From a virus: a stretch of DNA of 36,168 bases. The stretch is taken from IMG/VR virus record IMGVR_UViG_3300020438_000119, positions 1 through 36,168 of that record. One strand, given 5' to 3'. Below, one piece after another: positions 1 through 36,168 of the stretch (its first letter is position 1; the number at the start of each line of letters is the position of its first letter). The notes below the pieces were generated by a model. That model saw only the letters and a list, made by a program, of their open reading frames with translations. It was not told where the DNA came from and ran no database searches. Position numbers and translations under genes: made by a program.

Positions 1-69
1 AAGGGTGTTGCATATGAGAAAATTGTGCTAGAATATGGTCATAAAAAAATAAAGGATCGTAATGGCTGA
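1..69 (+). CDS. 3' end of an unidentified gene (partial)
   Basis: Frame 1 is open from the first base and gives 22 residues ending in KKIKDRNG before a TGA at 67-69. The residues are charged and protein-like, and the stop overlaps the ATG of the next gene at 62, the same tight packing seen through the window. Too little is present to identify it. The tail-fibre genes downstream suggest a virion gene, but that is only inference. Confidence 0.5.
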   Translation, partial: KGVAYEKIVLEYGHKKIKDRNG

Positions 70-238
70 TGTCAAGGCAAACGAAGACGGGAGTTTCACA
101 ATCGAGTGGGACAAAGAAGACCCCTACGAAAGCATCTTCAACGACTGGTCGCAAGAAGACTTCTCCAACGCTCTCAAAGAATACATCCAAGAGAAGGAGG
201 AAGAAGAAAGACGAGGTGCGAGTAACGAAGACTCGTAA
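62..238 (+). CDS. small acidic conserved phage protein
   Basis: 58 residues beginning MADVKANEDGSFTIEWDKED, mostly acidic, with a Glu-rich and Arg-containing C-terminus (KEEEERRGASNEDS). ATG 62 has a good Shine-Dalgarno AAAGGA at 51-56. It overlaps the preceding stop by 8 nt and the next gene by 23 nt. From memory, small proteins of this pattern (an ADVKxNEDGSFTIEWD start) occur near structural genes of T4-like cyanophages; their function is unknown. A longer reading in another frame over the same bases (from 69) is low-complexity Ser/Thr/Lys and is taken as a shadow. Confidence 0.75.
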   Translation: MADVKANEDGSFTIEWDKEDPYESIFNDWSQEDFSNALKEYIQEKEEEERRGASNEDS

Positions 239-386
239 GAAAGCATTATTCCCACATGGAGACACATTCCCCTTTTTTATGGAAGATATCACTGATAATA
301 AGAAGTGCTGGTTTCAGCGTATCGAGCATGTTGAATCGTATCTGCAAAGATATAAACATGAATATAAATTATACAACCTGTATTAG
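216..386 (+). CDS. small unknown protein, GTG start
   Basis: 56 residues from GTG 216, with a protein-like C-terminal half (EDITDNKKCWFQRIEHVESY). The upstream part of this frame, 69-215, is antithetic to the well-supported gene at 62-238, so only the downstream part is likely translated. GTG 216 lies 16 nt after an AAGGAGG at 193-199, rather far for a Shine-Dalgarno. ATG 279 is an alternative start giving 35 residues. The stop TAG at 384-386 directly abuts a late promoter box. Function unknown. Confidence 0.5.
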   Translation: MRVTKTRKKALFPHGDTFPFFMEDITDNKKCWFQRIEHVESYLQRYKHEYKLYNLY

Positions 387-394
387 TATAAATA
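387..394 (+). promoter_or_regulatory. T4-type late promoter box
   Basis: Exact TATAAATA, the T4 late-promoter -10 consensus recognised by the phage sigma gp55 with the sliding clamp. It lies 26 nt upstream of the GTG start of the tail-fibre gene at 420. The same box and spacing recur before other structural genes in the window. Confidence 0.8.
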
Positions 395-419
395 ACCTTG
401 TAGCATAGTGTGATAATTC

Positions 420-1742
420 GTGGGTACCAGAAAAATATCTCAGTTAGATACAATCTCAGACTCCAATATATCAGGTGAAGGTATTTTACCTGTAGTTGTT
501 TCTGATCCATTGATACCTAACCGTAAGGTAAAAATTAATCAATTATTTCGTGGTGTAGCACAGGGCACAAAAGATTCTCCTGGTCTAGCCTTTGACTTGG
601 ACAGGGACACTGGGTTCTATCAAAATGCATATGACCAACTTGGCATAGGTTTTGGTGATGGAGGAGTCTATATGACTCGTATTCAAGATGCTAGTGAGCA
701 ATCTTCATTATATTTGACTGCTGTTGATGAAGTAACTGATAATGCTAATATTGTTTTAGCACCTAAAGGGACAGGAACTGTAAGGGTTACTGGACAATTT
801 ACAATTAATGATGGATCTTTTATATTGGAAGATGCACAAGGTCCGAAGGCAAGATTTGAAATTGGTAATATTGGTGCAGGTTCTACTACAAGGATATTTA
901 CTTTACCTCAAATTAGTATTGGGCAAGGTACTACAGTTGTAGGAGATGACACTACACAGACACTAAGGAATAAAACTATTTTCGTTGATGAAGATAACTT
1001 TGTTATAAACAGTGGAGAGGAGGAAGCAGAATTCCAAATAAATTGGAGCACTACTACAGGTACTAGGAGAGCATACTTTTTACCTGATGCTGGACCAGTT
1101 ACAACAACACTTGAACCAACAGCGACTAGTTCTACATTATTGGATACTAAAACTGAGCAGACTGTATTATCTAAGAAGTTTGTTGATGTTAAATTTACAT
1201 CTAACGCAGAAGACACAACATCATTTGTTTCTTTAAATACATCTAATTTAACTACTAACAGATCTATTACTGTTCCTGATTTAGACATAACTCTTGCAGG
1301 AATAGTTGCAACTCAAAGCTTTGAGAATAAAACTTATATCAATCCAATATTTGCTGATGATAATGATCAGTCCAAGAAGGTAACGATTGATCTGGATAAT
1401 ATGAATCCAGCATCTTCAACACCGTTTGGATTCCCACAGAATGATACGCTAAATAATACAACGATAACAAACGTCCTTGTTACAGAATTGGCATCACAAG
1501 ACCTTTTAAATAAGGTTTTGATTACACCAGAACTTAAAACTGCTGCTGGTAATTCTACTAAAGTAACACTAGATACTAGTAATATTACTGGTACTAGGAC
1601 AATCAAATTCCCAGATGCTGACGCAACACTACTATCTACTGAAAACACATCTCTGGAAGATGTACAATTCGGTGCTGGTATTGGAGCAGCAACTTTAGTA
1701 GGTCGTACAAGACTCCAACAATTTTTCTACGCAGGTTTCTAA
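420..1742 (+). CDS. tail fibre / virion structural protein
   Basis: 440 residues beginning MGTRKISQLDTISDSNISGE. The KISQL start followed by a short acidic stretch and a VVVSDPLIPNRKV segment is the typical N-terminus of marine T4-like fibre and baseplate-attached proteins. The rest is Thr/Asn/Gly-rich beta-repeat sequence with recurring NKT-type and TRTxxFPDxD units (for example TRTIKFPDADATLL near the C-terminus), typical of phage fibre shafts. The start is GTG 420; no in-frame ATG lies nearby that would keep the conserved N-terminus. A late promoter box at 387-394 fits expression with virion genes. Probably a fibre or baseplate-peripheral subunit acting at the cell surface. Confidence 0.8.
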   Translation: MGTRKISQLDTISDSNISGEGILPVVVSDPLIPNRKVKINQLFRGVAQGTKDSPGLAFDLDRDTGFYQNAYDQLGIGFGDGGVYMTRIQDASEQSSLYLTAVDEVTDNANIVLAPKGTGTVRVTGQFTINDGSFILEDAQGPKARFEIGNIGAGSTTRIFTLPQISIGQGTTVVGDDTTQTLRNKTIFVDEDNFVINSGEEEAEFQINWSTTTGTRRAYFLPDAGPVTTTLEPTATSSTLLDTKTEQTVLSKKFVDVKFTSNAEDTTSFVSLNTSNLTTNRSITVPDLDITLAGIVATQSFENKTYINPIFADDNDQSKKVTIDLDNMNPASSTPFGFPQNDTLNNTTITNVLVTELASQDLLNKVLITPELKTAAGNSTKVTLDTSNITGTRTIKFPDADATLLSTENTSLEDVQFGAGIGAATLVGRTRLQQFFYAGF

Positions 1743-1751
1743 TTAATCACC

Positions 1752-3206
1752 ATGACAGTCAAATCAGGCATATTAGGTAAGGCAAAACCAAATGGTTCAG
1801 CATTACTTTTCAGAGCAGATCCAACTTCCAGTATTAGTGCGGTGCTTAATGTAGCAAACTCTGGTACTGGAGCAGCATATTCTATCGGTCTTAAAGGTTA
1901 TGACCAGCGATTGAATTTAGATGCAGGTACTTATACCTTTAATAAAGGATATGTAATATCAAATTATACATTTACATCAACGACTCCGATACCTACAGGA
2001 GCAACTGCTGGTGTTGACATACTAGATCCACTTGGTGCTAATAAAGCTAAATTCAATCGTTATGTTATTCCTGCTTTAACAACGGTTTTTGTTAAATCTA
2101 TATCCATAAGGACATTTACAATAGGTAATACTACTGGTGCTATGAGTGTTGGTGATACAATAACTAAAGGTGCTGGTGGTGATACTACAACTTGTCTTGT
2201 GTATGAGGTTTATCAAAGTGGAGAGAATATGATAGTCCACGTTGGACCTGAAACAGTTAATGGTAATGGTACAACTTTTGCAGATGGTGATATAAATCAG
2301 TTTACTTCTGGTGGTAGTGGTACTATTGCTGCTGGTGGTATTTCTGCAGCACAAAATGAATTTGTATTCTCAACTACAACTGCTGGTGGAGTTTATAGCA
2401 CTTATGTCCAGAGCACAATTTCATTCTTTAATGATAGGACATATAAATTTGATGTTGCTGATTCATCAATGAGTGGTAGAGACTTTAAACTTTCTGTTAC
2501 TGTTAATGGTGAGTGGGGTCCAGATGGCATTATTGATGGTGGAGCAGGTGATGTAGATAATGGTAGTGAATTTACTCTTAATAAAACTACTAGTGGTACT
2601 GCTGGATCGGGTGGAGCATATGTTCAGTATGGATTTACTCCACAAGGAGCAGCAGATAATTTATATGTCTATGATGGCGGCACTGGTACTGCTGCTAATG
2701 CAAATTATGGTGGATCTGATAGAATGCTTACTGTATCCTTAGCATATACATATACACAAATTAATGTGTATAATGTTGAAGGTTTATGGGCAAATAACAC
2801 TGCATTTAGTTTTAATGGTAGTGCATTTACTTTACAGTCTAAGACAGTTGGATCTTATGGATATGTAAGAGATTGGGATGCTACAGGACAAAATCTTGAT
2901 GTTATTCTTGGTGAGGGATCTGCTGGTTTCTCAGGAACAGATACATTCTCTGATGCTCCTAATGCTATTGCATCACAAACAACTGCAACTGTAAGTAGTG
3001 TTACTGTTGATGCTACTGGCATTGGTGATGATCAATATTATGTAAATACAAAAGATCTTGCTGCCAATGCAACTGAAAAACAAACTGCTATTATTTTGGG
3101 ACCAGGTGAAAGTATTGTTGTTAATAGTGCAACACAACACAATACGTTTATTTTAAATGGTTTCTCAGAGACTTCCGATGAGTTTACCATTGGTTATAGC
3201 ATATAA
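1752..3206 (+). CDS. virion structural / tail fibre-like protein
   Basis: 484 residues, Gly/Thr/Ser/Asn-rich and almost without Cys, beginning MTVKSGILGKAKPNGSALLF. No enzymatic motif is visible. The composition (long beta-prone stretches such as GTYTFNKGYVISNYTFTS), the length, and the position between fibre genes 9 nt after the previous stop support a structural role. The N-terminal half resembles generic beta-sandwich phage decoration or fibre domains. The stop codon is embedded in the next late promoter box. Confidence 0.7.
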   Translation: MTVKSGILGKAKPNGSALLFRADPTSSISAVLNVANSGTGAAYSIGLKGYDQRLNLDAGTYTFNKGYVISNYTFTSTTPIPTGATAGVDILDPLGANKAKFNRYVIPALTTVFVKSISIRTFTIGNTTGAMSVGDTITKGAGGDTTTCLVYEVYQSGENMIVHVGPETVNGNGTTFADGDINQFTSGGSGTIAAGGISAAQNEFVFSTTTAGGVYSTYVQSTISFFNDRTYKFDVADSSMSGRDFKLSVTVNGEWGPDGIIDGGAGDVDNGSEFTLNKTTSGTAGSGGAYVQYGFTPQGAADNLYVYDGGTGTAANANYGGSDRMLTVSLAYTYTQINVYNVEGLWANNTAFSFNGSAFTLQSKTVGSYGYVRDWDATGQNLDVILGEGSAGFSGTDTFSDAPNAIASQTTATVSSVTVDATGIGDDQYYVNTKDLAANATEKQTAIILGPGESIVVNSATQHNTFILNGFSETSDEFTIGYSI

Positions 3207-3209
3207 ATA
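3202..3209 (+). promoter_or_regulatory. T4-type late promoter box
   Basis: Exact TATAAATA, overlapping the stop codon TAA at 3204-3206 and 22 nt before the ATG of the 1322-residue structural gene at 3232. Same spacing class as the boxes at 387 and 7202. Confidence 0.8.
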
Positions 3210-3231
3210 CTCACATAGAGCGTCGTAGGTA

Positions 3232-6200
3232 ATGTCACTAACTAGACTCAAGAATATTATTACGTCCAGAACTGGACGTATTATTTACGTTAACCCTGAT
3301 GATTTCGATGCATCTGATGCTATTGATAACAGAGGTAACTCGGCATTGCGTCCGTTTAAGACGATACAAAGGGCGTTTTTAGAAGTAGCAAGATTTTCAT
3401 ATAGAGTTGGATTAAGTAATGACGAGTTTGATGCTTTTAGTATCATGCTCTATCCTGCTGAGTATCTGATTGATAATAGACCTGGAGATGTTTTATATAC
3501 TAACGTAGCACCTATTGACGAGAACTCAAACTTAGATATTACATCACCCAACAATGTTCTTTATAGATATAATTCAGTAGAAGGTGGATGTATAGTTCCC
3601 AGAGGTTGTTCATTAGTTGGTACAGACCTTAGACGTACTAAAGTCAGACCTAAGTATATTCCATATCCTACAGTATATGCAGCAAAAGGTATTAATACAG
3701 AGGAGCAAGCACCACACAGTACAGCAATCTTTAAAGTAACTGGTGGTACTTATTTCTGGCAATTCTCATTCTTTGATGGAGCAGAAGAAGGCGTATATTT
3801 CAAACCTGACAGTATAGAAACTATATCACCAAAATTCTCACACCATAAGTTAACTTGTTTTGAGTTTGCTGATGGTTTAAATCCATTATCAACTCTTATT
3901 TCAGATGGATCTGTTCCTAATGCAGATTACTCTGCTGTTCCTAACATATTAGAAAGGACTGACCTAGAGATATATTATCAGAAGATATCTAAAGCATTTG
4001 CAACAATTCCTGATACATCTGGTGATCCAGCAACTGACCAAATTCAGGAAAGGGTTGAGGAAAACAGAATTGTTGGTCCGATTTCTGATGAATATAGGGT
4101 ACTACAGATAACTCGTAATGGTAACACTGCAACTGCTGTTACTGTTGATGAATTTGATAACCCAAGAAATCATGGATTCTCTGTTGGTGTTAACATTAAT
4201 ATTAGTGGTGTTACTGGATCAACAGGTCCACAGTCTGAAGCAGATGGTGGTCTTTACAATGGATCCTTTACTGTAACATCTGCTAGTGGTAATGTATTTA
4301 CCTATCAGATGACAGAAGAACCAACAGGTAATGCTATAGGTTCAAACATTGCTGTTAAGACTGAGATTGACACTGTTGACTCAGCATCACCTTATGCCTT
4401 TAACCTATCACTGAGAAGTGTGTGGGGTATGAATGGTATGCACGCTAACGGTGCTAAAGCAACTGGTTTCAAATCAATGGTTGTGGCACAGTTTACAGGT
4501 CTATCACTACAAAAGGATGACAGAGCATTTGTAAGATATAATGAATCAACTGGTAATTATGATGTAGCAACTGCTGGTGATGGTGCTCACCTAGATGGTT
4601 ACGCTGAATATAGAAAAGGATGGGGTCACAGACATATACTTGCAACAGATGATGCATTTATACAGGCGGTCTCGGTGTTCGCTGTTGGATACTTTGGTCA
4701 CTTCACTGCTGAAAGAGGTGGTGACATGTCAATTACTAATAGTAACTCTAACTTTGGTAACACTGCACTTAGATCTGCTGGATTTAAAGCAAAATCATTC
4801 TCTAAAGATAAAGCAGGTGCTATAACTCATATCATTCCACCTAAAGCATTAGGAGTTATTTCAACTACTGCAACTGGTACTCAGGGTTCTAATACAGTTA
4901 CACTAGCAAATGATGGATCTGTGGAAGGTCTTCAGGAAGGAATGACAGCACATAATGCCAATGTTCCTGGATCTACAACAGTTGTTAGTTTTAACACTAG
5001 CACAAGGGCGGTTACTTTAAGTGCTAATAATACTGGTACAGTTACAGGTAATATTATATTTGGTGAGGAAGTATCTGTTAACTGGACAAACATAGATATT
5101 CAAAGAACAATTCAGGTCAACCAAGCATTAGCAGGATTAGGTCAAGTTCCAGGAACAAGATTGTATCTATATGGTTATACAGTTTCAAATGCACCACCAT
5201 CTACTAGAGTACAGGGTTTCACAATCGGTGCTAGACAAGATGGTGAAGGAAATGCTGCAGTACCAGATAAGTTGAATGTATTGTTGACTGCTAATGGTGC
5301 TACTGAGGCAAGTGTACACACTGCTAACATTGCACCTTATGGACCTTCAGTTTCTGGTCTTTCTGCTGGTGTTGCTGGATCACCATTACAATATGATGCT
5401 ACATTATATGACTTAGATGGAGATAATACTGCTGAGTCTGTTGGTGGTTGGTATTTAACAGTTGATTCTAATAATAATGACATCTATACAACAATAACAA
5501 CTAATACAACATTATATCAAAACGCAAACTTTACTCCTACTACATTCTTTAAGAGAATACCTGACAAGAGGGATTTACAAGATAGGACATATCGTGTAAG
5601 ATATGTAATCGATAAGGATAAGACTAATCCACTTCCAAGAGATCCTATCTCTGGTTATGTAATGCAACCATTGAATAGTGATTCAACTTCTTATAAATTG
5701 GATAAGTGTTATTACATATATGATATCGAAATTATACAAGAATTTGAGAGAGGCGTTAACGATGGAATCTATTACATTACCTTCCTTTGTGCATCTATTA
5801 CACCTTCAACTTCTAATTTTAATGACAGGAAGTTCAGTCAAAACGTCAACGAAGTCTATCCTACGTTTGACAGAGACAACCCTCTTGGTGACCCTGATCC
5901 TTCTATATCCGTCGCTGACAACCAAACTATCGGTTTAGTATATTCAACTGATGGTGCTACACCTGCTGCAAAAGATCCACAAAGATCTATTACTAAGGAG
6001 TCAACACTATTCTTATTAGCAGATTCTGGTTGGACACAACCAGGAACAACACCAAACTATGACTCTGTAAACCAGAGACTATCTAATGTTAGGATCACTG
6101 ATCGTATTGGTGATGAGGAAGAACGGAAGATTAATATCCGTGAGGATAACCAAGGTGCTGTTGCTCCTATTCCTGTTGAGTTTAGACGACATTCAATTCT

Positions 6201-7200
6201 AAGATCTGGTAACCATACGTTTGAGTATCTCGGTTTTGGTCCAGGTAACTATTCAACTGCCTTCCCTCAAACACAGGTTGAGACATTATCAAGCAATCAG
6301 GTTAAGTTCTCTCAGTCTATTAAAGAAGAAGCAGGTGTTGCTTTCTATTCTGGTCTTAACTCTAATGGTGACCTATTCATTGGTAACCAGATTATTAACC
6401 CAGTTACAGGTCAGATCACTAATGAAGATATTGCACAGTTGAATGTTATTGGTGAAGAAGATACAACTATTGAAACATTCTCTGAGTTAGTATTAACCGA
6501 TAAGTTAACTGTAATTGGTGGAGCATCTAACCAGTTAGAATCTATATTCGCTGGTCCTGTTACATTCCAAGCATTAACTACATTTACTGAGCAAATTCAA
6601 GCAAGGAGAATCTCTTATTATAACCAAGATGGTACTGTTATTAAACAAACATTACTAGCACCATCTGATGCAAGTGATCAACCAGACTTTACTAATGTTA
6701 CAGGATATGATACTCCTGCTGATGGTGACTTAGTTTATAATATTAACTGGACTCCAGGTAAAATGCTTGGATGGATATATTATCAGGGCAGTTGGGTTGA
6801 GTTTGGTCTAACTGATACTGGTGTGTTTGATATTCAAACATTTAATGGTCAGGTTAATCTTGGTATTGGACAAGATGCCATAGCAAACTTTAGACTTGCT
6901 ATTTCAGGTGATACTAAAGTTGATGGTAACTTGCTTGTTACTGGTAGAGGTGGTGTTGGATCTGATAAGTATGTGACTAAAACATATACTGGTGACGCAT
7001 CAACACTAACATTTGCAATCTCTACATACACTAACAATATTAAACATACTGAGAATTCAGTCCTTGTGTTTTTAAATGGTGTAGCACAAATTGCAGGTAC
7101 TAATTATACAGTAGATGCAAATGGATCTAATGTTGTATTCACTGCTGGTGATGCACCATTAGCAACTGACACCATTCATATTCTTGAATTACCAATATAA
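3232..7200 (+). CDS. large virion structural protein with beta-helix-like N-terminus
   Basis: 1322 residues. The N-terminus (GRIIYVNPDDFDASDAIDN, then PFKTIQRAFLEVARFS) follows the YVxPxxxDxxxGxxxxPFKTIQxA signature of pectin-lyase-type right-handed beta-helix proteins, which is common at the start of very large marine T4-like fibre or spike proteins. The C-terminus, from about residue 1240, carries a separate domain with VLVFLNGVAQIAGTNYTVD, often found at fibre ends. No catalytic residues of a depolymerase can be assigned by eye. It is a late gene with TATAAATA at 3202. It probably forms a fibre or a baseplate-associated spike; which one cannot be settled from sequence alone. Confidence 0.75.
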   Translation: MSLTRLKNIITSRTGRIIYVNPDDFDASDAIDNRGNSALRPFKTIQRAFLEVARFSYRVGLSNDEFDAFSIMLYPAEYLIDNRPGDVLYTNVAPIDENSNLDITSPNNVLYRYNSVEGGCIVPRGCSLVGTDLRRTKVRPKYIPYPTVYAAKGINTEEQAPHSTAIFKVTGGTYFWQFSFFDGAEEGVYFKPDSIETISPKFSHHKLTCFEFADGLNPLSTLISDGSVPNADYSAVPNILERTDLEIYYQKISKAFATIPDTSGDPATDQIQERVEENRIVGPISDEYRVLQITRNGNTATAVTVDEFDNPRNHGFSVGVNINISGVTGSTGPQSEADGGLYNGSFTVTSASGNVFTYQMTEEPTGNAIGSNIAVKTEIDTVDSASPYAFNLSLRSVWGMNGMHANGAKATGFKSMVVAQFTGLSLQKDDRAFVRYNESTGNYDVATAGDGAHLDGYAEYRKGWGHRHILATDDAFIQAVSVFAVGYFGHFTAERGGDMSITNSNSNFGNTALRSAGFKAKSFSKDKAGAITHIIPPKALGVISTTATGTQGSNTVTLANDGSVEGLQEGMTAHNANVPGSTTVVSFNTSTRAVTLSANNTGTVTGNIIFGEEVSVNWTNIDIQRTIQVNQALAGLGQVPGTRLYLYGYTVSNAPPSTRVQGFTIGARQDGEGNAAVPDKLNVLLTANGATEASVHTANIAPYGPSVSGLSAGVAGSPLQYDATLYDLDGDNTAESVGGWYLTVDSNNNDIYTTITTNTTLYQNANFTPTTFFKRIPDKRDLQDRTYRVRYVIDKDKTNPLPRDPISGYVMQPLNSDSTSYKLDKCYYIYDIEIIQEFERGVNDGIYYITFLCASITPSTSNFNDRKFSQNVNEVYPTFDRDNPLGDPDPSISVADNQTIGLVYSTDGATPAAKDPQRSITKESTLFLLADSGWTQPGTTPNYDSVNQRLSNVRITDRIGDEEERKINIREDNQGAVAPIPVEFRRHSILRSGNHTFEYLGFGPGNYSTAFPQTQVETLSSNQVKFSQSIKEEAGVAFYSGLNSNGDLFIGNQIINPVTGQITNEDIAQLNVIGEEDTTIETFSELVLTDKLTVIGGASNQLESIFAGPVTFQALTTFTEQIQARRISYYNQDGTVIKQTLLAPSDASDQPDFTNVTGYDTPADGDLVYNINWTPGKMLGWIYYQGSWVEFGLTDTGVFDIQTFNGQVNLGIGQDAIANFRLAISGDTKVDGNLLVTGRGGVGSDKYVTKTYTGDASTLTFAISTYTNNIKHTENSVLVFLNGVAQIAGTNYTVDANGSNVVFTAGDAPLATDTIHILELPI

Positions 7201-7201
7201 T

Positions 7202-7209
7202 TATAAATA
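7202..7209 (+). promoter_or_regulatory. T4-type late promoter box
   Basis: Exact TATAAATA directly after the previous stop codon (7198-7200) and 22 nt before ATG 7232. Confidence 0.8.
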
Positions 7210-7231
7210 AAGTATAGGTGTAACTAAATAA

Positions 7232-7657
7232 ATGGCAATCACAAAAATTAGTGACAATCAGATAGCATCCACTACACAAGCAGTTATTACTAAATTATCA
7301 TTTTTGAATACTGATAGTGTGTTTAGATTGCCTTCTGGTGATACTGCTACTAGACCTACTGGTATTAGTGTTGGAACTATGCGTTTCAATACTGAAGAGG
7401 ATAAATGCGAAGTCTATGTTGCTGATGAAGATGGTGATGGCAATCCTGGTTGGACAGAGGTTGCAGGTGGTGGAGGTGGATTAGGTCAATATAGTTATAT
7501 TCGTGGTAACCCTGCACTAATAGATGAAAATCTAGTAATACCTGATGTTTCATCAGATCCAACATTTCAAAACTCCTTCTCTAAAGGTCCAATAATCACT
7601 GTTGCTGATGGTTTCAGTGTTACTGTTGGTCAAGGTGTAACCTGGTCAATCTTCTAA
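7232..7657 (+). CDS. small tail-fibre protein
   Basis: 141 residues. The central segment FRLPSGDTATRPTGISVGTM followed by RFNTEEDKCEVYVAD is the widespread phage fibre motif (LPxGxTxxRPxxPxxGxxRFNTxxxxxEVY) that ends short fibre subunits. A Gly-rich linker (AGGGGGLG) follows, then a C-terminal segment ending GFSVTVGQGVTWSIF. Expressed from the late box at 7202. Likely a short fibre or a fibre-tip subunit. Confidence 0.75.
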   Translation: MAITKISDNQIASTTQAVITKLSFLNTDSVFRLPSGDTATRPTGISVGTMRFNTEEDKCEVYVADEDGDGNPGWTEVAGGGGGLGQYSYIRGNPALIDENLVIPDVSSDPTFQNSFSKGPIITVADGFSVTVGQGVTWSIF

Positions 7658-7666
7658 GAATTTAAC

Positions 7667-8395
7667 ATGGCATCACAAGTAAACGTAGATAAGTTTCAGC
7701 ATAGTAAGGTGGCATCCATAATTGGATTGGAGATTACTAATGCTGGTACTAACTTTTATTTAAATCCAATAGGAGCAGGTACTCCAGCAGTTAACGCTGA
7801 TATTCAATCTTCAACTGGAGTTGGAGTTGCTGGTAAAGTTTTGTTGGGAAATAGTAGTGCTCCTATGACTGCTCAAAGTAGAGCGTCATTTAAGGTAGCA
7901 GGAACAGGATTTAAACATGAAGGATTGGTTGACTCTGGAAATTATAACTCTGGTAGTTTCATGAAAGAGTTATCTTATAGAACTAATGGTTCTGTTTCTG
8001 ATACAAATAATTATTATCTTGAATATGGTAGCACTCAGTATTTTACTGGTACTCCTGCAGGAAATTACACTTTTAATATAAGTAATGCTCCTGGTACTAG
8101 TGGTGGATCAGATATGTCATTGAATGACAGATTGGAGACTGGTGATGCTATCATGATACAGATTATATTCCCAGTTAATAGTTCTTCAGGTACGCTGGCA
8201 TCTAATGGATTTTCTATTGATGGTGTTAACGCAACAGGATCTATTCAATGGGCAGGTGAAGATAATCCAATTGATGGTACTCCTGATACCGCAGGTCCAG
8301 GTGGTACTTCTGGTTATGATTCATATACTTTTTATATTGAGAAAACTGGATCTGCTTCTTGGATAGTATTGGGATCCTTCGGACATCAAAACTGA
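7667..8395 (+). CDS. tail-fibre-type structural protein
   Basis: 242 residues beginning MASQVNVDKFQHSKVASIIG. The middle is Gly/Ser/Asn-rich. The C-terminal part from about residue 190 (IQWAGEDNPID, then GTSGYDSYTFYIEKTGSASW) is clearly related to the C-terminal part of the next gene, so the two share a terminal domain. It starts 9 nt after the upstream stop, in the same transcription unit as 7232. Confidence 0.7.
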   Translation: MASQVNVDKFQHSKVASIIGLEITNAGTNFYLNPIGAGTPAVNADIQSSTGVGVAGKVLLGNSSAPMTAQSRASFKVAGTGFKHEGLVDSGNYNSGSFMKELSYRTNGSVSDTNNYYLEYGSTQYFTGTPAGNYTFNISNAPGTSGGSDMSLNDRLETGDAIMIQIIFPVNSSSGTLASNGFSIDGVNATGSIQWAGEDNPIDGTPDTAGPGGTSGYDSYTFYIEKTGSASWIVLGSFGHQN

Positions 8396-8401
8396 TAAAT
8401 A
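8394..8401 (+). promoter_or_regulatory. variant late promoter box (GATAAATA)
   Basis: GATAAATA differs from the late consensus only at the first base and lies 22 nt before ATG 8424. The same GATAAATA form precedes gp25 at 28697, which supports its being a functional variant. Confidence 0.55.
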
Positions 8402-8423
8402 GATTCATAGTAGGTAAGTATCC

Positions 8424-9014
8424 ATGTCACAGTTAAACGTAGATCAAATAAAAAACCGAGCAGGAACTGGTCCCGCTTTAGAATTTTTAACAGGAGGTAA
8501 CTATTCCTTCGATACTGATACTTTATATATTGATACCGCTAACAATCGTATAGGTATCAATACAGCATCACCTGAGATGGATCTCCATGTTACTGGAACA
8601 GATGGGATGTATCTGGCAGCACATCCAATGATAGAAAAAGTGGATGTGGTCAGTAGTTCAACTAATAGTAGCACTACCGTCTATTGTAATAGAGGATCTA
8701 TTCATCGGTATACATCTACTAATAATGGAAACTGGACACCTAATTTTGTGTTTGAAAGTAGCACCTTACGTGCAAAGATGAATAATCGTGATGCTATTGT
8801 ACAAACTTTGATCTCACCTACTAATACTGGATCTGGTTATACTGCATGGTGTAATATCGATGGTTATGGTCAAACTGTTGAATGGGCAGATGGTGAAGCA
8901 CCTGATGAAAGGGGAGGTGATGGTGGTTACGATGTTTACCAATTTACAATCATTTCTACTGGCACAGGAAATTACGACTGGTTAGTATTAGCAAATCAAT
9001 CTAACATGAATTAA
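8424..9014 (+). CDS. tail-fibre protein with shared C-terminal domain
   Basis: 196 residues. The N-terminus MSQLNVDQIKNRAGTGPALE and the segment NRIGINTASPEMDLHVTG match the common fibre pattern (LNVDxIKNRxGxGxP, then RIGIxTxxPxxxLHV). The C-terminal domain (VEWADGEAPDERGGDGGYDV, ending YDWLVLANQSNMN) parallels the end of the preceding protein. Variant late box at 8394. The pattern suits a receptor-facing fibre subunit that shares its tip or trimerisation domain with its neighbour. Confidence 0.75.
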   Translation: MSQLNVDQIKNRAGTGPALEFLTGGNYSFDTDTLYIDTANNRIGINTASPEMDLHVTGTDGMYLAAHPMIEKVDVVSSSTNSSTTVYCNRGSIHRYTSTNNGNWTPNFVFESSTLRAKMNNRDAIVQTLISPTNTGSGYTAWCNIDGYGQTVEWADGEAPDERGGDGGYDVYQFTIISTGTGNYDWLVLANQSNMN

Positions 9015-9019
9015 AGATT

Positions 9020-9895
9020 ATGTCATTTTTCTCTCAATTATCTCACGGTGGTGCTGCAAGGATGAGAGGTTTTGGTGGACCCACCAGAAACCTTACTCCT
9101 GATATACAACTTAACTGGAATGGCACTGTACATGATTTTAGTGTGTCAAACTGGGATACTTATAGTTGGACTAGTAATATTCAAGTAACAGGTGGTGCTG
9201 GTGCTGAAGCATTATTACGATTAAGAATTGAGTCTGATGGTGGTTATAGTGTTGGTGAGTTTGTAATTAGAGTTGGTGATACGTTTACTTATCAGCGACA
9301 AGGACAAGGAAATAATGGTTGGACTGCTTCAACAATGGTAACTGGATCTGTTCCAAATAGTATACCTAGTTATTCTCCAAGAATGTTTATGATGGCAGGT
9401 CTTAGAGCACCTAATGGATGTCAAGGTGGTGGATCTGCTGGATACCCTCAAGGTGCTAGAGGTGGTGGTGGAGGATCATGTGGAAACCAACAAGGTTGGG
9501 GTGGTGGAGGTGGTGCTTGTGGTGGCACAACTTGGGGATACCAGTCTGGACAAGGTGGACAACATGGACAATTTTATAGTGGACCTGGTGGAAACGCATA
9601 TAATGGTGGTTTCTTAAGTTACGGATCAGGAGGAACATTTTGGTTTGCAGAATTCCGAGGAAGATCACCTGGTGGGTATGGTTACTACGGCGGCGGTGGC
9701 GGCGGTGGCGGTTGGGAAGGCGGCAGAGGCACAGGATGTGCTGGTGGCGGTGGAGGAGGATCCAATTATATTGGAGGTCTCCCAAACGGTAATGCACCTG
9801 GATATCATGGAAGTAATCTCAGTCTACAAAATACTTCTTCTGGTCCAGGTAATAATAGTTCTTATGCACGAATTGAGTGGATGCAACCAATATAA
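9020..9895 (+). CDS. glycine-rich fibre-tip adhesin candidate
   Basis: 291 residues in three parts. Residues about 1-130 form a beta-rich domain (GRGFGG-like start, then NWNGTVHDFSVSNWDTYSWT). Residues about 133-190 and 220-250 are dense in glycine (blocks of five to seven Gly with W, C, Q and S). The end reads GNNSSYARIEWMQPI. Tandem Gly-rich motifs are the hallmark of gp38-type distal adhesins of T2/S16-like phages, where they form a polyglycine-II sandwich that binds receptors; homology to gp38 is not shown here. It is last in the fibre operon, as expected for a tip protein. A minus-strand reading over this region is a codon artefact of the Gly repeats. Confidence 0.6.
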   Translation: MSFFSQLSHGGAARMRGFGGPTRNLTPDIQLNWNGTVHDFSVSNWDTYSWTSNIQVTGGAGAEALLRLRIESDGGYSVGEFVIRVGDTFTYQRQGQGNNGWTASTMVTGSVPNSIPSYSPRMFMMAGLRAPNGCQGGGSAGYPQGARGGGGGSCGNQQGWGGGGGACGGTTWGYQSGQGGQHGQFYSGPGGNAYNGGFLSYGSGGTFWFAEFRGRSPGGYGYYGGGGGGGGWEGGRGTGCAGGGGGGSNYIGGLPNGNAPGYHGSNLSLQNTSSGPGNNSSYARIEWMQPI

Positions 9896-9924
9896 TTGAC
9901 AATCAAGTAGAAATAATATATAAT
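9896..9924 (+). promoter_or_regulatory. consensus sigma70 promoter
   Basis: TTGACA (9896-9901), a 17-nt spacer, then TATAAT (9919-9924). Both hexamers and the spacing are textbook consensus. The -35 box starts inside the last codons of the adhesin gene's end region, so the promoter initiates a new unit at the 2OG oxygenase gene at 9947. Typical of an immediate-early phage promoter read by host RNA polymerase. Confidence 0.85.
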
Positions 9925-9946
9925 ACAATATAATTGATGTTGTTTG

Positions 9947-10555
9947 ATGGCAAATACTATAGTATGGTATTATACTGGTTTACCTGATATCATAATTGAT
10001 CAGGTAATTTCTGATTGTAAGTATCATATGAATCCTTTGGAACAATCAAAGGTAGGTATGGTTGATAAAGTAGCACCAAATAATATAAGAAAATCAGAAG
10101 TATCTTGGATTCCATCAACTACATGGATAGGTGGTTTTATATATTCGTATGTTCTAAAAGCAAATAGAGAAAATTTTAAATATGATATAGAAGAAATTGA
10201 AAGTGATGCTATTCAATATACTCATTATGGATTAGATGGTCATTATAGGTGGCATACTGATACTGCTTTGGAGATGTATAGTCAAACTACTGGTAATATT
10301 GGTAATGATTTTATGTCAGAAAATTGTGAAAAGTCAAGGAAGTTATCATTCTCCTTTCAACTGAGTGATCCATATGATTATGAAGGAGGCAATTTTGAAA
10401 TACAATCAGATGATAGTTTTAAAAAGATCATTGCACCAAGAACAAAAGGTACTTTATTCATATTTGATTCTAGGTATAGACACAGAGTTACTAAAATAAC
10501 TAAAGGGCAGAGAGAAGCATTAGTTGGTTGGGTATCTGGTCCTCGTTGGAGATGA
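9947..10555 (+). CDS. 2-oxoglutarate/Fe(II) oxygenase, prolyl-4-hydroxylase type
   Basis: 202 residues from ATG 9947; the in-frame TTG at 9944 adds one residue and is not needed. The double-stranded beta-helix signature is present: iron ligands H103-x-D105 in HYRWHTDT, YDYEGGNFEI as the conserved EGG turn, distal H179 in RYRHRVTKI, and R189 in KGQREALVGW to bind 2-oxoglutarate. This is the P4Hc/2OG-FeII_Oxy_3 fold. The family hydroxylates proteins or small molecules; the phage substrate is unknown. First gene behind the consensus sigma70 promoter at 9896, followed 2 nt later by a second oxygenase, suggesting co-expression early in infection. Confidence 0.85.
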   Translation: MANTIVWYYTGLPDIIIDQVISDCKYHMNPLEQSKVGMVDKVAPNNIRKSEVSWIPSTTWIGGFIYSYVLKANRENFKYDIEEIESDAIQYTHYGLDGHYRWHTDTALEMYSQTTGNIGNDFMSENCEKSRKLSFSFQLSDPYDYEGGNFEIQSDDSFKKIIAPRTKGTLFIFDSRYRHRVTKITKGQREALVGWVSGPRWR

Positions 10556-10557
10556 TT

Positions 10558-11196
10558 ATGCAGATTGATAATAATCTAAGACAAGAAATTGAAAATAGAA
10601 GAAATACCTCACGTACTAATCACGTTGTATATGATAGAGATGGTTTCTTTGTTATAAAGAATATTATAGATGTAAGTCCTTTCAATAAAGAGATATCAGA
10701 AAAATATGGTTATTATGATCATTCAAATGGTAACGTAGTAGTAGCAGAAGAATGTGAATTAGAAACAACAGGATATGAAAGACATTCAAGACGTAATGTT
10801 CCTATATTTGCAAGAGCATATTTAAAAGTTAAACAATGTATCCAAAAAGAAATAGGTAAACAATTATATAATAGTTATTGGTTTGATAGGTATTATTATA
10901 ATGGATCTTTCTTAACTCCTCATTGTGATAGAGATGCTTGTGAAATATCATGTTCAATACATATATCATCTAATATAAAAGAACCATGGGCATTTGGTAT
11001 TGAAGATGGTGATGGAAATGATCATTTAATATATCAAGATGTTGGTGATTGTATTGTATATAAAGGAACTGAGAGAATACATTGGAGACCACCATTTCCT
11101 GAGTCACCTGATGGATCATATTATCATAATGCTTTCTTCCATTATGTTTTAAAGGATGGCATTAGATCACATTATGCTTATGATCCTGAAACATGA
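10558..11196 (+). CDS. 2OG-Fe(II) oxygenase-like protein
   Basis: 212 residues from ATG 10558, chosen because GGAG at 10548-10551 is 6 nt upstream; ATG 10552, which overlaps the previous stop, is an alternative adding two residues. H122-x-D124 (TPHCDRDACEIS) and a distal H175 in ERIHWRPPF, after GDCIVYKG, give the facial triad of a 2OG oxygenase. The sequence differs clearly from the neighbour at 9947, so this is not a recent duplicate. It resembles uncharacterised phage and cyanobacterial 2OG enzymes. Substrate unknown; the two enzymes may act in series or on related targets. Confidence 0.7.
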   Translation: MQIDNNLRQEIENRRNTSRTNHVVYDRDGFFVIKNIIDVSPFNKEISEKYGYYDHSNGNVVVAEECELETTGYERHSRRNVPIFARAYLKVKQCIQKEIGKQLYNSYWFDRYYYNGSFLTPHCDRDACEISCSIHISSNIKEPWAFGIEDGDGNDHLIYQDVGDCIVYKGTERIHWRPPFPESPDGSYYHNAFFHYVLKDGIRSHYAYDPET

Positions 11197-11249
11197 CAAT
11201 GAGGATACTGTCACATGTGGGTTGCATATTTTAAAATCCATGATACAAT
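11194..11249 (+). promoter_or_regulatory. activated-type promoter, dyad site 1
   Basis: TGACAA (11194-11199), an 8-nt gap and CTGTCACA (11208-11215) form the dyad element. A TACAAT -10 box (11244-11249) follows 28 nt after the dyad, and ATG 11271 follows 27 nt after the start of the -10. The left half overlaps the stop of the upstream gene. Same architecture as six other sites in this window. Confidence 0.6.
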
Positions 11250-11270
11250 TACAGAGTAGTTATATTAACC

Positions 11271-11513
11271 ATGAAATTTACTTTAACGTGTATTGACTCT
11301 GATGGTACTCGATCAGAGAAACAATTTGATAGCAATTATCTAGTGGATGTGGTTGATAAGACCTCGGATTTCTTACAAGGCGTTGGTTTTGTATTTGATG
11401 AATTGGAGGTTAAAATGCCTAGTGATTATGAGGATTCTGATCCTTATGACTATGACCAATTGCTAAAGGATAAAGTCTCATTTATTCGGGCAAATAGGAT
11501 AAACAACAAATAG
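11271..11513 (+). CDS. small acidic protein, unknown
   Basis: 80 residues, beginning MKFTLTCIDSDGTRSEKQFD, with an acidic centre (PSDYEDSDPYDYDQ). The sequence is protein-like with mixed beta and loop character, but no known domain is recognised. First gene after the dyad-type promoter at 11194-11249, so likely made in the middle phase. Confidence 0.7.
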   Translation: MKFTLTCIDSDGTRSEKQFDSNYLVDVVDKTSDFLQGVGFVFDELEVKMPSDYEDSDPYDYDQLLKDKVSFIRANRINNK

Positions 11514-11555
11514 CATATATACATTACGTCGTCACGCATTAATTCCAACTAAACA

Positions 11556-11735
11556 ATGGGAAAGACATTTAGAAGAGGTGGTGCTGAGAGAGGTTATTCC
11601 TCACCAGGCAAATCACTTAGAGATAAGCGTCAACGAGGATCTTCAAATAAAAGCACCTCATGGGAATACAAAGATTCACATAATTCAAAGAAATTAACTA
11701 AAAACAAACCTTACGATGTTAAAGATTATGAATGA
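11556..11735 (+). CDS. small basic protein, conserved type
   Basis: 59 residues, MGKTFRRGGAERGYSSPGKS at the start, rich in Lys, Arg and Ser and with no hydrophobic core, so probably disordered and nucleic-acid or protein binding. Starts like MGKTFRRxxxxxxxxGKSLRDKRQ are familiar among T4-like cyanophage small proteins (from memory). The stop overlaps the next gene by 8 nt. Function unknown. Confidence 0.7.
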   Translation: MGKTFRRGGAERGYSSPGKSLRDKRQRGSSNKSTSWEYKDSHNSKKLTKNKPYDVKDYE

Positions 11736-11823
11736 AGATGAAATGCTAGAAATTCTAGATGAAGATCTAGAATATGACGATGGATCTATAGACTATGATC
11801 TTGAATATACTACACAGGAGTAA
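11728..11823 (+). CDS. very small acidic protein
   Basis: 31 residues, almost half Asp or Glu (start MNEDEMLEILDEDLEYDDGS). It overlaps the basic protein upstream by 8 nt and shares an ATG with the next stop (TAATG), the coupling seen throughout this operon, which supports translation. Strong contrast in charge with the basic neighbour suggests they could pair, which is inference only. Confidence 0.55.
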   Translation: MNEDEMLEILDEDLEYDDGSIDYDLEYTTQE

Positions 11824-12017
11824 TGAAAGATCAAAACAGTATCCATGAGGATGAAAGTCCTAACGATAAATGGAATCGTGGACTTGATCTCTACATAGAG
11901 TCAGTCCATAAACCAGACACTCACCTTCGAGGTTGTGCCCATAACCAAAAGTGCTTTAATGAACTAATGGATGTGAGACAACAAGTGTTAGATTACCTTA
12001 CTACCTTAAGGAGATAG
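11823..12017 (+). CDS. small unknown protein
   Basis: 64 residues; start fixed by TAATG coupling at 11821-11825. Charged, with an RGCAHNQKCFNELMDVRQQV segment containing two Cys and one His. The spacing does not define a zinc site on its own. C-terminus helical and basic. No family recognised. Confidence 0.65.
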   Translation: MKDQNSIHEDESPNDKWNRGLDLYIESVHKPDTHLRGCAHNQKCFNELMDVRQQVLDYLTTLRR

Positions 12018-12019
12018 GT

Positions 12020-12214
12020 ATGACATTTTTAAAAACTGCAATTTTAAGTAAAATGCAAAAAGAGGTGCTTAGACAATGTATTTTCAAGTATGTCTCTGAT
12101 GTACAAAGGAAATACTATAAGACGAAGAGTCTTACTCATGATGAGTATGAAGAGTGTATGAGTACTATAAGTGAAATAGTAGACGTATTGCATCTCAACG
12201 AGCAATATGTATAA
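12020..12214 (+). CDS. small helical protein, unknown
   Basis: 64 residues, predicted largely alpha-helical by residue pattern (MTFLKTAILSKMQKEVLRQC). It follows the previous stop by 2 nt and is the last gene before a strong terminator at 12221-12245, so it closes the 9947 or 11271 transcription unit. No family recognised. Confidence 0.65.
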   Translation: MTFLKTAILSKMQKEVLRQCIFKYVSDVQRKYYKTKSLTHDEYEECMSTISEIVDVLHLNEQYV

Positions 12215-12220
12215 CTGTTA

Positions 12221-12245
12221 AGAGGGTTGACAAACCCTCTTTTTT
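12221..12245 (+). terminator. intrinsic terminator
   Basis: AGAGGGTT and AACCCTCT form an 8-bp perfect stem with a GACA loop, followed by six T. It lies 6 nt after the stop of the gene at 12020-12214 and ends the small-gene operon. Confidence 0.9.
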
Positions 12246-12252
12246 ATGCGAT

Positions 12253-12260
12253 TATAAATA
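12253..12260 (+). promoter_or_regulatory. late promoter box upstream of the DGQHR gene
   Basis: Exact TATAAATA 7 nt beyond the terminator T-run. It lies 61 nt before ATG 12322, farther than at the fibre genes (22-26 nt), so the leader would be longer. Its presence suggests late expression of the DGQHR gene, but spacing makes this less certain than the others. Confidence 0.55.
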
Positions 12261-12321
12261 GTGCTGAAGAGGATATTAACTTCTTCATTGTATCACACGA
12301 GATATTAACTCGTTTATTTAA

Positions 12322-13281
12322 ATGTCAAATAAGTCCAACTTTCTTAGGGATGTTCTAAACAATTATAACCTTAAGATTCCAAAGGAGTATAGTGGTAAGT
12401 TTTTACCAATAGAAGAATTAGATGTAAGACTTTGTAAGTTAGACGCAAAGTATCAAAGACACGTTTCACCTGGATATATTCGTAAGGGTGGAGCATTAGA
12501 TCTAACAAAGTTAATCCCACCTGTCATAGCAAGGAGACCAGATCACCTTGATGATGAAGACAAGGGGGATTTTGTTATTGATGGGCAACACCGTTGCTTA
12601 AGAGTGATTAAGAGTAACTACACTGGCACAGTTCCATGCTCTGTTTATACTCATGCTGAAGATGCTACACTTGAACAGTGCATAGAATTTGAAGCAAGAT
12701 TATTCCATGAGTTGAATACTTTAGGTAAGAAACCTACTAAGTTGGATGAAGTTCGTGCTGGTATATACAGTAAGGATGCCAAATCTCTACACATTCTTGA
12801 TATGTTAGAGACATTTAATCTTACTATTGATAATCTTGGATCTGTAAAAGATGATGCTAAAGAGTTAGAAGTGTTTACACATTTCTATCTGTTATGCACT
12901 GGTGATTATCCTACTCAAGTAAGTAAGATTGGTGATGGATTTGAGTTATTGAATGACTTATATCCTAATGAGACTACTGTTAAAGGTGATGCACTTAGAG
13001 CATTTTGCTTAGTATCAGAGTTTATTGATGCTCTTACCAATGGTAAGAAGGTTGCATTTGAAAAGTTTGTTCGTGATGACTTACCAAATTTCAAAACACT
13101 TAAGGCACTTACTAAAGGTAGAGCAACAGGAGCATCTGCACAATTTATCTTACATGATATACTTGGGTGGTATAATGATACCCCTGATGCTATTAACATT
13201 GGCAATAAGTTGTTGGATAAGTTATCCAACAAGGCACTAGGTGGCAACTCTAGGTTTGCTTATCCAGCAAAGGATAAGTAA
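12322..13281 (+). CDS. DGQHR-motif protein (ParB-like / DndB-related)
   Basis: 319 residues. The exact motif D87-G-Q-H-R91 in GDFVIDGQHRCLRVIKSN defines the DGQHR fold, a ParB/sulfiredoxin-like domain known from DndB and from ParB-type proteins on mobile elements. The preceding LIPPVIARRP and following TVPCSVY strands fit this fold. The C-terminal half is alpha-helical. DGQHR proteins often accompany DNA modification or restriction genes, and here a nuclease candidate and a methyltransferase follow. It is preceded by a terminator and a late box. Exact biochemical activity is unknown. Alternatively it is a free-standing ParB-like nuclease or regulator. Confidence 0.75.
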   Translation: MSNKSNFLRDVLNNYNLKIPKEYSGKFLPIEELDVRLCKLDAKYQRHVSPGYIRKGGALDLTKLIPPVIARRPDHLDDEDKGDFVIDGQHRCLRVIKSNYTGTVPCSVYTHAEDATLEQCIEFEARLFHELNTLGKKPTKLDEVRAGIYSKDAKSLHILDMLETFNLTIDNLGSVKDDAKELEVFTHFYLLCTGDYPTQVSKIGDGFELLNDLYPNETTVKGDALRAFCLVSEFIDALTNGKKVAFEKFVRDDLPNFKTLKALTKGRATGASAQFILHDILGWYNDTPDAINIGNKLLDKLSNKALGGNSRFAYPAKDK

Positions 13282-13282
13282 G

Positions 13283-13294
13283 TGCCACTTGGCA
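13283..13294 (+). promoter_or_regulatory. inverted repeat upstream of the sigma70 promoter
   Basis: TGCCA and TGGCA separated by 2 nt, just after the end of the DGQHR gene and 16 nt upstream of a TTGACA box. It uses the same half-site core as the dyad elements elsewhere in the window but with different spacing, so it may be an operator or chance. Confidence 0.3.
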
Positions 13295-13310
13295 AACTGG
13301 ATAGATGGGA

Positions 13311-13339
13311 TTGACATAATCTCATTTATCCTTTATTAT
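13311..13339 (+). promoter_or_regulatory. sigma70-type promoter
   Basis: TTGACA (13311-13316), 17-nt spacer, TATTAT (13334-13339), 23 nt before ATG 13363. Gives the nuclease-candidate and methyltransferase genes their own promoter, separate from the DGQHR gene. Confidence 0.75.
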
Positions 13340-13362
13340 ATTATTATTGAAGCAACTTTCCA

Positions 13363-14013
13363 ATGACACTAAGAGATTATTCTAAGATTCGTGATGACTA
13401 TCATTCAATCATCCCTAAAGCATTACGATTACTTACAGAGAGACTTGACAAATCACTAGAGATTCTTGCTGGTGGTAGAAAAGTCACACTAACAACAATT
13501 TATGGTACTGGTGGTAATTCTACAGTACAAAAGACTAAACTATTAGCAAACTTTGCACCATTCGCATTTGAGGATGCAGCAGAGATAGTGGGCATACCAT
13601 ACAAGTTTGTTGATGGTAACGGATATGATGTAGAAATGGATGATAATGGAGTTATCACTATTGAAGAGAAGATGACTTTAGGTGATGACAATGGTAAATT
13701 TGCAACAGGTAACAATCACAGTAAGGTAAAGAATTCACTTCACTTTGTATTGAAGTTGAAGCATGATGGTAATGTATTTACTGAGGTCTTTGCAGCATTA
13801 GTTGATGTGCCAAATTTAAAGCATAAAGATAGTGGATGGGATGATAAAGTAACATCATCAGGTAAGAACAATAACGGATTCTCTGGTCTTAAAGTGCATA
13901 TCAGTGATATTGATTGCGTTACATCCATCTATGGCACTGCTAGGACTAATGTAAAGAATCAAAAGAGACTATGCACATTTGTACAAACTGATTATGTCGA
14001 TGTTACCTATTAA
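13363..14013 (+). CDS. unknown protein, possible PD-(D/E)XK nuclease
   Basis: 216 residues. The helical N-terminal 35 residues lead to a beta-rich core. D89 in GYDVEM and E101-x-K103 in TIEEKM, 12 residues apart, followed by a Gly/Asn/Lys loop and two strands (SLHFVLKLK, FTEVFAALVDVP), reproduce the D...(D/E)xK layout of restriction-type nucleases. This is a pattern match, not proof, and no family is recognised. The gene overlaps the next one, an SPPY methyltransferase, and follows the DGQHR gene, the context expected of a modification or restriction partner. It could instead be a structural or DNA-binding protein. Confidence 0.45.
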   Translation: MTLRDYSKIRDDYHSIIPKALRLLTERLDKSLEILAGGRKVTLTTIYGTGGNSTVQKTKLLANFAPFAFEDAAEIVGIPYKFVDGNGYDVEMDDNGVITIEEKMTLGDDNGKFATGNNHSKVKNSLHFVLKLKHDGNVFTEVFAALVDVPNLKHKDSGWDDKVTSSGKNNNGFSGLKVHISDIDCVTSIYGTARTNVKNQKRLCTFVQTDYVDVTY

Positions 14014-14851
14014 TAAAATATACAACGAGAGTTGTATTGACGGTATGTCAAAGTTGGATGATGGATGTATCGACTTAGTTGTTACATCCCCACCTTATGA
14101 TGATCTAAGAACTTATAATGATAGTAGTAAATGGGATTATAATGTATTCAAAGATGTTGCAACACTATTAGAAGAGAAGGTTGCTGATGGTGGTGTTGTT
14201 ATGTGGAATGTGGGTGATGCTACAGTAAATGGTAGTGAGACAGGATCATCTTTCAGGCAATGTTTATACTTTATGGATAAAGGTTTCAGGTTGCATGATA
14301 CTATGATATATGAGAAGACTGGCACTGCGTTTGCATCTGGTCCGAAGAGTGTTAGATATACACAGATATTTGAATATTGTTTTATACTTAGTAAGGGTAA
14401 ACCCAAGACAATTAATCTTATTCAAGATAAAAAGAATAAGTGGGCAGGTATACGATCATGGGGTGAGGCAACAAGTAGAAAGAGAGATGGGACAACAAAT
14501 AAACCTGGTAAAAGGAGTAATCCAATTAGAGAATATGGTGTAAGGACTAATATTTGGAGGATTAAGAATAGTGGTGGATTTGGTCAGTCAAGTAAAGCAG
14601 CATATAAACATCCAGCAACAATGCCCGAAGAGTTAGCACGTGGGCACATACTCACGTGGTCTAACAAGGGTGACTTAGTGTTAGATCCCTTTATGGGGTC
14701 GGGCACTACTGCTCAGGTGTGTATCGAAGAAGAACGCAATTACATTGGGTTTGAAGTTGATACACAATACCACACAATGTGTGAGCAAAGAGTATTAGAT
14801 ACGACTCCACATTTATTAAACAATCTAGTTGAGGTAGACAATGCGTCTTAA
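14000..14851 (+). CDS. DNA methyltransferase, beta class (TSPPY)
   Basis: 283 residues from ATG 14000 (MLPINKIYNESCIDGMSKLD); ATG 13994 is an in-frame alternative. Catalytic motif IV TSPPY is at residues 29-33 and motif I DPFMGSGTT at 229-237 (followed by IEEERNYIGFEVD), i.e. catalytic motif first and AdoMet site last: the beta class. SPPY is most common in N4-cytosine enzymes, but some N6-adenine enzymes have it. The region between carries a basic target-recognition stretch (KRDGTTNKPGKRSNP). Overlaps the nuclease candidate by 14 nt and the next gene by 11 nt. Likely modifies phage DNA at a sequence-specific site, protecting it from host or own nuclease. Confidence 0.85.
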   Translation: MLPINKIYNESCIDGMSKLDDGCIDLVVTSPPYDDLRTYNDSSKWDYNVFKDVATLLEEKVADGGVVMWNVGDATVNGSETGSSFRQCLYFMDKGFRLHDTMIYEKTGTAFASGPKSVRYTQIFEYCFILSKGKPKTINLIQDKKNKWAGIRSWGEATSRKRDGTTNKPGKRSNPIREYGVRTNIWRIKNSGGFGQSSKAAYKHPATMPEELARGHILTWSNKGDLVLDPFMGSGTTAQVCIEEERNYIGFEVDTQYHTMCEQRVLDTTPHLLNNLVEVDNAS

Positions 14852-15035
14852 TGAAACTGAATTGCTTACCAAAAGAATAAAACGTCTTAAGGAGGCAATT
14901 AAAGCATCTGATGACAATCCTATGCTATATGAAACTGAAGAGTTAATCTTTATGAAACGCTCTTTAAATAAACTACTCACTGTGCAAACACAAGCACGCC
15001 AAATACAAAATGGAGGTTTCGGTTACGATGTCTAA
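14841..15035 (+). CDS. small helical protein, unknown
   Basis: 64 residues, Lys/Glu/Leu-rich (LLTKRIKRLKEAIKASDDNP), mostly helical and possibly a short coiled coil. ATG 14841 overlaps the methyltransferase end by 11 nt, so it is translationally coupled to it. No family recognised; coupling suggests it may assist the modification module. Confidence 0.65.
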   Translation: MRLNETELLTKRIKRLKEAIKASDDNPMLYETEELIFMKRSLNKLLTVQTQARQIQNGGFGYDV

Positions 15036-15153
15036 AAAACTACATGTTGATTATGATGAGAATTATGATCTATGCCAAGAGAATGAAGATGAGTGGATCA
15101 CTGATCTTTTAGGGTCTGAAGAGGACTTAGTTAGTGATATCCTTAATAATTGA
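15028..15153 (+). CDS. very small acidic protein
   Basis: 41 residues, strongly acidic (MSKKLHVDYDENYDLCQENE at the start, LLGSEEDLVSDILNN at the end). Overlaps the previous gene by 8 nt; the stop lies inside the inverted repeat at 15131-15162. Function unknown. Confidence 0.55.
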   Translation: MSKKLHVDYDENYDLCQENEDEWITDLLGSEEDLVSDILNN

Positions 15154-15162
15154 TATCACTAA
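15131..15162. repeat. 11-bp inverted repeat at an operon end
   Basis: TTAGTGATATC (15131-15141) and GATATCACTAA (15152-15162) are perfect complements around a 10-nt loop. No T-run follows, so it is not a classical terminator; it may be an mRNA-stabilising hairpin or an operator. It overlaps the end of the 41-residue gene and abuts the variant late box AATAAATA. Confidence 0.7.
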
Positions 15163-15168
15163 TAAATA
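15161..15168 (+). promoter_or_regulatory. possible variant late promoter box
   Basis: AATAAATA, one mismatch from the late consensus, 30 nt before ATG 15199. Position fits the other late boxes, but the sequence is also expected by chance in AT-rich DNA. Confidence 0.35.
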
Positions 15169-15198
15169 GATATATAGTACACGTAATTACTCAAGAAA

Positions 15199-15360
15199 AT
15201 GAAACAACAATTTGTAAGTGTTGTAATCACTGCTAATGATGATAGACCTAAAGCAGAAGGATGGTTGAAAGCAGCGATAGAGAATGACCTTCAATCAGGT
15301 GAATCTATCTTAGAATTTAGAGAAGTGAATTGTGATGCTGAAGGTAATGAAATAGAATAA
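15199..15360 (+). CDS. small unknown protein
   Basis: 53 residues (MKQQFVSVVITANDDRPKAE, ending CDAEGNEIE). An alternating hydrophobic N-terminal strand followed by a helix (GWLKAAIENDLQSGESILEF) suggests a small alpha/beta fold. 14 nt before the next 2OG oxygenase gene. No family recognised. Confidence 0.65.
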   Translation: MKQQFVSVVITANDDRPKAEGWLKAAIENDLQSGESILEFREVNCDAEGNEIE

Positions 15361-15374
15361 AATACTATAATATA

Positions 15375-15995
15375 ATGCAACGACTTGATATATTACCACA
15401 GTCTATTGCTAAGTTTAAATGTACTAGTGAGGTAACATCTAGTGCATTAGAATTACTTAGCAATGAGCAGTGGTTTTTTTATTCTGATAGACAGCGTAAT
15501 AGTAGGACTGTTAATGTACAATTAAATAAAGATATTAGATATAATATATTATTTGATTGGGTTTACGATTGTTTACAAGAATTGAAAGATACTTTAGGTT
15601 TTAATTGTGATGAATTGAAAGTTGTGCAGTCATGGGGTAATAAATCAGAGATAGGACAGTATCATACAGAACATAGTCATCCTAATTCATTTGTAAGTGG
15701 TATTATATACTTGAATGATTCTGAGTCTGGAACTATATTTAATATTGATAGTATATGGACTAATCCTTCATATAGTAATATACGTTTATGGCATGGTGAT
15801 TCAGATAGTCATAAAATATATCATCAACAATCAGCAATTGCTGGTGATATGATTATATTTCCATCATCATTAGGTCATGAAGTTGATATTAATAGGAGTG
15901 ATGATATTAGATATACAATATCATTTAACGCATTTCCATCTGGTAGAATAGGTAATTTTGATGATCTCTTAGGCATGGATATATGTGTCAATTAA
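15375..15995 (+). CDS. 2OG-Fe(II) oxygenase, 2OG-FeII_Oxy_5 type
   Basis: 206 residues. The signature QYHTEHSHPNSFVSGIIYLN places H97, H100 and H102 in the family pattern HxxHxHPxSxxSGxxYL, followed by SGTIFNID and the distal GDMIIFPSSLGHEVDINRS with H168, then RYTISFNAFPSG. This is the TIGR02466/PF13759 type, widespread in marine T4-like phages; its substrates are not known. It has no clear Shine-Dalgarno. The gene ends just upstream of a dyad-type promoter whose left half overlaps the coding end. Confidence 0.85.
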   Translation: MQRLDILPQSIAKFKCTSEVTSSALELLSNEQWFFYSDRQRNSRTVNVQLNKDIRYNILFDWVYDCLQELKDTLGFNCDELKVVQSWGNKSEIGQYHTEHSHPNSFVSGIIYLNDSESGTIFNIDSIWTNPSYSNIRLWHGDSDSHKIYHQQSAIAGDMIIFPSSLGHEVDINRSDDIRYTISFNAFPSGRIGNFDDLLGMDICVN

Positions 15996-16042
15996 TATAG
16001 TGGCACACAAATCCACCATTTCATGCTATAATACACTATATT
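15986..16042 (+). promoter_or_regulatory. activated-type promoter, dyad site 2
   Basis: TGTCAA (15986-15991), 8 nt, GTGGCACA (16000-16007), then a 29-nt gap to TATATT (16037-16042), 30 nt before ATG 16067. A second candidate -10, TATAAT at 16027-16032 with an extended TG, also occurs, so the exact start is ambiguous; the 29-nt spacing matches the other sites. Confidence 0.6.
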
Positions 16043-16066
16043 AAGAGAGTCAACAAATCCTTTACC

Positions 16067-16303
16067 ATGACAGCATTTACTGTTGAGACTGAGCATCATG
16101 TAGTTGAGTTTAACGACAAACCAACATACAAGGCATGGAAGAAGTATATTAAGAATCTAGGAGTTTCTCCTGATTATTATATGTTTGAGTTTGACATCGA
16201 AGAAACATTATTTCCTGAAGTTGATGATGTTGTTATCAACAACTTAATGGAAGATGCTGATGATGCTAGAGGACATTATGAGGATATTGATGATGAAGAG
16301 TAA
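16067..16303 (+). CDS. small acidic protein, unknown
   Basis: 78 residues with a strongly acidic C-terminal tail (NLMEDADDARGHYEDIDDEE). The N-terminal part (TVETEHHVVEFNDKPTYKAW) looks like a small alpha/beta fold. First gene behind dyad promoter 2. Overlaps the next gene by 11 nt. No family recognised. Confidence 0.7.
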   Translation: MTAFTVETEHHVVEFNDKPTYKAWKKYIKNLGVSPDYYMFEFDIEETLFPEVDDVVINNLMEDADDARGHYEDIDDEE

Positions 16304-16535
16304 TACATTAGCAGAGCATTTTCCTTATCGTTATGTAGAATGTGGTGTGCTAGATAGTAATGGTAGACCAGACTTTCGCATCCAAAAGTATAACGAATAC
16401 ACTAAAAGATATATTGATATGTATCTTTGTGATAATGGTATGCAATTAGCACAAGCAATTGAGGATGTTGAATATACTAAATGGTTAGATCCTGAAGGTG
16501 TGCCATGTTACATTAAGGATGATGTTTATGAGTAG
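16293..16535 (+). CDS. small unknown protein
   Basis: 80 residues from ATG 16293 (MKSNTLAEHFPYRYVECGVL), which overlaps the previous stop; upstream in-frame Mets lie inside the preceding gene and give implausible sequence. Contains a compact FRIQKYNEYTKRYIDMYLCD strand-helix region and ends acidic. Overlaps the next gene by 8 nt. No family recognised. Confidence 0.65.
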   Translation: MKSNTLAEHFPYRYVECGVLDSNGRPDFRIQKYNEYTKRYIDMYLCDNGMQLAQAIEDVEYTKWLDPEGVPCYIKDDVYE

Positions 16536-17190
16536 ATTTAATCCTATTTTATGGTATGATAATATACCTATAGATGAAGAACTATTATCAGATACTATAG
16601 ATAATATTTTATCTGGAGAGAAAGAGTTTAGATGTGGTGATGAGTATTATACCAGTTATTTCACAAATTCTATTAATAAATCTGGTCCTGATACTATATT
16701 CACAGAATATTATAATAATATAATTAATAGAGCATCTACAGATTTAGGATTATTTCATAGATCTGAATATCAGGTGGCAACATGGATGCAAGTGTATATT
16801 AGTGGTAATAGTATGAGAATACACGATCATTATTATGGTGGTGAATTATATTCTTTTGTACATTTTGTACAACCAACTGATGATAACTTGTTTTTCTTTA
16901 TTGATAGTAATAATAATAAAATATATCCTGATGAGCAAAGAAAGAATGATTTTATAGTATTTCCAGCATGGTTACAGCATGGTGTTGATGATAATAATAC
17001 TGATGATAAAAGAGGAATATTGTCAGGTAATGTAATGTTAAAGTTTATGTATAGAGATCAGTTTAGAGATTATAGTAAAGTTGATTATATTACTAGACCT
17101 GATGGTGGAGAAACAGTATTAATAGATAATAATAGAAATCCTGAATATTATAAAAATAAACAACGTCACTCTGACTTAGATTCACTATGA
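16528..17190 (+). CDS. 2OG-Fe(II) oxygenase-like protein
   Basis: 220 residues from ATG 16528 (MSRFNPILWYDNIPIDEELL), overlapping the upstream stop; the further-upstream ATG gives a Cys-Met-rich artefact. H99-D100-H101 in MRIHDHYYGGELYSFVHFVQ and the distal NDFIVFPAWLQHGVDDN with H151 resemble the 2OG-FeII_Oxy_5 family (FPxWLxHxV). The HDH arrangement instead of HxD makes the first ligand pair less standard. Less close to the family consensus than the protein at 15375, so partner and activity are less certain. Overlaps the next gene by 4 nt. Confidence 0.7.
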   Translation: MSRFNPILWYDNIPIDEELLSDTIDNILSGEKEFRCGDEYYTSYFTNSINKSGPDTIFTEYYNNIINRASTDLGLFHRSEYQVATWMQVYISGNSMRIHDHYYGGELYSFVHFVQPTDDNLFFFIDSNNNKIYPDEQRKNDFIVFPAWLQHGVDDNNTDDKRGILSGNVMLKFMYRDQFRDYSKVDYITRPDGGETVLIDNNRNPEYYKNKQRHSDLDSL

Positions 17191-17414
17191 GTAGTAATAA
17201 CATAAAAGAGAAAATCTCTATTGCAAGAGATAGAATTAAAGAGTTAGAAGTATTAATTAGTGCGTGGGAATCTACTCTACCAAAGAGAAAGTTTGGTGAC
17301 AAAAATGATCACGTAGAACCTACTATTACTACACCAAATGGTGAAATTAGTGAAACTTTAATGAGTGGGGCATTAGGACAATATTATAATAAGGAGGATA
17401 TAAATGTCACTTAA
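17187..17414 (+). CDS. small helical protein, unknown
   Basis: 75 residues, a helical N-terminal half (MSSNNIKEKISIARDRIKEL) and a loop-rich C-terminus. ATGA overlap with the oxygenase gene upstream and 11-nt overlap with the next gene downstream. No family recognised. Confidence 0.65.
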   Translation: MSSNNIKEKISIARDRIKELEVLISAWESTLPKRKFGDKNDHVEPTITTPNGEISETLMSGALGQYYNKEDINVT

Positions 17415-17607
17415 TTGGATACTTATTCCTTGGTCTCAACAATCAACTAGAAACATGACTTATAAAGATTTATTAGATCAATTACAGGAGATGGATGATA
17501 AACAATTAAAAGATCAAGTTGTATGTTATGATATAGCAAACGATAGATATGTTCCTGCATATCAATCATGTTTATCAGAAGATAATGAACTTTACATTGC
17601 ATTTTAA
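17404..17607 (+). CDS. small conserved-type phage protein
   Basis: 67 residues. The MTYKDLLDQLQEMDDKQLKD segment followed by VVCYDIANDRY is familiar from cyanophage hypothetical proteins (recalled, not checked). ATG 17404 is supported by a strong AAGGAGG at 17391-17397, 6 nt upstream; an internal ATG at 17455 would start exactly at MTYKDLL and is an alternative. Function unknown. Confidence 0.65.
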   Translation: MSLNWILIPWSQQSTRNMTYKDLLDQLQEMDDKQLKDQVVCYDIANDRYVPAYQSCLSEDNELYIAF

Positions 17608-17609
17608 CT

Positions 17610-18533
17610 ATGAAAGATACTATATTATTTGGTGATTGTAGAGAAACACTTAAACAATTCGATGAAAAAGCAAGGTGTTGCGTGACATCTCCACCTTACT
17701 ACGGACTGAGAGATTATGGAGGTGAAGATAGTCAAATAGGACAGGAACAATCACCAGAAGAATATATTGAAGAGATGGTAAATGTATTCAGATTAGTAAG
17801 AGATTGTCTTACTGATGATGGTACTTTGTGGTTGAATATTGGTGATAGTTATTATAATTATAGGAAAGATGGATGTATCCCTAAACAAACATTCTCTAAT
17901 AATAGACAAGATTTACCTGTAACTACACCTCGTAGAAGTAACAAACTAAAAGGATATAAAGAGAAAGATTTAATTGGTATTCCGTGGATGTTAGCATTTG
18001 CATTACGAGCAGATGGATGGTACTTAAGGCAAGATATTATATGGCATAAACCTAATCCAATGCCTGAAAGTGTAAGAGATAGATGCACTAAATCCCATGA
18101 ATATATCTTCCTACTAAGTAAGAACAAGAATTACTATTATGACAATGATGCTATTAAAGAACCAGCGAAAGATTGGGGCACTCGTGATAGATCTAATGGT
18201 AAATATCACAATGAAGGTAGTGGATTAACACCTCATTCTGGTCTCACTAAATCATACTCAAAGAGGAATAAACGTAGTGTGTGGAGTATAAACAAGAAAC
18301 CATATAAGGGGGCACACTTTGCAACTTATCCTGAAGAGTTAATAACACCTTGTATAAAAGCAGGATCAGATAAGGGTGATATTATACTAGATCCATTTAT
18401 GGGAAGTGGCACAACCGCAGTGGTAGCAAAGGATTTGGGTAGGTATTATATTGGTTGTGAGTTGCATGATGACTATGGGGAGTTAATTAAGAAGAGATTA
18501 GGACTGTATGCCAGTCTAAGAACTGTCACATAA
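17610..18533 (+). CDS. second DNA methyltransferase, beta class (TSPPY)
   Basis: 307 residues. Motif IV TSPPY at residues 26-30 (CCVTSPPYYGLRDYGG), then motif I DPFMGSGTT at 261-269 with AVVAKDLGRYYIGCELHDDY, order typical of beta-class enzymes. It is only loosely similar to the enzyme at 14000 (shared fold motifs but a different middle region), so target sequences probably differ. YYGLRDYG after SPPY is typical of many phage and restriction-modification enzymes of this group. No nuclease gene is adjacent: it is an orphan methyltransferase, probably for self-protection. The last codons (TATGCCAGT) form the left half of dyad promoter 3. Confidence 0.85.
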   Translation: MKDTILFGDCRETLKQFDEKARCCVTSPPYYGLRDYGGEDSQIGQEQSPEEYIEEMVNVFRLVRDCLTDDGTLWLNIGDSYYNYRKDGCIPKQTFSNNRQDLPVTTPRRSNKLKGYKEKDLIGIPWMLAFALRADGWYLRQDIIWHKPNPMPESVRDRCTKSHEYIFLLSKNKNYYYDNDAIKEPAKDWGTRDRSNGKYHNEGSGLTPHSGLTKSYSKRNKRSVWSINKKPYKGAHFATYPEELITPCIKAGSDKGDIILDPFMGSGTTAVVAKDLGRYYIGCELHDDYGELIKKRLGLYASLRTVT

Positions 18534-18564
18534 TCTTGTATTTGCCTGTAATATCTGCTATACT
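18509..18564 (+). promoter_or_regulatory. activated-type promoter, dyad site 3
   Basis: TGCCAG (18509-18514), 8 nt, CTGTCACA (18523-18530), 28 nt, TATACT (18559-18564), with a TG one base before the -10 (extended -10). A weak TTGTAT -35 at 18536-18541 has 17-nt spacing. ATG 18593 follows 34 nt after the -10 start. The left half overlaps the methyltransferase coding end. Drives the helicase gene. Confidence 0.7.
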
Positions 18565-18592
18565 ACGTTTGTAGTTTGAATTTATCCTACTT

Positions 18593-19840
18593 ATGCAATT
18601 ATTACCACATCAGCAACGTGCATACGATATGATGCAAGTTGAAAACAGTGGGCGTATCATAATCCCTACTGGTGGTGGTAAAACTTATATTATGATTGCA
18701 GACCTTGTTAATCAATTAAGGATTGCAAATCGTCCTACTATTAGTGTAGTAGTAGCACCTCGTATTCTACTAAGTAATCAATTACATTCAGAATTTAGTA
18801 GATTCTATGATAATAGTGTTACTACTGTGCATGTGCATAGTGGCGAAGTTGACGGATTAAGCACAACAAACGCAAGAGAATTGCGTGACATTGTTATTAC
18901 AAATGGTGCTTTAATTCACTCTCATATTATATTCACTACCTACCACAGTTTGCAACGTGTAGTTGATGCTAACATCATCATTGATAATATATACTTTGAT
19001 GAGGCACATCACAGCACTGGTAGACACTTTCATCAAGCAGTGTTAGCAACATCTAAGTTTGCTAATCGTAGTTACTATTTTACTGCTACTCCTAGAATTG
19101 GTAGAGGAGATAGTAAAGCAAGAGGCATGGATAATAACAGAGTTTATGGTAACATCCTAGAGCAAACTACTGCTAAGGAGTTAATAGATAGTGGCAAGAT
19201 TCTATCTCCGCAGATAGTCCCATTTGACACAGATACTGTGCGTGATAGATACAATGCACATGATGTTGATGCGGAAAATCTACTTAACATACTAGATTCA
19301 TTGGATCAAGGTGTTAATCACAAGGTGCTAGTTGCTGCCCCTAATACTAAAGTATTGTGGAGAATGTTGAGTCAGACAAGTGTAATTAGTGACTTAACTT
19401 CTGCTGGTTATGATATACTACACATCACATCTAAGCATGGTGCGTATATCAATAAGACCAAAGTTGGTCGCCAATTATTCTTTGATACCCTTACAAAATG
19501 GGGTGCTGATGATAACAAACGCTTCGTAGTCTTCCACTATTCGATATTATCGGAGGGGATAGATGTTCCTGGATTAACTCATACTATTCTACTGCGTAAT
19601 TTGCCTACTATTGAGATGGCACAGACGATAGGTAGAGTAATTAGATTACATCCAGAGGATAGGAAAAATATATCAGAAGGACGTATTCCTGCTGGTATGT
19701 TTAACTTTTATCGCAAGAAGTGTGGTTATGTAACTGTGCCAATGTCAGGCAAGTTAGCATCAAGAACTCTTAAGAGATTACAGGGCATTGTTGATATTAT
19801 CTTTAAAGAGGGCATCCCACCTATTTCATATGCCAGTTAA
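18593..19840 (+). CDS. uvsW: SF2 DNA helicase, UvsW-like
   Basis: 415 residues with superfamily 2 motifs in order: PTGGGKT (25-31, Walker A), DEAHH (136-140, Walker B), TATPR (164-168, motif III), and QTIGRVIRL (344-352, motif VI). The helicase core starts almost at residue 1, so the N-terminal domain seen in T4 UvsW (about 500 residues) is largely missing, making this a short form. UvsW is an ATP-dependent helicase that remodels D-loops, R-loops and stalled forks in phage recombination and origin control. Alternative: a related type-III-restriction-style SF2 helicase. It is transcribed from the dyad promoter 3 and ends in dyad 4, whose left half overlaps the stop. Confidence 0.7.
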   Translation: MQLLPHQQRAYDMMQVENSGRIIIPTGGGKTYIMIADLVNQLRIANRPTISVVVAPRILLSNQLHSEFSRFYDNSVTTVHVHSGEVDGLSTTNARELRDIVITNGALIHSHIIFTTYHSLQRVVDANIIIDNIYFDEAHHSTGRHFHQAVLATSKFANRSYYFTATPRIGRGDSKARGMDNNRVYGNILEQTTAKELIDSGKILSPQIVPFDTDTVRDRYNAHDVDAENLLNILDSLDQGVNHKVLVAAPNTKVLWRMLSQTSVISDLTSAGYDILHITSKHGAYINKTKVGRQLFFDTLTKWGADDNKRFVVFHYSILSEGIDVPGLTHTILLRNLPTIEMAQTIGRVIRLHPEDRKNISEGRIPAGMFNFYRKKCGYVTVPMSGKLASRTLKRLQGIVDIIFKEGIPPISYAS

Positions 19841-19887
19841 TATACTGGCACACAGTTTTACCATTTACTCTTATTAGTCTTTATAAT
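19831..19887 (+). promoter_or_regulatory. activated-type promoter, dyad site 4
   Basis: TGCCAG (19831-19836), 8 nt, CTGGCACA (19845-19852), a 29-nt gap, TATAAT (19882-19887), 30 nt before ATG 19912. TGCCAGT and ACTGGCA are perfect complements around 6 nt. The left half covers the last codons of the helicase gene, as at site 3. Confidence 0.7.
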
Positions 19888-19911
19888 AAGAGTATCAAAC
19901 AAAAAAGCATT

Positions 19912-20046
19912 ATGCGTTTGATCCTTCTCTTACTACTCGGTTTCTTAATCTACAAATCAAATGATGCACGTTACGTGATCTCAGACTATTTGATAGATGC
20001 CGCCGAGATTGTGAGACCTAATCCACATATACGAGTGAGGTATTGA
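19912..20046 (+). CDS. small membrane protein
   Basis: 44 residues with one N-terminal hydrophobic segment (MRLILLLLLGFLIYKSN), then a charged C-terminus (IDAAEIVRPNPHIRVRY). Either a membrane anchor or a cleavable signal peptide without an obvious AXA site. First gene behind dyad promoter 4. A small inner-membrane protein made early or in middle phase could act on the host envelope; this is inference. Confidence 0.65.
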   Translation: MRLILLLLLGFLIYKSNDARYVISDYLIDAAEIVRPNPHIRVRY

Positions 20047-20047
20047 A

Positions 20048-20227
20048 ATGAGTTGTTTACAGAATGAAATGATATTAGAGACCTTATTTGATGAAGTCTG
20101 GGAAGATTTCAGGGTTTCTAATAAGTTAACAGTTGAAATGATGAATGAGTTATGCTCATTTAGTGAGGGCACTAATGTAGCATTAGAGAGACAAACTATG
20201 AAAAGATTTGAGGCATTGTGTCAATGA
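20048..20227 (+). CDS. small acidic helical protein, unknown
   Basis: 59 residues, acidic and helical (MSCLQNEMILETLFDEVWED). Starts 1 nt after the previous stop and overlaps the next start (ATGA). No family recognised. Confidence 0.6.
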   Translation: MSCLQNEMILETLFDEVWEDFRVSNKLTVEMMNELCSFSEGTNVALERQTMKRFEALCQ

Positions 20228-20475
20228 TTTCTATTAAAGAACTTAACACTTTTGTCAACTATGTTTGGGATTTCTATTCACCAGACAGCGATCTTTACCC
20301 TATTAAAGGTTTAACTAAGGGTCACATTTATGATGCTTTCTTTACATATAAGAATAGAATCTTAAAAGGTGACTTAGAATATGCTCACTATTATTGGGGT
20401 GATGGTGATACATTAGACAGAGAAAGAGTGAGAGATATTATACTTGAAAACCCAAGATTACAGGTGTCGGTATGA
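20224..20475 (+). CDS. small unknown protein
   Basis: 83 residues from ATG 20224, which overlaps the preceding TGA; a GTG two codons earlier is an alternative. Aromatic-rich (NYVWDFYSPDSDLYP, AHYYWGDGD). Loop-rich acidic end with a helix at ERVRDIILEN. No family recognised. Confidence 0.65.
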   Translation: MISIKELNTFVNYVWDFYSPDSDLYPIKGLTKGHIYDAFFTYKNRILKGDLEYAHYYWGDGDTLDRERVRDIILENPRLQVSV

Positions 20476-20636
20476 CAAATAGCGTCACAAGATACACTCG
20501 TTGTGGTAGACTTGGGAAGACCATAGTTTGCCCCGAATGTGATAACAAAGCAAGAGTATTTCACTTCAGTTGGAGTGCATTAACTTGCCAAAATTGCAAC
20601 CATTCCATTAACAAAACCTCTTGGAGATTAGCATGA
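20472..20636 (+). CDS. small zinc-ribbon protein
   Basis: 54 residues. Two Cys pairs, CPEC (residues about 20-23) and CQNC (about 41-44), about 17 residues apart, form a zinc ribbon. The intervening RVFHFSWSALTCQ is typical of a small marine T4-like phage protein (VCPECxxxxRVxHFxWSALxC), recalled not checked. Such ribbons often contact nucleic acid or RNA polymerase. ATGA overlaps on both sides (20472 and 20633). Confidence 0.7.
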   Translation: MTNSVTRYTRCGRLGKTIVCPECDNKARVFHFSWSALTCQNCNHSINKTSWRLA

Positions 20637-20923
20637 CTAAGTATCAACTACCAGCAAACCCTAATGCAACAAATAGTGAGTTAGATGCTACACAGTTTGT
20701 GATACCTACTATCCCAGATTGCGATCTACCAGTAACACTAACTGAAGATCAAATTAGCACCATTCTTTATGTTTTAGAAGGGTATGTGCAAGGTAAAAAT
20801 GATATTGGGAATGTCAACAACTTTGAAGAATTAGTATCAGAAATTGATACTATCTTTGAGAAATTAGAATCAGTTGTTGATAGTCACTATGATAGATTAG
20901 ATGAGTTATGTAAAGAGATTTAG
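20633..20923 (+). CDS. acidic helical protein, unknown
   Basis: 96 residues from ATG 20633 (MTKYQLPANPNATNSELDAT), overlapping the previous stop. Largely acidic with a helical C-terminal half (NNFEELVSEIDTIFEKLESV). Last gene of its operon: dyad site 5 and a terminator follow directly. No family recognised. Confidence 0.65.
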   Translation: MTKYQLPANPNATNSELDATQFVIPTIPDCDLPVTLTEDQISTILYVLEGYVQGKNDIGNVNNFEELVSEIDTIFEKLESVVDSHYDRLDELCKEI

Positions 20924-20925
20924 TG

Positions 20926-20982
20926 TGCCAGAACATAAACTGTCACACTCAACCCCCATTTGGGGGTTTTTTCATGTATTAT
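20926..20982 (+). promoter_or_regulatory. activated-type promoter, dyad site 5
   Basis: TGCCAG (20926-20931), 8 nt, CTGTCACA (20940-20947), 29 nt, TATTAT (20977-20982), with ATG 21012 35 nt after the -10 start. A complete terminator (20951-20972) is embedded between the dyad and the -10 box. Confidence 0.65.
20951..20972 (+). terminator. intrinsic terminator inside promoter 5
   Basis: AACCCCC and GGGGGTT stem of 7 bp with ATTT loop, followed by six T. It ends the operon that runs from 19912 and lies in the -35 region of the next promoter. Confidence 0.9.
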
Positions 20983-21011
20983 TAAAGAGTAGAAAATGAT
21001 TTACGCTTTTT

Positions 21012-21179
21012 ATGTCATCAACAAGGATTCTCAGACTATCAGAAGAAGAAGAAAACGTTTTAGTCGAAATGTTTTCATTCTGCTGTCAAGCAGACTTTAC
21101 AGAGCATCAAGATGATCCTAAGATCTTTGATGATCTATGGGAGAGGGTATCCGATCCCGAACCTTTTGATTATGTTTAA
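21012..21179 (+). CDS. small acidic protein, unknown
   Basis: 55 residues from ATG 21012 (MSSTRILRLSEEEENVLVEM), helical and acidic with a CCQ pair. A competing reading from ATG 20997 runs into Arg-rich sequence and stops early. The gene lies 35 nt after the -10 of promoter 5 and overlaps the next by 8 nt. No family recognised. Confidence 0.6.
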   Translation: MSSTRILRLSEEEENVLVEMFSFCCQADFTEHQDDPKIFDDLWERVSDPEPFDYV

Positions 21180-21345
21180 GGATATGAGATACTCCGTCCA
21201 TTGTCCATCCGCACCCTATGAAAATTCATCATTTGTTAATTTAGATGATTGTTGGGGTCTATGTCTTGATTTATCCGAAGAGTTTGGATACGCTGAGGTC
21301 AGACATGGAAACTGTGTTTTAGGATCATACACAGACGGACAATAA
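21172..21345 (+). CDS. small unknown protein
   Basis: 57 residues from ATG 21172 (MFKDMRYSVHCPSAPYENSS), with three Cys and a DDCWGLCLDLSEEFGYAEV segment. ATG 21184 is an alternative start. The in-frame extension upstream to 21112 lies inside the previous gene. Last gene before dyad site 6 and its terminator. No family recognised. Confidence 0.65.
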   Translation: MFKDMRYSVHCPSAPYENSSFVNLDDCWGLCLDLSEEFGYAEVRHGNCVLGSYTDGQ

Positions 21346-21393
21346 ACAAACTGTCACACTAAAACCCCATTAGGGGTTTTTTATTGCTATATT
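21337..21393 (+). promoter_or_regulatory. activated-type promoter, dyad site 6
   Basis: GGACAA (21337-21342), 8 nt, CTGTCACA (21351-21358), 29 nt, TATATT (21388-21393) preceded by TGC. The left half is the weakest of the seven and overlaps the gene end. A terminator (21361-21382) lies between dyad and -10. It would start the structured RNA at about 21398-21400. Confidence 0.6.
21361..21382 (+). terminator. intrinsic terminator inside promoter 6
   Basis: AAAACCCC and GGGGTTTT stem of 8 bp with ATTA loop and six T. Ends the 21012-21345 unit. Confidence 0.9.
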
Positions 21394-21397
21394 ATAA

Positions 21398-21485
21398 GAG
21401 TGAAACAATTTGAGGTTTATCTACTCTGACTTAGAAGCAGAGACATGACGATAAATTAAAAATACTTACCTCAAATGTTTCACTC
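21398..21485 (+). ncRNA. structured 5' leader or small RNA candidate
   Basis: GAGTGAAACA (21398-21407) pairs with TGTTTCACTC (21476-21485), and TTTGAGGT (21409-21416) with ACCTCAAA (21468-21475), leaving one bulged A: an 18-bp long-range stem. Inside it, CTCTG and CAGAG (21424-21428, 21438-21442) form a small hairpin. The predicted transcription start of promoter 6 lies at the first base of the stem, and the coding start is 29 nt after it. It may control translation of the gene at 21515 or be an mRNA-stabilising cap; no known riboswitch class is recognised. Confidence 0.55.
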
Positions 21486-21514
21486 GCTAACTAACACAAA
21501 CTGCATCGAATCTT

Positions 21515-21871
21515 ATGCCAGCAAAGTCTACTACAACTGCTGTTAATTCTGCAAAGAAAGTAACAACAACTAAGAGGAAGACTCGCACGAGAAAAGCATC
21601 AACAACTACTCCTAAATCTGCACCAGTTGTTGTTAAGGAAGTAAAGAAAGTTGAAGCACCAGTTGTTAAGAATGTCCAAAGACGTAGACCAGTTAAAACT
21701 CATTTAACTGCTCAAGATTACGTCACTGATTTCAAAGTAAGATGGGAAATCCATTCCTTTGAGATACAAGAACTTAACACAGATTTAGTTGCAATGTATC
21801 AATCAGCAAGTAAAATTGCAGTTGATGTTGTTAACTATATCAAAACCTCATACAATACCGCTTTCAACTAG
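21515..21871 (+). CDS. basic protein with histone-H1-like N-terminal tail
   Basis: 118 residues. Residues 1-60 are Lys/Ala/Thr/Pro/Val-rich and very basic (KRKTRTRKASTTTPKSAP), like the tail of histone H1 or bacterial histone-like proteins and likely to bind DNA without specific structure. Residues 61-118 are a helical domain (QDYVTDFKVRWEIHSFEIQE). The gene follows a 120-nt leader with a long-range stem. A phage DNA-binding or nucleoid-targeting protein is plausible; no family name is certain. Confidence 0.65.
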   Translation: MPAKSTTTAVNSAKKVTTTKRKTRTRKASTTTPKSAPVVVKEVKKVEAPVVKNVQRRRPVKTHLTAQDYVTDFKVRWEIHSFEIQELNTDLVAMYQSASKIAVDVVNYIKTSYNTAFN

Positions 21872-21927
21872 GACAGTTGACAAAGTGGCACACAAGCACC
21901 CCACGGGTGCTTTTTTATTGCTATTAT
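21871..21927 (+). promoter_or_regulatory. activated-type promoter, dyad site 7
   Basis: GGACAG (21871-21876), 8 nt, GTGGCACA (21885-21892), 29 nt, TATTAT (21922-21927) preceded by TGC, 55 nt before ATG 21977. Terminator embedded at 21894-21916. Confidence 0.65.
21894..21916 (+). terminator. intrinsic terminator inside promoter 7
   Basis: AAGCACCC and GGGTGCTT form an 8-bp stem with a short loop and six T. Ends the 21515 gene. Confidence 0.9.
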
Positions 21928-21976
21928 AAAGAAGTGGGAGAGACACCACGCAACATTCACTCTAAACACTTTCCAA

Positions 21977-22324
21977 ATGAGAAAACTTGAAAAGCAAATG
22001 AATTTCGCCATCTCTAACAAGGGCAACTGGGCGGGATCTAACACAGGAGTTTCTTATAACGAGTCAACAAATTGCTCTTCTGTTTATCTACATGGTCATC
22101 TAATTGCAGTCGTAGATCATAATCTAAAAGCAGTCAAATTGTCTTCTTGTGGTTATACAACAGTTACCACAAAATCAAGACTAAATGCTATTTTAGAAGA
22201 GGTCAAATACGGTGCTAAAGTATTCCAAAAGAATTGGGAATGGTTTGTTTCTTATAACGGACAAACACAAGATTTCTGGGATGGGATGATACTTATAGAC
22301 GCAGATCATCTAGAGGTAGCGTAA
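21977..22324 (+). CDS. conserved phage protein, unknown function
   Basis: 115 residues (MRKLEKQMNFAISNKGNWAG). The pattern with VYLHGHLIAVVD, TVTTKSRLNAILEE and VFQKNWEWFVSY is familiar across tailed phages of marine bacteria, both T4-like and T7-like (recalled, not checked); its role is unknown. The stop is inside the stem of the terminator at 22312-22343. Driven by dyad promoter 7. Confidence 0.75.
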   Translation: MRKLEKQMNFAISNKGNWAGSNTGVSYNESTNCSSVYLHGHLIAVVDHNLKAVKLSSCGYTTVTTKSRLNAILEEVKYGAKVFQKNWEWFVSYNGQTQDFWDGMILIDADHLEVA

Positions 22325-22343
22325 CACTACGCACCTCTTTTTT
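22312..22343 (+). terminator. intrinsic terminator
   Basis: AGAGGT, a bulged A and GCGTA pair with TACGC and ACCTCT around an ACAC loop, giving an 11-bp stem, followed by six T. It includes the stop codon of the upstream gene. Confidence 0.85.
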
Positions 22344-22367
22344 CTGTCCTTAATTATTACTCACATC

Positions 22368-22478
22368 ATGCAATCTCTTGACCCTAAAGTATATCAACAA
22401 CTGCTAGAAGCATCACCAGTTGTTAAGTATTACTTCTTAATTCAACCAACAAAACCAACAACTAAGGAGGGCAATTAA
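22368..22478 (+). CDS. very small unknown protein
   Basis: 36 residues (MQSLDPKVYQQLLEASPVVK at the start, ending PTTKEGN). Its end carries the AAGGAGGG Shine-Dalgarno of the next gene, and the stop directly precedes the next ATG. Short, but protein-like and in a tight cluster. Function unknown. Confidence 0.5.
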   Translation: MQSLDPKVYQQLLEASPVVKYYFLIQPTKPTTKEGN

Positions 22479-22736
22479 ATGACTATTACTGAATATAAGC
22501 AACTCATCAAAAATGATACTCTACGCATCGGACTTGATGACAAAACTGATATCCTAATCAACCGAATTAAAGAGGTTGATAACTTTCAAAACATGGCATG
22601 TTACTGCTCTAACTGGCAAGAATTCACTGAAGAATTGAGCGAGTGGGGTGTAACATCAGCAGCAAAGATTGATTTTGATGATGATACATTAGACATCAAT
22701 CTTCTTGACCAATTTATCAACAACTGGGAGGGTTAA
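22479..22736 (+). CDS. small acidic protein, unknown
   Basis: 85 residues, acidic, with a helix-rich N-terminus (MTITEYKQLIKNDTLRIGLD) and a region CYCSNWQEFTEELSEWGV. Preceded by AAGGAGGG at 22464-22471, 7 nt from ATG. No family recognised. It is followed by two similar-size acidic genes with 2-nt gaps. Confidence 0.7.
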   Translation: MTITEYKQLIKNDTLRIGLDDKTDILINRIKEVDNFQNMACYCSNWQEFTEELSEWGVTSAAKIDFDDDTLDINLLDQFINNWEG

Positions 22737-22738
22737 TC

Positions 22739-22966
22739 ATGTATTCAAGTGACGCTTTCGGAAGAATCTTCTGGATTGATGATAACAATGATTTCAAATC
22801 ATGCCCACTAAATGTAGACGGCACAGGCGATTTTGACTGTGATGATTATGTTTCAGAGTGGGATGATTGGGAGGGAGTTAATTATGAATTACTCTTTAAT
22901 ATTCATCAATCATGTGTAATTAACAAAGCAAATCATGCTGGATCACTTAACATCAAGGGGGTGTAA
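22739..22966 (+). CDS. small acidic protein, unknown
   Basis: 75 residues, Asp/Trp-rich (GDFDCDDYVSEWDDWEGV), 2 nt after the previous stop with GGGAGG upstream. Four Cys in total, not in a clear zinc pattern. No family recognised. Confidence 0.65.
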   Translation: MYSSDAFGRIFWIDDNNDFKSCPLNVDGTGDFDCDDYVSEWDDWEGVNYELLFNIHQSCVINKANHAGSLNIKGV

Positions 22967-22968
22967 TC

Positions 22969-23202
22969 ATGTCTAACGGATTATTAAACAGTTACACATT
23001 TGAGGCAAAGAGAATTACATATTATTCAGTAACTGTTGGTGCTAATAATAAAACAGAAGCGAAAAGAATCGCATCTGATTTTGAACATTGCAAGCATTAT
23101 GAAGAGGTTGAGTATGTAGAAGGAGATGAATATAGGGTAGGTAAGTTATTAGAATCAACTGATGATAAGGCAAACAAATCAATTAAACCAACGGAGGATT
23201 AA
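22969..23202 (+). CDS. small unknown protein
   Basis: 77 residues (MSNGLLNSYTFEAKRITYYS), a beta-rich N-terminal half (ITYYSVTVGANNKTEAKRIA) then acidic end. AAGGGGG at 22955-22961 is a strong Shine-Dalgarno. Its stop overlaps the next ATG (TAATG). The TFEAKRITYYSVTVxANNxTEA pattern resembles a small ferredoxin-like or RNA-binding-sized fold, but no family can be named. Confidence 0.65.
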   Translation: MSNGLLNSYTFEAKRITYYSVTVGANNKTEAKRIASDFEHCKHYEEVEYVEGDEYRVGKLLESTDDKANKSIKPTED

Positions 23203-23348
23203 TGCCACTATCTAACAAGAACTTAAACATCCCCTATAGTAGAAAGAATTGGAAAGAAATGAAAGCGAAGATTAACACTTTCTTCACTGAAATTGAGTCC
23301 GATTACATACTACTACATAAACCAATCTCTGTGGAGGTTATTAAATAG
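23202..23348 (+). CDS. small unknown protein
   Basis: 48 residues (MPLSNKNLNIPYSRKNWKEM), ending IESDYILLHKPISVEVIK. Preceded by CGGAGG, 5-7 nt before the start, and coupled by TAATG to the gene upstream. No family recognised. Confidence 0.55.
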   Translation: MPLSNKNLNIPYSRKNWKEMKAKINTFFTEIESDYILLHKPISVEVIK

Positions 23349-23351
23349 ATC

Positions 23352-23438
23352 ATGTTACATTTGCTCACGTTAATAACAATCTGTGGTATAATATCATTAA
23401 TGATTGTTATCTACGTCTACAATCCACATTCTAATTAA
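23352..23438 (+). CDS. possible membrane micropeptide
   Basis: 28 residues, with one hydrophobic stretch (MLHLLTLITICGIISLMIVI). Starts 3 nt after the previous stop. It overlaps a strong extended -10 promoter (TGGTATAAT near 23384-23392), so the reading frame may be incidental. Low certainty. Confidence 0.35.
   Translation: MLHLLTLITICGIISLMIVIYVYNPHSN
23384..23392 (+). promoter_or_regulatory. extended -10 promoter flanked by an inverted repeat
   Basis: TGGTATAAT is an extended -10 box with exact TATAAT (23387-23392). A perfect 9-bp inverted repeat, ATAACAATC (23373-23381) and GATTGTTAT (23402-23410), brackets it. No good -35 is present, as usual for extended -10 promoters. It would serve the gene at 23459, and the flanking repeat suggests operator control. 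Confidence 0.5.
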
Positions 23439-23458
23439 CAACAATCAGAGGCGAATCC

Positions 23459-23737
23459 ATGCAATTTAATGATTTTGTAAAGGGTGAAATCGTCAGGAGA
23501 GGAGAAGATCAAGGGGTCGTTAATTTCATCTGCAAAGAGTATATAACTCTTACTGTGGGAAAGTATAACAAATCCCCTGAAGATGCTGCTCACTCGATAT
23601 CACCTTATAACGAAATTAACCTTCTAATTAATAATAAGTATTGGAAGGATTGCGAGTTAGTTACTAATAGTCAACAAGGACAAAGACTAGCGGATTTGTA
23701 TCATTCACAAGAGGGAAGATATGGAGACCCACAATGA
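23459..23737 (+). CDS. small unknown protein
   Basis: 92 residues. A beta-rich start (MQFNDFVKGEIVRRGEDQGV) is followed by VVNFICKEYITLTVGKYNKS, similar in layout to small barrel proteins; ends YHSQEGRYGDPQ. ATGA overlap with the next gene. No family recognised; seems to be read from the extended -10 promoter at 23384. Confidence 0.65.
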   Translation: MQFNDFVKGEIVRRGEDQGVVNFICKEYITLTVGKYNKSPEDAAHSISPYNEINLLINNKYWKDCELVTNSQQGQRLADLYHSQEGRYGDPQ

Positions 23738-23898
23738 CAACTAACAAAAAGGATTACAGTCACTACGATGTTACCCACGGAGAGCAGATTAACTATGTTT
23801 GGATAACACTTAAGGAGTTAATCGTTATGCAGTGGGAGTATATCAGAAAACACAGATTATGGAGAGTTATTAACAACAATGTGGAAAACTTACCGTAA
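23734..23898 (+). CDS. small unknown protein
   Basis: 54 residues (MTTNKKDYSHYDVTHGEQIN), with a helical, Trp-containing second half (LKELIVMQWEYIRKHRLW). Overlaps the previous stop by 4 nt. Its 3' end contains the first TGTGGAAAA box of the cluster at 23880-23970. No family recognised. Confidence 0.55.
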   Translation: MTTNKKDYSHYDVTHGEQINYVWITLKELIVMQWEYIRKHRLWRVINNNVENLP

Positions 23899-23970
23899 AA
23901 TGTTGAAAACAATTAAATGGTTAATTAAACTAGGTTGAGTGTTAGATAGTGTGGAAAAACCTGTGGAGAA
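23880..23970 (+). other. cluster of DnaA-box-like sites in AT-rich DNA
   Basis: TGTGGAAAA (23880-23888), TGTGGAAAA (23950-23958) and TGTGGAGAA (23962-23970). The first two match the relaxed DnaA-box complement (TTWTNCACA on the other strand). They lie in the 23899-24039 non-coding stretch with AT-rich surroundings. Compatible with a replication origin or a protein-binding site, but T4-like phages do not need host DnaA, so this is tentative. Confidence 0.3.
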
Positions 23971-24039
23971 AATGTAGTCTTAGCGTGTTAATTATCGAAA
24001 GTCAAGTATCTCTTAACACTCCGAATTACTCTGAAACCA

Positions 24040-24309
24040 ATGTTAACAATCCAACACCAATCACTTGACAAACTATCAGAAACCGTTTATAATAAGACTG
24101 TTAGTTTGAAAGGCAAAATGCAGTATCTCGTTGAGGATGAAAAGGGCAAATTGCATGGCACGTTCTATTCAGTAACTGACTTAGAATTGTACATGGACGC
24201 TATTAGAAACTCTAGAGGAGATAGGTATAAAGAATTGCCGAGACATTCCTGTTTTGATTATATCAAATCGATTGGATGGTACTTATCAATTAAGGACGAG
24301 AATAACTAA
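24040..24309 (+). CDS. small unknown protein
   Basis: 89 residues (MLTIQHQSLDKLSETVYNKT). A strand-helix pattern with MQYLVEDEKGKLHGTFYSVT and a C-terminal half YIKSIGWYLSIKDENN. No Shine-Dalgarno is evident at ATG 24040; the 140 nt upstream are AT-rich and non-coding apart from an 11-residue reading frame near 23900, which I do not call. No family recognised. Confidence 0.6.
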   Translation: MLTIQHQSLDKLSETVYNKTVSLKGKMQYLVEDEKGKLHGTFYSVTDLELYMDAIRNSRGDRYKELPRHSCFDYIKSIGWYLSIKDENN

Positions 24310-24386
24310 ACAGTTAGTAACAACAATCAATGTGGAATGTGTTTGCCCTAAAGTTACACAATTGACCCCTAACTTACATCATTAAA

Positions 24387-24491
24387 ATGTCACAAACATT
24401 CGCAATCTTCCTTCTAGAAAATGCAAACAATGGCAATGAAATCTTATCCGTCTTGGATGATATCGTAGCAACAGTAGATACAGTGCTATAG
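24387..24491 (+). CDS. very small unknown protein
   Basis: 34 residues (MSQTFAIFLLENANNGNEIL). Hydrophobic start, then acidic end. The upstream gap of 77 nt has no clear promoter. Function unknown. Confidence 0.45.
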   Translation: MSQTFAIFLLENANNGNEILSVLDDIVATVDTVL

Positions 24492-24505
24492 GTATAAACA
24501 ATAGG

Positions 24506-24534
24506 TTGACAATTAACAGTTAGTGATGTATACT
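24506..24534 (+). promoter_or_regulatory. strong sigma70 promoter
   Basis: TTGACA (24506-24511), 17-nt spacer, TATACT (24529-24534). No gene follows closely: the next start is at 24713, 179 nt away, so it makes a long leader or a small RNA. Confidence 0.75.
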
Positions 24535-24535
24535 T

Positions 24536-24558
24536 AGAGAGGGTTATTAGCCCTCTCT
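24536..24558 (+). repeat. 8-bp GC-rich hairpin at a predicted 5' end
   Basis: AGAGAGGG and CCCTCTCT pair around a 7-nt loop, immediately downstream of the -10 box at 24529-24534, so an RNA from that promoter would begin within its left arm. The sequence after it is TTAAATG, with no T-run, so it is a poor intrinsic terminator. Confidence 0.7.
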
Positions 24559-24601
24559 TAAATGTTAATCAGGCAGTTAAATTAACCCCCTTAAATGTTA
24601 A
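24557..24601 (+). repeat. 12-bp direct repeat
   Basis: CTTAAATGTTAA occurs at 24557-24568 and 24590-24601. It lies in the 24492-24712 stretch without genes, after the hairpin. May be a binding site for a regulator or part of an RNA element. Confidence 0.6.
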
Positions 24602-24677
24602 AAACGGCCACTACCCTAACCTACAAAGGTACCCGACAGGGCATGTTATATTATTAAAAATATTTTTTCCTTATACA

Positions 24678-24685
24678 TATAAAAA
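24678..24685 (+). promoter_or_regulatory. possible weak late promoter box
   Basis: TATAAAAA, one mismatch to the late consensus, 27 nt before ATG 24713, which is the first gene of the block leading to the baseplate genes. The position fits, but AT-rich DNA makes chance likely. Confidence 0.3.
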
Positions 24686-24712
24686 AATCGCCAAGAACAT
24701 TTTACGCCTACT

Positions 24713-24922
24713 ATGAATTTTAGACAAGATTACCAAGATGATCGTGTATGGTGTATGGAGCAGATTTTAAAATATGAAGGTTTCTTAGACAGTAGAATCT
24801 ATGCCTGTGCTGATAAGTGTGTCTTAGATGGTCTGACAACAGACTCTAAGGCAGTTATTAGTGCATGGGAAGATTGGAAAGCAGGTCATCCTTCCAACTA
24901 TCCCATAAATAATAGGTTATAA
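24713..24922 (+). CDS. small unknown protein
   Basis: 69 residues (MNFRQDYQDDRVWCMEQILK). Helical with two Cys around position 50 (IYACADKCVLDG). First gene of the right-hand block. It runs 5 nt short of the next gene. No family recognised. Confidence 0.6.
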   Translation: MNFRQDYQDDRVWCMEQILKYEGFLDSRIYACADKCVLDGLTTDSKAVISAWEDWKAGHPSNYPINNRL

Positions 24923-24927
24923 GAGAC

Positions 24928-25095
24928 ATGTCAAAAAGATTCACCCTTAAACTTGAGCTCAACGAATTTGAGGAGTTATCCATACATATACCTGATGAAG
25001 TTTGTGAAGACCTTGGATGGTATGAAGGCACTGAATTAGAGTTTGAAGTAGATGATGTATCAAATAGTTTTACACTGAAGAAAGTTGAAGAATAA
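24928..25095 (+). CDS. small AbrB-like (SpoVT/MazE-fold) protein candidate
   Basis: 55 residues. The layout SIHIPDEVCEDLGWYEGTEL followed by EFEVDDVSNSFTLKKVEE matches the swapped-hairpin AbrB/MazE core (IPxxxxxxLGWxxGxxLxxxxxxxxxxLxK). Such proteins are dimeric DNA-binding regulators or antitoxins. No toxin gene lies beside it. The N-terminal arm (RFTLKLELNEFEEL) is unusually long for MazE. Identification is by pattern only. A candidate for the DNA-binding factor of this phage, without direct evidence. Confidence 0.45.
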   Translation: MSKRFTLKLELNEFEELSIHIPDEVCEDLGWYEGTELEFEVDDVSNSFTLKKVEE

Positions 25096-25127
25096 AACCC
25101 TCCCCACCGAGCGACCACAATCTTAAA

Positions 25128-25421
25128 ATGACTAAGCAATTTTCATCTGAAGATATGAAGACCATCGAGGCCAACTTTAAAGAGATTGAAAAGTCCTTTA
25201 AAGAGACCAAAGATGCTTTTGACGTAGTAAATGAGACTATTATCAAGATTACCTCTAATCAAAAGATAATTGTTGATCGTATAGAAGAGATTGAAAAGAC
25301 ATTATCTAAGATACCTACACCCGATAAGATCATGTATAGACCAGTAGGTGAAGAAGGATATATGAATATAGGTGATAATTTTGATATGTTATACGCAAAG
25401 ATAAAGGAATTACAACAATGA
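25128..25421 (+). CDS. coiled-coil protein, likely structural
   Basis: 97 residues, with heptad-like Leu/Ile/Phe spacing over residues about 8-65 (FKEIEKSFKETKDAFDVVNE), ending in a KIMYRPVGEEGYMNIGDNFD segment and a second short helix. Overlaps the 861-residue gene by 4 nt (ATGA), so the two are coupled. Could be a chaperone or trimerisation partner for the structural protein. No family recognised. Confidence 0.65.
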   Translation: MTKQFSSEDMKTIEANFKEIEKSFKETKDAFDVVNETIIKITSNQKIIVDRIEEIEKTLSKIPTPDKIMYRPVGEEGYMNIGDNFDMLYAKIKELQQ

Positions 25422-28003
25422 CTACTAAAAGAAGACAAGGCGGTTGCCATACAGATGGGTCATTGTGTAGAGAAATCGGAAGACTAGACGATGGTTACTA
25501 TAGTGGTGAAGGAAACCTAATAACACATTGTCATGCAAGTATGCCTGACCCTTCGTTTGGTCCTGCTAGAATTATAGATGCACCTGTATATCCTCCTATT
25601 GTGCAACCTACAGGTTTAAAAGAGGAAGATAGAGATGCAGTTTGTTATAATAATCTAATATCATCTCCTTATCCACCCACTTATGGTGGAGGAGTGAATT
25701 ATGGATCACCAGCAAACTATGATGGTGTAAGTATAACAAACTGTGGTAAGAACTTAAAGTTGATTGATTGTGGAGCAGTCTTATTTGACTTCTTCCCTAA
25801 CGGACTATCCTTTCAACCAATGGATAGTGATACTTGGTTTGGATATGTTTATGACATGGGAATCAATGCAGGTATAATTGGAGTGCCTTGTTATCATGTT
25901 ACGACTGAAGGTTTAGTACAAACTGGTCAAGCAACAGCAGAAGCAACAAAAGGAGAATGTGAGCAATGCTCAGGTTTCTATTGCACTCCAGATCAAACAT
26001 ATATTAGATACACATATAATGGTCCCGATGAGACAGGTGACCCAGATTGCCCATATCCCCTTGTATTCGCCATAGGCACCGATAGCAATAAAGTGGTGTT
26101 TCAGTATGATGAGCTTGCTACAGCAGTTCCTAATGGGGTCTCAGGGTTAAATTTCGTATATACTCAACAATCTATAGACTTACCAGCGTGGAGCAACTAC
26201 GATTATAGTGCAGATCCTGTTGCAACTAATCAAATGGGATGGGAAAACTCAGAGGTTGAGTTTCAAACGTTTGAAGTTTTTGATGGTCCAGTGTTTCAAA
26301 ATGGAATTAAGACTGGGTTATCAGTAAAATGTAGAATTAGACCAGCACTTGACGATACAAATGAGCCAGTTACTATCACAGGAACAGAATGGGAGGTAAT
26401 GGAGATGATTTCTCCAGGTCAAAACTATGCTGTTGGCGATGTTTTTAATATTCAGCATACCCATAGACACCCAAGTGGTGATGAAACTACCTTTACTATT
26501 GCCTTAAAGGTTACAGCACTTGCCCCAACCACTAGTTTAAGTGGTGGAGCTGCATTTGATGTCATGATTCCTGGCGATATGCTCAATGGACACCTCGTAA
26601 TGCGTGTCCAACATACAGATTTAGACAATTTTCCTTACCATATAGCGTATTTGGATGAAAGAGGGAGTGCTTTCACTAAAGATACGCAGTATACATCAAG
26701 TCGTAACCACGTAATTACCGCAATTGCAGGTCATGGCATCAAAGATCGTGCTTTTTACGGTGGATTATTCGAGTTTTTTGATAAATCTATCCAATATACG
26801 ACTCATAGTGTCAAACCTGGTGCTCCAAATGTATGGACTGACATAGAACAACCCGATGTTAGCGTGCAAATCACTAATGGATACGTTTCTGGCGTTACAA
26901 TTAACGATGGAGGGCAATCTTGGGACAAATTACCATCAAATCTGAAGAAAGAGATACAAATTTCAAGTCCTCCAATCGTTACTGGTAAGACTGCGAAGGC
27001 AGAAGGCACATTTACTAACGGTGTTCTTACTGCAGTAACGATTATTGACGTTGGATCTGGGTATAATCAGGATTACCCACCAGATTTTTGGATTAGACAC
27101 TTTGATCCAGAGGTAACTAACACAGTTTGGGATGGTGTTCCTGATGAAGAAGACCAGTATAATGAATTAATGCAGATATTTCGGGATTATGCAGCAACTG
27201 ATAAGGAAGAAACTGCATATCAAAAGAAGTTGATTGATTATATTATCAATCCTGCAGAAACTAACCCCTATTGGGATGCTACTATAGCTGTTAGAGAAGC
27301 GTCAAAATCTTCAAGAGATATGACAATTCCTGATCCAAACACGGAAGTGCAAGTAGATCCTTTTGTAAAACGAGTTATAGATCTTCCTCAAAGATTATAC
27401 AGTCCATCTGTGATTGCGAAAGTGCGTGAAAATGTCGTGCCTTTAGATAGACCTATACCAAAAGAAGCATTAATGGAAAATGTAAATCAAATTGAGATTG
27501 ATAGGTCTTTATTGGATCAGTTAGATACGGATCTAAAAAATGCATATGGAGCACATAATGGTCAAATACAAGAACAATTAACTAATATTACTCAAGTAAC
27601 TGGTGTACCTGATAGTATTACCTATGATGAGAATAGTGTAAGGACTGTGCAGCGTAGATTCCTTGATGTGCCCCATGCTTCACCAGGCACTAAATATTAT
27701 ATGAAACAGTATAGATCAGATCCTAGAAAGGATATCTACTTTACTGTTACTTTAGGTCATGAACCTCTTGAATCTGGATGTGGGCATTTTACTTGTAGTG
27801 CTCCTACTCCACCAAGTGATTTTTCAACTTATGATGGAAGTACTGGTATAACTAGTACATACAGTTATGTTGTGTCAGGTCAAGTCCAAGGTCCAGGATG
27901 TAGAGGTTGGTCTGCATCAGGTCAACAACATATACGTCATCATATGACAAAATCAACCAATACTTACGCAGCTACAGTGGCTGCATACGGAAACCCCTTC
28001 TAA
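25418..28003 (+). CDS. large cysteine-containing virion structural protein
   Basis: 861 residues beginning MTTKRRQGGCHTDGSLCREI. Many Cys and His, including a GECEQCSGFYC cluster and a C-terminal GCGHFTCS and GPGCRGWS region, unlike the Cys-poor fibres. From about residue 480 it has a repeat unit (VSGVTINDGGQSW, then TAVTIIDVGSGYNQDYPP) shared with the gp7-like protein. It sits immediately before the PAAR spike gene and ahead of gp25-gp6-gp7, so a baseplate, hub or tail-tip role is likely. No lysozyme motif of gp5 was seen. Related large proteins occur next to the PAAR gene in marine T4-like phages (recalled, not checked). Confidence 0.65.
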   Translation: MTTKRRQGGCHTDGSLCREIGRLDDGYYSGEGNLITHCHASMPDPSFGPARIIDAPVYPPIVQPTGLKEEDRDAVCYNNLISSPYPPTYGGGVNYGSPANYDGVSITNCGKNLKLIDCGAVLFDFFPNGLSFQPMDSDTWFGYVYDMGINAGIIGVPCYHVTTEGLVQTGQATAEATKGECEQCSGFYCTPDQTYIRYTYNGPDETGDPDCPYPLVFAIGTDSNKVVFQYDELATAVPNGVSGLNFVYTQQSIDLPAWSNYDYSADPVATNQMGWENSEVEFQTFEVFDGPVFQNGIKTGLSVKCRIRPALDDTNEPVTITGTEWEVMEMISPGQNYAVGDVFNIQHTHRHPSGDETTFTIALKVTALAPTTSLSGGAAFDVMIPGDMLNGHLVMRVQHTDLDNFPYHIAYLDERGSAFTKDTQYTSSRNHVITAIAGHGIKDRAFYGGLFEFFDKSIQYTTHSVKPGAPNVWTDIEQPDVSVQITNGYVSGVTINDGGQSWDKLPSNLKKEIQISSPPIVTGKTAKAEGTFTNGVLTAVTIIDVGSGYNQDYPPDFWIRHFDPEVTNTVWDGVPDEEDQYNELMQIFRDYAATDKEETAYQKKLIDYIINPAETNPYWDATIAVREASKSSRDMTIPDPNTEVQVDPFVKRVIDLPQRLYSPSVIAKVRENVVPLDRPIPKEALMENVNQIEIDRSLLDQLDTDLKNAYGAHNGQIQEQLTNITQVTGVPDSITYDENSVRTVQRRFLDVPHASPGTKYYMKQYRSDPRKDIYFTVTLGHEPLESGCGHFTCSAPTPPSDFSTYDGSTGITSTYSYVVSGQVQGPGCRGWSASGQQHIRHHMTKSTNTYAATVAAYGNPF

Positions 28004-28506
28004 TGGCAGGATTATCAGCAGCAGTTTTTATAGGAAGTGATAGTGGACATGGACGTTGCATTCCAGCTAATGTCCATGCTACAGTAAGTTGCGGTGGAAC
28101 GTGCAAAACTGCACCCAAAAAGTCCATCGCACAAATGGATGCTACTAATATATGGCCTCCATTTCCGCAAACGCCTCTCAATGTGATGCAAATTGTGGGT
28201 AATGTTATTATCAACGGCAATTTTCCTATTGTCGATCAAGATCTTTTAACTAATCACCCTCCAACATGCACACAAATTGTAATACGAGCAGGATGTAAAT
28301 ATCCACCCCCACCTCTCACATGTCCAACACAAACTCTTTGTGTGGAAGATATTGCTGGTGGAGGAGCTCATATTAGAAAAGCGTTGGCAACAACCAAAAC
28401 CGTGTTCATCAATGCTAGACGAGCGTGTAGAGTGGGTGATCCACTCGGACCTCCATGTCTATCGTTGATTGCAACAGGATCACCTAATGTTTTTATCGGA
28501 GTTTAA
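28003..28506 (+). CDS. PAAR-domain spike-tip protein
   Basis: 167 residues from ATG 28003, coupled by TAATG to the structural gene; the in-frame ATG at 27907 lies inside the previous gene and is rejected. The C-terminal TKTVFINARRACRVGDPLGP followed by CLSLIATGSPNVFIGV is the PAAR signature (ARxGD, then GSPxVFxG), and HATVSCGGTC in the middle matches the Cys/His zinc-binding part. PAAR proteins cap the central spike of contractile tails and pierce the outer membrane. Position between a large structural protein and gp25 fits the baseplate spike cluster. Cys/His rich, so a metal-stabilised tip is likely. Confidence 0.85.
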   Translation: MAGLSAAVFIGSDSGHGRCIPANVHATVSCGGTCKTAPKKSIAQMDATNIWPPFPQTPLNVMQIVGNVIINGNFPIVDQDLLTNHPPTCTQIVIRAGCKYPPPPLTCPTQTLCVEDIAGGGAHIRKALATTKTVFINARRACRVGDPLGPPCLSLIATGSPNVFIGV

Positions 28507-28509
28507 ATT

Positions 28510-28656
28510 ATGGCAATGAAAGTCGCTTGGAATAGCGGTGGTAGTTATGTAGAATCTATCCCCAAAAAGACGAGACAAGGAAAAGGTAAACATTCAAAGT
28601 ATACTGCTTCATCTCGTAATAAAGCACCAAAACGACCTCGTGGACAAGGCAAATAG
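28510..28656 (+). CDS. small basic protein, conserved type
   Basis: 48 residues (MAMKVAWNSGGSYVESIPKK), Lys/Arg/Ser/Gly-rich and probably disordered. A protein with the same start (MAMKVAWNxGGxYxExIPKKTRQG) is familiar beside gp25 in T4-like cyanophages (recalled, not checked). Immediately followed by a terminator. Function unknown. Confidence 0.75.
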   Translation: MAMKVAWNSGGSYVESIPKKTRQGKGKHSKYTASSRNKAPKRPRGQGK

Positions 28657-28661
28657 ACAAG

Positions 28662-28684
28662 AGGACTCTTCGGAGTCCTTTTTT
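28662..28684 (+). terminator. intrinsic terminator with UUCG loop
   Basis: AGGACTC and GAGTCCT pair around a TTCG loop, a very stable tetraloop, followed by six T. Ends the unit that holds the spike and small basic gene, before the late box of gp25. Confidence 0.9.
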
Positions 28685-28696
28685 ATTGAAAACCCC

Positions 28697-28704
28697 GATA
28701 AATA
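28697..28704 (+). promoter_or_regulatory. variant late promoter box (GATAAATA)
   Basis: GATAAATA, one mismatch from the T4 late consensus, 28 nt before ATG 28733, following directly on a terminator. Same form as at 8394. Confidence 0.6.
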
Positions 28705-28732
28705 ACTAAGAATAATAGATCTTTTTCTATAA

Positions 28733-29152
28733 ATGGCGTTAAAGTCAATAACCAGTGCTGACATAAAGAGGTCTAGAGCTTTTAAGGATATCTCTATGAG
28801 TATTCTTAAAAATCCCTTTACTCATGACATATCACCAGTGACTAATGAAGAATCTATAAAGCAATCTATACGAAATATAGTTTTAACTGCTCCTGGTGAA
28901 AAATTATTTAATCCTAAATTTGGATCTAGTGTATATAAGATGCTTTTTGAGCCTCTAGATCCGTTTATGATTGATTCATTGCAAGTTGAGATTAGGAACA
29001 CAATCAGTAACTATGAAAAACGAGTTACTGTAACGAATCTCAGATGTATACCTGATTATGATAATAATTCCGTTACTGTGAGTTTAGAATATAATATTAT
29101 TGGTTTGCCAATAACGGAGACCATTCAGTTTGTATTAGCGAGACCATCCTAA
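28733..29152 (+). CDS. gp25: baseplate wedge subunit gp25
   Basis: 139 residues, close to T4 gp25 (132). The sequence with SIRNIVLTAPGEKLFNPKFG and SSVYKMLFEPLD is the gp25/W-like lysozyme-fold baseplate signature (NIxxILxTxPGExxxxPxFG). The protein joins the wedge and contacts gp48/gp54 and the sheath. It precedes gp6 by TAATG coupling, the gene order found in T4-like marine phages. Read from GATAAATA at 28697. Confidence 0.95.
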   Translation: MALKSITSADIKRSRAFKDISMSILKNPFTHDISPVTNEESIKQSIRNIVLTAPGEKLFNPKFGSSVYKMLFEPLDPFMIDSLQVEIRNTISNYEKRVTVTNLRCIPDYDNNSVTVSLEYNIIGLPITETIQFVLARPS

Positions 29153-31197
29153 TGTTACCAAATAATTTAACAACACTTGGGTTTGAAGATATTAAATCTT
29201 CTATTAAAACATATCTAAGAACTAGAGATGAGTTCATAGATTATGATTTTGAGGGGTCAGGTTTATCATATATGATTGATGTGTTAGCGTATAACACATA
29301 TTATTCTTCATTCATGGCAAATATGTCCATGAATGAGGCATTCATTTCTTCTTCTACTGTTAGAGACAATGTTGTTAATATTGCAAAACTGTTAGATTAT
29401 TGTCCAAGGTCTGTTGTTGCATCAAAAGCGTGTGTACACATAGAAGTGCAGACTTCACAGACTTCAGGATCATATCCCAATAATATAACTCTTCTAAAAG
29501 GTCTTTCTGCAACAGGTGGTAACTTAGTGTGGAATATTTTAGATCCAGTTACTGTAGAAGTTGATCAAACTACAGGAAAAGCGAATTTTCATAATATGAA
29601 AGTGCAAGAAGGTAGTATTATAAACTATTCTTACACTGTAGATAACTTTGCAAAACAGAGATACATAATTACTTCTGAGAATGTTGATACTTCAACACTT
29701 TCAGTAAGGGTGCGTCCAAATGCAAGTAGCACTACTTCTGATAGTTATAATTTGGTTGAGAACATAACTGAGGTTAAGAGTACTGATAGAGTATATTTCT
29801 TATCTGAAACTGAAGATAAGAGATTTGAAGTTTTCTTTGGTGATGGAGTTATTGGAAGGAAATTAGTAGATGGTGAGATTATTGATTTTGAATATATTGT
29901 TACTCAAGGTTCTAAGGGCAACGATACTAGCGTATTTGCCTTTGTAGGCAAGTTTACTGATAGTAATGGCGTAGGTTATGGTGCTAGTGTAGCGACCCTT
30001 ACGTTGGGTGATAAGGCACAATTAGGAGAGAGTGCAGAATCTGTTGAATCTATTAAATTTAATGCTCCTAGGTACTATGCAGCACAAAATAGGGCAGTAA
30101 CTATTCAGGATTACGAAACTATCGTAAAAAGGATATATTCAAATGCTAAAACAGTTGCTGCATACGGTGGAGATGAATTAAATCCTCCTGTTTATGGAAA
30201 AGTATACATTGCTATAAAAACTAGGACTGGATCATCCCTAAACGATGCTACAAAGCTCCAATTAGTGTCACAGCTTAAAACATATGCTATGGCATCTATT
30301 GAACCTGTTATTGTTGATACTAAGACCCTATTTGTTTATCCTAGAGTCTTTGCTACCTATGATCCATCTACTGCATCTAGAGATGTATCTACAATTTCAA
30401 CAAATATACAAGATTCTATAACTGAATGGGCACAACAGGAAGAAATTAATAACTTTAATAACAATTTCAGTTTAAATAAATTCCAAAAAGCAGTTACTTC
30501 CTCAGATCCAAACGTAACTGATACTTCCACCCAGATTTCAATTGTACAGTATATTAATGCTACTGGTAATACATCCAATACATATTGTGTGTCAACTGGA
30601 TCACCTTTACTAGATAGTGCTCCAAATATCGAAATTACTGAAGGTATTACCGCAACTGTTACAACAACTGAAACAAGTGCATGTAAAAAAGAACCTATCA
30701 TCAAATCGTCTAAATTTAGACTTGCGGATAGACCATCTATAGATCAATACTTTGAGGATGATGGATTTGGCAATTTAGTAGTTTTCTATATCAGTGGTAC
30801 TAGAAAAATTATTACAAATCCAAAAGGAGGCACAGTTGACTACAATACTGGTCAAATATGCTTTGGACCAGTTAACATTGTTGGTGCTGGTGGAAATGTT
30901 CCTGTAATTGATCTTTCAGGTAATATTGACGAGACTACAGTTGTTATTACTGGACAAGTATTCCAGATTGCAGTCCAAGCAATACCATCCAACCCATCCA
31001 TCATATACACCCCAGATCCAGGTACCGTCATTGAGATTATAGTCCCAACTATATCCGTTTCTCCATTAGGTACAGATCTACCTTCGACTATCCCACTAAA
31101 TAGTCTTACGCCAGAAAACTTTGAAATTACCCCTACTGTTATTGATATTCCTGATCTTAATAATGCTGGCAACTTGGCAAACATCTCCTGTTTTTAG
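29152..31197 (+). CDS. gp6: baseplate wedge subunit gp6 (baseplate J-like)
   Basis: 681 residues, close to T4 gp6 (660). N-terminus TLGFEDIKSSIKTYLRTRDE, then the YDFEGSGLSYMIDVLAYNTY segment, are the gp6/BaseplateJ hallmarks. The core includes GDGVIGRKLVDGEIIDFEYI, typical of the domain (FGDGVxGxxxxxGxxIxxxY). gp6 forms the iris ring of the baseplate and drives opening at infection. TAATG coupling to gp25; the C-terminal tail (Pro/Thr-rich) is longer than the T4 form. Confidence 0.95.
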   Translation: MLPNNLTTLGFEDIKSSIKTYLRTRDEFIDYDFEGSGLSYMIDVLAYNTYYSSFMANMSMNEAFISSSTVRDNVVNIAKLLDYCPRSVVASKACVHIEVQTSQTSGSYPNNITLLKGLSATGGNLVWNILDPVTVEVDQTTGKANFHNMKVQEGSIINYSYTVDNFAKQRYIITSENVDTSTLSVRVRPNASSTTSDSYNLVENITEVKSTDRVYFLSETEDKRFEVFFGDGVIGRKLVDGEIIDFEYIVTQGSKGNDTSVFAFVGKFTDSNGVGYGASVATLTLGDKAQLGESAESVESIKFNAPRYYAAQNRAVTIQDYETIVKRIYSNAKTVAAYGGDELNPPVYGKVYIAIKTRTGSSLNDATKLQLVSQLKTYAMASIEPVIVDTKTLFVYPRVFATYDPSTASRDVSTISTNIQDSITEWAQQEEINNFNNNFSLNKFQKAVTSSDPNVTDTSTQISIVQYINATGNTSNTYCVSTGSPLLDSAPNIEITEGITATVTTTETSACKKEPIIKSSKFRLADRPSIDQYFEDDGFGNLVVFYISGTRKIITNPKGGTVDYNTGQICFGPVNIVGAGGNVPVIDLSGNIDETTVVITGQVFQIAVQAIPSNPSIIYTPDPGTVIEIIVPTISVSPLGTDLPSTIPLNSLTPENFEITPTVIDIPDLNNAGNLANISCF

Positions 31198-31204
31198 AAG
31201 TTAA

Positions 31205-34200
31205 ATGACGACCACAAATAAGGTTTCTCAGGTAGTAAGCAAGCAGTTACCGCAGTTTGTTGAAGATAATCACCCTCTTCTTAATAAATTACTTGAATAT
31301 TACTATAAATCCCAAGAAAAAACGGGATATGGTCAGAATATCTTAAATGATTTCTTACAATATTTAAATATTGATAAGTTAAACATTGATATTCTTGATG
31401 GATCGACAAAACTTGTACAGGATGCTGCAGTAGATTCTACTACATTAACAGTTGAAAACGTAGACTCATTTCTTGATAAGAATGGTAGTATTTTAATTAA
31501 TAATGAGGTAATTTTTTATGAGAGTGCAATTCCTTCTCCTAGTGTTGCTTTAAGTCCAGGTATTTCTTATGATCAGGTAAAAATAAAGTGGATTGGTCTT
31601 TCTAATCCTATTAATGATTTTGATGGTGTTAAGAACTCATTTCCATTACTATCACAAAATAGTCCTGTAAGTCCATCATCTCCACAACATCTTATTGTAA
31701 AAGTTTATAATAAGGTTTTAGTGGGTGGAGTTGATTATACTATTGGTAATAACAGTATTAACTTTACTACCCCACCTAGAGCTAAGACAGTTTCTGATGG
31801 GTTTGAATCTACAAATATTACATATCTAAAAGGTTTTTCTGAAGACCCAATTTTAGCGTTAGACGATATTTCTAATGATTTTGGTGATAATAAGACGAGT
31901 TTTAATATTACGAGGAATACGCAACCTTATCGAGCAGTAGTTGATGAGTATATCATCGCAATTTATGATGGTAATTTATTAACACCAAAAACAGACTTTA
32001 CTTTTGATGAAACCACAATTTCTTTCAATTTCATACCTTTAGTTGGAAGAAAATTAGCACTGTTCTCTATTGAAGCACCAATTCCGTCTTTTGGATCAGG
32101 TGGAGTTGGTTTTTCCCGTGTTAATGACAATGGTGAAATCATAGATATTGAAATTAGTGAAACTGGAAAGGATTATAGGTTTGAATACGCACCTAAAGTT
32201 AGTATTAAGTCTAAAACAGGATCGAATGCCGCAGTTAGATCATTAATTAATGGTATTAAGAACACACAGTTACTTGGTGGCGGTAAAGGATATAGTACAA
32301 CTAACCCACCCACGGTAAATATTCAGTCTCCAACAAAAGAAGGTGGTACACCAGCAAAACTTAGTGCTAAAGTAGTAGATGGTACAGTATCTGAAATAGT
32401 AGTTGAAGATTCTGGTAGTGGATATACATTTATACCAAGGGTTACCTTTGCACAACCAGGTGGAGCAACTTTAGGCACTCCAACTATCGTTGGGGGATCT
32501 TTTAGTGGTGTAGTGTCTGTTACAGATGGTGGAAGCGGATATACTACTGCTCCTACAGTTTATGTGGATGAACCAACAGGTGAAGATCCTATTATAGCAA
32601 CTTTTAAGTCTGTATTGAATACTAAAGGCGAAGTTGAGTCTATTACTATTCTTAATGCGGGACAAGGTTATACAACAACTCCTAGAATTGCGATTGTTGA
32701 TCCAGTTGGAGCACAAATTTTAGAAACAAAGGTTGATTCAGATGGTAGATTGGTTGATATTGAAATATTAAGTGGTGGAAGTGGTTATGATGATGTCCCA
32801 TCAGTTTATATTGTTGATGATCGACTTAATGATGTTGGTGCTTCTATTGGAGGATCAGGAGCAACTGCTGTTGCTGCAATCTTCAATGGTCAGATTACAG
32901 ATATCAATATAACTGAATTTGGTACTGGATATAGTCAATCTAATCCTCCAAAAATTATTATTCAGTCTCCACCTTCAGCAACAGCGTCAGTGGAAATTGG
33001 AACAGGTGAAGTTACTGGATTTGAGATAATTAACGGTGGATCTGGATATCAGAAGTGTAGATTTGAAGGATGTGCTAGAGCTGCTAGTGGAATTACTTCA
33101 TTTACTAATAGTGGTGACGTTGTATTCTCTGGTGAGACTGTAGCTTCTACACATTCCACAAATGACGCTATTACTTGCTTAGATGCAGTATTTGTTAAGA
33201 GATTACTTGATAAGTATACAGAACAATACTTACCAGACGTTCCGAAACTAGATTATGCAAGTATTGACGTTAGAAATGCTATTAAGAACATAAAAACCTT
33301 CTATTCTACAAAAGGTACTTCTTATAGTGTTGCATATCTCTTTAAATTGCTTTATGGTGAAGATGTTTCGATTTCTTACCCTAAAGATCAGATTATTAAA
33401 CCTTCTAGTGCAACTTGGTCTATTAATACGATTTTAAGGGCAACTTTAGAAAGTGGTGACCCAGTAAACATTAAAGATGCGTTAGTTCAGCAATTTGAGG
33501 ACATTGCAGACGAAAATGTTAAAGATGCTAGTGCTCTTGTAGAAAATTACATTGCAATTAAGACTTCAGACCTTGAAATTTATGAATTGGTTTTATCTGA
33601 AGAAACTATTGAAGGTACTTTCATTGTTCCTTACAAAACAAAGTTGGGTGAAGGATTAATAGATACAACTGACGTTATTACTGTTGACTCTACTATTGGA
33701 TGGCCAGAAAGAAACGGTGAGATTGTAATTGCTAATGATGAGATAATAAGATATAAAGAAAAGTCTCTAAACCAGTTTATTGAGTGTACTAGGGCATCAT
33801 CTGGCACAACTGCAAGGAACTGGGATGCTGCTTCTGAAGTTAGATCCAATTTCAAGATTTATCTTAATAGAGGTACTTCAGAAGAAGTTGTAATGAATAT
33901 TGTTGGTATTGTTGATGCTCAACAAACTACTTTATCTGATACTGGATCATATTACCTTCCTGGCGATAAACTTACTGTTTCTAAACTTGGTGGTACTACA
34001 GAAGCTCCACAATTAACAGGGTGGTTATATAACGTTAAAAAATTAATTGAAGTTACTGGTATAACCTATGGTGGTGTTAATAATCAATCTGCGACAGTAA
34101 CATGTAGTAATGATCATGGTTTATTGGTGGGTGATCAGGTTACCATTTACGGTGCAAACCCAACAATATATAATGGCACATTTTTAGTATCTTCAAGGGA

Positions 34201-36168
34201 TTCTGCTAATGTATTCCAATATGTTCTTCCAAATACAGCAGTTGTAGAACCACAAGGTAATATTTTAATATCAGTTGACTTGAATAAAGGTAAGTCTACT
34301 GATACTGCTATTGAGAGTATAATTTCACTTTATACCACTAACGTACAAAACACATTCTTTAATAATGACTATGTGTATGTTGCTTCTACTGGTATACCTA
34401 ACTATAACATTGGTCCTTTTGTTGGTTCGGCACTTCTTCCAGGTAACCAGAGGAAACTTAATAGATTCCCTCTAGCAACTCAAACTATATCTACAAAAAC
34501 ACAAACATTATCTGGATCTATTGGTACTTGGATTAATGGTGTTTCTGTACAATCCTATAAATCAACTACTAAGAAAACATTTGGTGCAATAACATCTATT
34601 GGTATTACAAATGCAGGATCAAATTATGATGCTGAAAGACCTCCTACAATTACTATTGCTGGCGGTGGTGGCGATGGTGCTTCTGCTGCAGTTGTAGTTG
34701 ATGGATCATTAACTGATATCGAAGTATTAACTGGTGGATCTGATTATACGTCTTCTCCACTTGTTTCTATCGTTGGTGGAGGTGGATCTGGTGCTTCTGC
34801 TACTGCAATCGTTACTAGAGGAGCAGTTTCTAGAATTCTTGTTAATAATGGAGGAACTGGATATACTTCTAAACCATCTATTACTATTGTTGGTGGTGAA
34901 GGAACAGGAGCAACAGGTAATGCATCTGTTAGAGGTCCAGTTAAGAGTATCAATATTAGTAATGGTGGAAGTAGCTATACTTCTTCACCAACAGTCACAC
35001 TTAGTTCTGGCGAAGGTGCGGTAGCACAACCAATTGTAAGTAATGGTAGAATTATATCAATTGCTATTATTTCTGGTGGTGTTGGATATACTACTGCTCC
35101 AGAAGTTACTATTCTTGGAGATGGATTTGGTGCAGTTGCAAAAGCAACTATTGATTTGGATGGAGAAAACGTTGGAAAAGTAACGAGTATTGAAATACTT
35201 AATAGGGGTATAGGTTATACACAAGGTTTAACAACTATTGTTCTTGATTCTGTTGGAAGTGGTGGTTTATTCTCACCTAATGTTTTCCAGTGGGTTTATA
35301 ACCTTCAAGCAACTACTAATACTGATAGTGCAAAAGGTGCTATTTTTGAGGGTCTTAATACTCAGTATGGTGGTGAATATGCACATATCTCCAACCCACA
35401 AAGATTGAGATATATTCTTGGTGATAACTTAATTAGTGCTATTGATGGCACTATTACTGAAAAGGATAGTCAACTAGATCATTCTCCTGTTATTGGTTGG
35501 GCATATGATGGTAATCCAATATATGGTCCATATTCATATGAAGATCCTACTGATTTAGGTTCTAATATTGTTAGAATGAGATCTTCTTATGCATTAAAGA
35601 CTAATTTAGTTTATAATGAGATATCTAACCCAACTCCAGTTAGAATTGACGGACCTTTACTAACTTCCGAGATTGCAGGTAATTTTATAGAAGATTATGA
35701 ATATAATTTTGGTAGTGGAGATCTAGATCAATATAATGGTAGATTCTGTAAAACTCCAGATTTTCCAGATGGTAGATATTGTTATTTTGTAACTATTGAT
35801 GCTACTGCTGCTGGTGATTCAATTTTCCCATATGTTATTGGTGATAGATACAATTCTCTTGTAGATGTTTGGAATTTATCTACAGATGCTATTCAGCAGA
35901 ATATTCCATCTGGGGTTATTCGTTATAGAGACCCATATGAAAATGTTGATATTGATGTAGAGCGTACACCAAATGAAACATCTAATGCAATAACAACCGA
36001 AGATGGATTCATACTTCTATTTGATCCTGAAGATGAAGATGGAAGTGGTGTTATTGAACAAATAGAAATCGATGATCCAGAGCAAATGTATGAGGAATCA
36101 CCTCTACAATTGTATGATTACTTCCCTAAAGTAAGATTCGACTCAAAAGTTGATATTGAAGTTGAAAC
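31205..36168 (+). CDS. gp7: baseplate wedge gp7-like giant protein (partial, 3' end missing)
   Basis: Open to the window end, at least 1654 residues, so longer than T4 gp7 (1032). N-terminus MTTTNKVSQVVSKQLPQFVE, followed by LNKLLEYYYKSQEKTGYGQN, is typical of marine T4-like gp7 proteins located right after gp6. Two blocks of repeats (about residues 355-620 and 1128-1340) have the unit GxGYTxxPxVxI-n-GAxAxAxVxxGxVxxIxI, several copies each. Residues about 1425-1535 contain a YHYH-like domain (GWAYDGNPIYGPYSYEDP, then FPDGRYCYFVTIDA). No stop appears before 36168. Starts 7 nt after gp6. Confidence 0.85.
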   Translation, partial: MTTTNKVSQVVSKQLPQFVEDNHPLLNKLLEYYYKSQEKTGYGQNILNDFLQYLNIDKLNIDILDGSTKLVQDAAVDSTTLTVENVDSFLDKNGSILINNEVIFYESAIPSPSVALSPGISYDQVKIKWIGLSNPINDFDGVKNSFPLLSQNSPVSPSSPQHLIVKVYNKVLVGGVDYTIGNNSINFTTPPRAKTVSDGFESTNITYLKGFSEDPILALDDISNDFGDNKTSFNITRNTQPYRAVVDEYIIAIYDGNLLTPKTDFTFDETTISFNFIPLVGRKLALFSIEAPIPSFGSGGVGFSRVNDNGEIIDIEISETGKDYRFEYAPKVSIKSKTGSNAAVRSLINGIKNTQLLGGGKGYSTTNPPTVNIQSPTKEGGTPAKLSAKVVDGTVSEIVVEDSGSGYTFIPRVTFAQPGGATLGTPTIVGGSFSGVVSVTDGGSGYTTAPTVYVDEPTGEDPIIATFKSVLNTKGEVESITILNAGQGYTTTPRIAIVDPVGAQILETKVDSDGRLVDIEILSGGSGYDDVPSVYIVDDRLNDVGASIGGSGATAVAAIFNGQITDINITEFGTGYSQSNPPKIIIQSPPSATASVEIGTGEVTGFEIINGGSGYQKCRFEGCARAASGITSFTNSGDVVFSGETVASTHSTNDAITCLDAVFVKRLLDKYTEQYLPDVPKLDYASIDVRNAIKNIKTFYSTKGTSYSVAYLFKLLYGEDVSISYPKDQIIKPSSATWSINTILRATLESGDPVNIKDALVQQFEDIADENVKDASALVENYIAIKTSDLEIYELVLSEETIEGTFIVPYKTKLGEGLIDTTDVITVDSTIGWPERNGEIVIANDEIIRYKEKSLNQFIECTRASSGTTARNWDAASEVRSNFKIYLNRGTSEEVVMNIVGIVDAQQTTLSDTGSYYLPGDKLTVSKLGGTTEAPQLTGWLYNVKKLIEVTGITYGGVNNQSATVTCSNDHGLLVGDQVTIYGANPTIYNGTFLVSSRDSANVFQYVLPNTAVVEPQGNILISVDLNKGKSTDTAIESIISLYTTNVQNTFFNNDYVYVASTGIPNYNIGPFVGSALLPGNQRKLNRFPLATQTISTKTQTLSGSIGTWINGVSVQSYKSTTKKTFGAITSIGITNAGSNYDAERPPTITIAGGGGDGASAAVVVDGSLTDIEVLTGGSDYTSSPLVSIVGGGGSGASATAIVTRGAVSRILVNNGGTGYTSKPSITIVGGEGTGATGNASVRGPVKSINISNGGSSYTSSPTVTLSSGEGAVAQPIVSNGRIISIAIISGGVGYTTAPEVTILGDGFGAVAKATIDLDGENVGKVTSIEILNRGIGYTQGLTTIVLDSVGSGGLFSPNVFQWVYNLQATTNTDSAKGAIFEGLNTQYGGEYAHISNPQRLRYILGDNLISAIDGTITEKDSQLDHSPVIGWAYDGNPIYGPYSYEDPTDLGSNIVRMRSSYALKTNLVYNEISNPTPVRIDGPLLTSEIAGNFIEDYEYNFGSGDLDQYNGRFCKTPDFPDGRYCYFVTIDATAAGDSIFPYVIGDRYNSLVDVWNLSTDAIQQNIPSGVIRYRDPYENVDIDVERTPNETSNAITTEDGFILLFDPEDEDGSGVIEQIEIDDPEQMYEESPLQLYDYFPKVRFDSKVDIEVE

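Follow-up and report, generated by a model that had tools for sequence, protein, structure and literature searches.

T4-like cyanophages rank among the most abundant viruses of the sea, and they steer host transcription without the MotA route of phage T4. A novel regulatory element of early genes was reportedly found in Syn9 and P-TIM40 by Doron et al. 2016 and is said to be conserved among T4-like cyanophages. In T4, middle promoters carry a MotA box at -30 and are served by sigma appropriation through AsiA/MotA. The late promoters of phage P2 have Ogr/Delta sites (TGT-N12-ACA) near -55, and their activator contacts the alpha C-terminal domain of RNA polymerase. T4-like cyanophages reportedly lack motA and/or asiA (PMC5780444). 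NtcA promoters have been predicted elsewhere in cyanophages (PMC3037559), and composite terminator/early-promoter cassettes of T4-like phages, termed PeSLs, were described by Arbiol 2010 and Comeau 2014, as cited in PMC4503421.

The window analyzed here, 36,168 nucleotides of viral DNA (IMG/VR record IMGVR_UViG_3300020438_000119), is a fragment of a T4-like cyanophage (Kyanoviridae). Seven sites within it quite probably represent one promoter class of T4-like phages of picocyanobacteria, in which a dimer bound to a dyad replaces the -35 element. Judged from sequence, they appear to be real, activator-type early promoters and new members of a class that has probably been described. The palindromic element is probably the early-gene element of Doron et al. 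2016: the phage family is the same, Syn9 and P-TIM40 both carry the palindrome layout, and conservation among T4-like cyanophages is common to both, the palindrome sites being concentrated in an island of small genes. None of the open papers searched describes the motif, and the anatomy of the palindrome, the built-in terminators and the test on host genomes may go beyond that study.

Among the other systems, T4 middle promoters resemble these sites in a host-type -10, a weak -35 and an additional upstream element, but here that element is a 24-bp palindrome centered near -53.5. As the initial annotation maintained, it is not a MotA box: no conserved sequence lies near -30, and spacer columns hold at most about 0.3 bit. 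P2 late promoters share a dyad centered at about -55 for a phage activator but differ in half-site, and the palindrome here is longer. NtcA promoters (GTA-N8-TAC) likewise have a palindromic activator site and the same cyanobacterial hosts; the consensus columns here, however, contain no GTA-N8-TAC, and the element is longer and further upstream.

Seven sites in the window

At each of the seven sites, both halves of the dyad and the -10 box were found at the positions given in the initial annotation (Table 1). The full layout occurs seven times in the window and not once in 200 order-3 Markov sequences, and the dyad pattern by itself occurs seven times on the plus strand, against 0.01 expected per window from the same simulations. 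Its sole minus-strand match, at 20945, mirrors site 5. A position matrix trained on 449 sites of other phages, none from this window, returned exactly these seven sites on the plus strand, with scores of 20 to 43; the other matches scoring >10 in the window were only mirror images of four of the seven. In 40 simulated strands, scores peaked at 10.4. No Rfam family matched the window.

Several details of the original description needed revision. The dyad given as TGNCAR-N8-CTGKCACA is present, but the conserved unit is larger, a 24-bp palindrome (TGTGNCA-N10-TGNCACA) that begins 2 nt upstream of the left half as first drawn. The layout does fall at gene junctions, but the element is not wholly intergenic, because upstream stop codons touch or lie within the left half at several sites. 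A start codon 27 to 35 nt after the -10 was claimed for sites 1 to 5 and holds for sites 1 to 4 (ATG at 27 to 34 nt) but not for site 5 (19 nt); at sites 6 and 7, the next ATG is 55 to 57 nt from the start of the -10. Unlike canonical sigma-70 promoters, the window sites have no TTGACA -35 at 16 to 18 nt before the -10, the best candidates there matching it at only 2 to 4 of six positions.

Table 1. Palindromes, -10 boxes, spacer terminators and neighboring open reading frames (ORFs) of the seven sites
Site	Feature	Coordinates	Strand	Sequence	Remark
1	ORF	10528-11196			TGA stop overlapped by palindrome
1	Palindrome	11192-11215	+	CATGACAATGAGGATACTGTCACA	Matrix score 20.3; left half the weakest
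1	-10	11244-11249	+	TACAAT	28 nt past palindrome; next ORF at 11271
2	ORF	15375-15995			2OG-Fe(II) oxygenase-like; end overlaps palindrome
2	Palindrome	15984-16007	+	TGTGTCAATTAATATAGTGGCACA	
2	-10	16037-16042	+	TATATT	29 nt past palindrome; next ORF at 16067
3	ORF	17610-18533			Methyltransferase; end contains palindrome
3	Palindrome	18507-18530	+	TATGCCAGTCTAAGAACTGTCACA	
3	-10	18559-18564	+	TATACT	28 nt past palindrome
3, 4	ORF	18593-19840			Helicase; downstream of site 3 -10, stop overlaps site 4 palindrome
4	Palindrome	19829-19852	+	TATGCCAGTTAATATACTGGCACA	Best in window, matrix score 43.2
4	-10	19882-19887	+	TATAAT	29 nt past palindrome
5	Palindrome	20924-20947	+	TGTGCCAGAACATAAACTGTCACA	
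5	Intrinsic terminator	20951-20968	+	AACCCCCATTTGGGGGTT	In spacer; with T run
5	-10	20977-20982	+	TATTAT	29 nt past palindrome
6	Palindrome	21335-21358	+	ACGGACAATAAACAAACTGTCACA	
6	Intrinsic terminator	21361-21380	+	AAAACCCCATTAGGGGTTTT	In spacer; with T run
6	-10	21388-21393	+	TATATT	29 nt past palindrome
7	ORF	21515-21871			TAG stop begins palindrome
7	Palindrome	21869-21892	+	TAGGACAGTTGACAAAGTGGCACA	
7	Intrinsic terminator	21894-21912	+	AAGCACCCCACGGGTGCTT	In spacer; with T run
7	-10	21922-21927	+	TATTAT	29 nt past palindrome
7	ORF	starts 21977			Kyano_Gp96; downstream of -10

Conservation and anatomy in related phages

The promoter family, its dyad and its fixed spacing recur at hundreds of sites in related phages, as a scan of relatives confirmed. 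Kyanoviridae hold about 450 such sites, concentrated in an island of small genes, with the full consensus TGTGHCAST-N6-ASTGDCACA (24 bp) followed by 28 to 31 nt and then TATAAT. Kyanoviridae-type proteins are encoded at 117 of the 119 IMG/VR loci bearing the element. In 13 whole cyanomyovirus genomes, all of which match, the relaxed dyad gives 148 strand-hits versus 5 for the reversed pattern. S-CRM01 gives 25 strand-hits. By matrix, P-TIM40 has about 8 to 10 strong sites and Syn9 about 5, and S-SM2 and S-MbCM6 have few or no good sites in the island. Palindromes followed by a -10 box lie at 48884, 50295, 52466, 53287, 53761, 54329 and 55024 in P-TIM40 and at 48558, 52996, 127492 and 148742 in Syn9. 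Eight other phages tested, among them HTVC008M, a Kyanoviridae relative infecting SAR11, lack the palindrome. P-SSM7, Syn9 and P-RSM4 retain the site that precedes the peptidase gene next to gp46, with differing spacers, and in P-TIM40 this site is degenerate; at this position HTVC008M has a TTGACT-type -35 and no palindrome.

In the alignment, the palindrome and the -10 are sharp and the -35 is nearly without information; the half-site nearer the polymerase is more constrained than the distant one. Among 155 phage-record entries, the -10 lies 28, 29 or 30 nt past the palindrome in 8, 46 and 18, respectively, with other offsets typically accounting for 1 to 4. An ATG follows the -10 by 20 to 40 nt at 311 of the 449 sites.

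At sites 5 to 7, an intrinsic terminator fills the spacer and leaves its length unchanged; in relatives, a spacer terminator occurs at 49 of 449 sites, versus 6.7 in shuffles. Sites 1 to 4 and most relatives have terminator-free spacers, and the distance from palindrome to -10 is fixed there also. In the minority with a built-in terminator, a single cassette would thus terminate the unit before it and initiate the one after it. Such fusion of terminator to promoter at hypervariable gene junctions recalls the PeSLs cited in PMC4503421, but the conserved part here is the upstream palindrome at its fixed distance, and the terminator is optional. The three spacer terminators of the window had not been annotated initially, nor had the spread of the element across Kyanoviridae.

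Proposed mode of action and alternatives

Host RNA polymerase with the primary sigma factor would read the -10 box, and the role of the usually poor -35 would be taken by a dimeric protein on the palindrome, whose center lies some 53.5 bp before the start point. A spacer of 28 to 31 nt would set this protein just upstream of the polymerase, where it would probably face the alpha C-terminal domain, and promoters of this kind would occupy gene junctions in a hypervariable island of small genes. Dependence on the dyad would not be universal, since a good -35 (5 to 6 of six positions) accompanies the palindrome at about 58 of the 449 sites (5.8 expected). Palindrome strength is not traded off against the quality of the -35, being no higher where the -35 is weak.

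The dyad could instead act as RNA, forming a hairpin in the upstream transcript that serves as a terminator, processing or antitermination signal. That transcript crosses the dyad, terminators follow at three sites, and the RNA of sites 4 and 6 folds better than shuffled versions; that of sites 2 and 3, however, does not, and the distance to the -10 is constant even at sites without a terminator. Complementarity of mirrored columns is not beyond chance, and the variable half-site position pairs in 49% of sites versus 44% expected if independent. Because mirrored positions do not compensate, the palindrome is better read as a DNA operator for a dimer, and the hairpin, which we regard as extremely unlikely, was rejected. 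Variation of half-sites without compensation is what a dimeric DNA-binding protein predicts, and the suggestion in the initial annotation that such a protein sits at the dyad thus gains support from the alignment.

Binding of a repressor or silencer rather than an activator is unlikely. Palindromic operators are often repressor sites, but a site of that type would more often overlap the -10 or -35, and a fixed place at -53.5, upstream of a core promoter that at most sites has a poor -35, fits activation better. It is very unlikely that these are ordinary sigma-70 promoters whose upstream likeness reflects a recombination cassette copied between genes. Work cited in PMC4503421 does tie terminator-promoter cassettes (PeSLs) to gene shuffling in T4-like phages, but most sites here lack a good -35. 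Copied cassettes would also have the spacer in common, which disfavors copying: spacers and the palindrome center vary among the sites, whereas the palindrome, its spacing and the -10 are constant.

Candidate binding proteins and host genomes

As to what binds the palindrome in an activator-type promoter, we lean slightly toward a protein that is phage encoded or delivered with the virion. No DNA-binding gene is common to the six motif-bearing genomes compared and absent from HTVC008M and S-TIM5. Only four genes fit by shared content, encoding an Sm-like protein, a DUF3110 protein, a MazG-like protein and an 88-amino-acid protein of unknown function; none is an evident DNA-binding activator, and this route to the activator was discarded.

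A host transcription factor co-opted by T4-like cyanophages immediately after entry is a more doubtful candidate. If the promoter class is early, as Doron et al. 2016 reportedly found, its factor must be present at entry, and the absence of the element from the SAR11-infecting relative also counts in favor of this reading. In 27 Prochlorococcus/Synechococcus-type genomes, however, the palindrome is not enriched (49 places versus 52 for the reversed control, one mismatch allowed), and a host regulon in marine picocyanobacteria was therefore rejected. The palindrome is absent, too, from the unrelated cyanophages tested (P-SSP7, Syn5, PSS2, S-CBS2 and S-TIM5). Given a 24-bp operator at a fixed place, a matrix that marks its sites and the evidence against a marine host regulon, the search for the activator becomes a direct experiment.

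Freshwater-type picocyanobacteria provide the remaining points in favor of a host factor. The exact palindrome lies about 400 to 430 bp upstream of the 16S rRNA in several such genomes (L285, L286 and L288), and in three it lies upstream of an HTH_17 gene. The majority of picocyanobacterial rRNA leaders examined are without it, and a general rRNA-promoter element of picocyanobacteria was rejected, the link to rRNA holding in only a few freshwater-type genomes; the HTH_17 protein was dismissed as the binder because the motif-bearing phages searched contain no HTH_17 gene. It is rather unlikely that the operator is common to cells and viruses, with cyanophages recruiting a picocyanobacterial regulator or its kin whose freshwater-lineage sites would lie before the rRNA operon and genes of a defense-type island; if it were, the virus would be taking over a growth or defense switch of the cell.

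Identity of the window and anatomy of its palindromic sites

Tail fibres, a baseplate wedge, a helicase, and DNA methyltransferases encoded in the window gave strong scores against phage families, and Synechococcus and Prochlorococcus phages supplied the majority of its blastn matches. Judged by sequence similarity, the window is a 36-kb piece of a T4-like cyanophage genome (Kyanoviridae). All seven predicted promoters lie in a stretch with tail-fibre genes on one side and a baseplate wedge gene on the other; in the corresponding stretch, relatives carry small hypothetical genes that form an island together with a methylase and a helicase.

The coordinates of the seven sites in the initial annotation were all correct on re-reading, and its layout stood out from background, simulated sequence giving 0.01 dyads and 0 full layouts per window versus seven observed. 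A scoring matrix built from 449 sites of other phages, with none from the window, recovered the same seven (scores of 20 to 43 versus a maximum of 10.4 among 40 simulated strands); the remaining matches were mirror images of some of those sites. A start codon had been placed 27 to 35 nt past the -10 box at the first five sites, which holds for four but not for site 5: the next ATG follows after 27 to 34 nt at sites 1 to 4, 19 nt at site 5, and 55 to 57 nt at sites 6 and 7. At 311 of 449 sites in relatives, an ATG that opens a frame of 30 codons or more sits 20 to 40 nt past the -10 box.

The conserved element is larger than the dyad originally described. In relatives, the half-site is TGTGHCAST, and the full element is a 24-bp palindrome (TGTGHCAST-N6-ASTGDCACA), then 28 to 31 nt, then TATAAT. 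Among 155 phage-record entries, which count both readings of one palindrome, -10-type boxes with at least 5/6 matches numbered 8, 46, and 18 at 28, 29, and 30 nt, and typically 1 to 4 (maximum, 11) at each other offset. Spacing played no part in selecting these records, so their figure is the clean one, whereas the IMG/VR count at 29 nt is inflated because those contigs were retrieved by a 29-nt pattern. With the -10 box set at -12 to -7, the midpoint of the palindrome falls at about -53.5.

Promoter context and spacer terminators

A -35 consensus is almost absent, the best matches at the window sites being 2 to 4/6. Matches of 5 to 6/6 occurred at 58 of 449 sites in relatives versus 5.8 for shuffled spacers; thus, some promoters add a -35 box and the majority do not. 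In relatives, the palindrome often contains the end of the upstream gene. The spacers of sites 5, 6, and 7 consist of a GC-rich hairpin and a T run (terminator), and a terminator lies inside the spacer at 49 of 449 sites in relatives versus 6.7 after shuffling, with the distance unchanged at 28 to 30 nt. These spacer terminators resemble the PeSL cassettes that PMC4503421 cites for T4-like phages; relative to those cassettes, the fixed palindrome is an extra feature.

Distribution and candidate binding factor

Relaxed-dyad matches numbered 148 in 13 cyanomyovirus genomes, versus 5 for the reversed-pattern control; S-CRM01, a freshwater member of the Kyanoviridae, had 25 versus 0. The same search gave 0 or 1 match each in P-SSP7, Syn5, PSS2, S-CBS2, S-TIM5, Ma-LMM01, T4, and the SAR11 phage HTVC008M. 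Kyanoviridae-related proteins were encoded at 117 of 119 IMG/VR loci. P-SSM7, Syn9, and P-RSM4 retain the site before the gp46-adjacent peptidase gene, an orthologous place where P-TIM40 has a degenerate copy and S-PM2 a terminator and a -10-like box. Just upstream of its peptidase gene at 87395, HTVC008M (NC_020484) carries a -35 of the TTGACT type together with a -10-like box. In this SAR11-infecting relative, these two boxes occupy the place of the palindrome in several cyanophages.

According to Doron et al. (2016, ISME J), a novel regulatory element reportedly controls the early genes of Syn9 and P-TIM40, whose middle genes are said to use host-like promoters, and both features are reportedly conserved in T4-like cyanophages. 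Palindrome sites are present in both phages, and the sites of the window are probably new members of this early-element class. Possible additions to that description are the palindrome anatomy, terminators lying within a spacer of fixed length, the absence of a regulon in marine hosts, and the palindromes in some host genomes.

The palindrome could act as a protein site or as an RNA hairpin. Among 459 sites, complementarity of mirrored columns did not exceed chance; the biggest excess among column pairs was at the variable half-site position (49% versus 44% expected). Three column pairs closer to the centre carry small mutual information, yet their complementarity falls below expectation, contrary to hairpin behaviour, and the hairpin was rejected. 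Among sites with both cores required, retention of the outer bases is 93 to 95% in the promoter-proximal half and 79 to 80% in the distal half. The column statistics argue for a protein site.

We lean toward a phage protein as the putative binding factor, because no regulon is seen in marine hosts and the site is absent from unrelated phages of the same hosts. Allowing one mismatch, 27 Prochlorococcus/Synechococcus-type genomes showed no enrichment (49 places versus 52 for the control). In 201 picocyanobacterial genomes, the exact palindrome occurred at 20 places versus 3 for the control, part of the excess coming from genomes that we infer to be freshwater type from G+C content and relatives. 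Some copies in these genomes precede 16S rRNA, and the palindrome is missing from most other picocyanobacterial rRNA leaders examined. Others adjoin an HTH_17 gene within a defence-type island, with a weakly PIN-like gene, an Eco57I-type methylase, an AAA_21 ATPase, and an HNH gene as neighbours; no HTH_17 gene was found in the motif-bearing phages searched. No evident DNA-binding activator was among the genes that six motif-bearing phages share and that HTVC008M and S-TIM5 lack, in a comparison that can overlook short, fast-changing genes.

Feature coordinates and other elements of the window

Positions of features in the window and in picocyanobacterial genome loci (L handles)
Location	Feature	Detail
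Window 11192 (+)	Palindrome start, site 1	
Window 15984 (+)	Palindrome start, site 2	
Window 18507 (+)	Palindrome start, site 3	
Window 19829 (+)	Palindrome start, site 4	
Window 20924 (+)	Palindrome start, site 5	
Window 21335 (+)	Palindrome start, site 6	
Window 21869 (+)	Palindrome start, site 7	
Window 12220-12255	Second compact-junction type	-10 GATTAT, 17 nt after TTGACA hairpin
Window 13299-13339	Second compact-junction type	-10 TATTAT, 17 nt after TTGACA hairpin
Window 12322-13281	ORF	PHROG 2558
Window 24065-24093	Host-like promoter	TTGACA-17-TATAAT
Window 24506-24534	Host-like promoter	TTGACA-17-TATACT
L285:1756	Exact palindrome	~400-430 bp upstream of 16S rRNA
L286:5455	Exact palindrome	~400-430 bp upstream of 16S rRNA
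L288:6299	Exact palindrome	~400-430 bp upstream of 16S rRNA
L291:153	Exact palindrome	
L284:5476, 6748	Exact/near-exact palindromes	Beside HTH_17 gene
L282:5000, 6272	Exact/near-exact palindromes	Beside HTH_17 gene
L287:5070, 5994	Exact/near-exact palindromes	Beside HTH_17 gene

A related block, GGGTGCTACCTTT or one like it, comes after the exact palindrome in L285, L286, L288, and L291. The second junction type of the window is a terminator-like hairpin that contains TTGACA and has no palindrome, and the two host-like promoters are near perfect and outside the palindrome class. The ORF had no match in a Pfam search, and its PHROG family is of unknown function; it encodes a DGQHR motif like that of DndB/DGQHR-domain proteins, identified by reading the DNA directly (GATGGGCAACACCGT).
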